Source: Polytrichum commune (lineage: Eukaryota > Streptophyta > Polytrichopsida > Polytrichales > Polytrichaceae). From it: DNA of 64,000 bases. The notes below the pieces were generated by a model that did not search any database, had not been told where the DNA came from, and saw only the letters and a list, made by a program, of their open reading frames with translations. Location of the stretch: assembly GCA_950295325.1 (NCBI GenBank), contig OX485806.1:30568001-30632000 (forward strand), in the 5' to 3' direction. This document shows, one piece after another, positions 1 to 64,000 of the stretch (within the stretch, counting starts at the first letter, position 1; each line of letters begins with the position of its first letter). Position numbers and translations under genes: made by a program.

Positions 1-551
1 GACACGCGACTAGAATCGTATTTGCGCAGACCTTTGCGAGGACGTCTTGCGGCCAACAAAGCTGACTGCGTTTGCTTGTGCCGTCGCCCATGATCCCACA
101 AGCTTACTTCTTCATGGAGAACTCGACGCAAGGGCCATCGCCGCAAGGAAAATCTCCAAGTCAACGGGACTTCCAACGGAAGTAAAGAATTCAAGATGCA
201 AACGCCAACATCATCCAATCCAAGGGGGTTGGCATCAATACATTCAAGGGGATCGGAGTTTCTACAAATGCCATTTGCCACAGGGACACCATGCTCGTTC
301 AGAAGAACAACATCAAGGCCCACCCACTGCTCCCTCCCGAAACCGGCACACAATGGAATGTGGTCGTTATCATCCCCATAATGTTGGGAATGTTCCTGCC
401 CTTCCAAAGATTCATGGGAGGATGTATCCCCAGACACACCCAGGACGTTAGCCCCTCGAATATAATCCTCCGAAGGCGAAGAGAGGCGACATTCCGTATC
501 CGACAACGATGCATTCGTCGACAACTCAAATGCACTATCTCCCATATCCAT
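1..551 (-). CDS. T1: N-terminal part of DUF7869-like putative transposase (partial)
   Basis: On the minus strand an open frame starts at an ATG at 551-549 (M-D-M-G-D-S...) and runs without a stop to the window edge, about 183 codons. It aligns with the starts of T3 and T4: VVLLNEHGVPVANGICRN here against VVLVNDSGVAVAEGICHN in T3, followed by CIDANPLGLDDVGV and SLRRWPLR. The N-terminal 60 residues are acidic and Ser-rich. A splice-acceptor-like TTAG lies about a dozen bases before the ATG, as in T3, so a 5' intron is likely. Where T3 has a stop codon, T1 has the Trp (RRWPLR). The catalytic part lies outside the window, so intactness cannot be judged. Confidence 0.8.
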   Translation of the reverse strand, partial: MDMGDSAFELSTNASLSDTECRLSSPSEDYIRGANVLGVSGDTSSHESLEGQEHSQHYGDDNDHIPLCAGFGREQWVGLDVVLLNEHGVPVANGICRNSDPLECIDANPLGLDDVGVCILNSLLPLEVPLTWRFSLRRWPLRRVLHEEVSLWDHGRRHKQTQSALLAARRPRKGLRKYDSSRV

Positions 552-1760
552 CGCAAACCCACCTAATGACGCGAACATGGAATCACAACATATATAAGTC
601 AATCACAAATACGACAAGATTTTAGTAAACCTAAGTCACAATAGAGCACAAGTCACAGTGGGAATAACAGAACGATCGTCTGCATGCAGACACGCTTCTG
701 TTTGAGTTGGGCATATATACGAACGGGCGTTCGAATGTTCCCCGTCATTCTGTATGTCAACTAAAACATGGACCGTTTCAATTGTGCAGGGATACCTGTT
801 ATATGCCTACACAAAACTTCCGAGAGTCATTGACGCATATGAATGTATTATTCCATGTGCCCCAAATACACATCCCTCGCCCATACTATGTGTATGTGGA
901 GCAAATGGAGCATTTTCCCACATCCCGCAGTCAATGTCCAGATACATTCCCTGAATGAATTCGAACGCACGTTCGTATTTATGTCTAATATTTTGTTGTA
1001 AATACATATATATTTGTGTGCGTGCCCAGGGAGGCGTGATGTATGCATCGACATACTCCCAGGTGGAAATCACGAACGCACGTTCGTAAACTCTCGCTCA
1101 TCTTATATATATATGCTGAAATCATTGATATTTTCGACCTTCTGTTTGCAAATTACTATCGTATTGTATGTACATCTTCATACCCCTTATATCCATGAGT
1201 ATATGGATTCTGAAAATAAGCGGTGTCACTTACGAACGCACGTTCGTAAACTCTAATGTCATTTCAGTATGTACCATACACCGTTTACGCGCATTCAATA
1301 TTTACGAACGCGCGTTTGTAAACTCTTGCACATTCCCAATGTTCTTCGGATGCTCAAAATGTACATTTACGAACGCTCGTTCGTATATGACTTTCATATT
1401 GTCTGTGCCTATGCATAATCGTATCTGGGTCTATACATTTATGGATGTAAAATATACGCCAAGGCGGTATTTACGAACGCACGTTCGTAAACATCCAACC
1501 AACCTCGATATATCTCATCCACAAACACATGCGCGCACTGCAGGTTTACGAACGCGCGTTCGTAAACCCCCGGTATTTGCGGCGGTATTTGCGGGATAAG
1601 GTTGTCTGCCACCTATGAGTGTATGGTTCACGCACAGGAAACTGGCTCGAGCGCCCTCCGTCGGGTGTCTGGAGCGCACACTTGGTGTCTCCCGCAAAAA
1701 AGAGCTCTGCAATGGGGGGGAGAGCTTTAAGTACTCCTCTACCGTGGTTCAAAATCCCTT
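552..1760 (-). promoter_or_regulatory. 5' region and probable first intron of T1, with eight word-I sites
   Basis: There is no convincing coding frame. The stretch holds eight word-I inverted repeats at about 717-735, 960-980, 1071-1090, 1230-1250, 1301-1323, 1366-1386, 1470-1492 and 1544-1567. Outer bases and spacers vary (CA, CG, CT, GG) while the core arms are kept. A plausible minus-strand 5' splice site (CATAG|GTGGC) lies near 1611, and a TATA-like TACTTAAAGC on the minus strand near 1730. By analogy with T3 this is the promoter, 5' UTR exon and 5' intron of T1. Confidence 0.5.
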
Positions 1761-1949
1761 GGATTCTCTTTGAAAAGCGGATTCCTGCCGCCTACTTTAA
1801 CCTAACAATATGCCATTCTATTCATGCGGGACATAAATAACTTTCTGTATTGAATATGTATGGCATGCACGCATTGATAATATGTTCATCCGTTCCACAC
1901 CTTAGGTGTTACCAAGGTTTCCCGAACCAAAAAATAAAATGTATATTCC

Positions 1950-2215
1950 TATATACATATCGATGTATATATTTACTTATATTTACATATATATATATAT
2001 ATATATATCTTTGTATATATGTAAATATATATCTATATATATCTATATATGTGAATATATATCTATATACCTATATATATATGTGAATATATATCTATAT
2101 ACCTATATATATGTGTGAATATATATCTATATATATATATATGTTTCTTACATATATCTATACTTTACATATATATATACATTACATGTATCTACATTAC
2201 ATTTATGTATATTAT
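1950..2215. repeat. AT-rich microsatellite (TATA/TGTAAATA type)
   Basis: A long run of TA, ATATATCT and ATGTGAATAT-type units. The open frames that cross it (low-complexity Y/I/K peptides) are artefacts of the repeat. Confidence 0.9.
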
Positions 2216-2550
2216 TGCGGCAAATACTCACCAAGTGCATGAACACCAATAAAAAGTCTGGTGAATTCATGCAAGCTACTAAGGTAGATTAAGGAGATGA
2301 ATTCAAACCATGCCTAGATATACTTTATATCTTAATTCAAATGCAACTCCAGGTTTGCAAATAGTGAATTGATTCAACATTGTGTGGAAATGTTGAATTA
2401 ATTTGGAATGGTGCATAAGATAGTGTAATGATATGAATTGAAACCATACCTATATGGAGTCCCACTTATGCATTGTGTAATTAAAATGCACTCAACACTA
2501 TTAGGTTGGATCACAACATTCCCCCATATAGTGCGGATGGTAAAAAAAAC

Positions 2551-2580
2551 TAGGGGTTTAGGGTTTAGGGTTTAGGGTTT
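2551..2580 (+). repeat. Interstitial telomere-type TTTAGGG run
   Basis: About four head-to-tail TTTAGGG units. Similar short runs lie in the intergenic part of E3 near 49893, 50663 and 51095. In plants AAACCCTA 'telo boxes' are known promoter elements; a remnant of telomeric repair is the alternative. Confidence 0.75.
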
Positions 2581-2714
2581 GTGAGGGATGTGCATGTCCA
2601 GTAGTTCATATAACAGGGTTTACATACAAACTATATTCACTACTCATAAATCCATATTGCACTAACTTAATTTATTTGTAGCTTACATTTGATGCGAGCC
2701 AAACTTTCAACGAT

Positions 2715-2965
2715 CACCATATTCTGTAATTGGGGACATTTTCATGATTTTGGATACTATTTCAGAACATGGTATTCAAATAAAGAACAAGTAAAACACA
2801 ATAATACATTCAATGTGACACAATAAAGCGATTTGCATGGGCAACACTAACCAATTTGGCACAAATACATCTCATCCGAATAAGAATTTGAACCACATAT
2901 TAAATCATTTGCATTTATTTTGAGACTTTCCAAAGTCTCGGATTAACAAATATAATAATAAATTT
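2715..2965 (+). mobile_element. MITE-like element, copy M1
   Basis: Begins GATCACCATATTCTG and ends near GAGACTTTCCAAAGTCTCGG...ACAAATATA. It aligns along its whole length with 31757-32003, sharing GCGATTTGCATGGGC and CACTAACCAATTTGGC-type blocks. The termini resemble those of the large elements (CACTATATTCG..., GAGACTTT...AGTCTC). This suggests a related non-autonomous family of about 250 bp. Confidence 0.65.
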
Positions 2966-3420
2966 AATGCAGTAGTTCAAGTTCACACATAATAAACTAA
3001 ATTGAAAGCCTAGTATTTGAAATTGAATTTTCCCGCACCTCTTGTAAGAAAATCCTAAACCGTTCCCACCAATCTTAAATCGGGACCTTTATGGATCTTA
3101 TATTAAATTATTTGAGGAACCATTTAAAAACTTGAAAGATATTTCAATTATGAGAACACTATATATTTGAAAACACCATATTAATACACATCGTTGGGGG
3201 TAGGGTTTTCATTGAATCCCTAGTACATGATGTGCAATGTGGAAATTGAATTCATACTCCTTATCTAGAAGATGTTTACAATGAATCCAAAGTAGATGAA
3301 GGGGATGTAGCATTTAAAATGCATGTTTTGTACTGAACTCCTTATGTTTATGTGATGGAGGCATATACATATTAAAAAGCTTGAAATTAACGTGCCTTTA
3401 TTGCTTATACATCCAACTTA

Positions 3421-3600
3421 GATTATTTTCGTTAATTAGAGAGTTGGGAAAGTCTCAAACTAAGTGCAAATGGTGTAATATATAGTTGCATTTCTTATTG
3501 TGATGACATAGATTTATGTCAAATCGGTTAGTGCCCCCCATGCAAATCACTTTATTAAGTCACATTGAATATATTTATGTGCTTTGATTACATTGAATTA
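3421..3600 (-). mobile_element. MITE-like element, partial inverted copy M2
   Basis: Reverse complement of about two thirds of the M1/M3 family: TTCGTTAATTAGAGA...AAAGTCTCAAACTAAGTGCAAATGG, then GCCCCCCATGCAAATCACTTTATTAAG. It lies about 450 bp from M1 in opposite orientation, so the pair could fold. Confidence 0.6.
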
Positions 3601-3610
3601 CTAAACCCCA

Positions 3611-4516
3611 ATGAATTCCAACCCATCCCCCCCATCCCCCCCATCCACCCATCCCACACCCCATGCTATCTCCCCATCCCATCCCCTCATCTTCCTAGCC
3701 CGACCCATCCCTTCCCTCCCCAATGGGAAGCGGCCATGTGGCAGCCCGAGGGAAAACCCTAGAGGCGCGGGCTACCTCCCCGCGCCCCTTCCTCTCCTTC
3801 CTCATTCTCATTTGGAGCAGAGAGAGGAGGAGCGCCGCGTTGGTTTAGAGTTTAGAGGCGAAGCTCTTGCATTTTTTAGTTTTGTGTGGTGCACTTCTTT
3901 TGTAGGCGCAAGTGTTGAGAGTTATTGACAGTCCCTTGAGAGTTGCAGCTCAAGAATAGAGAACTCGAGTTAGAAGAGTTGAAAGTTGGAGAGTTGAAAG
4001 TTTGTAGAGTTTAAAGCTTGAGAGTTGGAAGCTTAAGATTAGGATACTCAAGCTATAAGCTTGATAATTGCAAGTTTTAGAGTAGCAGCTTGAGAAATAC
4101 TGTATTTGAAATTGCATATACATCAGAGTCTTAGTTAGGGTTCGTACATAGCATGCAACAACTAGTGTGAAGGCAATTTCAGTGGTGCAGTGGTGCATTT
4201 GACTTTCAAATCACCTTGCTTTTGTGGGGTTTCCTGGGGTTTTCAACAAAGGAGCAAGCAGCTTTTGGGTGTGTAAAATTTCAGAGTAAGCACAATATTC
4301 CTTCCCTTCTCAAATCCTTCACAGTCTATATTTGTTCATTATTGAATGGCATGTGTTTTGGAAGTCAAGTTCGGATCCTCGTTCTGAATTCTCTGTCACA
4401 TTCCAAGTCTATATGTTTTGATTGTATTGTTTTTCTTCAATCTCACCTTTCTGACGAACACTTGCAGGCACAAGTGCAAGCTTTGCTGAGACACAGCAAG
4501 CAAGACCTTGCCATAC
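3611..4516 (+). promoter_or_regulatory. Promoter and non-coding first exon region of A1
   Basis: GC content rises from about 3700. A purine-rich stretch with repeated GAGAGTTGAAAG-type units (3920-4100) resembles the GAGAGATT-rich 5' region of A3 on its strand. A good 5' splice site, CCATAC|GTATGT, lies at 4516/4517, and the next acceptor is directly at the A1 start codon (5129). The first exon is therefore probably 5' UTR. I see no clear TATA box; the start of transcription is not defined. The small open frames here are not supported by homology to A2 or A3. Confidence 0.45.
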
Positions 4517-4610
4517 GTATGTATACGAATTCGTATATATACGAATTCATATATGTACGGACACTATATTGTTATTATTAATTATATATATAAAAACAAA
4601 CAGCAGGCTC

Positions 4611-5099
4611 ATTTACGAACGAGCGTTCGTAAATACCTCTACCGCGCACAATATACACCCATTTACGAACGCGCGTTCGTAAATGCATAGGCCGCGCAAA
4701 ATATATACCATTTCACGAACGCGCGTTCGTAAAGATTCTTTGGAACCCAAGGACTACGTTTACGAACGTGCGTTCGAAACTCTAAATCCAAAATGGAGGG
4801 ATATATCCATGCTGTAATTCATATAAGTACTTAAATCCAATCACAACACTAAATTTAACTCAGTAGGTTCCACAATATCGCATGACTTTACGAACGCGCG
4901 TTCGTATAGTTATGTACAAAATACTAATAAACAGGTATCTCATATTACGAACGCGCGTTCGTGAAAGATGTGAACCAATGTGAATGCATTAGAAACACCT
5001 TGAAATGCATAAAGCATTCAAAACTTCGTATTTCCAAAAACTACACTATGAAAATAATATGCATGGCACGGTGTTGTTTACGAACGAACGTTCGTAAAA
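4611..5099. repeat. Seven word-I inverted repeats in A1 5' intron
   Basis: Copies at about 4611-4634, 4661-4684, 4711-4733, 4759-4780, 4887-4907, 4945-4963 and 5077-5099. Spacers seen are AG, CG, TG and AA. All lie between the donor at 4517 and the acceptor at 5129. Confidence 0.9.
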
Positions 5100-5129
5100 G
5101 CAATTCTAATTTGCTCTTGTGTGATGCAG

Positions 5130-6426
5130 ATGGCTAAAGCTAGCAGAAACGCCATCGACTTGTTCGCAGTGCCAGTGGAGCGCCTTCCAGAGGGCGTCTC
5201 GGATACCAATGGGAACGACAACTATGTCCCAAAAGAAGAATTCATGGCTGAGTGGACGGCCATCCCCACGAAGACCGAGGAAGGGTTGTTTGCATTGCGA
5301 TTCACTTATGAGCTGCAGACAAGGGCTGACCAACCAGACCAATGGGTGCAGACAAAGAATTGGGAGATAGAATCCGCAGAGGCACAAGGAGACTTTGTTA
5401 TTCTGGATATGAAAAATAAAAAAGACCATGTGAACCTCCTCTTAAACTACCTATTGCACCCATTCTCTTATGCTTATGCATGCAATAATGTCGCATCCGA
5501 TGCGAAACATTTCAATCTGGATGCTCTCTTCACCAAATATGCCCTGAGTCAACACTGGACGGCGAGGAAGTTGACTGCCCTGACCTTGAATGTTTCGAAG
5601 TACAACAGTGTTGCCGCGGAGGCAAATAAAAAAAAAAAAAAGTCCGAAAAAACCAGCTGCTTCGGGGGCAGGAGGATCGAGAAGTGCTCCGCGGCCTGTG
5701 CCTTCGGGGAGCAGGTTGACAGAAGGGCCCAGCAGACAATCCACTCCATCCAAGAGGTCGAGGGACGAGATGGAGAAGTCCGGATTGACGGAAGGCGCTG
5801 AGGTTAGTTCTCCGCCAGTGATGCCAACCCCTTTGAAGAAGGGAGAAAACCCAGACGCTGCCAAAGCGACAAAAATCCTTCGAGACTTCAACAACTACTC
5901 CAAGGATTGCTGGCCTATGGGACGCCACTTCACTTTCAACGTGGATTGTTTCAAGTGCGAGAAATCTCCTAACAAGTGGGTGGTGAGGTCTCGTGAAAGC
6001 GGAGGGGTGAAGTGGCAGATTAATAACCTCATGAACAACGTGAAGTGGGATAGGCAGACCGTCTGCGTGATGCCCAAGGGTTTTTTGTCACGCCCCACTG
6101 AGAAGGATTGGCCAAGAATCCAGAATGGAGAGTTCTGGATAATCGATGGACAACACAGTCTAGAGGCGTCACAGATCATCCTAAAGGATGATAACTTCCA
6201 GCACGAGCTCAAGGCGGACCTGCGCTACTGGAAGGCGTTTTTGGTTTGGTCTGACGACTGGGACAAGCTCCGCAAAATATCGACATTTTTGAATTCCGGA
6301 AACAAGATCAAGGCATTCGAGGCCTCCTGGGCGGCGAATATAGTGGCGGCCAGAGACGTGTGGGTCGCGCACGGATGCCCGCCAAAAGAGAGGGAGAACG
6401 CCAAGACGCAATCTCCACAGTGGAAG
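5130..6426 (+). CDS. A1 exon 1: ParB/DGQHR-like domain, with A14 frameshift
   Basis: The first 165 codons match A2 and A3 (MAKASRNAIDLF here, MASKKRHAIEMF in A2). A basic, Ser/Pro-rich linker follows, with LTEGPSRQSTPSKRSRDEM and SPPVMPTPLKKG. The second half carries DRQTVCVMPKG, then WIIDGQHSLEAS (about residue 336), then WSDDWDKLRKISTFLNSGNKIKAFEASWAANI in pieces. The order resembles the ParB/Srx and DGQHR families, where a G-x-H/R-R-x-x-A type box is followed by a helix with an N-rich turn; here the usual Arg is Ser. Reading frame changes at a run of 14 A (5628-5641): 13 A would restore one frame and make the exon exactly 432 codons. Confidence 0.7.
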
Positions 6427-9400
6427 GTGAGTTTACGAACGAGCGTTCGTAAAGCATATGTTGCATTAAACAATTTCTAAATTTTCCAACTTACGAACGC
6501 GCGTTCGTATTTAGTATTGAACACTGACGTCCTCGTATGTATGTTGCAGGCATTCTGTGATGCGATGGTGGACAAATTCTCCTCCATCGACATGAAGTCC
6601 ACAAGCACCAAATCAGTTATGGAGCTCAAAGGTGAGCTCCGTCTGATTTGTTGCAACAGAGACACCTGGGAGTTGTGGACCCAGTTCTTCAACGCTCACA
6701 GCTCGGGCGATCTGGTGAACCCAGACACAGAAGAGAAGTACGCTCAAGAGAAGAGCGGAGAGGCCCCGCCTCTACTGCGGGAATTTTTTAGGGCCCTACA
6801 AGGACTGACTGAATCAGAGTTGCAGCGATGTGCGGTTCACGTTCTTGGGAACACCGTCGGAAGGACCATCCCTTATCCCAAGATATTTTTGAAGAGACCA
6901 AAGCACAAGCCCGGCACGTACTCGATCAAAGAGTGGTGCGACCACAGGAAGCTGAAGACCACTGCGATGCGGGAGATTAACGGCCTATTGCCTGAGATGC
7001 ACCTTTTCCAGGCCGACGAAGATATCAACTGGGCGAAATGGAAGGAGTTCAAGGCGCTGTACAATATCAACGGTGCCTCAATGCACAGCCTGGTGAAGGA
7101 GCACGTCGCCGTCCTGAAGCTCAAGGGAAACAAAAGAGCAAAAAAAACAGAAACGGAACCTGAAGAGATTCAACGGTACATCTCCTTCTTGGAGAGGAAG
7201 AGGAACGCCACCTTCGAGGGCGTGGCAAGATTTTGTGTGGTGACCACGGGGCTGGAGAGGACCACGTTTTCCAAGTGGGATGGCACCTTCAACAGGTCCG
7301 AGGTCAGGGAGGATCGAAGGGGTTGTCCCTTCGCGGTCATCGACTTCAGAGGGATACCCGGTGCCTCGCGACAGGGCGCGAAGGGGGAGCCTTTTTACAA
7401 CCCTTTCATGGCGAAATTCATGGAGCACGAATCTCCGACCATGAGGGAGCCGCACGTATGGCTGTGGATTGTGGAGCAGGAGAAGCAATCCGTCGTCATC
7501 GATTTGTATGAGAACAAGATCAAGTTCGAGTACAACATCTTCCACAGCACATACGTGCCAGTGAAGACGGAGGGAATTGTTGCCGTAAACGAGGCCAGAG
7601 GCAACAGGCAGGTGGGAGCGGTGAGCCTCATCTTCTTGACGTACAATGCGCTTAGGAATGGGCGAGCACCCATAAAGGCGATCAACACATTCAAGAAGAT
7701 ATACAGCATCCCTCACCCACCTCCAAAGGATCTCTTCCAAGAGACTCTGTACACTGTCTTCCCGGCGCTGGAGCTGAGGATGGAGTTCTACGTCTCCATA
7801 TTGCAGGGTTTGGCAATGACTGGCGAGACTGTCTACAACGTATTTGGAGGCAGCAAATTTATGTACGCGGCCATGGTAAGCCATCTCACACCACTTTTTA
7901 CGAACGCTCGTTCGTAAACACTGCATGCTCCAAACAATTTACCATGGGCAGCCGATACTTATGATTGTTTTGTGAATTTTTTTTTATTATTTCCTCGCTC
8001 AAAGCCTTCATGTTTACGAACGCGCGTTCGTAAATGACTGAATCTTTGCCTTCTTATCTCAGATGCTGGGGCTGTGCGTGAACACATATATTGACGCCGT
8101 CGACGAGGAGGATTACAAGTTCCACAGGACAAAAGCGTCGACGATGGACCTAGCTGACATGTCCGTGCCCAGAACGGACTTCAACATGCCGGCCGATGAA
8201 GGCATGCCGCCCATGGAAACAGACGACGACGAGCCTGGCCCCTCCGTCAACGTCGATGCCATCCTCCAGGCTTTGGATGTCACTCCTCTCCGGTTGTTGG
8301 CCCCATCGGGGGAGCCTTCAGAATACCAAGGGACCCCGGCTGGATGTACTGGATCCTCGGCGGGTGCCACCCAGGATGTCCTCCCCGCGCTTACCTCAGG
8401 CGCGGAGCCCTTCGGCACGCCAGGAGGTTGTTCGACGTCAGTGTCCCCCAAGCAAAGGCTGGCGGTCCCGAAAATGGAGACCCTCGATGTCCTCGACCAA
8501 CGCTCCCGTCCCACGTTGGACCTGTTCCGCAACACGCGACGGAGGATGAAGAAGACCCCGTACGTGGAGTTGCCCGAGGGGGCGATCATCGAGGTCTCCG
8601 ACGAGGACGAGGGGGACATTGACATTATGGTCGAGCTTGGGGTGGAGTTCGACAAGAACAAGAGGGTCAAGGAGGAGGCCCTTTCCGTCGCCGAGCTTAA
8701 CGCAAAGCTCGAGCAGAAGATGAAGGAAGACATGGCTGCGGCTGCAGAGGAGAATGCCCGGAAAATGAGAAAAATTGAGGAGGAGCTGAAGTCCTCCAAC
8801 GAGAAGACGGACGCCATACTGGCGATGCTGACCAGGCTGCAGAACTTTGCAGTGGCCCCTCAGGCAGCATTCCCATTCCCTACGGGATACCCCATGCACG
8901 GTCCTTTCCCGGGAGGGCATTCCTACCAGCCAGCGCCCCACCCAACGCCGGTGGGGACTCCTCCACCCCCTACAATGCCCACGGACACCGCCAACATACA
9001 TGACGCAATCTCGGCGGCTATCCGTGAGGACGAGGATTTACGAACGCACGTTCGTGAATCTTCAGGTCCAACAGTCCTCACCCCACCCCCACCAAGGGTA
9101 GGACTGCCTTCACAGACGGACACGGCACCTTTCACCGTCGTCCCCAGTTTACTAGATAGGACAAGGGGTGATGATACTGCGCGACACACTGACTTGGTCA
9201 TTGTGGAGGACACGCAGGGGAGCCCGAGTGACACCGCAGGCGTCCAGAGGATGGACGTCGAGGACAACCCTGCGGAAGACCGACATCCCCCCGCATGCAT
9301 TGGGGACGTGCACATGGAGACTCTCGACCTGGGTGGCGAGGAGGACGACATACAGCAGACCCAGACGTCTCAGGCGGCGCGTGCTGACGACGTAATGGAG

Positions 9401-10864
9401 ACTGAGACACCTGCGGCGGCGGATGTGACGAACGCGCGTTCGTTAATCGCTGAGGAGGGAGCTGCTGCTCAATCCAGCGCCGCTGCCCCTCCCTCCGATG
9501 ACGAGGTAACTCATCTTTGAGACTACCGCATGCATTTACGAACGCGCGTTCGTAACATCTCTAACCACATGCGTTGTGTTTTTGGCGCGTTGTATACATC
9601 GGCATCCGAGACCTCCGATAGCCCATTTTTGCGTGCTTCCTCAGGTCGACCAGTTTTGTAGGACACGGCATCTTGTTGCCCTAGGAACCTGTACGATAGA
9701 TTATCATCTGAGACAAACTGTAAATTTTCACGGAATTCATATAAATGAAACATTTTTTTGCATTGAATCGCGTCGTCTCGCATTGGTTGTTTTGTGTATG
9801 TTCATGCGGGTTCAAATCTGTTGTGCATTTCTGCCTCGTTCACGAACGGACGCTCGTAAAAGGATGCCACCCCGCGACCATCTCCTTCACGAACGCCCGT
9901 TCGTAAATGCACTATAGGGTTCATTCACAAATGAACGTTCGTGAATGGTGCGCATGGTCACTGCTGGCCTTTCACGAACGATCGTTCGCAAATGTACCCT
10001 TGTTCTCGCCCTTCGTCTTTTTCCATACTGCATCTTCATGTTTGCTAAATTCTTTATTGGATCATAGCATTAAACTAGTCGAATTGTTAATCACAGGACC
10101 CCCCGGAGATAGGTCGCAACCCCTCCACCAGTGAACCTCAGACCCGAAACAAGTCGTTCATCGTGTTTGACCTCAACGGGGTGTTGTGTCACACCGAACA
10201 CATCCCGAGGGTCCCCACGCGTCCCTTCCGTCACCCCGACGAAAGGGACTATGACGGCAAGCTCGACACCCTAATAAACCGCAAGGCTGTCCGCGCCCGT
10301 CCCGGCTTGCGCGACTTCCTTCGCGAGGTTGTCGAGTTCGCCCACGTCATTGTGTGGAGCTCAATGGTCATGGAGAACACGGAACCCATCGTCGACTTCC
10401 TATTCCGTGATCTCCCGAGCCCTTGCCTTGTCCTCGGGCAAGAGGACTGCGATGAACTACTCGACGAAAAGGGTCTACCGGTTCCCAAGTTCGGCGGCCG
10501 AGGCCGAGGGCAACAGTTCCTCAAGGTCCTAAGGTCCAGACTTTGGCGCGGCGTCCCCCGGCTTCAGGGGACCCCCCACGGGTGGTGGCCTACTCCGGAG
10601 AACACCCTCCTGGTCGACGACAGCCCCGCCAAGAGCGTTTTGAACCCCCCGGGAAACGTCATCTTTCCCGACACGTGGACCGGAGATAGGAAGGACGCAT
10701 TTTTGGTCGATACGCTAGCGCCGTACCTTAGAAGGCTTGTCCTCCATGCCGGTAGCATCCCCTTTTTTGTTAGGTCCAACCCCATCGGCAATGCGGGACT
10801 AAGCCCCCGCGATAATGTATACAAGAGCATCATGAGGCTCGCGAAATTTAATAAACTCATTTGA
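5130..10864 (+). CDS. Gene A1: ParB/methyltransferase-like/HAD multidomain protein of element E1
   Basis: Four coding exons: 5130-6426, 6550-7875, 8063-9505 and 10097-10864. All have GT-AG borders and phase-0 junctions, and they predict about 1610 residues. The ATG directly follows the acceptor CAG, as in A2 and A3. Order: ParB/DGQHR-like domain (about residues 300-430), methyltransferase-like region (about 690-885), acidic SIM-like motif and coiled coil (about 1050-1135), Pro-rich segment, FCP1-like HAD domain (about 1380-1610). Exon 1 has one base too many (1297 bases) because of a run of 14 A; otherwise the gene is open throughout. The introns are full of word-I repeats. A2 and A3 share the exon plan. 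Neighbours: T1 is divergent upstream and the tail exons 10978-11947 lie downstream. The function is unknown; a sequence-specific DNA-binding regulator of the element is an inference. Confidence 0.75.
6431..6510. repeat. Two word-I sites in A1 intron 2
   Basis: Inverted repeats at 6431-6453 (spacer AG) and 6491-6510 (spacer CG) in a 123-bp intron (6427-6549). They make up about a third of the intron, and the first starts four bases after the GTGA of the donor. Confidence 0.9.
6550..7875 (+). CDS. A1 exon 2: degenerate DNA N6-adenine methyltransferase-like region
   Basis: 442 codons, open. It starts AFCDAMVDKFSSIDMKS. The C-terminal two thirds follow the motif order of beta-class DNA methyltransferases: CPFAVIDFRGIPG (about residue 694, at the position of the DPPY motif IV), HVWLWIVEQE, IKFEYNIFHSTYVP, LELRMEFYVSILQGL, and finally VYNVFGGSKFMYAAM at the exon end, continuing as MLGLCVN in exon 3. 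The last piece resembles motif I of such enzymes (V-L-D-P-F-G-G-S-G-T...AA..LG). The catalytic DPPY is replaced by DFRG, so catalysis is doubtful. Assigned by eye from motif order only; a profile search is needed to confirm. Confidence 0.6.
7897..8033. repeat. Two word-I sites in A1 intron 3
   Basis: Inverted repeats at 7897-7918 (spacer CT) and 8013-8033 (spacer CG) in the 187-bp intron 7876-8062. Confidence 0.9.
8063..9505 (+). CDS. A1 exon 3: acidic, coiled-coil and Pro-rich region
   Basis: 481 codons. It begins MLGLCVNTYIDAVDEEDY, finishing the methyltransferase-like fold. Next come a disordered Pro/Ser region, a basic patch FRNTRRRMKKTPYVELPEG followed by AIIEVSDEDEGD (a hydrophobic-then-acidic run like a SUMO-interaction motif), and a coiled coil (VAELNAKLEQKMKEDM...EELKSSNEKTDAILAML). 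The rest is Pro-rich and acidic, with DLVIVEDT. Two word-I repeats lie in frame in the coding sequence (9037-9056 encoding LRTHVR and 9427-9444 encoding TNARS). The donor GACGAG|GTAACT is phase 0. Confidence 0.7.
9037..9444. repeat. Two word-I sites inside A1 coding exon 3
   Basis: At 9037-9056 (TTTACGAACG, spacer CA, CGTTCGTGAA) and 9427-9444 (ACGAACG, spacer CG, CGTTCGT). Both are translated in frame without stops. A2 and A3 carry their own words at comparable places in exon 3. Confidence 0.85.
9534..9992. repeat. Five word-I sites in A1 intron 4
   Basis: Copies at about 9534-9555, 9839-9860, 9886-9907, 9924-9945 and 9971-9992 in the 591-bp intron 9506-10096. The later four show more mismatches than those upstream. 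Confidence 0.85.
10097..10864 (+). CDS. A1 exon 4: FCP1/NIF-like HAD domain with DLNG in motif I
   Basis: 256 codons including the stop. Motif I is FIVFDLNGVLCHTEH, with the second Asp of the DxDxT phosphatase signature replaced by Asn. Motif II is HVIVWSSM, a conserved Lys follows in QFLKVLR, and motif IV is LLVDDSPAKSVLNPPGN. This order fits FCP1/SCP/TIM50-like members of the HAD superfamily, which act on Pol II CTD phosphoserine or have structural roles. The Asn change predicts weak or no phosphatase activity. Exon 4 of A2 has exactly the same length. The last codons N-K contain AATAAA (10850-10855), and the frame ends FNKLI-stop. Confidence 0.8.
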   Translation, partial: DPPEIGRNPSTSEPQTRNKSFIVFDLNGVLCHTEHIPRVPTRPFRHPDERDYDGKLDTLINRKAVRARPGLRDFLREVVEFAHVIVWSSMVMENTEPIVDFLFRDLPSPCLVLGQEDCDELLDEKGLPVPKFGGRGRGQQFLKVLRSRLWRGVPRLQGTPHGWWPTPENTLLVDDSPAKSVLNPPGNVIFPDTWTGDRKDAFLVDTLAPYLRRLVLHAGSIPFFVRSNPIGNAGLSPRDNVYKSIMRLAKFNKLI

Positions 10865-10977
10865 AATATCTTCATGTATGTGCGTGTTATCATTTGGTTC
10901 ACATATCTAACGCTTCATCCGTTTTTGGATGTCTTTGTTGTCTGTGTTGTTGTTGTTATTGTTGTTGTTCCCCATAG

Positions 10978-11947
10978 TTTGCCCCCATATGTGATGCCCC
11001 CGTCCTCGACGGCCTTTCCCGTCCCCCCTCGTCCCCAAGCTCCCCTTCCCGCGGCGTGACGTATTCCGTGATCCCCTCACTCTACCACTTCTCGGCGGTG
11101 GATGCAGCCTCGGCCGTGGACTACTCCCGGGACGTCGACGACGGTGTTGTCAACAGCCCGCCCCCCAGGGTTGTCCCTCGGGCGTTCGCCCCGTCGCCCT
11201 CCCCCCTCTCCAAGGAGAAGCGGACGCTCGTTCGTTTGGGGCATGTGTCGCCCTCGAGGGACGACGCCATCGCTCGTCGTGGGCCGAGCCGACGTCTCCA
11301 CCTGGAAGCAACCCGGTGCGACCCCTCCCCCGTCGTCCCCGTTCCTCCTCCTGCAAACCCATCCCCGGTCGTTGGCCCTCCTTGCCATGCTTCCCCCACA
11401 TTACTGAACAGTGCCGCAATTCAACCGGATTCGTATGCTCTCCTCGACACCCCCATCGTCCCCGGGATCGATGTCACCAAATCCAAGGTGCCCTTCTTTG
11501 TCCCTAAACCCATATTCACCGTTGCTTTCCTCTTTGTCTGTGCGTGCCAAGAGGTTTACGAGCGCCCATCCCAAACCGCCCTTCCTCATTTTCCCCACTC
11601 CGTTCTTATTATTATCTTCCTATGGCGTTTTTTGGCAGGTGGCTCCCCGCTCGCTTGGTGGCCAACCCTCCTCGACTTCGTCAGTGCCAAGGCACGCCCT
11701 CAAGGCCGCATCTTCCGAGTCCGATCGTTCTCTGGCCCTCCGGAGAAGCGCAAGACGTTCCCTTTCGCAAACGCCCTCGTATTCTACTTATAATACCACC
11801 TTGTACAATTCGGGAGCGCGTCCTAAAACATGCAAGAACGACACATATTCCTTTCCAGGCAACACACAAGGATACAGTCGTGGGCCTGAGATTTTTAGAG
11901 CCATGGAGGCCGCCCAAAAAAAAGACTTAGCCGCAAAAAAAAAATAG
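10978..11947 (+). CDS. A1 exons 5-6: Ser/Pro-rich alternative tail or separate small protein
   Basis: Exon 5 spans 10978-11487 (170 codons) and exon 6 spans 11639-11947. Borders are CCCATAG|TTT, AAG|GTGCCC and GGCAG|GTGG, all phase 0. Conserved with A2 and A3: SAVDAASAVDYSRD..DGVVNSPPP, SPSPLSKEK, then SESDRSLALRRSARRS and GYSRGPEIFRAMEA, ending in a Lys-rich tail. Exon 4 ends in a stop in all three copies, so these exons are joined either by skipping exon 4 (exon 3 to exon 5, in phase) or by independent expression. The function is unknown. Confidence 0.65.
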
Positions 11948-12275
11948 TGGGTCGGACTAGTGTGACTAGAAGCGTACTAGTGGGACGGGCTCCCTAAATG
12001 GGCTTAGGTGTAGAACATATTTAAGTGCTTACTTTCTATGCTATTCCAAGTTACTCAAGACATTGATGGTATTTCCATTATAATTGTATTTCTATCCCAA
12101 TTAATTCATTCAACTTCCATTCATAACGAGTTGTCATTTCATACGCAACTATTTTCATGTATGCCTCACATTTTTTTTCACTTCCATGCCTTTATGTATA
12201 ATAATAGTAGCATACCATTATACATATGGGATTTTTAGTCGTCATTATTGGTCCAATTTTGAAATGTGCATCCTT

Positions 12276-12324
12276 ATATAGTCTCATAATCAACAAAAAG
12301 TCTCCAAATACCGAATATAGTGTT
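12276..12324. repeat. Right terminal inverted repeat of E1
   Basis: TATAGTCTCATAATCAAC, then AAAAAGTCTCCAAATACCGAATATAGTGTT in pieces; this matches the A-side end of E2 (20259-20310) and, inverted, E3 (40434). Confidence 0.8.
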
Positions 12325-12572
12325 GATTGCAATTTTGGGTTGTTGTGGTTTAGGGCTTAAGGTTAGCATGAGAGAATGTGAGATTCCAGTTTCAAGGAAT
12401 TCTGAATTTGTTTAGTACTTTGTCTATGGCTACATTCTAAGAATCATTTAGTTATGGACATGTCAGTGTTCTGAAAGTGCCTTATGTTGTCAATCTGCAG
12501 TGCAGTGTTTGCTATTGCAGTGAAGTAAGATTGCATTCTTATTTGGAGGGCAAAACCATATTGGACGACAAG
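12325..12572 (+). promoter_or_regulatory. 5' UTR exon region of A2
   Basis: Non-coding DNA that ends in a good donor (GACGACAAG|GTAAAG at 12572/12573). The next acceptor is at the A2 ATG. The true promoter is probably displaced beyond E1, whose right end abuts this exon. Confidence 0.45.
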
Positions 12573-12605
12573 GTAAAGTCCCGAAAAACACGGAGCATTA
12601 ATGAA

Positions 12606-13131
12606 AACATTGGAATACGCAAACATTACAATAGCCTTTATAATCCTCAAAGTTTACGGACGCGCGGCCGTAAACTTTGTGGATCTTTGTGTAAGTGAGA
12701 GACAAGCCTCTCAAACAACATATTACGCAAACGAAGCCAAATATTGTAATATTAGGCATATTAAAATAGCCTTTATAATACTCAAAGTTTACGGACGCGC
12801 GTCCGTAAACTTTGTGGATCTTCGTGTAGGTGAGAAACAAGACTCTCAAACCGCATATTACGCAAACGAAGCCAAATATTGTAATATTAGGCATATTAAA
12901 ATAACCTTTATAATACTCAAAGTTTACGGACGCGCGTCCGTAAACTTTGTGGATCTTTGGGTAGGTGAGAGACAAGCCTCTCAAACAATATATTACGCAA
13001 ACGAAGCCAAATATTGTAATATTAGGCATATTAAAATAGCCTTTATAATACTCAAAGTTTACGGACGCGCGTCCGTAAACTTTGTGGATCTTTGTGTAGG
13101 TGAGAAACAAGACTCTCAAAAATATAAGTAG
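12606..13131. repeat. 135-bp tandem repeat, four units, each with one word-II palindrome
   Basis: Word-II repeats extended to 30 bp (AAAGTTTACGGACG, spacer CG, CGTCCGTAAACTTT) start at 12649, 12784, 12919 and 13054, exactly 135 bp apart. The first has a G for T change. Because 135 is a multiple of three, open frames of about 175 codons run through on both strands; they are not genes. Confidence 0.95.
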
Positions 13132-13255
13132 GTGAGAAACAAGACTCTCAAAAATATATGTAGGTGAGAAACAAGACTCTCAAAAATATATGTAGGTGAG
13201 AAACAAGACTCTCAAAAAAATATATGTAGGTGTGAAACAAGACTCTAAAAAAAAA
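13095..13255. repeat. Short tandem repeat of about 32 bp
   Basis: Units of GTAGGTGAGAAACAAGACTC plus TCAAAAATATAT, about five copies with A-run length changes. It starts from the last part of the 135-bp unit. Some GT-rich starts resemble 5' splice sites. Confidence 0.85.
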
Positions 13256-13310
13256 ATATTAACCGTAACTTGAATACATTGATATTTACCACCATACTAT
13301 CTTTGCGAAG

Positions 13311-13457
13311 TTTACGGACGCGCGTCCGTAACTTATAGAGATATTTGAGTATATAATATACGCGTTATGCGTATTTGGAAGAAATGTATCTTTTCATTTG
13401 GATCCAAAAATGTAATTGAGACAATTTGGAAAACTTTACGAACGCGCGTTCGTAAAG
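13311..13457. repeat. One word-II and one word-I site upstream of A2 start
   Basis: 13311-13332 is word II (TTTACGGACG, CG, CGTCCGTAAC). 13434-13457 is a perfect word I (TTTACGAACG, CG, CGTTCGTAAA), the only one in E2. Confidence 0.9.
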
Positions 13458-14818
13458 TATGATCTATATCTTTTGCCAAGAATTCTAACTTATCTATCTT
13501 ATCATTTGCAGATGGCATCTAAAAAAAGACATGCAATTGAGATGTTCGCAGAAGCTCTCATTCCTCCGCTACCAGAAGCCATCAAAGACATAAGTCCCAA
13601 CGACCATTACAAGCCACAAGATGAAATTGTGGATAATTGGACAGTATTGGTAGAAAAGGACGAGAACGAAATATTTGTGCTTAGATTTGCATATCAAATG
13701 AAGACGGACATAGATGAAGCTAAGAAGTGGATAAAGCTTAAATCGTGGACAGTAGAGTGTGCAGTGGCACAAGGGGATTATGTAGTAATAGACCTTGAGA
13801 AGAAAGAAGATCGGGTCACTTTCATTTTGCACGAATCCTACCACCCCTTCAACAAAAATGAGTGTGAGAATGCTAGTACAGATGCGGCTTGCTTCAATCT
13901 CCAGACGGAGTTCCAAGACTATGCATGCAATGCACCTTGGACGGGTAAGCGGCTTGGACGACTCTTGAATAATGTAACAAGAATAAATGGAGCCTTGCTA
14001 GAGGCCAGAAAGGGGAAAGAGAAGAAAAAACAAGTCGTTCCTGAACGACCCAAGCGTGTGCCTAAACCAGTGCCGGAATCCTCAAGGCCCTCGCAGAGTG
14101 GTGCATCAAGAGGGAGCAGACAGGCGAGTAAACGCTCTCACTCGCAGATGGACTTTGGACTAACAGAGGGTCCGGATGTCAGCTCTACACTGACTGTCGC
14201 TCCACTCCTCAAAAAGGGTCAACGCCCTGACGCCGAATTCTCAACAAAAATATTCCAAGAGTTCGATGAGAAGACGAAGGGATGCTGGCCCCTTGGCAGG
14301 TATTTTACTTTCGAAGTAGACGTCTACAAATGCCACAAGGGCACCGAAAGTATGAATACCAGAGCAAAAGAAGAAAGCGGGTATGGTGGCAAATGAACAA
14401 CATCATGAACAACCCCAAGTTTGACAGGCAGACCATTTGTGTGACACCAAAGGATCCTATCGTTGAAGTCAACGAAAAAAATTGGCCGATTCTCAAGAAT
14501 GGAGAGTTCTACATTGTCGACGGCCAACATAGTGTAATGGCTGCAAAAGCTCTCCTTGAAGACGACGAGTGGAAAAACCCATTAAAGGAGACAATCCGAT
14601 ATTGGAAGGCATTCGTCGTGCATTCCAAGGACTCGAACCAACTCATAGCAATATCTGCCTTCATGAACCAGGGGAATAAAGTGAGGCAGTTCGAGGCTTC
14701 ATGGGCAGCCAACATCGTGGCTGGGAGGACCTTGTGGGTGGAGCACGAATGTCCCCCAAAAGAAAGAGATAATGTTGTCGTGAAGAACCCAAAATGGCAG
14801 GTATGTTACTCAAATAGA

Positions 14819-14840
14819 TTTACGGACGTGCGTCCGTAAA
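14819..14840. repeat. Word-II site in A2 intron 2
   Basis: ATTTACGGACG, spacer TG, CGTCCGTAAAT; the only full site in this 132-bp intron (14801-14932). Confidence 0.9.
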
Positions 14841-16299
14841 TGTGGCCCTTCTTCTCCCACTGATTCAAATATTTGAATTTAATCTGTACTGAATTCAATG
14901 TTCTGATTTCTTGCAATTCGCGCCTCTTACAGACATTCAGCAATGCCATATTGACAAAGTTCTCGAGTATAGACATGAAGACAAGCGGCATGAAAACAGT
15001 GCATGAATTAAAAGGCGAACTCAAGCTCATCACTGCAACAGAAGAGACGTGGTCAATATGGTTGCGACTTTTCGATGCCCACAACAACGACGACCTTGTC
15101 AATCCAGATACGGAGAACACCTACAAGAGCGACTCAAAAGTTAAGGTACCACCAATCCTGCGAGAGTTCTTTCGTCCCCTCCAAGGATTGATGGACTCGG
15201 AGCTGTACAGGGCAGCAGAACACATTCTTCTAGAAACTCCTAAAAGAACTCTGCCCTATCCCAAAATCTTTCTGAAGTGGCCGAAGCACATGAAGCCATC
15301 CACGTACCACATTAAGGAATGGTGCGATTACAGAAAGAAGAAGACCATGGCTGTAAGGGAGATTAGCAAATTGCTACCCACCCACAACCTCATTAATAGT
15401 GATGGTGAGATCGTGTGGGAGAATTGGAGGAAGTTGAAGGGTGAATACCACATCAATGGCGTCTCAATGCGAGCTTTGATAAGAGGGGCATCATCCTTCC
15501 TTGCCCAACGATCCAGAAGGAACGAAAAGAAGGGATCCATCGACGAGAGGGAGGCAGGGTTGTACGTTCACTTTCTCGATAGGAAAAAGAACGCGAAATT
15601 TGGAGGGTTTGCAAGATTCTGCACGGTCGCAAAGGGCATGAAGTTCGGCGCATGGGACACCCATGCTTCAAGAGCCTCTGTGAGAGATGACCCCAGGGGT
15701 TGCCCTTTCACCATTTTTAATTTTCGTGCAATTCCCGGAGCATGGAAGTAAGACGTTGCGGGAGCACCCTTCTACGAGCCCTTCTTAAAAGCCTTCAAGA
15801 GCTATCGCTCGCCTGCCCTCTTCGAGCCTCATGTGTGGTTATGGATTGTAGAGCAAGAGAGGTCCACATCCATTGTCCATCTGTACACATCAACGATGGA
15901 CCTCGAATATGATATGTACCACAGCACCTACATCCCAGCGAAGACAGAAGGGATCACTTTCATTTAAGAGGCAAGGGGGGTGAAGCAAGTGGGAGTTGTG
16001 CAGCTTTATTTCTTAACACGCAAGTCTTCCCCAACTGGGCGATTGCCCATTAAACCACACGAGGTGTTCAGGAAAGTCTATTCGTTGCCGCCACCACATC
16101 CCAAAGAGCTTGTTGAGGAAACAATGCATGCAATCTATCCGGCGTTCGAGCTCCGGATGGACTTTTATATAGGGGTCTTGAAGGCTTTAACTGTCATGAG
16201 TGAGACAGTTTACAACGTCTTCGGAGGCACGAAGTTTATGTATGCAGCACTGGTGAGTATTTGTTTGTCTTTCAACCCACCTATCTTTTGCATAGTTAT

Positions 16300-16412
16300 T
16301 TTACGGACGCGCGTCTGTAAAAACCCAGTATCAGGTGCATGTGAATTTTACGACCGTGCGTCCGTAAAATTGTCCAACTTTTGAGTGGTGGTTTTACGGA
16401 CGCGCGTCCGTA
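16300..16412. repeat. Three word-II sites in A2 intron 3
   Basis: At 16300-16321, 16345-16370 and 16392-16412, each with zero to two mismatches. Confidence 0.9.
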
Positions 16413-17822
16413 TAACGTGTTGACATCTAGCCTCATTTATATGCAATCACCAGTATTGTTCTTATCTAATTTTCTTGTTATGGTCCAGATGCTTGGCTTG
16501 CAGGTGAATTCTTTTGTGCAGGATTCTGACTACGATGACGCCCATACTCACAGGGTAATGGCCTCCAAATATCCAGGACATCATGGACGTCCTTACACCC
16601 CATCCTGTTGTGCCTCTTTCTTCTAGAGAAGAGGCAATGCCCGGAATGGAGACAGACCCTGAAGAGGACCAAGATCCCAGTTTCCCAAGAGCGCGCAACC
16701 CTCCACACAGGAGCCTTTACACGGCCTTGTTCGCGACCCAATTAATCCAAGTGTTTTCCTGCTGGGAACAGACGACACGGATGCGCAGGAGGCACGCGTG
16801 AACTTCACTCCGATAAGGGTCCCTCATACCCCTGTTCTCTCACCTTTTGGGACTCCCACCTCTCGAGTTGGATTTCCCTCAACTGCGGGTCCATCTCATG
16901 CTCCAGGAGTTATGACCGAGAAGGATGTGGACCTTGCTGCAGAAGGCGGATGCACCGCTTCATCTGGAGGGGGATCTCAACATTCAGATCTACCCCCTAT
17001 GGAGGGGAGGGATGTGCTGGAGTTGATATTGAGGCCTGATATCTCTCTATATCGTGAGAGTCGACGAAAGAGGAACAAGACGCCATACAACGAATACCCT
17101 GAAGGCGCGGTCTTGGAGCTCTCCGATGAAGACGAGGATGAGATTAGGATTCACAATGCCATCTCTGCCTTGCCTACGGAACCTGGCAAGGTGAAGAAAG
17201 AGCCGATGTCAGTGTCCGAATTGGATGAGAAGATGGAGAGGCGAAAATGAAGGAAGAGCTTGACCAACGGCTTCGAGAAGCTAACGAGGAGCACGCCAAA
17301 AAGATGGCCGCCATCCAAGCTGAGATGGAGCAAGCTAGGTTGGAGTTTGCTCGAAGGCATGCCGATCTCATGGCCCAAAATCAACAGTTCTTGGCCCAAA
17401 GTCAACAATTTATGAGCCTGATGCAGAGCTTGCAGGCAAGACCCCCTGTAGTCTATACAGCTCCCGATGCCGTCATGTCTATGCCCCCCACTCTCATGCG
17501 GCCTCCGTCTAGTAGCCATGCGGTGTATATACCCGAGCATGCTTATCCAGCCCCCGCGTTGATTGTCCCGCCCTCTCCCCTTGTTGTCGCCACTCCAGAG
17601 GAGCCTTCCTCTCATCCTACAGGAGTGGAGGAGATACCGGCACGTGACATGGCGGGTGCCGCCGAGACAGATGTCAATGAAGGCAATGCCCCCATCGGCG
17701 ATGAAGATGTACATATGCGGGGCAGCCAAGACTCCACAGATGAGGATCAGCCTTACGTGGATACTCAAGGGTCACAAGCGGCTGGAGACACCTTGTTGGT
17801 GGTCGAAGATCTGGACAATTTT

Positions 17823-17951
17823 GCGGACGCGCGTCCGGATCCTGTGCCCATGACGGGGCCAGGTGAGGGAGGCACTGCTGGCACGGACCTCGCCCCTGAA
17901 GAGGTAATCAACCTTTGAGCATGCCTCCCACGTTACGGACGCGCGTCCAAA
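17823..17951. repeat. Word-II sites in A2 exon 3 and at start of intron 4
   Basis: 17823-17839 (GCGGACG, CG, CGTCCGG) lies in the coding part and encodes ADARPD. 17932-17951 is a degenerate site just inside intron 4. Confidence 0.8.
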
Positions 17952-18243
17952 ACTTCCTTGTCTGCCTCCTTCGTGGCGTGTGTATATTATCGAGTTCAAT
18001 CCTCGACTTCGCCCGGCGGGTGGATACAATTTTGTTAGCATAGATTCCATTAACTTCAACAGATATTTTTTGCGACAATGTATATTATTCACCAAATGTG
18101 TATCACCAATTACATTAATACCAATTTTTCAACTGGATGGTTCGGATTATTTTTGGCCTTATAATTTGTGTTGAGTTTATCCATGCTTGTCAATTGGTTT
18201 TCTTGAGTAGTACCATTTACCTAGATAGAATGTTCCATCACAG

Positions 18244-19011
18244 GGTCCGTCGGAGATATGTCGCAACCCCGCGGGAAAACCAAGCGCGCCCATGATGAAA
18301 CCGTTCATAATATTTGACCTCAATGGGGTGCTTTGTCAATCCAAACATATCTCGAATAGTGCGTCCAAGGGGCCCTTCCGTAGTCCACAAGACATGGATT
18401 ACGGCGGACATTTCGATACTCTCATAAATAAGAAGGTTGTACGTGCCCGCCCCGGTTTGAGGAGCTTCCTTCGTGAGGTCCTTGGCTTCGCCCATGTCAT
18501 CATCTGGAGCTCTATGCTCATGGACAACACGAAGGCCATCGTCGGTTTCCTTTTCCAAGAACTCGCAATGCCATGCTTGCTTCTCGGTCAAGAACACTGC
18601 GATGACCTCTATGACCGTAGTGGCAATATTGTACCCAAGGTCGGAGGAGGTCGTGGGCCTCAATTCTTAAAGGTCCTGAGGAAGAACCTTTGGGTGGGCG
18701 TCCCTATGTTGGAGGGGGTTCCCCACGGTTGTTGGCCCACCCCGGATAACACACTCCTCATTGACGACAGCCCGGCAAAGAGTATTCTCAATCCCCCGGG
18801 CAATTGCATATTCCCGGATCCTTGGGAAAGCGATAGAAATGACAACTTTCTAGAGAGTGAACTAGGACCCTACATTAGGAGGCTTGCCTATCACCCCGGA
18901 AGTGTCCCGGATTTTGTGCTCTCCAACCCAATTGGCAATAGGCCTCTAGGCCCACAAGATGAGGAATTTAGGAGATTGTACGGCTACGCTAGACTCAATA
19001 AATTAATATGA
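18244..19011 (+). CDS. A2 exon 4: HAD domain, still open
   Basis: 256 codons with stop, the same length as A1 exon 4. FIIFDLNGVLCQSKH (motif I with Asn), HVIIWSSM, QFLKVLRKN, LLIDDSPAKSILNPPGN, end LNKLI-stop with AATAAA at 18997-19002. It is intact although the upstream exons are broken, which may reflect chance or separate expression. Confidence 0.75.
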   Translation, partial: GPSEICRNPAGKPSAPMMKPFIIFDLNGVLCQSKHISNSASKGPFRSPQDMDYGGHFDTLINKKVVRARPGLRSFLREVLGFAHVIIWSSMLMDNTKAIVGFLFQELAMPCLLLGQEHCDDLYDRSGNIVPKVGGGRGPQFLKVLRKNLWVGVPMLEGVPHGCWPTPDNTLLIDDSPAKSILNPPGNCIFPDPWESDRNDNFLESELGPYIRRLAYHPGSVPDFVLSNPIGNRPLGPQDEEFRRLYGYARLNKLI

Positions 19012-19103
19012 AAACTTTGATGATTTTGGGTTTGTACTTGGACTCTCCATGTAAATATCTAACATTTCTCCCCTTATCTTTGTAATGTATTTTTGTGTCT
19101 TAG

Positions 19104-20000
19104 TTGCCTCACCAAGCACCCAAAAGTGTCGTCAATGGCATGTCTGCATCTCAGGCAGACACCGGCTCCCCTTCCCTTGGTATGAGCGACGTTGCAATGC
19201 CTTCACTATTCCAATATTCGGCCGTCGATGCTGCCTCTGCTGTTGATTACTCCAAAGACTCCGGGTTTGAAGACGGAGTCGTGGATAGCCCTCCTGCAAA
19301 GGTTGCAAAACTCAATTACTCTCCAAGTCCATCTCCATCTCCCCTCCGCAGTGAGAAGCACGTCCGTAACCCACGGTCGACCAGACGCCTTTGCATGGAT
19401 GAACCCCAAATTGATGTCCCGGCGTTTGCGAACGTCCCTCTCGGGCTTGTATCTACACCCGTCGATGTCCCAAAAGCTCTAACTAGCGCCCCAAAGGCGA
19501 AGGTGCCCAACTATTGGCATTCTCAAGTTTTTCCTTGATGATTTCCGTGTATTAGTGCATTTCAACTTCTTGGGTTTTTCGGACTTCCATCCGTAACTTG
19601 TAACCACTTATACTAAATCACTTCATTATATATATTTATGGTCATTGTTCAGACCCCAATGTACACGAATGTGGGCCGGGCATCATCGACTTCATCATTG
19701 GATAGGCGAACACTGAAGACAGCTTCTTGCGAGTCTGATCGTTGTTTGGCCCTACGGAAGAGTGCAAGACGTTCGGTTTCCCAAACGCATTCGTATTCCA
19801 CTTATTCAGAAGGGGGTCGGCAAATATGGGCAAATGGCGCATATTCGGGGTCAACAAATAAACAAGGTTACAGCCGCGGACCCGAGATCTTTAGAGCCAT
19901 GGAGGCCATGAAAGCAAAGGAACGTGAAACGGCCGTAAATGCTAATAATAGTATTGCAAAAGCAAAAGTAGTGAGTCGTAATCATGATCCGAACGTATAG
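19104..20000 (+). CDS. A2 exons 5-6: Ser/Pro-rich tail
   Basis: Exons 19104-19502 and 19653-20000. Exon 5 follows TGTCTTAG and carries SAVDAASAVDYSKD, EDGVVDSPPAK and SPSPSPSPLRSEK; donor GCGAAG|GTGCCC. Exon 6 carries SESDRCLALRKSARRS and GYSRGPEIFRAMEAMKAKE. All phases are 0 and both exons are open. A degenerate word-II site lies in the intron near 19576-19597. Confidence 0.65.
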
Positions 20001-20258
20001 GCTATATTAACATACATGTAGTTGTGGAATTATGTTTCTAGGACTTTCGCCTAATATTGGATATTCCACTTGCATTTTGTACTTCAACCCCTATTCAATA
20101 AATATGATATTGATTTTCCATATGCAAATGTTTTCATATATCCCATTTTCTTATTGTTAATGTGTAGTTCCATGCATTTGAGTCTCTTATTTGTTTCCAA
20201 AATTGGGAACATAGCATATTTTTAGTGTTTTCATTCCTATAAATGTGAAAGCCACGTC

Positions 20259-20310
20259 CTTAAATAGTCTCAAAATTAACAAAAAGTCTCCAAATAACGA
20301 ATATAGTGTT
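20259..20310. repeat. Right terminal inverted repeat of E2
   Basis: TTAAATAGTCTCAAAATTAA, CAAAAAGTCTCCAAATAACG and AATATAGTGTT; A-side end type. Flank AGGTGGTACTTCTTAATG is T-gene coding sequence. Confidence 0.85.
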
Positions 20311-23166
20311 AGGTGGTACTTCTTAATGACAGTGGAGTTGTTGTGGCGGAGGGGATTTGTCGCAACACCCATCCACAAGATTGCATTGATGAAAACCCAC
20401 TTGGCACCGAGGACGTTGGGGTTGTCATATTGGAGTCGCTCGTTCATTCCGAGGTGGATCCCACTCATAGGTTCTCCCTCCGGAGGTGGCCATTGAGGAA
20501 TGTCACGATTGATGGAGTTAGTTTGTGTGAACATGAGCAACGACACTTGCAAATCCAAAAAGAGCAGCAATCAAACATGCGGCCACGCAAGGGTCAAAGA
20601 AAGTACGATACATTGGCACGTCCTGCTCCGTCTGCAACTGATTGTAAACGTCAAAGGTTGCTCGGGGAGGAGTCCATTAGAGAAGTTGCCACAAAGGATT
20701 GTTGTGTGCATCGTTGTTGCCAATTGTTTCCCCGGGATAAATTGTTGGCCATCCGCGAAGAAATGTGGCTTGGTGATTTCCGTCTAAGATCCACCAAAAA
20801 ACTTCATGTGCATAGGGCGATACATGTGAATGGGGCGGGTCGCAAGGTCATCACCATTGAGAGCATAGACGTGTGTCGCAAGGCATGGTACACCATTCAT
20901 GGTGTGTCGAAAGCGGACTTTTATAGACAAGCTGTTTATGCCAAGGAAGGCCGCCGGTCCCGTCACCATGGGAACGTGGGTTTAAAGAAACCTAGGGAAG
21001 CAACAAGGCAAGCAACGGCCACTCTAGTAACCATAATTGTCCCACTTGCCGATGCAATGCCGCACAAAACACGCACATTCACAATTGGTGAAAAGGTTGT
21101 GGAGAAAGTTCTTCCCACAGGCACAAAATGGAAAGACATATTGTTGGATGTAAATGCAGTTGGGGAGAAGATTGGGTTGGAGCCAATTTCATCGTCAAAA
21201 TTGAGTGCAATCAAGAAAGCAAACTTCAGCGAATACATTACAAAAAGACGAGGGGACAAATTTGCAAGGTGCTCTAATTGCGAGAAGTTGAAGCGCCTTC
21301 GGGATGCACACACGATGGGTACCGAGTCGTTTGCGGTGCATCAATTGAACTATTTCAAGCACGTAAACATGCAAGAGGCACACCATAATGATTACTACAC
21401 AAATAGAGCGTTGTCCATCTCCAGGCCCTTGGAAGTTCTTACGGTCATCCATGACAAAATGGACCATGCCAAGACAACCTCCCCATGTTTTGTAAAACAA
21501 ATCAAGGCTACGGATGGGTTTTTTAAGTTGCCTGTATCGGTTACAGGTGATCTTCGAAACAATGTTGACATACCCTAAATATTGTTGTATTTTATTATGT
21601 GATGTACTTGAGAACATTGATTCACTCAAAACGATTTAGACATACATAGATACTAATCACTTTGGGTTGGCATTGTAGGAATGATTGCACATGGACACGG
21701 TGATGTCAAGTTTGCCCATTATGCTCTTGATTTGTATCCAGCAGATTCAAACCACACGATAGGGTCATTTGCAAGGCTTTTGCGTGATTTAGAGAAACCG
21801 CCAGCCTATTCTTCAGGATTGTTATTTGAAAATACGGGTTCAACACCTTTATATGAAGCAGTGATGGATGGAAAAGATGTATGCTTGCATTCGTTGCCCG
21901 AACCACCTAGTGAACCCGTGATAGCCAAGAAGTTGCCCCCCACTTTGCGTGTCCAATTGGACAATTGTGCGAAGGACAATAAAAGTAGATATGTTTTTGC
22001 ATATTGGTCGTTGTTGGTTGCGAAAGGCATTTTCAAGGAGGTTTTTGTGTCCTTCCTATTGGTAGGCCACACGCACGACGATATTGATGCATCTTTTGGA
22101 CGGTGGAGCATGAAGTTGCGGGAGGAGGATTTTCCTACAATCCCGTTATTGATGAAGTCGTACATGGATTTGGAGAACGTTCCCGTCATCCCCCATATGA
22201 TTGAGGAGGTGCCAGACTTCAAGGCATTTATAGAACCTTATATTCGAAGTGGAGCTCATCGATTGATTGGCCATACGAAGGCACAACAATTCCGGTTCTA
22301 CATGCGTGACGATGGTGTCCCGGCCATGCAATACAAGTTGTTGTGCACGACACAAGACTGGAGCCCGCTAGAGGGTCTCCTTGTGTGGTGCGTGGATGCG
22401 GATGGGAAGACCATGTTACCGGATGGAGAGCCTAGGCCTTGCAAGCCAATAGCCATGAAGAATTTGGAGGATATTTTGAAAGGTATATCAGGCTTCATTC
22501 AATATTGGGAGAGTTTGAAGATAGCGGATGTTGGCGGATCATGTTGGCATCGTTATGGGAGTTGGATACATTATTGGACACGTGTTCGTGCGGCCTTGGC
22601 AGACCTCCACCAAGATAGCCCTCATACTTTGAGGCACGGATTTTGGCCACAAACTCGTATCGATGTACAAGCTTCGGAGGCTAGTCTTTTGAGTAATGGA
22701 GAGGTTCGTGAGGAGTTTGATATGGACGACCATTACGTTGGGCTTGCTAGTCAACGTCCCCCACCATCTCTTCCGCATTGCAGTGGATTGTCATGAAGGT
22801 TATATGCTCATTTTGCGTCCTGGAGATGAGACATATGCAAAGCCAGTGTGGGTGGCAAGAGCTTTGTCCAATCCAATTTTTGTATCTTCCAGCCCTCATT
22901 TTCGACAAATACAAGTAGAGTACTACCGACCGACAGCACGGAATGAAGATGTTGTTCGGCATTATATAGGCTGGGATACAAACCAACACTTTCGGTGGAA
23001 GGTGGATTCTGAGCACGGTCCATCTTGGGTAGATACAGATTCCATATTCATAGCATGGAAACCACAGAAAAATCATAGTGGATCAGTGTCCATCCCTCAA
23101 AAGTACATAACTTTTGCAAAAGACAACCTTGCTCGGATCGCAGAAGAAGCAACCCACGTTGAATGA
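20311..23166 (+). pseudogene. T4: DUF7869-like putative transposase, 5' part lost by E2 insertion
   Basis: Exon 1 is 20311-21546 and exon 2 is 21679-23166, with a phase-1 intron (GTTACAG|GTGATC ... TTGTAG|GAATG). Family features: Cys cluster KDCCVHRCCQLF, ARCSNCEKLKRL, HDKMDHAKTTSP (like the first acidic box of this family), VQLDNCAKDNKSRYVFAYW and SFLLVGHTHDDIDASFGRW. E2 removed about 85 N-terminal residues. One extra base near 22773 (ATCTCTTCC against ATCTTTCC in T3) shifts the frame; the C-terminal 130 residues continue in another frame to EEATHVE. The core catalytic-looking boxes are kept. Confidence 0.8.
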
Positions 23167-23650
23167 GAAGTTGGTAGGATTGTGTTAGCATGATTATAGT
23201 GTAATATGTAATTCGACAAATATATATTACTCATATGTGTGCTCCTCAAACTTGGGGCAAAGTTTGGGTAGAACTTGCGAATGCTATATTGTTTGGGGTT
23301 GGATGAATATCCATTTACTATATTTCAATACAATTGTGAAGTTCATTTTTTTATTAAGTTTGGGACTAAATTTTCCATTGAAGAAATATGCATTTATTGC
23401 ATGCACTTTGTATGTTGCAATGTCTATATTTTATTGACCATGCTAATAATAGAAATCATTTTATATGTTACTTGGGTGAAACTAGTTTGGAGTGCTCTAC
23501 CCAAAGTGTTTTTGTTGATGAAGTTGGTGTTGAGTGCTCTACCATATGTGCTTATGTCCACACATAATAGATTTGGGATATTAGAACATATAAAATATTT
23601 GAGATTGTTCGCAATATAGTTTCGGAACACGGAATGTTGTTTGATCCATA

Positions 23651-23697
23651 TATTAATTTGAGACTAGAGAAAGTCTCAATTTAACGAATATAGTGTT
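23651..23697. repeat. Right (T-side) terminal repeat of E4
   Basis: ATTAATTTGAGACTAGAGAA, AGTCTCAATTTAACGAATAT, AGTGTT. It contains an internal inverted repeat GAGACT...AGTCTC that distinguishes T-side from A-side ends. Confidence 0.9.
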
Positions 23698-24325
23698 TCT
23701 TGATGAAAGAGGTACGGAGAAATTAATTCTGAGTCTTCTTGCATTGCCTGCTATTCAGAGGTGTGGTCATTCCTCTCAATACAATTAATTTACTTCAATT
23801 CATTGCTGCTCCCATCCCACCAGCAAAACCCCGGAAAAACAACCGATCACTACACTAAATATTGTATGTAATGTCTTATGGTATTTTAATTTTATGTCAC
23901 TATGGTAATTTTCTAATGAGACTTCTTATGATTAGGTTTACAAATATTGTCATCCCAATCTACTTTTTGTTCATCCCTTTTTTTAATTTTAATTATTTTT
24001 TTGGATATAAATTGTATCCTGAAATTTCTGTAATGAAGTACTGTCACTGATGATTGAACTGGATGAAAATTCACTTAGTAAATGACATTATTTGCAACAT
24101 TGCATATCTATAATTTACAATTAAAAAAAGAAGGAATGACAAATAACATTAGGTTTACATTCAGTGTTGGTGACACTAGATTATCTTTAAGTCCACCAAG
24201 TTTCTCCTGTCTGGGTTTCTCGCACATGTGTGTTCACTGCACCGGTGCATTAACCTAGTTATGCGAAATTCAATCCGCCATTAATTTGCATTTGAAATCC
24301 GAAGAGACTGTGAATGCTTGGTGTA
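23698..24325. repeat. Intergenic repeat R, copy 1
   Basis: About 628 bp, roughly 90% or more alike by eye to 57181-57808. Shares GAGTCTTCTTGCATTG, GCTGCTCCCATCCCACCAGC and CACTGCACCGGTGCATTAA. Copy 1 begins exactly at the end of E4. Its right edge is where copy 2 is interrupted by a pogo-like element. Confidence 0.85.
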
Positions 24326-24483
24326 TCAACTACGTGGTCAACGACGTCGCTAACTCTTGTCGGAGATTGAATCTGGTGAGTAGTTACACTGTTACCGATA
24401 GTTAACCGACACCAATGCTGCTCATAAAGTTCGAAGATTATTCCAGAATCCATTTTAGCCGGCACCTCCAAATGAATCACCAT
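24259..24483 (-). CDS. Hypothetical C-terminal exon, unknown product
   Basis: Open minus-strand frame of 74 residues ending TPSIHSLFGFQMQINGGLNFA-stop in pieces. The last 22 residues are preserved in the second copy of repeat R (57742-57808), where a pogo-like insertion cuts the frame. No family recognised; it may be the end of a duplicated host gene or chance. Confidence 0.25.
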   Translation of the reverse strand: MVIHLEVPAKMDSGIIFELYEQHWCRLTIGNSVTTHQIQSPTRVSDVVDHVVDTPSIHSLFGFQMQINGGLNFA

Positions 24484-24790
24484 GACATATGCAGAATAGA
24501 ATCAAGCAGTTGAATCATTCTAGTAAGAGATGCTCATTCCTCAGATTTGTAGAGCCTCAATTTGTAGACACATCATCATGGTCCTCCTGGGGAATCACTT
24601 GTCCCTGAAAGTGGTGTACTTGCCACCGACAGGGTCAACAGTTATGGAGTCTGGACTTCATTTCTGAATACACTGAAAAATGAGTCAAACTCGCTGTCGT
24701 TGTAAGAAAACTACTATTCTATGATCATATTGAAGCTACTCTAAATAGTCCTATAAGTGGGTGGGAAATTAGCATGGAAATAATAAGCAT

Positions 24791-25021
24791 GGCCACACTA
24801 ATTGTCTAGTCAAGGTGGAAGTATTGTGGGTCCAACATCTTGAGCCTTCTCTTAAGTCTTCGCCAAGATTTTCGATCAACACATTGAATATTACTTGTAA
24901 ACCAAAAGTACCGCAACATAAAAATATTCACCCACATGAATTTTCTAGGAAAATTATTATTGTGGCCCACACTAATTCTCACGATAAGAATTAGCATAAG
25001 CTGTAGACAATTAATGTGGCC
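24791..25021. mobile_element. Small MITE-like inverted-repeat element
   Basis: GGCCACACTAATTGTCTA at 24791 is matched in inverted orientation by TAGACAATTAATGTGGCC at about 25004-25021, giving a 231-bp element without coding capacity. Confidence 0.5.
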
Positions 25022-28000
25022 CCCCAGTAATAGGTCTATTTAGTGTAGCTAGTCTTCTGAAGGCACCACCACGCGCCGTGGTGAAAGGAAAGCTGGGGCT
25101 GATCAATTTGGGAGTTTTGGACGATGCCCATAAACTTGCTCTCGACGCCGACAAAAGACTTAAATAGGTAACTTATGTATGCACAGTCAAGCCACCAAAA
25201 CAGTTTATGAGGATGGATATTGATCCGTACAAAGAGTCTTCCAACGAGTGATGCCACGGAGACAATGCAAGGTGAATTCCTAATGCACTGTTGTGGAGAC
25301 ATTCCATGTGGCAACTTATCCAATTGTATAGGTTCCTGCATTAGCAGAAGGGTGCGCAAACTAAGATTTCTCAGTCAGCATGCAGTGTGACGTCAGGCTG
25401 ACATTGTGCAGGGGCACTTGGAGCCTGTGATGTGGACCTAAAATATTGGATTTACACTGATATGTGCAACTGGGAGCATTCGCAAACAGGTTGGCAAATT
25501 GGCTCGGGCCAAAACCAAATCACAGAAACTCATATCTTTTGGTTTTTATATATCCGAAGAGCAACCACACTGATTGTCAATATTTATGTATTTTGTTACT
25601 GTGGTAATAACTATTCAAAGTGGTTGTGGGATATCAACAACTTTCTGTAGGGCAACCTAATTGCACGTATCAGTGTAGACGAGGTATATCACAGATGGTG
25701 TTTCCAGTATTTCATGAGTTGTGCAAATTGATCTTAAATGTGTGTGTGTGTTTGTGGTTTTTTTTGTTTTTGGTTTGGGAGACAAACGGTCAAAAAAGAA
25801 AAAGCCACGAATGAATTAAGGACTACAAAGACACAACATGGTCCCTCACGCGTGGCACACCACCGCGTAAAGTGAAGATTGAGCTTGAAAGGAAAGAACA
25901 CATATTGCATGTATGTTGTTCAAATCGACATTCACTATAGAAGCCCATGTTGAATGTGTATTACAGTCTATATTAAGGAGTTCTTGCGTATTTCTAAAGC
26001 ATCGCCTTGCATGCTTACAAATTCTCATACAATAGCTACCAATAGATGTGATTTCTAACCTCGTGTATAGAAATTGTTAGTGCATATCACTTTTTCCAGG
26101 CCTTGTGAGTAGGAGGAGTATTGACATGTTAAGCAAAAGTACTATCACTTCATGGCCACTTGTAGTGTACATTAACTTTAGGCTAGTAAACATGAAAGCC
26201 ACGCAACTTTCTTGCTAGAATTACTATGCTCTTATTATGTGTAAGGATTTCTCCTCCAATAAGGACCTTAATACCATTAGGATCAAGAGTGTATAAATAC
26301 GTTGTCAATGTACTAACCTATTGTAATGCATTTGCACAAGGGGCGTATAATACATTTTCATATGGGAATAGGGGCAATTTACTTGCTTGTATGCAACCAT
26401 CTTTACACTCACATGAGAGTATTCTCCTTTTGTGAATAATGAAACTCTTCTTGATGCAATTTCCTTGCCACCTTCAAACCAATGCAACCACATGGTAATG
26501 ACCAACACTTTTGAATGTGAGGAACTTCAAGGTTTCAATTCATGGTAAATACAACTATTATTGAATGTATGGAACATGACATGTTTCAATTTTTTATTTT
26601 CACTTTCAATGATGGAATACATGGACAAATGCTACACTGGAAAAATTGGCATTCTCAAAGTAAATGTAAAGCTATTGCCTTGTGATTCTAATCAAGGATT
26701 ATGATTCAATATAGATTAATGTACTGTAATTAAAGTTTTTTTCATATAATCCAAGTGATTGGACCACATGTAAATTATAAACAATGCTCCAAGGCTAATA
26801 CAAAAAATTGAAACCACAAAGTGGATGTAATGGTATTCCTAAGACCTATTGAGTCACAACTTCTTGATGTTATTAAAAAATAATTGTTGAACACCATCAC
26901 TGAGAGGAGAGGGGTTGATGATGCCAATCTTGAATTCCCTAAGAGACCAAAGTACCACCAAGTCCAAGTGTTTATGCCCCCTCCCTGCTTCAGCCTCTCC
27001 TTTCTTCCACTAGATGTGAAGCTTTGAAAATTGATTGGTTGCATACATAGACACATTGGCAAGTACATCATGTAGATTATTCATCCTCATGATTATAATG
27101 GTAATGGTTTTTTTGAAATTCTCTATCAGTTTCTTCACTTGGATTCTCTGCATATTGACAAATTTAGAGACAAATAATATTTCAAATTTTAGACTTTTCA
27201 TTGCATTTATCATACTAGAATATGATGCTTTATATTTATGGATTAAAATTTAATGTAAAACCTACAATTGGATTCATCATTCAAGACTCTAAATACCAAT
27301 ATTTATTGATACTTGAAATGTTACACTGATGCTACCCTTAAGTACATAATTAGAAAAGTGACTTGAAGTTTTTTTTTGCAACTTTCATAAGTTTCGGCCT
27401 CGCTGATAAAAACTGATGGACATAATTTTCTTTGTTTTTACTATGAAGCAACTTCAAGGCTCTCTGCATCCGTTAATACGCTTTCCCAAAACTAGACCAT
27501 TAAAATACCTCCCATACTAGAGTAAGATAAGTATCCTATATATTCTACGTACTTTAAAATTTATGAAATCTATGCAACCAAGTCTTGAAGATATGTATGG
27601 AGGTCCAAATATTGTAAAATGTAAATGTAGAGTAAGGGTAGAGTAAAAATTGAAATGAAATTGCTTAACTTATTAAGAAAAATGTCCTCGATGATAAAAA
27701 TGAGGAAGAATGTATTAATCTTTGAATAGATGCCGGTTGGCCTCTTGTTAGTGAACATATTATATAGAAGTTTTTAAGTATTATATGAAGAAACAAAGAT
27801 AGGGGGTTGGAACAAAACCTTGTTTGTTGCCTGAAAATATAAAGGAGCATTATAATGGGAGCAAATTTTGTGAATTTAAAGCATTTTAGAATCTAGAGGA
27901 AGAATGAGAGATTCTTGTCATCTGCTTCAATCCAAGATGTTCACATGCTTTTAGAGCATTTTATACTAAGTGTGATGAGTTTCTTCATTCTTGGGATGTA

Positions 28001-31000
28001 GGATCATACCATTATTCATTTGTTTGTACAAAATGTTTCATTCAAATCCATGCTCCAAGGCAAATACAACAGGTAAATACATTTTATAGTTTTTTTTTAA
28101 TTCGCAAATAAAGTTCTAATATATTGTAAATATTTTAGAAACTTGAATGCAATGAGAAGCAAATGACTATTAGATGTGTAATATATAGATGAATAATGCT
28201 TATTAGATGTGATGTTTTTTGTCTAAGCAATTCACATATGTATATAGAAATCGATAAGTTGTTTATATCATGTCTAGGGAGTTTCGAGAAATTTTTCTCT
28301 TATGTTGAGTGGGACGGGTTTATATTGCATTGAGCCTAAAAGTTGTCGGATAGTGGATTTGGTTATTCTGAATGCAAAAAAATGGATCCTATGGGCTCAT
28401 ACCTATCTTGTTTATTCCTTCAAGTTTTGATAAGTTAATTAAACATGCATATTGTGGTATATTGGAATATTTTTTGGAACCACCTGTGAAAGATTTAGAA
28501 GCAATCCTTGTAAAACTACTTTTAATATTATATATACATCATGTACAAGTCATTAGTAAAAAAATTTCCTTGATTTCCAATATTGCGTTGATTATATTAT
28601 GTGAAATGATTATAATTTGGACTAGATATCACCCATCCCGATGTAAAATTGGAATAATTAAAAATGAATGAATATTCTTGTTGTAGATGCTACAAAATTG
28701 TATCAAGATGACAATAAATTTTAAATACAAAAAATGGATTAGTAATGTATCATAATAACACAAAATAACATGAATACATCCATGTTAATTGAACTGTAAA
28801 TGACATTGCAATGACAATTATTAATTGATGTCAATTATCAGACGGAAGATATAAAAATGCAATAGGCCGTGAGGTTGGTATCTTTGGTGTTTCCATTTTA
28901 TGATTATTACATGACCTTTAGATTTTGATATCCTTAGGGATCTTGTTTATGATGTCATACAAATCCTTGTTCTGTATATATTCAAGAAGTATGTGTATAT
29001 GATTGTAAAATATGTTGAACAATATGGGAGTGTTAGGGATATTGATCTTGCAATTTAAGTTGCCAAAAAGCTTGAACCTTAAGGGTTTGGGACATATTGG
29101 CCCAAAACATATTTTATTTAAGAAAATTATGAAGCAAAAGAATTTCAAATATGAATTTTATGGTACTTGCCGGACATTCTTAATTATCTAAATAGTGAAG
29201 CAGATTGTATTTTGAAAGCAATAAGGATGCTCTTAACAAAAATTGAACGTCTATCCTAGAAGCACATTAGAAAATATGGATGGATACTCAAAGGAATACA
29301 AAATGCAAAACAATTTCTAGTTGCATGACATTTTAGATTTGAAGAGAAGTTTAGTCCCAAATTTTCACCACTCAAACATGTAACATGTATTGTATAATTA
29401 TGTATTGTATAATTTTAAGTCATTGATTACTTCATAGCCAGGGGAGGTCACTCCTTCTTTAATTGATGCATACACGTGCGTTCGGGACCTATTTATTAAG
29501 GAGTTGTTTACCTTGCACAAAGAATTATAAGGTATGGTATTTTTCAAAATAAAGGTAAATGCTTGTATTTTAATACACCCTATCGGTGATTACATTTTTT
29601 TGGTGGAATCATTTTAAAATATCCTATTTTATTTATATTTCATTTTTTAATATTCCAAGTAACCATTTCTTTTGAATTTACCCCAATTTCTTTTTCTCAG
29701 AGCCCTACTGTTGTCCATTTTTTTCTTAAACCACATTTTATTTTGTACACCCCATTTTTTTTCATGAAGGACATTTCATTTTTTACAACCATGAATTGTG
29801 AAGTTCAACCACGATGCTAAACTCATATTATGAACTAAATCAAAATAATAATCCTAAGGCAAAGGCATGTAACTGAAGCATTGTCTTAGACTATGAAATA
29901 AAGTCAAACAAAACGCCGAAATGTTTTTCTCCTAGCACGTGGGTAGAGACCATCAACTTCATATTGGTACCGTTGGCTCAGCAACGTTCAAGCAAGCCAA
30001 CGTGCAAAGTCATCCATCTAAGCATAATTTTCAAAAGAAATTTTTCTTTTTTCATCTACTAGCACATACCCTACCCTAAACCCACTACCCCTAGTAATTG
30101 TTTTCACGCTATTTTACATGTACTGACTAGATAAGAGAGGTCATTATATGTGATGGTATTTTACATGTAAACATGTATTACTATTCTAAAATTCCCTATA
30201 TTATATGTATGTTTTTTGCAAAATTTACCTACAATGAATATACTAGAACTTATTTTTTTATTGCATGTTGTTTATATGATTTTTGCCTATGACCTCTTCG
30301 TACTTCATAGTTTTTACATAGTCGTAATGTTTTAATTTTTTTTAATGTGCTAATAGTAATGAAAAAATATATTGAATAGTATGATAAATAATCAGTTTTG
30401 ATTTAAGTTATATTATTCTAAAAAATTAATTGTTGACAAATAAGAAAACAAAACTTAACATCGTAAATGTTATTTGTACAGGGAGTGAAGATATCTTGGA
30501 TGATGTGGTAAGGCATGGTTGTCATGATATATTTTGGTGCTATTCATTTCAAAAGGAAGATGTCAAATTTTGTAAACATTCAATTCGATCATATCAATAG
30601 TGAGGTGATGTATAGTGAATACTTTTCATGACATTGGTTCATAAAAATGTACAAGACTATGTAATTAAATCGTGATGGCTTGTTTTTTGATAGTATGACA
30701 CTTATAAAAATTCATAAATATCTTCAGACCCCTAATAATGCACATCTTACTTAACTGATGAATTTTTCCACACTTTGTAACAAGTGGCAAAAGTCTTGTG
30801 TCATAATTATATGTTTTGAAAATGTTGTTTGAGCCATTTGGAAGCTAACACATACAATGCCACCATGTGCTTGCAAGGATCTTATTCACAAGAAGGGCAT
30901 TGCTGTTGGTTGAAAAAAATGTAGATACTACAATGCCAAATAGTACAAGCTTGTCTTTGCAAAGGTATTTTAGAAATGTCATGGCTTTTACAATGATTTA

Positions 31001-31756
31001 TATCATTTTGAAGTACCTCAATCCAAGTTTTCTTTTGCTTATTGTTGCGTGGGCATATATATTAAATAAGAAATTGTATAGTCATCAAATTAGATGTGGC
31101 AATTGGGGATCATGTATGAACACGGAAAACAAAAATCATCTAATTCTTCATCTATGAGTTTCAAGATATGAAGCAAATATTTTTCAAAGAGATTATTATG
31201 CCACTGACACTAGCCTATCTTTTGTGCACTTATACTTAGAGCATGATTTAATAGGCATGCGTGTAATTAAGGAGGATGCACAAAGATGGTTTGGTATTGT
31301 CATTAGAATGGTCATCCTAATCATGTAGAAATTCACAGTAATGCCTATTTGTAGGCAAAATACAACCTTATATATAATTTATGAGTTGGAGGATGTGGAA
31401 CTATGAGAACACTTGATCTTAAATTCTAAGCCAAGTTACATATCTCTTTATCCTCATAAGGAAGATGTAATGTTGGTAAGAGCCATAGAATGGACAAGAC
31501 AAAAAACAACATTTATAATTGTTGTTGTTAGAATGTGACAGTCTAAAGGTATATTTTTTATGTCCAAGGAGGTACTTCAAAGATGATGGATATAACTACA
31601 ATTGTTGGTTTAAAGAACAAGTTTTTTTTTGTTGCAGGTGTTGAGTTGGAAATGGTACAAGTGGTTGGTTGATTGGATGAAGATCTTCTTCAAAAGTTCA
31701 AGGGTTCAAATAGTAAGTGCACAAAGTCGTGACATTATTTGGTAAATTGTTTTACC
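25022..31756. other. AT-rich non-coding DNA
   Basis: Many stops in all frames and short open frames only (up to about 107 codons, low complexity or without recognisable motifs). No palindromic words, RNA genes or ends of the large elements were seen. Confidence 0.5.
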
Positions 31757-32003
31757 CAGATCACTATATTCGGTAATCGGAGACTTTTTTCATGATTTTG
31801 AGACTATTGAAGGACATATTTTTCCAAATAAAGAACAACAAAAATATATTCAATGTGACTTAATAAAGTGATTTGCATGGGCGGCACTAACCAATTTGGC
31901 ATAAATACATGTCTTCATAATAAGAAATTGAACTAGATATTAAACCATTTGCATTTATTTTGAGACTTTCCAAAGTCTCTAATTAACGAATATAACGATC
32001 CAG
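31757..32003 (+). mobile_element. MITE-like element, copy M3
   Basis: GATCACTATATTCGGTAATC at the left and AAAGTCTCTAATTAACGAAT at the right, about 247 bp, aligned with M1 (2715-2965) along its length and with M2 in reverse. Termini resemble those of the large elements, so it may be mobilised by the same transposase. Confidence 0.7.
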
Positions 32004-33403
32004 TTCAAGGTGATTCAAATTCTTTGTAGTCAATCTTATGAGTAGATAAGCCAAAAGATGGAAGGTATTTGATACCCTATGAATTTATAAGTTGTACTTA
32101 TATTGTATTTATAATTCATTTGTCATTTTTATTTAAACTTCATTGCAATGCCAGAAATAAGTTTAAAATACTTGTTGAATGAAGATCCAAGGATGAATAA
32201 TGTTAACGTGTGGAGATAATAAAAGACATGTGAGTTTCATTATAATTTTCATGCATTCATTAAAGCTATGAGGTTGTAACACATTGTTGGGATTGTACAA
32301 CCAGGATGTCTGTGAAATTTGTGATTTTTAATTCAAAACGCAAAGTTGGGCAGGTTCCCAGTTGTGCAATCAACTTCCATGAAATCTATAATCAGTATAG
32401 AATAAAAAATGCTATACAGAATTTTACTCTACAAGACAAGATTATACAAGATTTTATATATAGGTAGAAAACATTGTTTTGCCTCCTAAGACTATTATGA
32501 GTAGCACCTTGTAAAATCCTTAAGAGAGCTTGTATATTATGCAGGTGGAAAAAAAACTATGTTTCCCATAACTCAAAGTTTACCTAATGTTAGTGTAGAT
32601 TATACAAATTTTAGGATTTAAATAATAACAATAATAATAATAATTCATTCAATTATAAATAAGTAAATAAAATTTTAATTCAAAAAAACGATTTTTCTTA
32701 CAATTCAATGTTTACATGATGGCAGTGGAGTGGAAGTTTGTAGAAATTTCGCTCTTGATATGCATATGAACCCTTCCAGATGTGTAAATAGTATATTGTC
32801 TACCACATACATGAATTTCTGTGACTACAATGACATGGTAAAATGTTTGAGTTTACAATGTGTCCCATGAGAGAATTTCTACAGGCCCCTTGTGTTGACT
32901 CTTTGAGTTAAAACTCCACATGGTAACCTGAGTCAACAGAAATTTCGTAGCCTATGTAATACACAAATTTCTTGACCAGAGAAAATATTTTCCAAGAGCT
33001 GGACTCCGGCGCCGTTGATCTCTAAATAACTAACTGGGTGACTGCAGGGTCCACCTGATGAGCCCTCTAATGATTCCTCGCCTATATAACGAATCCTGCA
33101 ATTCGTTCTGTTGCATCCAACACCGAGAACCTGATCAGAGGCGGACTACGATATCATTCTCCAATTGAAGTTCACTGAGACTGTACACATAATTTCTGTT
33201 GCAACAAGAAGTTAAGTGACGTTGAGAAAGATCTACACTCTGTGCCGGGCTGCAGGTGTATATTAAACTTGCATCACAGTTCATGAATGTGGTTCTTGAC
33301 GTTGATTGACATGATTCCATTAATCGATCCCAGTGTGTATTGCTTTGACTCGATCTAGCGTCACAATTGGTCATGACGATAAAATCTGTTGGGATTCCTG
33401 CAG

Positions 33404-34740
33404 GTATCTGATGAGGAACTGCCCTGCTTGAGATCAAGGCCAACCAACCGCAAAGCTCCAAAACTTGTGCTGCGGCGCCGATTTTTTACGAGTCTTCGGA
33501 AGGACGACGTTGAAACTGCAGCAACCTGAGATGGATTATTCGGTATACTTGAAAATTTCTTTTAATTTTTGGAGATAGGTCAAGCTGTCCATATTGTACG
33601 GCGGAACATACCCTGGATCACATTTCGGACAATGAATAAGCGTGACGTCAATACTGTTATGATCTCCAAATTATTCTGCACGCAAATGGTTGGTTCTATA
33701 TATGATCATTAGATATTAGACTATATATAGAGTCATACTTATGTTAATTTGTTCGCAGTACAACTCACGAGAGGGAACGGAACACGACATGCCTCTTCAT
33801 GAATACGAAAGTACCACTGTGAGCATCTCGGATCCATTGACAAGTTATAACTTGTATTCTGCACTTTTCATCTGTATCGAAAATTCAACCTACACCTAAT
33901 GAACATTGCATGAATAATGAATACCTGAGATAAAGGTGATTGACTAGTAGTACTGCAACGAAAACGTAGTATTGATGACCTTCGATTGGCCTTTCCCGAT
34001 ACAAAATTGGGAGCTAAAATGTTCTAGCAGTCTCGTATTTCTAGAGGAGAATGCAGTGGCACAAACCACTTAATCACAGACGTCTACCAAATCACTGACA
34101 TCATGCACCAGCTATGGAGAGGATTCTTGCAAGGGAAATCATTTTCTTCTCTCATACCATTGTCGCAATCGTATGACAACTCATGGTCGGGTGGTTTGTG
34201 CGGCCACTACGTCATTCTCCTCTAGAATTTCAGGGTTATAAAAAATGTGCATCAACAATTTTTATGTATGTGTTCACCACCCCTTTCAATTGTACTGTAG
34301 AGATGATGCCACTAATTACAGGCCCCCTGTTAATTATATGTATGCATCCAGGCAACCATCTCTATCTGTGCTCCTGCCATCTACGGAGACGCAAGCAAGA
34401 GGGAGCAACTCAGGGATAAATTGAACGAAAAATATAGTAAGCCCACAATGTCTCCCAAATTTGTATTTCTCATAAACTTCACTGCTCACGACTGTTTTAC
34501 CCATTGCTAGTGAGCAATAACGGATCGAAAGCTTGGAAGGGAATTTTCTGAATGAGATGCATGATTGTGACCCTGTGCATTATAATGCATGCAGGTATCC
34601 ATGTCGTGGAGGATGATGAAGATGAAGAAAACGTGATCCTTGTCCATTACTACCCAGATGAGGACGGGGAGATTGATAAGGACGATGTGCTGGAAATAGC
34701 GCAGGAAGTTGATCGCGATGCCGATCTTAACAACAATTAG
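33404..34740 (+). CDS. Possible host gene exons, acidic C-terminus (uncertain)
   Basis: GC content and codon-like structure rise at 33.0-35.3 kb. Three candidate plus-strand exons: after CCTGCAG at 33404 (VSDEELPCLRSRPTNRKAPK), 33759-33818 (YNSREGTEHDMPLHEYESTT, between TTCGCAG and GTGAGC), and 34595-34740 (IHVVEDDEDEENVILVHYYP, then DEDGEIDKDDVLEIAQEVD, stop TAG). Splice phases are not shown to agree, and no family is recognised. It may be a gene remnant. Confidence 0.3.
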
Positions 34741-36895
34741 ACCAGGAGCATTGTGCCTGTCTCACAATGATGAATTATCCACAGCCAATTTAGCTCCAGC
34801 GCTCCTTATATTCTGCAGATTGATTTATTCGCTACATCCTTATGGCCTACCTTCATAAATTGGAGCAAGCTACACTGCAAACTCCTGCATCAGTCTCTGG
34901 CCAGACACCAACCTTCGCATCTAGAAACCATTACAACAACATAAAATTGTCACATGCATCCCAGCTCACATGAAGCTCAATAAACTTGCGCTGACAGGAA
35001 TCTAGTGACGTTGAGCTTTGAAGTTTGTAGTCTTGAATGTGAAAGATTCTTTTTCAACTCAGTTAATTCTGGTCTTTTTTTATATTCTTGGATTTATCAT
35101 TGTCCACTGAGTCACATGCATACTCTTCCAAAACTCCATGACTATTTAACTTCAAATAGTGACCATTAAGTATTAATTAAGAACAGGGAAAGCCCTGGAA
35201 AGCGCCATAAGCAGGGGAGACCAACATGCTTAAACTTTCGAAAAATGAAAAAATAAAATAAAAATTCTTGTTACCTTCGAGCTGGAAGACACAGGTGATC
35301 ACGCACGTGGCAACTTCACGAATCACAATTTAGATTCCAACCAGGGAGGTAAGGTCAATTGTGGTCACTGCTGTGACTTGGTGGCCATTAACAGGCTAGG
35401 AGTTGACACTTTCTATTGAAATGTGCATCATTCTCAATATATCATGAAAAGATGTGCAATATGAAGTGCTAGGATGTTGGGATCCATATAATAAGTTGCA
35501 CTAATGCGTTTTGACTGCATTAATGTCAACTTATTGAGAACAATAATGTCACAAATATGACACTTTCTCTCAATGGAAACTTAGAATGTCACAAAGTTGA
35601 CAAACAAATATGACATTAAATCCATTAGATTGCAGTAGTGTTGTGTTCAACTTTTGGTCCGATACATGTGGTCTTTGAAAGTAGCATTTAGTATAATTAT
35701 AATACCCCTTGTTACACTCATGTTATTTCATACATGGTACGAAGAATCCACCCCCAAGGGGTCTTCTCAACATGACCAACACTCATTTGGCATTGACACT
35801 ATCATCTAGGACCAATCAAGGACATCACATCCTCAATTTGACACACATTTGACTATGTAAAAGTTAACTTTTAAGAGGTTTTAAGTCATACATCTCAAAT
35901 GGGTGGTGTGTAAAACATACTGCTTTTTTTGTTAGCGTAATATAAAAGCTAACACATGGGCCCAAGGATTCATGTCACTCAAGTAAGTTGAAGGTGAAAA
36001 TATTAGTAAACCCCTTATAGCTCAATGATTTCTTTGGAAAGAATATTTTGTACAAACAGAACACAAACACAGAGTAGTCATGTGTATTGAAAAATGTGGT
36101 GCCGGATCAGTCATTGTTTATGTATTTATACATTTGTACAGTCTTATCTCCCATACAAGTACATTGGCCAGAAGTATTCCTAGGTGTTTCTATGAACTGA
36201 AGTATTTCTAGCTAAAGTAGGTGATCTCTTATTTTATCTTCACTTTGCTTTCCACTTTGAAGAGCAAAACCCTTCTTTCATGTTTTGAAAGTGCTACTGT
36301 TGGTTACAATTTACTTGTCTATTGAAGTGGTGATTCATGAAGAATCACAAGCCAACGATAGGAACTATGCAGATATATTCCAAATGAACAATGGTTCAAT
36401 ATATACAAGTGAATCTGACCATGAGCTGTACTAACTAACCTAGAAAACTGTCCCTCATAAACTGTCCACTTAGGTTGAGCGGCTAACACTAATGATCCTA
36501 ATAGATTCTCCTATGTGACTATTGGTTGTCAGAAATAGTGAAGACCGTGCCTCATATATTAAGGTTTCTACACCTCCTCTCCTTCGTGACAAAAACTCAT
36601 AACGCTTCCCGTTTTGCGTTAGTTGCCATGGCAAGGGTAGAAATAGAATTAATTCGAACCTTGAGTGAGCGGGCATAGAGATTGTCATTTTGGCAAACCT
36701 TTTTGATAGCAGTATGGAGCTTCTACTTATTTCTCCGTAAGTTGTGCTACTGTGTCCTAGTTGTTGTTGGTGGTGCGTTTTAGCACTTAAGAGCGATGGA
36801 GATTTGGTGAGCTGTGGAAGTTCTTCAGTAGATCCTTGTAGCTACACAAGACGTAGTCCACATTTCTATGGTCTATAGGAGGAACCCATGTGTTT
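34741..36895. other. Non-coding DNA
   Basis: No supported genes. The part from about 36.1 kb may include the LTR or 3' end of the copia remnant, but I could not match two LTRs. Confidence 0.4.
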
Positions 36896-39470
36896 TTATA
36901 AATAAATTATGTTTGTGGTCCATTCCAAACCAAGTTGAATTCTCAACCTCTTGAATGTAACTTTGCCCAACAACTTAGTTAGAATGTCGGCCAATTGGTC
37001 TCTAGTAGAAACATAATCTAGAGTAACTTGACTTGATATCCTTTTTCGAGGATGAAGTGGTATTGGACATCCACATGTTTTGTTCGAGAATGAAAAACTG
37101 GGTTGTGAGCTAACTTTAGACTTCCATGATTGTCCCCTAAAATCATTGTTGGAGTTGTGCCTTGAAGTACTTGAATTTCTTGGAGTAGTTTGTGCATCCA
37201 TATAGCCTCCTTCGTTCCTATTGTAAGTGCCATGTATTTAGCTTCAGTTGAAGAAAGTGATACTATAGTTTGTTTTTTTGCTATTCCAAGTAATGGGTGT
37301 TTCTCCGATCCCAACCTAAAGAGATATCTTGTAGTGGTCTTTCTAGCATGTGAATCTTCTGCCCAATGTGCGTTTGCATATCCAATTAAGATATTTGAAT
37401 CTCCTTGTTTGTAGCACAAACCTAGGTTCTTACTCCCCTTCATATATTTAAAGATGTGTTTAACTACTAGCATATGAGGTACTTGAGGTTCATGAAATAT
37501 GAACTCCATTCCTAGTGAGTGAGAGAGAATTCCTAGGTCTATCATAGAGATTTGTTTCTTGATTTCTTCTCATAGCTAGTTGATTTCTCAACATCGTTAC
37601 TAGTCTTCTAGAGATCATCTAAATACAGAATGACTATAGCTATTTTCCCTTCTTCCTCAAAATAATAGAGATTGTATATTTCCTCACTTAAGGAGTATAT
37701 CTTACTATACCATGCACTGGGGGCTTGCTTAAGCCCATAAAGAGCTTTAAAAAGCTTACATACAAATTCTTTTCTGGCGACCATTCCATACCCCTCTATT
37801 TGCTCAATATAGAAATCCTAAATAATGTTTCATTGAGGAATGCAATGACTACATCCAAATGAAAAATATTCTACCCCCTATGAGCAGCTAGAACCACTAA
37901 TGTGCGTAGAGTGTTCCATTTGAAAATTGGTACAAAAGCTTCTTCAAAATCCTCCCCTTCTTTTTGTTGGAACCCTCTAACTACTAATCGAGCGTTCAAT
38001 TTTGGGATATTTCCTACCTAATCTTTTTTCACCTTATACACCCACTTGGTCGTAATAGGAGTACGTCGTGGGGGCAAACAAATCAAGCAGCTTTGCTTAG
38101 ATGGGGGAGGAGAGTGTGGAACTCATGTTTTCTTAGACTTCATGAATGAGAAAAGAAAGGAACACCAAAAAACTCAGCCTCACACACCACACCAAAACGG
38201 TGTGGTTGATGCATCATCAAGAAGTTCAAAGTTCTCTAAAACGTGTATTTGACTGGAGTCAAATTGGAGCTTGTATCCATCATCGGTCATTGAACCTACT
38301 GAAATAAGACTCTTCGTAAGGCCAGGCACATACAAAACTTCAGCAAATTTGATTCCATTGGCAGTAACATGCCCTTTTCCCTTGACAAAGAGAGAGTGAC
38401 CCCCGACAGTCTTCAGGAATGATCCTTCTACCGCTACAAGCTTTCCAAATATTTTCTTGTCAGGGCTTACACCCAGTGCTTTGTAGCCCCACTATCTACA
38501 TACCACTTGCCTTCTCCGAAATCAAGATTGGTTAGTTGTGCTTCTGTCATGTCTGAGGCATTGGAAAATTTCTCCCTTCATCCGAGAAATTGTCGGCCAA
38601 ATTTGCTAGAGCCCTAGGCGCGCGGAGCTCGCTTTTGGTTAGAGCCTCGATGTTGGATTTTTGCAGCAAGTTCTTCACATGAGCGCATGAAGTGACCTTC
38701 AACTCCACAGAATTGGCACATCCCAACCTTTCTAGTTGGTCCCCTCTGATTGTTTTGGCCACCAAATTGTGGACGTGTTTATGGATGGAACCCCTTGGGT
38801 CTAGCCTACACCATGAGGATTTCTTCCTCACGTTTCGACTTGCGCACTTCACGTCTGATTTCCTCATTGAGAAGAAGGAAAATGAGCTCCCAGAGAGTAG
38901 ATATCTTGTTGTGGTAGGCAATTGAGCTCACAAGTGACTCATAGGACTCAGGTAATACAGACAACATGTGCGCCACAACTTCATTGTCAAGGATCTTCTC
39001 TCTAAATCTGGCAAGTTGATTCACAAGATCTTACATTCCCTAAAGGAATGTGGAAATAGAGGACCCTTCCTCCATTCGAAGGTTTGTAAGCTTCCGACGA
39101 AGCAACGTGTGTCTTGCGTTATTCTTGGTGGCATACATGTTCTTCAACCTTTCCCAACACATAGCATGATTCACCATGTCTAGGATATATGGTACTACAC
39201 AATCCTTCACCGCCAGATTGATAATGGATAGGTTTCGCTTCTTTCTCCACTCTCTCTCTGCACTAACGTCAACGTCTTCAACTACTATCACTGTCTGAGT
39301 ATCCATCATCACTAGGTCCCACAAATTATCACGTTTTAGGAGATTCTTCACTTTAAAACTCCAACCATTGTAGTTGTGGGACCCTTCAAGTTTTGAGACC
39401 TCTGTTACTGCTCCATCACCGAGAGCCGATACACCGATCCTCTCTACCCCACTTTCCCTATGCTGAATTT
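36896..39470 (-). mobile_element. Decayed Ty1/copia retrotransposon
   Basis: Minus-strand order from the right: gag (39460-38806; LEGSHNYNGWSFKVKNLL, ARHTLLRRKLTNLRMEEGSS, VAHMLSVLPESYESL), a CCHC knuckle near 38690 (CQFCGVEGHFMRSC), protease near 38500 (WYVDSGATKH, then VLYVPGLTKSLISVG), reverse transcriptase piece near 37740 (YGLKQAPSAWY), RNase H (37545-37018; VSLSSTEAKYMALT, FHSRTKHVDVQYHF) and the C-terminal DYVSTRDQLADILTKLL. Numerous stops and frame changes; most of integrase and RT is missing. A plus-strand integrase fragment sits inside (38046-38252). Confidence 0.85.
38046..38252 (+). pseudogene. Copia integrase fragment in inverted orientation
   Basis: Reads LCLDGGGECGTHVFLDFMNE and TPHQNGVVDASSRSS, matching the end of the copia integrase core (R-S/T-D-G-G-G-E ... 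T-P-x-Q-N-G-V-V-E). It is opposite to the surrounding copia remnant, so it marks an inversion or a second insertion. Confidence 0.7.
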
Positions 39471-40433
39471 AACAAGTAGAGTAGGAGGAGCAAAGTGGGG
39501 CACTGGCCAGATGTAGGGCATGCTCTTGAGGTTTCTTTAACTTTTTTTAATTTGAGGGACTTTTATAATAACATCTACTAATATATGAGTTGTCATAATA
39601 TTATTCAGATTCATGACAATGTTATGTGGAACTAATAGTATTTAGAGGAATATTCCTCATATCCAATATGAATGTGAAGAATATTTTGCAAAATCTTGTC
39701 AGTCTCATATAACATTGTTATGGATCTAAATAATGTTATGGTGGTGTATTAGAGCACCCAAATGATTGTATGAGGAGTGCGGAAATGATTGCAAATGGAG
39801 GTAGGAGGTGAGTTGGGTTTGAGTGATGCGAGATTGTGTCGTGCAATTTGAAAGTTGTGATTGATTTGGAGGCTTGTGACGGGCTTGAGGGTTGTGAGTA
39901 AAAGCAAAACACAAATTTCTATGCCTTCCATTTCAACATGCATTTTTGTTTTGTTTAATATGGTTGTTTTGACTTCAAAAAATATAAATATTCTTACAAA
40001 AATATTAGATATTGTTGGCTGCAAGATTTTGCATTTTTCTTTTTTGAATGATTTTGATGATATTTTTGGGGTTTTCCTTGAAGTTGACTACTAGTAGCAA
40101 TTAGCCAAATAATTGACTAGTTGATCACTTGCTTTCAGTGACTCAACTGTAGTTGCATTCAACTTAGAGCAATTGGCTAGCTAGTTCATTGTTGAACCAA
40201 AAAACCACAAATTTCCTCCAAAAATGGATTCTTTTGATCTTTTAGCCAACAAGATCTAATGGTCCAAAATTTTATTTTGGGATTTTTTTGATTTTTTGAT
40301 CCTTTTGTAGTCATTGGCTTTGTCAACTAGTACCCCAAGGGGTGGACTCTTCATACCACGTATGTACAAACTAATGAGAGTGTAGGAATGTGGGTTGATA
40401 TTTTAGGTATTAGTTTACATAGTATACATAAGG
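39471..40433. other. AT-rich non-coding DNA left of E3
   Basis: No gene or repeat recognised. Ends TACATAAGG directly before the left end of E3. Confidence 0.5.
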
Positions 40434-40492
40434 AACACTATATTCGTTAAATTGAGACTTTTTGGGCATTTTGAGACAATCACAGAAATAAG
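40434..40492. repeat. Left (A-side) terminal inverted repeat of E3
   Basis: AACACTATATTCGTTAAATT, GAGACTTTTTGGGCATTTTG, AGACAATCACAG. The A-side pattern (GAGACTTTTT...TTTTGAGAC) matches inverted E1 and E2 right ends. Confidence 0.85.
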
Positions 40493-40584
40493 AACAAGGA
40501 TAAATGGAACACATATTGGAGAAAGTTGTAAGATGCGAACACTTTGAAGCAGGTGTTTAGAACAAGAACCCCATTAATAACTCA

Positions 40585-40845
40585 TATTTGGGATTGTTTA
40601 GGGTGGGCAATCCAAACCTTAGGCCAAGTTGAAGGGGAAATCTTAAAACATTTATATTATCGCACAAAAACTTGTATGAATATGGTTTAGGTAGCGCAAT
40701 CCAAACCATAGATCATATTGAAGGGGAAATATGTGAACCAATATAATATAACATACAAAATATTCCAAACTCATATTTGTGATGGTTTAGGTAGGGCAAT
40801 CCAAACCTTAGACCATATGGAAGGGGAAATCATGTGACACTTATA
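40585..40845. repeat. Three subterminal repeats near the E3 left end
   Basis: About 95-bp units containing GGTTTAGGTAGGGCAATCCA, AACC, then TTAGACCATATTGAAGGGGA. Copies near 40594, 40688 and 40787. GTTTAGG...CCAAAC in each unit looks like a diverged word III. Confidence 0.7.
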
Positions 40846-40972
40846 TTATTGCAAAAAAAAACATACAAAGTGTGGCATGTAAAATGCATAGCATGCTAAC
40901 ACAACACATCCATTGGATAGTGCGACCCAAAATGTTCTTGCCTATGGCCCAAAACCCTACGCCTACTATGGC

Positions 40973-41789
40973 CTATCTAGCCTCGAAGACTACCTCTTTT
41001 TCTTTTGCTTCATTTTCTTTTGCTTTTTTTTCTTTTGCCTCTTTTTCTTTTGCCTCTTTTTCTTTTGCTGTGGCTTCTTTTGCTCGCATTGCTTCAACAT
41101 TCCTGAAAATCTCCGCCCCGCGACTATAGCCATTCTTGGGGTGACCGCCATCAATAACACATTTTGGATTCCGTCGGCCGCCCGAATTATACGACGAAGA
41201 ATTCGAATACGATGAAGTGGACTGTCTTGCATTTCTGGTCATGGAGTAGAAACGCTCCAACTCGACGGACGTACTAGCCCGCATAGGTTTACGGGTGGGA
41301 GCAACCTACAACGCGTGAATGCAAGAACACACGTGTTAGTTTAGGGAGCAAGACCCAAACGTGTCACACGTTCATTTTTTAAGTGCTGGATGATTGTAAT
41401 GCGCGGATAACCATGTTTAGGGGGGGGGGGTTCACCTTGTCACCGGGGGCGTTCCCGTTGGAGTCGGCGAGGAGGGGCAATGCGTCCCGCAAAGGAATAG
41501 GAAGGGTGCCACTCTTCGTAGGCCGAGCGTCCATCCGTAGCCGCCGTTGAGGTGTACTACTGCCGCCGGGCCGAGAGGGGGACGTCCGGACGCATTTGCG
41601 ATTTATGCCCTTGAGCGGCGACGGGGACGGAGATCGCCGGAAGATTTGCTTGGGTGGGGGGCTATCGACGACGCCGGCGTCAAGAGGCTCCTTGGAGTAG
41701 TCGATGGTGGACACGGCATCGTAGACGGTCTCGTAGAAGAAGCTCCCCAAGTTTGATTCGCTGACGATGTCAATCGAGGGCTCCAAACG
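40973..41789 (-). CDS. A3 exons 5-6: Ser/Pro-rich and Lys/Glu-rich tail
   Basis: Exon 5 is 41789-41436 (118 codons) and exon 6 is 41305-40973 (111 codons including stop). Exon 5 has VYDAVSTIDYSKEPLDAGVV, DSPPPK and SPSPLKG; donor GACAAG|GTGAAC. Exon 6 has GYSRGAEIFRNVEAMRAKE followed by repeated AKEKEAKEKE units. Phases are 0. It may be joined to exon 3 by skipping exon 4, or expressed alone. Confidence 0.65.
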
Positions 41790-41899
41790 CTGATGGGAAA
41801 ATTAAAACAAACAAAACCCAAGGGGAGGGGGGAGCATGTGAAAATCGATATACAATTGAGGCATAATATATCACACACAATGGCACACCATGTAGTATC

Positions 41900-42712
41900 T
41901 CAAATGAGTTTATTATATTTCGCGTGAGCGTACAACTCTCTGTACATATAGTCCTTCGGATCCATGTATCTTTCGCCTATCGGATTACAACTAAGGAACC
42001 GGGGCACGGGTAGTCCGCTCCCCACGAGCGTTTGAAGGTACTTAAGTAGGTCTAACAAAAAGCGGTCTCGGACCTTCTCGACCGTCCACGTGGGGCAAAC
42101 TATGAAGTTCGAGGTCGGGTTCAAAATGTTTTTGGAAGCGCTGTCGTCCACCATCAACGTGTTGTCACGGGTGGGACGAACGTCGTAGGGACAGCCGACC
42201 ATGGTCGGACGCTGGTCCCATACGACTGGCTTCAAGACCTTAAGAAATTGGTTTACGGCGGGGTTGTTGGGCTTCTTCACAACCCTGCCCTCGGGGGTGT
42301 ATAATGTTTTACAAGAATCTTGTCCTAGGACCAAGCACGGGGGTTGGAGTCCCTTGAAGATGAACTCCACGACGGCCTGGGTGTTCTCGGACTTCATGGA
42401 GCTCCACACGATCACCCACCATTTGGATAGGGCGACCTGCAGGAAGCGCCGAAGGGACGGGCGGAGGTACACTAGCTTGCTTTTGATGTACGCGGGGGGT
42501 CCATCGTAGTTGGTGTCCTCGGGCTTGCAGAAAGGCACCGTGGGGACCCTCGGACAATGCACGCATTGGACAAGGACCCCGTTGAGGTCTAGCACCAGGA
42601 ACCGGGTCTTGGGAGGCGAAGGTGGCGAGGGCAAAATCGGGGGGACCAGCATGCTGTCCTCCACGCTCCTCGGGGAGGACCGGTGGGGAGCCACGACACT
42701 ATGCTCCGATCC
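41900..42712 (-). CDS. A3 exon 4: FCP1-like HAD domain
   Basis: 271 codons with stop, acceptor CGCCGCAG|GGA. FLVLDLNGVLVQC (motif I with Asn), WWVIVWSSMKS, NQFLKVLKPVVW, TLMVDDSASKNILNP, end YNKLI-stop. More diverged from A1 and A2 than these are from each other, but the motif residues are the same. Confidence 0.8.
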   Translation of the reverse strand, partial: GSEHSVVAPHRSSPRSVEDSMLVPPILPSPPSPPKTRFLVLDLNGVLVQCVHCPRVPTVPFCKPEDTNYDGPPAYIKSKLVYLRPSLRRFLQVALSKWWVIVWSSMKSENTQAVVEFIFKGLQPPCLVLGQDSCKTLYTPEGRVVKKPNNPAVNQFLKVLKPVVWDQRPTMVGCPYDVRPTRDNTLMVDDSASKNILNPTSNFIVCPTWTVEKVRDRFLLDLLKYLQTLVGSGLPVPRFLSCNPIGERYMDPKDYMYRELYAHAKYNKLI

Positions 42713-43132
42713 CTGCGGCGACGAGCGAGAGAAGGCGGCGAGGACTATATTATGCTATGTTTAATTCAAGCAGAACAGAAATTTTGTGCAAACACAAGAA
42801 GAATTGGACCATTGGTGGCAACAAAAACATACAAGGGGAACAACATACATTGGGACACGGATGCTAACATATGGGCGCCAAAAATAATAATTTTATTGTT
42901 ACAAATCTCTATGTACAATTTGAGGGGGGGGGGGGCGCGGTGAACGAGGGCATTCACACTATCCTAATTGTACATCTACAAAATTGGTTGCGCGCCGCCA
43001 AGGTTGAGCGTAGTCGAGTGAGGTGAGACGAAGGGGATCGCGGGGGGAGCACGTTGTTGGGTGCGTCGGGGGGGTGTAGTTCCTCATAGCTAGGGGGGAC
43101 AAGACCACGCCAACAAGACAATGACCAAGGAG

Positions 43133-43545
43133 GTTTGGGTCGGTCAACCCAAACTGGGAGGGCTCAGTGTGTTACCTCGCCCTGGTCATGTCTCGACGAT
43201 GTGGATGCCTCCACCGTCCCCGGTGCCCCACCTCTCTCGCCACCGCCTTCTCCGCCTACGTCAAGGACCTTGTCCTGCAAAGGTTGAGCATCAGGCCCTT
43301 GTCCTAAACCAATCTCCGCATATGCATCATGCATGGGTTCATCGATTTGGTTAGGATTAGAGGTATCACCAGGCCCTTGGAGGCCTTCAACATCTAACAT
43401 GGTTGTGTCTCTTTGAGACACAAGTTCGTCAAGGGAGGACTGAGCTGCTCCGGGGTTTGGGTCGGGCGACCCAAACTGTCCTGCATCGGGGGAGGCGCCT
43501 TGGGGCACTACAGTCGAGGGTGGGTTTGGGTCGGTCGACCCAAAC
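43133..43545. repeat. Word-III sites in A3 intron 4 start and coding exon 3
   Basis: 43133-43154 lies in intron 4. 43455-43476 (spacer GG) and 43524-43545 (spacer GT) lie in coding exon 3, translated on the minus strand as FGSPDPNP and FGSTDPNP. Confidence 0.85.
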
Positions 43546-44728
43546 ATCCTGGGATCGTCCGGCTGGTGAGGGGGCGCCATCACTATGGGGGGTCGTAGTG
43601 GTGGAGGGCCCAACGGGGAGGAGGCTCCAGATACGCGCCAGATGTTGGGATCGTCCACTTGTTGGACCGGCGCGTACGGAACATGGGGCGGCTGCATCAT
43701 GTGTTGGAAGCTGAATGACCCTTGCGACACTGGGTGCTGAGGGATGCTCTGCGCTGGGAAACCGGGGGGCAAGTGCGGAAACGAGCTGGATGGAGCCACC
43801 ACCAATCCTTGCGCCCACATCCCTTGTATGACTTGCGATATCAAGTCGGCGCTGGATGGAGGTTGGGCCATCGCCCTTAGTCTTTCTTGTTCCAAGAGGA
43901 GAGCCCTCAGCTCTGTGACCTCGTTCCGCACGGAGGGTTCTTCCGCGGCAGCCCTCTGCAGGCGGACGCGCTGCTCCTCGTCTCTACGCATCTTCTCGTT
44001 GGCTTCCTCCACAGTGAGGACTTCGGGTTTCACCCTAACCATGCCTGCGAACGCTGTCGGGGAGGGGGGATCCGATCTGAGCCGTTTGGCGAGCTCAATG
44101 TCATCGTCGTCCTCGCTGCTAATGGCAATGGTCTCCTCCAATGCGTAATCGCCATAGAGCTTCTTTCCCTTTAACTTCTTCCTCTCCCGGAACGTGGCAG
44201 TCGCGTCCCTGGAGTACATGTCCCTCGCATCGTCCACCGTAAGGACGGGCATCATCTTACTCTGCGGGGTTGCCACACGCATAGCCCTCTTCCTCTGAGG
44301 GGCTTCAGATTCTTGCGTGAATCCCGTTGCCCCTTCCTCCACATCCCCCTCCTTTTCCTCCTCTCCGTGTTCTTCTTCTTCCTCCTCCTCTTCCACCTCT
44401 CCACCTCCTGTACGGGACGGATTGCCCGGATGCAACCCGACTAGAGGTTCGGGTAATTGGGTTGTTGCCCTCATCGCAATTTCTTCCGGGTTGATCTGCC
44501 TCGCCCTATCAAGAGGGTTCTCACCCCCCTCAACAACCTCGTCCACGTAGTTTCCCGGGATCCAATCGAGGATATCCATCTTCTTTGCCAGCGATTTCTG
44601 CGTCCTGTAAAATTGCAGATCGCTATCCTCTATGTACGAGTAGATGTTCAACCCCAACATCTACACAATCCAAGTTATATAGAAATTAAAATTTGCAAGA
44701 CAAAAAACAAGACCAAAAACAATATCTA

Positions 44729-44786
44729 GTTTGGGTCGACCGACCCAAACCAAGAGAGAGACTAGTTTGGGTCGACCGACCCAAAC
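44729..44786. repeat. Two word-III sites in A3 intron 3
   Basis: 44729-44750 and 44765-44786, both perfect arms with a two-base spacer, in a 154-bp intron. Confidence 0.95.
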
Positions 44787-46233
44787 TGCGCAAGAGCTAA
44801 AGAATGTAACTTACCATGGCAGCATAGAGGGGTTTCGAGCCCCCGAACACGTTGAAGATACAGTCCCCTCTCCTAGTCAGCGTCCTCAGCATCCGCATGT
44901 AGAATTCCATCCGCAGCTCATCTGCAGGATAGTTTGCGTATTTGGCCTCGTCGTATAGGCATTTGCTGGAACCTAACCCATCTGGAACTTGGAAGAGCTT
45001 GTCCATCCGGGATATAGGGTGGTTCGGCACCTTCAACAACTCCGCTTTGTACACGAAGTACAAACACAGGACGTTGACGACCTTGGTCTTCTTGTCCTTC
45101 AACGACGTGTAGGCCCCCTCCGCCGGTGCGGCGATGTAGTGAGACTTGGAGACTGCATACTCCGGCTGCAATTTCCGGACAAGGTCGTACACCTGCTCCG
45201 CCCTCCTATCCTCGACTATCCATAGCCAGACATCAACCTCCCTGAACTTAGGACTCGCATAATCGACGAACTTAGATAGGAAGGGGTCGTAAAACAGTGT
45301 GCTCATCGTACCCTCAAATGAGCTTCCAGGAATGTTCCTGAAATCTATCATTCCGAATGGGAAACGCCCCCCTGCTTTCGTCCTTATCGCCATTCTGGCG
45401 TCTTGACCTGGCCAGCCCTGAATTTTCAAAGGCTCGAAGGTGACAAGGTTGAAGTAAGCGTCCCCTTCAAACTGGACAATCTTCTTCTCCTTGATGAAGT
45501 TTGAGAACGCACGCGCTGTGTGATCCGGAAGCGCCCGGTTCTTCCCACCCTTCACCATCTTGGCCCGCAAGAAGTCATCCCCCGCTTCCCTTATTAGAGC
45601 CGCCATGGAGGCACTGGTGAACTTATATTCAGCTTTGAATGCTCTCCAGTTAGCCTCATGAACCTCGCCGTCCACGACAATATTCCTCTCCGGCACCAAT
45701 TTATGCAGCTCCTGCACTATAGTTGTCTTCTTTTTCCTATTCTCCGTCCATTCCTTCATGGTGTAGCATGAAGGGACGAAGGATTTGGGCTTTAAGAAGA
45801 CAATCTTCGGGTGCACCCAGCACCTTTTCGCCGTGGGCGTGAAATGCAGGATGTGCGCCGCCGCCTTCTCCATCTCCGTCTCGGAAAGGCCTTGAAGAGT
45901 TCTAAAGAACTCTCTCACGAGAGGCTTCATTTGTTTGAAGCGCGTGGTTTGGTTGAAGAAAATTCATGTGTCCGGGTCGATGAGCTCACCCGTCTCATGC
46001 TTCTCAAATACACTCTTCCACTTCATCCAAACGGAGTCGGATGTTGTTATTAAATAAATCTCCCCTCTAAGCTCGTTGTATTTCTTCTGTTTGTGACTAG
46101 CATTATCAATGGAGGAGAATTTATTTATCATTTGGTATTTGAAGTCCTGCATGTGATCAAAACAATCATTTGAATGCATGTTAGATATGAACATGTGATT
46201 TCCAAAACATATCATGACCAGTGTCTGCACCAA

Positions 46234-46440
46234 GAGTTTGGGTCGATCGACCCAAACTAAAAAAACATGACTGCAACAAGAGTTTGGGTCGATCGACCCA
46301 AACTAAAAAAACATGACTGCAATAAGAGTTTGGGTCGATCGACCCAAACTAAAAAACATGACTGCAACAAGACTTTGGGTCGAGCGACCCAAAGTACACA
46401 AATAAAGCTGCAAAAGGAGTTTGGGTCGATCGACCCAAAC
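46234..46440. repeat. Five word-III sites in A3 intron 2, about 46-bp spacing
   Basis: 46234-46257, 46281-46304, 46327-46350, 46371-46394 and 46419-46440. Spacing of 44-48 bp and shared flanks (AAAAACATGACTGCAACAAG) show a tandem origin. Confidence 0.95.
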
Positions 46441-47800
46441 AATACTCACCTCCCACTTGGGATTCTTGTCCTTTGCATTCTCCCTCTCCTTGGGAGGCCT
46501 ACCATAGAACTCCCACACCTCCCGCGAGGCCATGATATTCCTTATCCAGGAAGCTTGGTAGGCCCTTTTCTTATTCCCCATGTTAAAGTAACGGGAGATG
46601 TCGCTCAGTCGGGTCTCATCGTCAGACCACACCACCAGTGCCTTCCACACCTTCAACTTCTCCTTCTGATGGTTGGGATCGTCCCACTCAGTCATCAGTT
46701 GGATTTTCTTGGAAGCCTCAACGCTGTGTTGGCCGTCTATGAGCCAAAAATCGCCTTTTTGAATTGTCGCCCACATTTCAGGGGTAGGCATTCTCTTCAG
46801 TCCCTGGGGCATCACTACAATGGTTTGCCTGTCGTCTTTGAATTGTTCGCTAACGATCTGCGCGATTATCCAATCGACGTAGGCGTCTTCTTTTGCCCGG
46901 ACACATTTTTCTGGTGGCGCGAGATGACACTGACTGATGTTCACGTCGAATTTGAAATCCCTGCCCATGAAAAAGCAATGGGAGCACTTGGTCGTGAAAT
47001 TGTTCACGATTTTTTGGATCTCCCCTGCATCCACTTCCTGCCCTGGCTTCGGCATGCGCAATTCTGGAGAGACTGGCTCGTCAGTCATCACAGATGACTC
47101 TCTCGCCCTCTTGGAGGGAGTTGTTTGGCGGCTGCCAGAAAGCGTAGGAGTCTGGTTATCCGCCGGTGTCTCCGATGGAGTGGTTCGTCTTGAGCTAGCC
47201 GGGACTGGTTGCGGTATCCTCACCGATTGAGGCCTTGACGACCCTGCACCTTCCTCAGTGGGTACCTTCCGCCTGACGGCTTGCTGAGACTTCGTTTTGC
47301 TCTGCAGGGCTTTGTTGAGCACGCTGATTGCATGCTTTAGTTTCGTAAACCGGCTCGAGACCTTTGTGTTCGATGTACTGGCATCGATGAAAATTGTCTC
47401 GGGTTTGATTACATCAGGTTCGACACATGACTCCCTTGCATATGTAGCGTCAAAGGGTTCGACGAACTGGTGCAGAAACATATGAGCATTCTGCACAGCG
47501 CTGTTCTCAAGGATGACGTCTGCGTAGTCTCCAAAAGACTGGACCGACGCCACCTCCCATCCCGTAAGAGTCGCCCAGGTATGTTTTTCCACGGTCCCTA
47601 CTTTGACAACGAATATCAGTTTGTAAATGGAGGTTTTTACTACTTGAATTGACCAGGCGAGGACAAGCCCGTCCTTAGGGACATATGAGTCATCCTGAGG
47701 TGTTTCGTGCTCCTGCCATAACACGTCTGGCGCAAGCATGAACCACCTTTCTCCTGGTCTTTTCTTTGGGGCCATCTGCAAAGAAAGAAGCAAGGATGTT

Positions 47801-48232
47801 AGTTTCGGTCGTTCGACCCAAACTTCTTCACAATAGATTAGATGTCACGTGATGGAAGGGAAATGTAATGCATCAACGCATTTATTTTTGGATTGTGTCT
47901 TGTTATTTTAGAACTTCATTTATATGTTTATATGGTATTTCGTTATCTTGGGTGGATTTGCGTTTTATATTGTCATCAAGGATTTCTTGAAAAGTTTATA
48001 CTGTAGAGGTTGCGTTTGGGTCGACCGACCCAAACAGCAGGATGTGCTTTGGGTCGATCGACCCAAACTATAGGCTGTGTTTAGGGTTTAGGGACCCAAA
48101 GCACATCATGCTGTTTGGGTCGATTGACCCAAAGCACATCATGCTGTTTGGGTCGATTGACCCAAAGCACATCCTGCTGTTTGGGTCGATCGACCCAAAC
48201 TATAGGCTGTATTTGGGTCGTCTCCCCAAACT
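47801..48232. repeat. Word-III cluster in A3 5' intron, partly a 35-bp tandem repeat
   Basis: Sites at about 47801-47822, 48014-48036, 48048-48069, 48111-48132, 48146-48167 and 48180-48201, with degenerate ones near 48078 and 48212. The middle ones repeat GCACATCATGCTGTTTGGGT-type units every 35 bp. Confidence 0.9.
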
Positions 48233-48351
48233 GTTCTATTTTAATATAGTTTTTTAAACTTGGCATGTAGCATATACAATGCTTATGCATTGTGTATGCT
48301 ACAACACTGTCAATTAAGAAACACATATTGGAACCCCTTGAAAAACAATAC

Positions 48352-49200
48352 CTTTGCTGAGGGTTTCTGTTGTAGTCGTTGCAGATGGTTGCTTTTGAAC
48401 AAGTGCTCTTCTTCGACTAAGACAGAATCAGTGAATTCCTATTCGCAGACACGCTAAAACTCACAAACAACTACCAAAGATTTCAAACCTTTCTTGAATC
48501 TCTCAATAAACCCACAATCTCTCACACAACTCCTGAGTCTCTTCATAATCACTCAAACAACAATTGTAACTCTCAAACAACAACTGAGTCTGTTAAAACA
48601 ACAACTGAATCTCTCAAAACAATAACTAAATCTCTGAAAGCACTTTTGTATCACTTTTGTATCTCTTATAGAACTTCCTAATCTGACAAGCACTCACATG
48701 CACTCACAAGCACTCACATGTACTCACAAACACTCACATGCACTCACAAGCACTCACATGCACTCACAAGCACTCACAAGCACTCACATGCACTCATCCG
48801 CACTTCGAACTCTCGCAAGCACTGCCTAAAGCTCACACAGAATGTTGGAAAACCCTTCAACAATCTGGAAAACACTTCAACAATGCTATATATTGCAACA
48901 CTAGTGCAATCTCCCGCTACAGCAAGAGAAGGGAGGGAAGGAGAAGAAAAAAGGGTGGAGAAGGAATGTAAAGAAAAGCGCCACCCTAAATCGCCACGGC
49001 GCTTCAGGAGAGGCGGCGCTTCCACAAGAGGCGCGGAGCGAAAGGTTGGCGGGAGAGAGAGAGAGAAAGGAGGAGAATGCTTGGCGGCTGGGGTTTTGTT
49101 ACCCTCGGGAATTGGCCCCCAACCGCGCGAATAGGGTGCCAACGTGATTAGGGCAGCAACGGGAATAGGGTTACGGGGAACCCTAACTCCCATCCCTCTA
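48352..49200 (-). promoter_or_regulatory. Promoter and non-coding first exon of A3
   Basis: Donor CAGCAAAG|GTATTG at 48352/48351 on the minus strand, and the acceptor at the A3 ATG. The exon upstream is rich in GAGAGATT and TTGTTGTTTGAGAG units, as in A1. A TATA-like ATATATAG lies near 48888-48895 on the minus strand. GC-rich DNA at 48.95-49.2 kb may belong to the upstream promoter. Confidence 0.45.
48690..48795. repeat. Minisatellite of CACTCACAAG/CACTCACATG units
   Basis: About ten decamers CACTCACATG or CACTCACAAG in the 5' UTR region of A3. Confidence 0.85.
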
Positions 49201-51480
49201 AGGAGTAAACCCTTAGCGGGTAGTACAATTTTGAATAGACTTTGGAGTAGCCTAAGGTATACATCAAATGAGGTATTCTAAAAAACTAAACCATTTATAC
49301 AACTAATACATCTTTACAACGCAACTTTATGCTAACACTAATACTTAATTCCTACTTACATGACACCATTAACTAAATTTTCCAAACAAGTTGAAGTCAT
49401 TGGTTTCTCGTTTGTTTGAGCACGTTATAAAAAAAATACAATTACGTGCCAAATACAATAGACTTTACCATTGATGCCAACAACTCACACAATATGCAAT
49501 GAATAAAAAAGACAATCCCCACCCCCCAACATGAAATTCGGAAATTGAGGATATTTGAATGTGGAGCCTAAATGAATACCTTCCCCAAGTGCATATTGTG
49601 AGGGTTTGGAATTGCATGATCTTTATTTCAAAATGCTAACATGCTCAAGTTTTATAGGGTATCCCCTAGATATTCACTTTGATGAATCACATAGTCGCCA
49701 ATAAACCATGGATCGTGATATATGTACTTGGAATGTGATATAAAAGCAAATCGGAGAACCACAACATCATATGAAGCCCTTCAAGCAATCATGTTGTTAT
49801 TGAAGGTTCGCTCCAAGTATATTAGATAATGGCGCAAGACAAACTTGATGTTGTTTGTATATGGAGGTAGCACTGAACAACTACAAGATTTGGGGTTTAG
49901 GGTTTAGGGTTTAGGAGTCATGGTTATAACATATTAATCTATCCAATATTAACGTACAACATTGACTTACTGGTGAGAAGAGTCTTATAGGAAGGTTATA
50001 GTAAAGATGATGTTGAGTATGTTAAGTTGTTATTTGGGACGTTTAAACGTGATATACTAATTGGTCTTGTGTTTATTCAAATAGCATTTCATGTTGTGGA
50101 TGTTATTAGGACTTAGGGGTCTAACTTTGGATGTTTTGCTCCCTTTGATGAATCACATAGTCGCCAATAAACTATGGTTCGTGATGTATTTAATATATGG
50201 AATGTGATATAAACGTAAATCGGTTAAGCACAACATCAAATGAAGCCATGCAAGCAATCGTGTTGTTGTTCATTGTTCCCTCCACGTATATTAGATAATG
50301 GAGAAAGATATAACATTGTCAAATGTTGTTTGTATATGAAGAAGAGTCTAATAGGAAGGTTATAGTGAACACAATCTTGATCATGTGAATATGTTATTTG
50401 GAACGTCTAAACATGATATACTAATTGGTGTAGGGTTTAGTCAATATGTATTTCATGTTGTGGACGTTATAAGGGTTTAGGGTTCAACTTTGGATGTTTT
50501 GTGCACACACATTAGTAACCTTGAAGTGAACTTGAGGATGGATTCAATTAGCATGGAAATATTGAACTCAAAAGCGACATTGGTAGTTAGTATCCCCTTA
50601 TCGACGTCCACATACATTCGTCATTGCCACAGTTGCATGCGAGAGAATAGGACAATATTGTAGGGTTTAGGGTTTAGGGATGACAACATATTATATATAA
50701 AAGCTCTTGTCACTTGCATTGTTGCAAATTCAGATTTGGAACAATAAATGAACTTTGTCATGACATAATTTGATTTCAAAATTAATAATTCCCCTTGCGA
50801 GGATCTTCATAACCACTTTAACTATTGTATTTAGTGACTCTTACCATAAGGCGTTACACAATGTTTAGACTTCTTTTGTCTACATATTGGTTAATGCCAT
50901 ACCGTAATGTTTGAATTAAAGTAGATCAATATCATCATTTAATATGTATATGATGCATTAGGGTGACATTGTAGAAGTTTTTGTTTGATCCATATATTAA
51001 TTTGAGACTAGAGAAAGTCTGAATTTAACGAATATAGTGTTACATACGTTTATCATTGCCACACTTCCATGCGAGATAATAGAGCAATGTTCTAGGGTTT
51101 AGGGTTTAGGGGAGACAAATAAATAATTTTATTCATCATGACAATGGCCTCAAGCCTTGGAAACTCTCTCATAATTGCAGCCTCCAAATGGCCCCAACCC
51201 CACCGAAATAGGTTTGCACTTGAAAGCATTGAATGGAGTTGTGGTTGGGTATACATATTGGTTAAAATATACCGTTGTGACACTTGAAAAAATTAATGTG
51301 GCCGCCACCCTTCCTCCCAATGTCGTATGTCATATACACACAAAACCAAAAAAAGATTAAATATCATAGACTAAATCATATGACGGCTGGGGTATGAGAG
51401 GGGCATTGAAAGATGCGCATTTTCTACAATAAACAGAAAACGGGGAATTCTGTCAGGAGGTTTGAAATAACAAGGCGGGA
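49201..51480. other. Central intergenic region of E3
   Basis: AT-rich non-coding DNA with two large direct repeats: 49677-49830 with 50145-50300 (GATGAATCACATAGTCGCCA...), and 49977-50140 with 50340-50505 (AGAGTCTTATAGGAAGGTTA...). It also has telomere-type TTTAGGG runs near 49893, 50663 and 51095, and an extra T-side terminal repeat ending at 51041. Confidence 0.6.
50994..51041. repeat. Extra T-side terminal repeat inside E3
   Basis: GATCCATATATTAATTTGAG, ACTAGAGAAAGTCTGAATTT, AACGAATATAGTGTT. Nearly identical to the right end of E3 and E4. It is probably the end of a short non-autonomous relative nested in E3; its other end is not clear (an ATTCGGAAATTGAGGA-like stretch near 49540 is a weak candidate). 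Confidence 0.65.
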
Positions 51481-51485
51481 AAGGC

Positions 51486-51660
51486 ATCCAATGAGGAAGT
51501 CGGGCAAGTGGAGGTGGATAGTATAAAGGGGCGCACCCCCCAAAAGTTGGTTTTTTTTGCTCTTCTCCCACTCCTGAATTCGTAGAGAGAACTCTTAGTC
51601 GGAGCTGTACTTCGAGGTTCGTTCACGCTGCTGTTCATGAGGACCTATCCACAGCATGCA
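51486..51660 (+). promoter_or_regulatory. Candidate promoter and 5' UTR of T3
   Basis: CCAAT-like ATCCAATGAG near 51486, TATA box TATAAAGGGG at 51521-51530, then a GC-richer leader. The coding ATG is at 52978 after a TGTGTGTAG acceptor, so a 5' intron of more than 1 kb holding the word-III array is likely. The donor was not fixed. Confidence 0.5.
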
Positions 51661-51757
51661 AGTCCGCAGTGAACTTTGCAATGAGCTGAAATTCCACACA
51701 CCTCTCAATATCCGCTGCATCATACGCCGCATTATACGCTGTATTATACGTCGGTCG

Positions 51758-52777
51758 ACACTAGTGTTGGCGGGTTCCAGTCTGACCCTTGTGAGGTTTG
51801 GGTCGGTCGACCCAAACCCCTCCAGTAGTGTGGGCGGGTTCTAGTCTCACCCTTGTGAGGTTTGGGTCGGTCGACCCAAACCCCTTCACTAGTGTTGGGG
51901 GGAGTCTACTCTGACCCTTGTGAGGTTTGGGTCGGTCGATCCAAACCCCTTCACTAGTGTTGGGGGGGGGTCTACTCTGACCCTTGTGAGGTTTGGGTCG
52001 GTCGACCCAAACCCCTTCACTAGTGTTGGGGGGGGGTCTACTCTGACCCTTGTGAGGTTTGGGTCGGTCGACCCAAACCCCTTCACTAGTGTTGGGGGGG
52101 GGGTCTACTCTGACCCTTGTGAGGTTTGGGTCGGTCGACCCAAACCCCTACCCCACTGTGGGCGTTTATCGTAAAACCTTTTAGAAGGTTTGGGTCGGTC
52201 GACCCAAACCCCTACCCCACTGTGGGCGTTTATCATAAAACCTTTTAGAAGGTTTGGGTCGGTCGACCCAAACTTTTTCGCACATCGTGAACGAATTGTT
52301 AATGGCCCTTACCCAAGGTACTCAGAAGGTTTGGACGGACAGAGTAGGAACCTTATCCCATCATATGTAATGTTTGGGTCGAGCGACCCAAACCTCATCC
52401 CAGTGTGGGTGGATTTACACTGTGAAAGTTTGGGTCGACTGACCCAAACCCTTTCCCGGTGTGGGTGGACTTACCCTGTGAAAGTTTGGGTCGACCGACC
52501 CAAACCCCTTCTGAGTGTGGGTGGGTTTACCCTGTGAAAGTTTGGGTCGGTCGACCCAAACCCCTTCCCCAGTTTCGGCGGTTGTAGTTGACCATGACAA
52601 GGATTGGGTCGGTCGACCCAAAGTTTTCCCCACAGTGTGATGGAATTCTAAATGGCCCTCAACCCATCATTGTACAAGGTTTGAGTCGGTCGACCGGAAC
52701 CCGACCCTATCCCACGGGCAAGGTGTGGATGGCCCTCAATCCCTGGTGCCACAGGGTTTAGGTCGGCCGACCCAAAC
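51758..52777. repeat. Tandem array with fifteen word-III sites upstream of T3
   Basis: Sites at about 51795, 51859, 51924, 51990, 52056, 52123, 52187, 52251, 52372, 52428, 52484, 52540, 52602, 52678 and 52753. The first six lie in units of 64-67 bp (CACTAGTGTTGGGGGG..., length differing by G-run). Later units are 56-65 bp with other flanks. Spacers GT, AG, CT and AC are seen. Confidence 0.95.
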
Positions 52778-52977
52778 TCCCACCCAAAATATTTTGTGGA
52801 ACATTTTGTGGACTGGCGCACAGTATTGGGAGCTCACATTGCATTTGTGTTGCAAATGTCTTGATCCTCAGTGTCCCCATTCATCGTGATGTTTTGCATT
52901 TTCCAATATTTGATTCTTTTGGACCCTTACGTTGTGTCCATGTTTGTTGAGGTTTCATGTGCATGTGTGTAGGCGTA

Positions 52978-55900
52978 ATGGAGGGAGTTGGTGGAAGAGG
53001 GGATTCCTTCTCTGAAGACATGGGCAGCACCCAATCTCTGTCTGGGGATGAGCTAGACATTGTCGGGGAGGATAGTTTTGATGACAGTGCAGATGAAGGT
53101 CATTTGGGGAGTCCTTCGCCATCTGACCCTTTTTGCCCCATTGTGGAATGTGCGGGACTTTCACGAGCTTCATGGGTGAATTTGGATGTGGTACTTGTTA
53201 ATGACAGTGGAGTTGCTGTGGCGGAGGGTATTTGTCATAACACACATCCACAAGATTGCATTGATGAACACCCCCTTGGCACCGAGGACGTTGGAGTTGT
53301 TATATTAGAATCACTCGTACATTCGGAAGTCAATCCAACTCATAGGTTCTCGTTGCGAAGGTAGCCGTTGAGGAATGTGACAATTGAGGGGGTTAGCTTG
53401 CGCGACCATGAGCGACGACACGTCCAAATCCAACAGGAGCTCCAAGCAAACATTCGGCCACGCAAAGGCCTTCGGAAGTACGAAACATTGACACGTCCTA
53501 CTCCGTCTGCAAATAAGTGTAAACGTCAAAGGTTGCTCTGTGAGGAGTCTATTAGAGAAGTTGCTACGAAGGATTGTTGTGTACATCGTTGTTGCCAATT
53601 GTTCCCAAGAGATAAATTGAAGGCCATCCGTAAAGAAATGTGGCTTGGAGATTTCCGTCTAAGATCCACCAAAAAACTTGATGTCCATAGGGCAATACAT
53701 GTGAACGGAGCGGGTCGCAAGGTCATCACCCTTGAGAGCATAGACGTGTGTTGTACGGCATGGTACACCATTCATGGTGTGTCGAAAGCGGAATTTTATA
53801 GACAAGCCGCGTATGCCAATGAAGGCCGCCGTGCCCGTCACCATGGGAACATGGGCTTAAAGAAACCAAGAGAAGCAACGAGACAAGCAACAGCCACTTT
53901 GGCAACCACCATTGTCCCCCTTGCCGATGCAATGCCGTACAAAACACGCACACTCGCAACCGGTGAAAAGGTTGTGGAGAAGGTTCTTCCTACAGGCACA
54001 AAATGGAAAGACATATTGTTGGACGTAAACGCAGTTGGCGAGAAGGCCGGGTTGGACCCAATTTCGTTGTCGAAACTGAGTGCTATCAAAAAATCTCACT
54101 TTAGCGAATACATCACAAAAAGACGAGGCGACAAATTTGCCCGTTGTTCCAAATGCGAGAAGTTGAAACGCCTTCGAGATGCACACACGATGGGGACAAA
54201 GTCCTATGCCGCACATCAAATGAACTATTTCAAGCATGTGAACATGCAAGAGGCACACCGTAATGATTACTACACAAATAGAACTTTGTCCATCTCCAGG
54301 CCTTTGGAAGTCCTTACAATCATCCATGACAAAACAGCCTCACCATGTTTTGCAAATCAAATCAAAGCCACGGACGGCCTTTTTAAGCTTCCTGTTTCGG
54401 TTACAGGTGATTTTGATAACAATTGCATTGCATTACCTAAACACAAATTTGTGCGTTTAGGTTTGTACTTGGGGCCATACATGTACACCATGTGAATTTT
54501 TTGGTGTTATAGTTGAATATTAAACCATTGGGTTGCCTTTGCAGGAATGATTGCACATGGGCATGGTGATGTCAAATATGCTCATTATGCTCTTGATTTG
54601 TATCCGGCGGATTCAAACCACACGATAGGGTCATTTGCAAAGCTTTTACGTGATTTGGAGAAACCGCCGTCCTATTCATCAAGATTGTTATTTGAAAACT
54701 CAGGATCAACACCTCTATATGAAGTGGTCTTGGATGGAAGAGATGTATGCGTGCACTCATTGCCGGAGCCACCAAGTGAAGATGTGATTGCCAAGAATTT
54801 GCCCCCAACTCTGCGTGTCCAATTGGACAATTATGCGAAGGACAATAAAAGTAGATATGTTTTTGCATATTGGTCGTTGTTGGTTGCGAAAGGCATTTTC
54901 AAGGAGGTTTTTGTGTCCTTTCTATTGGTAGGCCACATGCACGATGATATTGATGCGTCCTTTGGGCGGTGGAGCATGAAGTTGCGCGAGGAGGATTTTC
55001 CAACAATCCCATTGTTGATGAAGTCGTACATGGATTTGGAGAAGATTCCCGTCATCCCCCATATGATCGAGGAGGTTCCAGACTTCAAGGCATTTATAGA
55101 ACCGTATATTCGAAGCGGAGCTCACCGATTGATCGGGCATACGAATGCACAACAATTTCGGTTCTACGTGCATGACGATGGTGTCCCCGCCATGCAATAC
55201 GAGTTGTTGTGCACGTCACAAGACTGGAGCCCGCCAGAGGGTCTCCTTGTATGGCGTGTTGATGGGGAAGGAAGGACGATGTTGCCTGACGGAGAGCCCA
55301 TGAAGAATTTGGAGGACATTTGTAAAGGCATATCAGGCTTCATACAATATTGGGAGAGTTTGAGGGTAGCGGATGTTGGTGGATCGTGTTGGCTTCGTTA
55401 CGGAAGTTGGATACAATATTGGACACGTGTTCGTGGCGCTTTGGCAAACCTTCATCAAGATACACCCCTTACTTTAAGGCATGGGTTTTGGCCACAAACA
55501 CGTGTCAATGTACAAGCTTCGGAGGCTAGTCTTTTGGGAAATGGAGAGGTTCGAGAGGAGTTTGATGTGGACGACCATTACATGGGGCCTGCTAGTAGTC
55601 GTCCGCCACCATCTTTCCGCATTGCAGTGGATTGTCATGAAGGTTATATGCTTATTTTGCGTCCTGGAGATGAGACATATGCAAAGCCAGTGTGGGTGGC
55701 AAGAGCTTTGTCCAAACCAAATTTTGTAACTTCCAGCCCTCATTTTCGACAAATACAAGTAGAGTACTACCGACCGACAGCACGGAATGAAGATGTTGTT
55801 CGGCATTATACAGGCTGGGATACAAACCAACACTTTCGGTGGAAGGTGGATTTTGAGCATGGTCCATCTTGGGTAGATACATATTCCATATTCATAGCAT

Positions 55901-56010
55901 GGAAACCACGGAAAAATCATAGTGGATCAGTGTCCATCCCTCAAAAGTACATAACTTTTGCAAAAGACAACCTTGCTCGGATCGCAGAAGAAGCAACCCA
56001 CGTTGAATGA
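52978..56010 (+). pseudogene. T3: DUF7869-like putative DDE transposase with a nonsense codon
   Basis: Exon 1 is 52978-54406 and exon 2 is 54545-56010, phase-1 intron, 964 residues if read through. Acidic N-terminus, KDCCVHRCCQLF, ARCSKCEKLKRL, VQLDNYAKDNKSRYVFAYW, SFLLVGHMHDDIDASFGRW and a conserved C-terminal module (FRIAVDCHEGYMLILRPGDE). Damage: TAG at 53362-53364 where T1 and T4 have Trp. In addition, five codons (MDHAK) present in T4 at 21459-21473 are absent near 54331, in a box that in this family carries a conserved acidic residue. Divergent to A3 in the same element. Confidence 0.8.
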
Positions 56011-56493
56011 GAAGTTGGTAGGATTGTGTTAGCATGATTATAGTGTAAACAGTAATTCGATGAATATATATTACTCATATGTGTGCTCCTTAAACTTGGG
56101 GCAAAGTTTGGGTAGAACTTGCGAATGCTATATTGTTTGGGGTTGGATGAATATCCATTTACTATATTTCAATACAGTTGTGAAGTTCATTTTTTTTATT
56201 AAGTTTGGGACTAAATTTTCCATTGAAGAAAAATGCATTTATTGCATGCACTTTGTATGTTGCAATGTCTATATTTTATTGACCATGCTAATAATAGAAA
56301 TCATTTTATATGTTACTTGGGTGAAACTAGTTTGGAGTGCTCTACCCAAAGTGTTTTTGTAGATGAAGTTGGTGTTGAGTGCTCTACCACATGTGCTTAT
56401 GTCCACACATAATAGATTTGGGATATTAGAACATATAATATATTTGAGATCGTTCTCAATATAGTTTCGGAACACGGAATGTTGTTTGATCCA

Positions 56494-56542
56494 TATATTA
56501 ATTTGAGACTAGAGAAAGTCTCAATTTAACGAATATAGTGTT
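56494..56542. repeat. Right (T-side) terminal repeat of E3
   Basis: ATATTAATTTGAGACTAGAG, AAAGTCTCAATTTAACGAAT, ATAGTGTT, followed by the flank AAGG. Confidence 0.9.
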
Positions 56543-57180
56543 AAGGGAGGGATATTATTTTTCTCTAGTGTGTACATAAAAAAGAACCTATTAGAATATT
56601 TGAAGTAAAGGGAGATGTAAAAAAGGGTTTAATGCAATCATTAAGTTGTATGGTAATATGGATGAAAATATGCTCAATGACTTTCTCATTGGAAAGTGAA
56701 AGTGAAAGTGAAAGTGGACAATAATGAAAGACAATTTTAATCTTGATTTACATTTTGTATGTGTAGTGGAGGCATTTATTACATTAACTAGAATATCTTA
56801 GAATAAATACACGAGTCAATTTTCCAACATGCCGTTGGTACGTATACATTCTCTATAAACATCTCGTGTATAAGGGGTTTAATTTCATAGTGACCTATGC
56901 GTGCCATTTAGATTTCCAATAAAGAATCCACCTCCGGGTTGCTCGTTAGGTAACAATTAAATAGGCAATTGACTAGGGGTTGGCTGCGACAGTTAACCCA
57001 TGTGAAAATTGTTCAATATACCCCCCATTGACATGGCGCAACATGACAAACGCCGATGTGTAATCTCTGTTCATTGCTGATTTGTAATGATATTGTAGGT
57101 TTTAAGGCAACCTTAAAATGGAATATCTTTTGCTAGAAAATTTGAGCACTATAAACTTAATTTTATAATTGATATGATGA
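56543..57180. other. Non-coding DNA between E3 and repeat R copy 2
   Basis: AT-rich, with a short GAAAGT triplet of hexamers near 56694. No gene seen. Confidence 0.5.
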
Positions 57181-57808
57181 TCTTGATAAAAGAGGTACAG
57201 TGAAATTAATTCCGAGTCTTCTTGCATTGTCTGCTATTCAGAGGTGTGGTCATTCCTCTCAATACAATTAATTTACTTCAATTCATTGCTGCTCCCATCC
57301 CACCAGCAAAACCCCGGAAAAACAACCGATCACTACACTAAATATTGTATGTAATGTCTTATGGTATTTTTATTTTATGTCACTGTGGTAATTTTCTAAT
57401 GAGACTTCTTATGAATAGGTTTACAAATTTTGTCATCCCCATTTACTTTTAGTTCATCCTTTTTATATAAAAAATTTAATTTTTGTATAAACTGTATCCT
57501 GAAATTTTTGTAATGAAGTACTGTCACTGATGATTGAAATTGAATGAAAATTCACTTAGTAAGTGACATTATTTGCAACACTGTATATCTATAATTTAAA
57601 GTTTAAAAAAAAGAAGGAATGACAAATAGCATTAGGTTTACATTCAGTGTTGGTGACACTAGTTTATCTTTAAGTCCACCAAGTTTCTCCTGTCTGGGTT
57701 TCTCACACATGTGTGTTCACTGCACCGGTGCATTAAACTAGTTATGCGAAATTCAATCCGCCATTAATTTGCATTTGAAATCCGAAGAGACTGTGAATGC
57801 TTGGTGTA
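57181..57808. repeat. Intergenic repeat R, copy 2
   Basis: Matches 23698-24325. Here it continues leftward without an E4-type end, so it serves as the empty site for E4. On its right it is interrupted at TA by a pogo-like element. Confidence 0.85.
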
Positions 57809-58743
57809 CAGTCTAACCTTGATAATGTCACACCATCCGTTTCACCAAAAAGAGTGATATAAACAAGGTGTGACATATTTGATAATGTCACATTTTGAAG
57901 ATTTGTGCATAATGTGATACTATCAAAAAAATAGGTAGAAATCAAAATAAAATTACAATGTAAAAAAGAAAATAACAAATATGAGACTTCAATGTTTTTG
58001 AATGTAAAATCTAATTCAAAATTGTGAATAACAACAAGAGCACATCATAATGTGTCATTGAGATCAGGTAAAGACCTCTCACTAGAGACAAAGAAGCTTC
58101 TAATGTCACATTGTTTTGTTGATGTTAAATGTGCAACACCAATTCTAATGAGTTTGTCATGGATTTTTTCCATTCTTAACAACTCCAGAGTGTTGAAAAT
58201 CTAAGAACCTTGGCTAGCCATAAAATTCAAAACATCTTTAGCATATTTTTGTGCATCGCTTAGCTTCATTACTTTAGACTCATCATCACTGCTATCAACA
58301 AATCAATGGGTCTACTTCCATGGAATCAAGAATATGTTCGCCATCTTGCACTAATTGCACAAGCTCCTCAGTAGAATATTCCACCTCAAAATCATCTTCA
58401 CCTTCCATGTTTATGTACTCCAAAGGACAAAGCTTTTCTACAGGCTTGCTTTCGACATCCAAACCCAAATTCAATGCGGCGATGAGATTGCCCAATTCCA
58501 AAGTTGCTTCCTCCATTTTGGACTTCATATGTTCACCAAAATTGTTGATATCTGCATTCCACTTTGTAGGCAATATCGCGGACTTTCTCCAACAATTTCT
58601 AATGGTTTGATCATCTAATTCATGCCATGCTGCCACACACCATAGCATGGCTTGAAATAGATCAACATTTAGTTTCCCCAAATCTTCATTTGAGTTGTTA
58701 TCAATTTGTTGCAAAGTCCAGGCAACAAGCTTGCGCTTATAGC
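57809..58743. mobile_element. pogo-like (Tc1/mariner superfamily) element, right part cut off
   Basis: Starts CAGTCTAACCTTGATAATGT, CACACC, directly after a TA. The homologous site in R copy 1 reads GGTGTATCAAC, uninterrupted. The internal GTGTGACATATTTGATAATG and TCACA repeat the terminal motif. A transposase C-terminus lies at 58295-58743. The right end is replaced by E5. Confidence 0.7.
58295..58743 (-). pseudogene. pogo/jerky-type transposase C-terminal fragment
   Basis: Reads YKRKLVAWTLQQIDN, then AMLWCVAAWHELDDQTIRNCW and RKSAILP in pieces, a typical end of the DDE_1 (pogo, jerky) endonuclease domain: A-W-x-x-v-x-x-x-T-I-x-N-C-(F/W). An acidic tail follows (VEKLCPLEYINMEGEDDFEV). The upstream part, with the catalytic residues, is lost at the E5 junction (58743/58744). 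Confidence 0.75.
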
Positions 58744-59757
58744 AACACTATATTCGTTAAATTGAGACTTTCTCTAGTCTCAAATTAATATATGGATCAC
58801 ACAACATTCCGTGTTCCGAAACTATATTGAGAACAATCTCAAATATATTATATGTTCTAATATCCCAAATCTATTTTGTGTGGACTCAACACCAACTTCA
58901 TCAACAAAAACACTTTGGGTAGAGCACTCCAAACTAGTTTCACCCAATCAACATATAAAATGATTTCTATTATTAGCATGGTCAATAAAATATGCACCTT
59001 GTAACATACAAAGTGCATGCAATAAATACGTATTTCTTCAATGGAAAATTTAGTCCCAAACTTAATAAAAAAATAATCTTCACAATTGTATTGAAATATA
59101 GTAAATGGATATTCATCCAACCCCAAACAATATAGCATTCGCAAGTTCTACCCAAACTTTGTCCCAAGTTTGAGGAGCACACATATGAGTAATATATATT
59201 TGTCGAATTATTGTTTACACTATAATCATGCTAACACAATCCTACCAACTTCTCATTCAACGTGGGTTGCTTCTTCTGCGATCCGAGCAAGGTTGTCTTT
59301 TGCAAAAGTTATGTACTTTTGAGGGATGGACACCGATCCACTATGATTTTTCCGTGGTTTCCATGCTATGAATATGGAATCTGTATCTACCCAAGATGGA
59401 CCATGCTCAAAATCCACCTTCCACCGAAAGTGTTGGTTTGTATCCCAGCCTGTATAATGCCGAACAACATCTTCATTCCGTGCTGTCGGTCGGTAGTACT
59501 CTACTTGTATCTGTCGAAAATGAGGGCTAGAAGTCACAAAATTTGGTTTGGACAAAGCTCTTGCCACCCACACTGGCTTTGCATATATCTCATCTCCCGG
59601 GCGCAAAATGAGCATATAACCTTCATGATAATCCACTGCAATGCGGAAAGATGGTGGCGGACGACTACTAGCAGGCCCCACATAATGGTCGTCCACATCA
59701 AACTCCTCTCGCACCTCTCCATTTCCCAAAAGACTAGCCTCCGAAGGTTGTACATTC
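58744..59757. mobile_element. E5: T-side end of a large element, truncated
   Basis: Left end AACACTATATTCGTTAAATT, GAGACTTTCTCTAGTCTC (T-side type), inserted in the pogo-like transposase. Homology to T3 stops near 59757. The rest is missing. Confidence 0.8.
59253..59757 (-). pseudogene. T5: C-terminal fragment of the DUF7869-like protein
   Basis: About 168 codons from VQPSEASLLGNGEVREEF through FRIAVDYHEGYMLILRPGDE to EEATHVE-stop, very close to T3. Homology breaks at the VNVQ codons. The core catalytic boxes are absent. Confidence 0.85.
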
Positions 59758-60184
59758 ACAGGGAAGGTAGGGGTTTTTACCTGATTCAACAAGTGGGGAA
59801 TACTCTTATCTTTCCCACATAATAAATACTAGGAAACGGTGAAATGCGTTTACCATGTGGAATAGTGTTGCTTAGCTTAGAAAGGAACTTAGAAACATAT
59901 CTTCAAGAAACTACGAGTATCCCTCCAAGTGCAGAGTAACCCTAGTTTCGCAAAACAAAGGATGATTTTCAAAAACCAAAAGTTAGAAGAAAGAGAAAAG
60001 TGGTCATCCCACTCCTTCGACCACCTGGATTGATGACAAACTTGTTTCATGCCCACATTGAACCTACACTACACTACACTACACTACTCCCTGCCAATAA
60101 AACCCTAAAAACAGAGAAACACGAGAAAAAACCTTCCCAGCCGAACTTCCAAGCCGAAGAGAAATAATCCGAACTTCCTCCTGG
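59758..60184. other. Short non-coding stretch with (CACTA)n run
   Basis: About five CACTA units near 60066-60090. No gene seen. It might be the end of the Tnp2-like transposon, but no matching inverted end is in the window. Confidence 0.4.
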
Positions 60185-63100
60185 TCACGAAACGATCCTA
60201 TAATGTATTCTGTCTCGAGGTTGAAGATCGTCCATTGCATAAGCAACACTGTATTGTTGTCCAATGTGTGCAGGACATGTCACTTTCATGAACTTGCACA
60301 AAAGCATTTCCACAGGACGAATGGAAGTGTAAATGTATGGAAACATACGATTGTTCAACACAACATTCATGCCAGTGATTTCATCAATGAGATCTACCAG
60401 ACGGCCATCAACCTCATCTTGCAAATGAAGGTAATAGTCTGCAGAGAAGAAAACTCGGATCTCTCCACCAAATTCGTGAGTAAAAAACCTTCTGATTCTA
60501 GCCTTATATGGTGTAGCAACATCAGGATCCTGCTTTACAATAACGTCACATCCAGGCATGTATAGCTTTCCTTGCAACAATATGTATTTCACCTCCTTCA
60601 TCAAAGGGCTCCATTCACTTTTATTCCAGTCACCAAGGATCCCCTTCTCCTGCAAATATACAGTAACATATTCTTCAAATTCCACATGCATCTTTTCCAG
60701 TTTAGTATCTTTTCTTCGCACTAGGATCCTTTTCAAGGCTGATGTCATAGTACATGCATTAGGGTCAATCCTCTGTATAATACTCCAAATCTCATTTGCC
60801 CTCTCAATAGTAGGAACTTGAATGACACACTTTGAGTGCCATGAAGGGCATGAAATGTCATTGTCTGCATTTGGGCAAATGCCCTCTGGAATGATCAAAT
60901 ACTTGTGGACACACAACATGTTCCTCTGTTGTGCTGAAAGACCATCTCCATCAACCTGAAGTTGTTTCCTAACAGTGGTAAAAATCTGCCTTGAATAAAA
61001 CTGAATGTATGTCACTTCCATCTCTTTGTTATTGGTAGATATTTTGTGGTACTTGGACACTAGGCGCTCGTATGAATAACACCAATATAGCTCACTTGGT
61101 CCAAAACGTAATATATCATCAATAATGTGAGCTGCTCCTGTAAATGCAAATGCACTTGATTAGCTAAAGACATGCTTCCATTACAAAACCATCCATTTCA
61201 GAAAAAATGGTTCCTAGGTAAACATGATTCAAATAATATGAAAGAAACATTAAAAATATTGTAGGGGTCCTTACCAGCAACATGTTCCAAAGGAGCCCCA
61301 TTTGGCCCATCTAGCTCCTCTGACAATACACGCCAAGAATGGAGCATCCTCTTAACAACCAGAGTGTCTCTCACTGTCCAACCATTTACTCTAGTATAGT
61401 TGAAGAAGTAGTGACTAATGTCCACTAAAAGAAGCCCTAGTTGCTGCCTTTCATAAGAAATTTGCCCTTGAACCAAATTTAGAACATGAGGAAGAATCCA
61501 TTGGATGAATAATTGGTTTTCTTCAGCCATATATGATGTGTGCAGGTCCACAGGGCTATTTGGCCATCTCCCCTGTCTCAACTCGTAAGGCCGTGCATTT
61601 GAAACCATAGAACACAGTTGCTTCACTTCTTCCATATTGACTCCAACCTCTATTAGTTCCAAAAATAGCTTTGAAATATAATTCTTGAAGAGGTTCAAGC
61701 TAGTAATTTGCATAACATCAAAAACCAAGTCCAAACTAATGTCGAAATCGTAAAGGTGAAACAACCTCCAAAGTACAGATTCCCCTGACACACCACCTTC
61801 CTACAATATAGCTTCTTTTACTTGTTCGCTTGGTGCTTGTTTCCATCTTGTTACAGTGGCACACAACTCATCACTAGAGCGCCTTGGTGGGGGCTCAATG
61901 AATTGTTGTCGATTATTTCCATACACATAATGTCCGTTCAAAAGGGAGGAATGGCATACACACCTTCGACATGGTGCTTTTCCAGATGCCTTCAACATTC
62001 CAATCTTCGTTTGTGCAGGATGATCGCCAGTCACCATCATCAGCATCACCCTCAAAACAACAGGACCCCTATCAGTACAAAGATGCCTGCTTATAACCTG
62101 AGGAGGGTATGCAAAGTTAGCACTGAACCCTGTTACAAACAAAGATTCCAACTCTTCCACTAAAGGCTGCAAAAACAAAGTCTTTGCTTCTTTGATCCGT
62201 ATAAAAAAAACCTCTTCTACTGAGTGTAGTGGAATGAATAGAATAGGAAGGATGTTGAGGCTGCCCATTTTGCCACTGTTCAAAACTTGCACTTCTACCA
62301 CCCAGCAACTCCTCATAGTATGGCGTGTGGGTTGAAAGCCATCCCAATGGGCCACTATACCAATGTTTCTAGGATCTCCCTGTAATAGATCAAGAATTTA
62401 ATGCAAATTAATGAAACACCAATATTAAAGCTCAAAGTAGATAGAACTAAAAAGGTAAAAAATAAAGGTAATTGAAGAAAACCAAAGTACGTACCTGACA
62501 CATGGATTTTGGTGCAACAATTGAATGTCGACATTTCCTGCACAAAAACTTATAAGCTTGGAGGTTTTCATCCCAGCTTCTTGGATCTAGTAGCTCATCA
62601 CACTTTCTTGGAAATGCTTTATGGCTTGTTTTGCAATTGGGTTGAGGACAAATTATTGGAAGCTCCCATTCTTTACTAGGATTCCAGAAATCTTGGTTTA
62701 TCCTTACTTTCATGCCATCCCATAAATTCTTGATAGGATTCACAACATCCTCTACACTCTTCCCCATCCATGTACCATTATTCCTCCACATTTCTAAAAT
62801 CTCATGGCAGAACATTTTTGACTGCATAATCAATGATAACTGAGGCCCAATTGGTAAGTAATCAAATGCCTTCATTTTTTTCCTTGGTAGTCTGCATTTT
62901 GGACACTTTTCATAACATAATGGGCAATCTCGTTTGTTGACCCCATGGAGCTCACACTGAAGAATTCGGCCAGATCTGTAGCAATCCTCATCACTTGGTC
63001 TCAAAACCACCCCTTCATGAGCATATTCCATTGTCCCAACACACAACCTCCATCTTTCTGGAGTCACCATTCCAAGTTGTGAATACATATCCATCAATTT

Positions 63101-63756
63101 CTTCCAAGACTTCGGAACTGAATAGCCTTCTAAGGTCCCATCCCATCCCACTGGTAACTGTGACATGAGAAATCCAAGAGGTTGGTGATCTAAATTTACT
63201 TGAGCTTCTGCAACTTGCCCAGTGGAGGTAAATCCTCCTAAAAACTGCTTCATCAGAAAATCTTGTAAGCCAATGCCTGCACCTTGAGCATCACAAACTG
63301 ATTGAACATATATAATTTGGTTTAATATGGCCTGTTCCAGTGTCCTTGCCTCCCTGCCCTCACCTTCATCAAGTGCTTGCCTGCCCTCACCATCACCAGG
63401 TGCTTGCCTGCCCTCACCTTCACCAGGTGCTTGCCTGCCCTCACCATCATAGTATGCCTCGCTGCCCTCACCATCACATTCTGCTAAGGCAATATCCGAG
63501 TCTTCATCAACGTCCATATCCAGTGCTGAGCGATCCTGTTCTTCATATTCAACCACCTCCAACTCTGTTCCTTCAAATTAAACTCCTTCAGAAGTAAAAG
63601 TTCAGCATCATCTTGCCTTTGCAAGTGATCTCTTGCAGTTGACATCATAACTAGCCTTCCTCCCATGTTCACACAAATTTTGCATGGACATTGAATCCTT
63701 CGATCCCTGCGTTCAGACATTGCTTTTCCTAATTTCGGTTGTGCACTTGCCCCCAC
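60185..63756 (-). pseudogene. Tnp2-like (CACTA-type) transposase, decayed
   Basis: Exons on the minus strand: 63756-62495, 62379-61275 and 61136-60185, with good GT-AG borders. The N-terminus has RRIQCPCKICVNMGGR (CxCxxC) and a repeated GEGRQAPGEGEG segment. Next come CPLCYEKCPKC (zinc-ribbon-like), FDYLPIGPQLSLIM, then VAHWDGFQPTRHTMRSCW, FLQPLVEELESLF, MMVTGDHPAQTKIG with CRRCVC, and SGESVLWRL, all in the order of Tnp2/KDZ-like transposases. Damage: a frame change near 63580 and an in-frame TAG at 61803-61801. It is unrelated to the T genes. Confidence 0.7.
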
Positions 63757-64000
63757 CCACCTGGTTCGCTAAGTAAGCACTAAGAAATTGTCACTAAGAA
63801 CACATGTGCGCATATGCTAACCACAGGTTCTTCAGGTGCATCCTAATAACAACAAACAACCCAAATGGTAAAGCACATCATGACCATCATCATCCAGATT
63901 ATGTCACAAATATCCTACTCACCTACAGTGTCCTAACAGCTCAAGAACTGCAGAAAGTATTGAGCCACTATCAAGTGCTATAATCTTGTGTTGTATTGGA
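63757..64000. other. Window edge upstream of the Tnp2-like gene
   Basis: No coding signal. Probably promoter or 5' UTR of the minus-strand gene. Confidence 0.35.

Follow-up and report, generated by a model that had tools for sequence, protein, structure and literature searches.

The window is the whole stretch of DNA analysed here, 64,000 nucleotides of Polytrichum commune, and its features are collected in Table 1. TTTAGGG-type repeats and the presence of seven large contigs would fit a plant, perhaps a moss. It holds one complete transposon, E3, and parts of two others, E1 and E2, and each carries inverted-repeat sequences (words) around its genes A and T. E1 was inserted within E2, with T2 and a word-II array on its left and A2 on its right, and this nesting keeps the words apart. 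The A3 exons are predictions from open frames and donor sites. The NIF/SCP-like exon of A3 showed 45% identity with its E1 counterpart.

Table 1. Features of the three elements in window coordinates.
Feature	Position	Strand	Remarks
E1	-2976 to 12324		starts 2976 bp left of window; GATT duplication; 15.3 kb
Word I, 7 sites, upstream of T1	716..1566		T1 leftward from about 134
Word I, 7 sites, upstream of A1	4612..5098		window scan
A1 exon 1	5130..6426	+	frame broken here; single open frame in other copies
Word I, 2 sites, A1 intron 1, near either end	6432..6511		window scan
A1 exon 2	6541..7878	+	open frame
Word I, 2 sites, between A1 exons 2 and 3	7897..8034		window scan
A1 exon 3	8042..9520	+	open frame
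Word I, 7 sites, in and past A1 exon 3	9037..9992		window scan
A1 NIF/SCP-like domain exon	10091..10864	+	PF03031 E 9.4e-16; PDB relatives SCP1/SCP2
E2 right part	12325..20310		A2 on + strand; cut off from T2 by E1
Word II, 5 sites, upstream of A2	12653..13332		4 within 135-bp tandem repeat (12625-13120)
Sole perfect word I in E2	13435..13456		directly upstream of A2 start
A2 exon 1	13512..14800	+	frame broken here; single open frame in other copies
Word II, 5 sites, A2 introns, exon 3 and directly past exon 3	14819..17953
E3, complete transposon, ends AACACTATATTCGTTAAATT...	40434..56542		AAGG target duplication; ends and flanks; 16.1 kb
A3 NIF/SCP-like phosphatase domain exon	41900..42754	-	DLNGV replaces DxDxT/V; PF03031 scored on E1 homologue
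Word III, 3 sites, in or beside A3 exon 3	43134..43544		window scan
A3 exon 3	43164..44660	-	low complexity; likely splice donor at end, by eye
Word III, 2 sites, A3 intron between exons 2 and 3	44730..44785		window scan
A3 exon 2, conserved part	44812..45930	-	open frame
Word III, 5 sites, A3 intron 1	46237..46439		site closest to exon 1 directly past splice donor
A3 exon 1	46450..47775	-	N-terminal domain, basic linker, DGQHS domain; open frame
Word III, 7 sites, upstream of A3 start	47803..48199		6 within one mismatch; window scan
Word III, 15 sites, upstream of T3	51797..52776		14 within one mismatch
T3, transposase gene, DUF7869	53365..56010	+	PF25273, 131.3 bits vs cut-off 26

Word I is TTTACGAACG-NN-CGTTCGTAAA, word II is TTTACGGACG-NN-CGTCCGTAAA and word III is TTTGGGTCG-NN-CGACCCAAA. 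The window was scanned for each word, with up to four mismatches allowed outside the central NN. The earlier note had claimed about 30 copies of word III around A3 and upstream of T3, and word I around A1 and upstream of T1. Both statements held: of the 32 word-III sites counted in E3, 30 of them within one mismatch, 17 lay at A3 (43134-48199) and the other 15 preceded T3 (51797-52776), and E1 had 25 word-I sites (<=4 mismatches), 18 around A1 (4612-9992) and 7 upstream of T1. The coding sequence of A3 exon 3 contains word-III sites, and the sites upstream of T3 lie mostly in 56- and 64-66-bp tandem repeats. The note had seen no site of words II or III in E1 or of words I or II in E3, and this was likewise found, as no site at this threshold fitted one of these words best in the respective element. 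Weak III-like sites (3-4 mismatches) were present inside E3 at 40686, 40786, 40912, 41340 and 56331, and outside it at 23486 and 58914.

For E2, which had been said to use word II, the claim stood in part. There were ten word-II sites (12653-17953) and one weak site at 19576 (4 mismatches), five of the ten lying at 14819, 16300 and 16393 and, with 4 mismatches, at 17820 and 17932, but E2 was impure, with one perfect word-I site and one tie between words I and II at 16347. A perfect word I stood at the same place of A2 in 7 of 16 A2-type loci, with one mismatch in L049 and two mismatches in L048 and L050-L052. The A2 lineage retains word-I or word-I-like sites, and we counted this against the explanation preferred below.

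In five versions of the window generated by a dinucleotide-Markov model, each word matched once or not at all. The exact genome counts for the three words as a set were 2909, 1147 and 9731, and the reversed patterns gave 0. Chance was rejected as the origin of the words on these controls.

The DGQHS domain of A (residues about 274-403 in A3) is predicted to have a ParB/sulfiredoxin (Srx)-like fold. The exon-1 model had a mean pLDDT of 43.6, with ten-residue blocks of 51-76 over residues 251-400. With VIA-align the domain model reached a best Z of 9.3 (rmsd 2.3 over 95 residues; first unrelated chain Z 4.5), on a scale where models without clear match often score Z 7-8, and all 23 entries listed above Z 5 were ParB, Noc, PadC, KorB, Srx, SbnI or the uncharacterised Atu1540. 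The first four Foldseek matches of the A model were KorB, but no Foldseek match of any kind reached E 0.001. Both ParB and KorB are palindrome-binding proteins. Exon 2 gave a model of mean pLDDT 38.6 without meaningful structural match, and no HTH was seen in it.

Sequence searches of exon 1 against Pfam, NCBIfam and PDB gave weak matches only. They were GHBP for A3 (E 0.0012, below cut-off, mostly over the linker), Cas1 in PDB (E 0.28), and GmrSD_N, Vac_ImportDeg, DUF6551 and DUF1015 over the DGxH box of A1/A2 sequences (E 0.06-0.13; GmrSD_N at E 0.057 for an A1 sequence), while the A3 domain alone had no match. PF02195 did not match A and had only 4 matches in the whole genome, all in the small contigs C10, C12 and C23. 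DGQHS is invariant in the A alignments, and the nearly invariant DGQHR pentapeptide was not found there. The NIF/SCP-like domain matched PF03031 with 58.3 bits in the E1 copy (curated cut-off 21.8), and its closest PDB chains were SCP1, SCP2 and an SCP-like protein (E 0.002-0.04). Its catalytic motif DxDx(T/V) was replaced by DLNGV in all seven copies read, with the second Asp changed to Asn. Pattern-seeded scans of viral contigs and prokaryote genomes confirmed no relatives of A.

We read 55 A-gene loci of the same genome for their dominant word. It was word III in 20 of 20 A3-type, word I in 19 of 19 A1-type and word II in 16 of 16 A2-type loci, so it agreed with the A lineage at all 55. The earlier note had proposed as a check that A and T sides share the word, and among the 28 elements where both sides were sought 25 were concordant, 3 uninformative and none discordant. 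The A families have hundreds of candidate copies. The word stayed unchanged across A2/A2' sequences about 80% alike, and with an A3'' exon 3 about 73% alike. At the level of sequence, a recognition code per lineage is supported, and not one per element. The code first suggested is supported by the agreement of word with A lineage, by the agreement of the two sides and by the conservation of the arms; one private word per element was too narrow, as the word is common to the copies of a lineage and word III also to a MULE-like family. Only three A-word lineages were found, and the agreement therefore represents few independent events.

Locus L081, with word III beside an A1-type gene, was considered as a contradiction and rejected: it is 85% identical to window 43233-44988, the A3 exon 3 region, and so is part of another, A3-type element. 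No T-side array of L083 and L084 turned up, in L094 and L095 either. L039 has one weak word-III-like site, with letters identical to those of the site near the E3 end at 40912. At L097, a word-I locus, tblastn recovered only a NIF remnant of A.

The MULE-like transposon (M), with an unrelated transposase, carries a DGNHR-box gene with word III in the divergent promoter. Its DGNHR protein is barely similar to A3, yet the word is the same. When the profiles of A and the DGNHR exon were compared, the two boxes aligned over 20 columns with a score of 22.6 (at most 18.9 in 30 column shuffles and 14.8 when reversed) but a probability of only 3.9 per cent, which suggests that the two may be homologous. 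A scan of viral contigs confirmed no relatives of the DGNHR exon, and L115 (80% M-type), L116 and L120 (M2) had no word array.

These observations bear on who reads the words. DNA transposons commonly have subterminal repeats to which the transposase binds, and the words might be such sites, for end pairing or target immunity. However, the arrays lie upstream of genes and in introns and not at the element ends, word III is constant even where T is only about 81-85% identical to T3, and its presence in the MULE-like element with another transposase speaks against the transposase as reader. We rejected the transposase on the last two points, and binding sites of this kind are very improbable. 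Host factors, one per word, could also bind, each lineage having recruited a different host regulator and A having another role. One host reader would predict that two transposon families with very different DGxH proteins share word III, but separate host proteins would be required for three or more words, and the words concentrate on the transposon's own genes, where A is kept beside them by selection. We regard this alternative as unlikely.

Divergence of the word arms was 0.035-0.052, compared with 0.197-0.279 for the flanks within 40 bp (about 5-8 times less); the contrast was weaker for word III when every other aligned column, including those of exon 1, served as the comparison (0.040 vs 0.097), and alignments of repeat arrays may be biased toward the words. 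Across copies, at the site past the intron-1 donor the arms are kept, the centre and flanks vary, and each lineage has a different word. Many sites stand in tandem arrays, and a neutral, functionless spread of tandem repeats within each lineage would produce these; the conserved arms with variable centres and flanks, and the change of word at the donor site, argue against it. Two further candidates, word IV, with 124 exact sites and none in the control, and word V, have nearly fixed centres, which would suit neutral spread; they are weaker than words I-III on that account and may be no more than pieces of longer repeats. For words I-III we give neutral spread hardly any credence.

Perfect inverted repeats in introns beside splice sites could also act in RNA, as hairpins or by mutual pairing that aids splicing or makes double-stranded RNA. 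One-arm changes numbered 159, 65 and 119 for words I, II and III, against 13, 8 and 0 complementary and 4, 1 and 14 non-complementary two-arm changes. It means that sequence is kept, not pairing, and RNA pairing as the main constraint was rejected on these counts. The T-side arrays are moreover 0.6-1.6 kb upstream of the T frame, and a role in RNA is scarcely to be believed. Of 10 pairs compared for A exon 1, 5 had a measurable dS, and their dN/dS was 0.06-0.13. A is under selection and kept beside its words.

The explanation that we prefer as a whole, and consider somewhat more probable than an even chance, is that A would be a lineage-specific reader of palindromes which keeps its own transposon expressed, like VANC in its working and with another fold. 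E1, E2 and E3 represent three lineages of one large plant-type DNA transposon with a lineage's word repeated about 10 to 30 times around two divergent genes, the DUF7869 transposase T and the accessory protein A, the latter joining a putative ParB/sulfiredoxin-like DGQHS domain to an SCP/NIF phosphatase-like domain that lacks one catalytic Asp. A probably binds as a dimer to the palindromic word of its lineage, in its own promoter and introns, in coding stretches that tolerate the sites and in the promoter of T, and would keep both genes transcribed by anti-silencing or activation. Word and A would have changed together, so that each A serves its own lineage.

Activation and repression by A cannot be told apart from sequence. 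Like KorB or the repressors of phages, A could instead hold down its own expression and that of the transposase, and hence copy number; the closest Foldseek matches are KorB, a plasmid repressor, and words stand upstream of both genes and near the A start. On the other side, families with hundreds of candidate copies show no obvious restraint, and the many intron and coding sites fit spreading or anti-silencing better than operator blocking. Repression seems about as unlikely as host factors, perhaps slightly more so. A bolder form of the preferred reading is possible but doubtful: ParB-fold accessory proteins in the unrelated DUF7869 and MULE-like superfamilies might load at parS-like palindromes private to their lineage, spread as a clamp, mark self and shield the element from silencing, with word and protein changing together and M having hijacked the word of the more numerous A3 family.

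The short motifs to which VANC binds are arranged as tandem repeats, in noncoding regions of the family that encodes it (PMC5735166). The earlier note had compared the words with VANC in logic, not homology, and this comparison is apt as far as the available part of that paper goes: the motif repeats are comparable, and Pfam found no VANC domain in A. DUF1985/DUF287 had no match in 7 A exon-1 proteins (E up to 5) or in the second and third A exons of E1 and E3 (E up to 0.1). As in the A system, VANC of Arabidopsis VANDAL is an accessory protein encoded by the transposon, its short motif lies in the element's own noncoding parts and differs by family, and unrelated elements can share a motif (AT9TSD1 for VANC6), as the MULE-like element shares word III (PMC5735166, PMC10398659). 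In contrast, VANC has DUF1985/DUF287 and belongs to Mutator-like elements, whereas A has predicted ParB/Srx-like and SCP-like domains beside a DUF7869 transposase; VANC motifs are 8-9 bp, palindromy not being described in the parts available, whereas the words are palindromes of 18-20 fixed bases (PMC5735166, PMC10398659). Some word sites are also in coding sequence.

The CTP clamps ParB, KorB and Noc resemble A in the predicted DGQHS fold, in having several palindromic sites, candidate ones in the case of A, and in the mobile-element context, but they belong to bacteria and plasmids, whereas A is in a eukaryotic transposon, has an SCP-like domain and did not match PF02195 (PMC12704722, available in part). 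The same 2025 survey assigns the ParB/Srx fold in eukaryotes mostly to sulfiredoxin, and 'transpos' is absent from its main text. The signature box of DGQHR/DndB and GmrS (DUF262), of the ParB-like superfamily, is resembled by the DGQHS of A and the DGNHR of the MULE-like element, and the weak GmrSD_N match of an A1 sequence is a further likeness; the DGQHR/DndB box ends in R and not S, FxxxN was not evident in A by eye, and no modification or restriction partner was seen with A, unlike those systems as the available part describes them (PMC4619093). The SCP/NIF phosphatases of the RNA polymerase II CTD share PF03031 with A, but the second Asp of DxDx(T/V) is Asn in A. Diverse fungal DNA transposons carry a TET/JBP dioxygenase gene tied to methylcytosine removal, which, unlike A, encodes an enzyme acting on methylcytosine (PMC12730594, in its available part). 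In a literature search with most subscription journals outside its scope, no title or abstract start among the matches listed described this system.

If the preferred explanation is true, transposon self-marking, known from Arabidopsis VANC, arose with a quite different protein fold. Palindromes of 18-20 bases are far more specific than the VANC motifs of 8-9 bp, and so might also find use as an orthogonal means of tagging plant DNA. Several words with candidate readers in one genome, and a second family with one of the words, would form a natural series on how a recognition code changes at dozens of sites.

Elements E1, E2 and E3 represent three lineages of one large DNA transposon with two divergent genes, T encoding a DUF7869 transposase and A encoding an accessory protein (numbered by element), and each has its typical palindromic word (I, II and III, respectively) with a variable central NN. 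When the window was scanned with the three words, allowing up to four mismatches outside the central NN, word III matched 32 times in E3, at A3 and ahead of T3. Thirty of these matches had at most one mismatch, in line with the about 30 copies reported in the earlier note. Word I matched at 25 places in E1. E2 yielded ten word-II sites and a further weak one at 19576. Seven additional weak III-like sites (3-4 mismatches) were found, five of them within E3, and five Markov versions of the window gave 0 or 1 match per word.

The same note had assigned one private word to each element. This held for words I and III in E1 and E3, but E2 was a mixed case, in which one perfect word I directly precedes the start of A2 and one other site is tied between I and II. 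Among the loci of this genome nearest to A2 (A2-type), the site before the A2 start was a perfect word I in 7 of 16 and a one- or two-mismatch form in five more, and half-I/half-II hybrid sites were present in four loci. Four word-II sites lie inside a 135-bp tandem repeat upstream of A2 (12625-13120), so some word copies have spread along with larger units. The 10 kb leftward of the window held part of T2, six word-II sites upstream of T2 and then the left end of E1; therefore E1 is nested in E2, and the words track this nesting. Element limits and other transposon sequences are listed below.

Features of the window and their limits
Feature	Position	Remark
E3	40434-56542	AAGG at both flanks
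E1	start 2976 bp left of window, end 12324	GATT at both flanks
5'-truncated T of another lineage	20313-23700	81% to T3 along most of the fragment; stops at transposon end
Partial second transposon adjoining E3	55503-59760	inverted T-end copies 55503-56542 and 58744-59760, 95-98% matching
Open frames, weak tnp2 (Transposase_21)	60185-63577	E 8.7e-06, below cut-off; probable CACTA-like remnant
Ty1/copia retrotransposon-like frames	37018-37569 and 39040-39468	judged by eye only
Fragment, weak DDE_1	58295-58747	E 0.0023, below cut-off
Transposon end within E3, between A3 and T3	51029	perhaps scar of a small nested copy

The transposon end gave 1355 and 1362 matches on the two strands with up to three mismatches (the reversed pattern gave 60 and 57), and first-look candidates numbered 958, 948 and 907 for A exon 1 with three queries (150 scored per query) and 1582 and 1593 for T (123 and 121 scored). 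PF25273 (DUF7869) in T3 and PF03031 (NIF) in the last A exon of E1 were above cut-off, and T1 and T2 showed 61% and 64% identity to T3. Exon and intron limits were taken from open frames and donor sites alone. In this E3 copy the frame leading to A3 exon 2 carries a stop codon (45960-46452), and the A1 and A2 exon 1 frames are also broken in the window.

Three A-word lineages were compared, using loci picked not at random but from ranked lists so as to spread across identity. The dominant word was III in 20/20 A3-type, I in 19/19 A1-type and II in 16/16 A2-type loci, the last set extending down to about 80% identity to A2. T-side loci numbered 16, 9 and 10, respectively. Where both sides were sought, the A-side and T-side words agreed in 9/9 A3, 8/9 A1 and 8/10 A2 elements with no disagreement, counting L062, L080 and L088 through additional sequence and L086 through listed word positions. 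The other three (L081, L083 and L084) were uninformative: L081 was rejected as a counter-example because it is another element, and a T-side array was sought in L083 and L084 and none was found. Seven more T-side loci (L066-L072), relatives of the truncated T at 20313-23700, had word-III arrays upstream; these loci were read on the T side. Four elements on contig C1, with A outside the three scored lists, form a further A3-like branch (70-74% identity in exon 3 over the longest matches, 69-77% in NIF, 83-85% in the first T part) and also use word III. By the dominant-word counts, the A/T agreement and this branch, the word is a property of the lineage; it persists through A divergence of 20-30% and is unchanged when T changes. 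It means that the element-specific recognition code proposed earlier survives in that the word fits A and T within elements, but its unit is the lineage, not the element.

The words are also conserved. Between diverged members of the same lineage, divergence was 0.040 (III), 0.035 (I) and 0.052 (II) in word columns, 0.197, 0.279 and 0.238 in flanking columns within 40 bp, and 0.097, 0.211 and 0.206 in all remaining aligned columns including exon 1. Array alignments may favour words, and one fixed site 3' of the A intron 1 splice donor was therefore examined as well; in all three lineages its arms are nearly constant among the members, whereas the centre and the flanking bases are variable. One-arm changes exceeded complementary two-arm changes by 159 to 13 (I), 65 to 8 (II) and 119 to 0 (III), so the sequence is what is kept. 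At L051 the word II near the intron-1 donor shows an identical CpG-type change in its two arms, the pattern that deamination of methylated CpG would leave in an old copy. Of ten A exon 1 pairs, five had an estimable dS (0.7-1.5; one A3-type, four A2-type) and gave dN/dS of 0.06-0.13; in the remaining five, A1-type included, dS was saturated and dN was 0.08-0.09.

Word III also occurs in another transposon. Its arrays at C1:2.15 Mb fall within a 6.1-kb stretch in which tblastn found neither A nor T. The wider stretch carries a transposase judged MULE-like by eye, whose SWIM-type finger falls below the Pfam cut-off (E 0.073). A second gene, divergent from the transposase gene, has FFIWDGNHRFFAW in its first exon. 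In this element, M, word-III arrays occupy the intergenic region and also occur within the transposase gene, and its DGNHR-box exon gave 1198 first-look candidates (150 scored). Five M-type promoters were read: four contained word III, with 6-12 sites at no more than one mismatch, and one lacked it. Among eight promoters of a related type, M2 (about 44% identity), four had a palindrome near GGGTTCGG-NN-CCGAACCC, two had GTGTCTCGG-NN-CCGAGACAC and two had none; the two palindrome-bearing kinds are 24% apart in their DGNHR exons. The case for words IV and V as further words is thin. Exact sites in the genome numbered 2909 (I), 1147 (II) and 9731 (III), and 0 for each reversed pattern. Placement of word III rests on 100 of the 9731, all on C1, plus the fetched loci: 81 were in three A3-type elements, five in element M and 14 at 438-478 kb, where both loci read (L098, L100) were M-like; three of the 14 sit near 462.9 kb, outside the loci read, and an M-type DGNHR match lies beside the stretch at 479.5 kb. 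At the word-I locus L097 (1-3101), tblastn gave only a NIF remnant of A, and GG or CC is a frequent centre of the word-I sites nearby. Two different transposases thus each accompany a DGxH-box gene and palindromic arrays, and word III accompanies both.

The DGQHS box of A exon 1 was invariant in seven aligned sequences. An AlphaFold2 model of this exon (five window sequences) had mean pLDDT 43.6, with residues 251-400 better (51-76 in ten-residue blocks). Foldseek gave KorB as the top four matches (E 0.08-0.17) and no match at E 0.001 or better. The top 23 VIA-align rows (Z 9.3 to 6.0) were ParB, Noc, PadC, KorB, sulfiredoxin, SbnI and Atu1540, and the next row drops to Z 4.5; by the program's own note, best Z of 7-8 is common in models without clear match, so weight rests on the agreement of rows and on Z 9.3. 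A ParB/Srx-like fold is thus predicted from a low-confidence model. Over the DGxH box, A1 and A2 sequences only gave weak Pfam matches (E 0.06-0.13) to GmrSD_N, DUF6551, DUF1015 and Vac_ImportDeg. DUF6551 and DUF1015 are presumably related to ParB. According to PMC4619093, DUF262 (GmrSD_N) has a ParB/Srx fold. A PF02195 (ParB) profile search of the genome did not detect A; its four matches lie in the small contigs C10, C12 and C23, probably bacterial contamination of the assembly. The NIF domain of A is nearest to SCP-type phosphatases, and since all seven copies have DLNGV where DxDx(T/V) is expected, it may bind phosphorylated tails rather than cleave them.

Because the word is constant when T changes and the DGxH-box gene is common to both families, the economical reading is that A would be the reader of the word. 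The spread of sites over the promoters, the introns and soft spots of the coding sequence in the two genes would suit a factor covering the entire transcription unit. According to work on VANC of Arabidopsis (PMC5735166, PMC10398659), its motifs lie in tandem repeats of noncoding regions and change from family to family, and methylation is lost along the element; VANC covers the transcription unit of its element, as proposed here for A. A repressor is our second choice; we prefer anti-silencing or activation of its own transposon by A, since the site distribution fits a unit-wide factor and VANC acts so. Words I and II differ by one base per half-site, which together with the hybrid sites and the word I kept before A2 suggests that the code changed stepwise.
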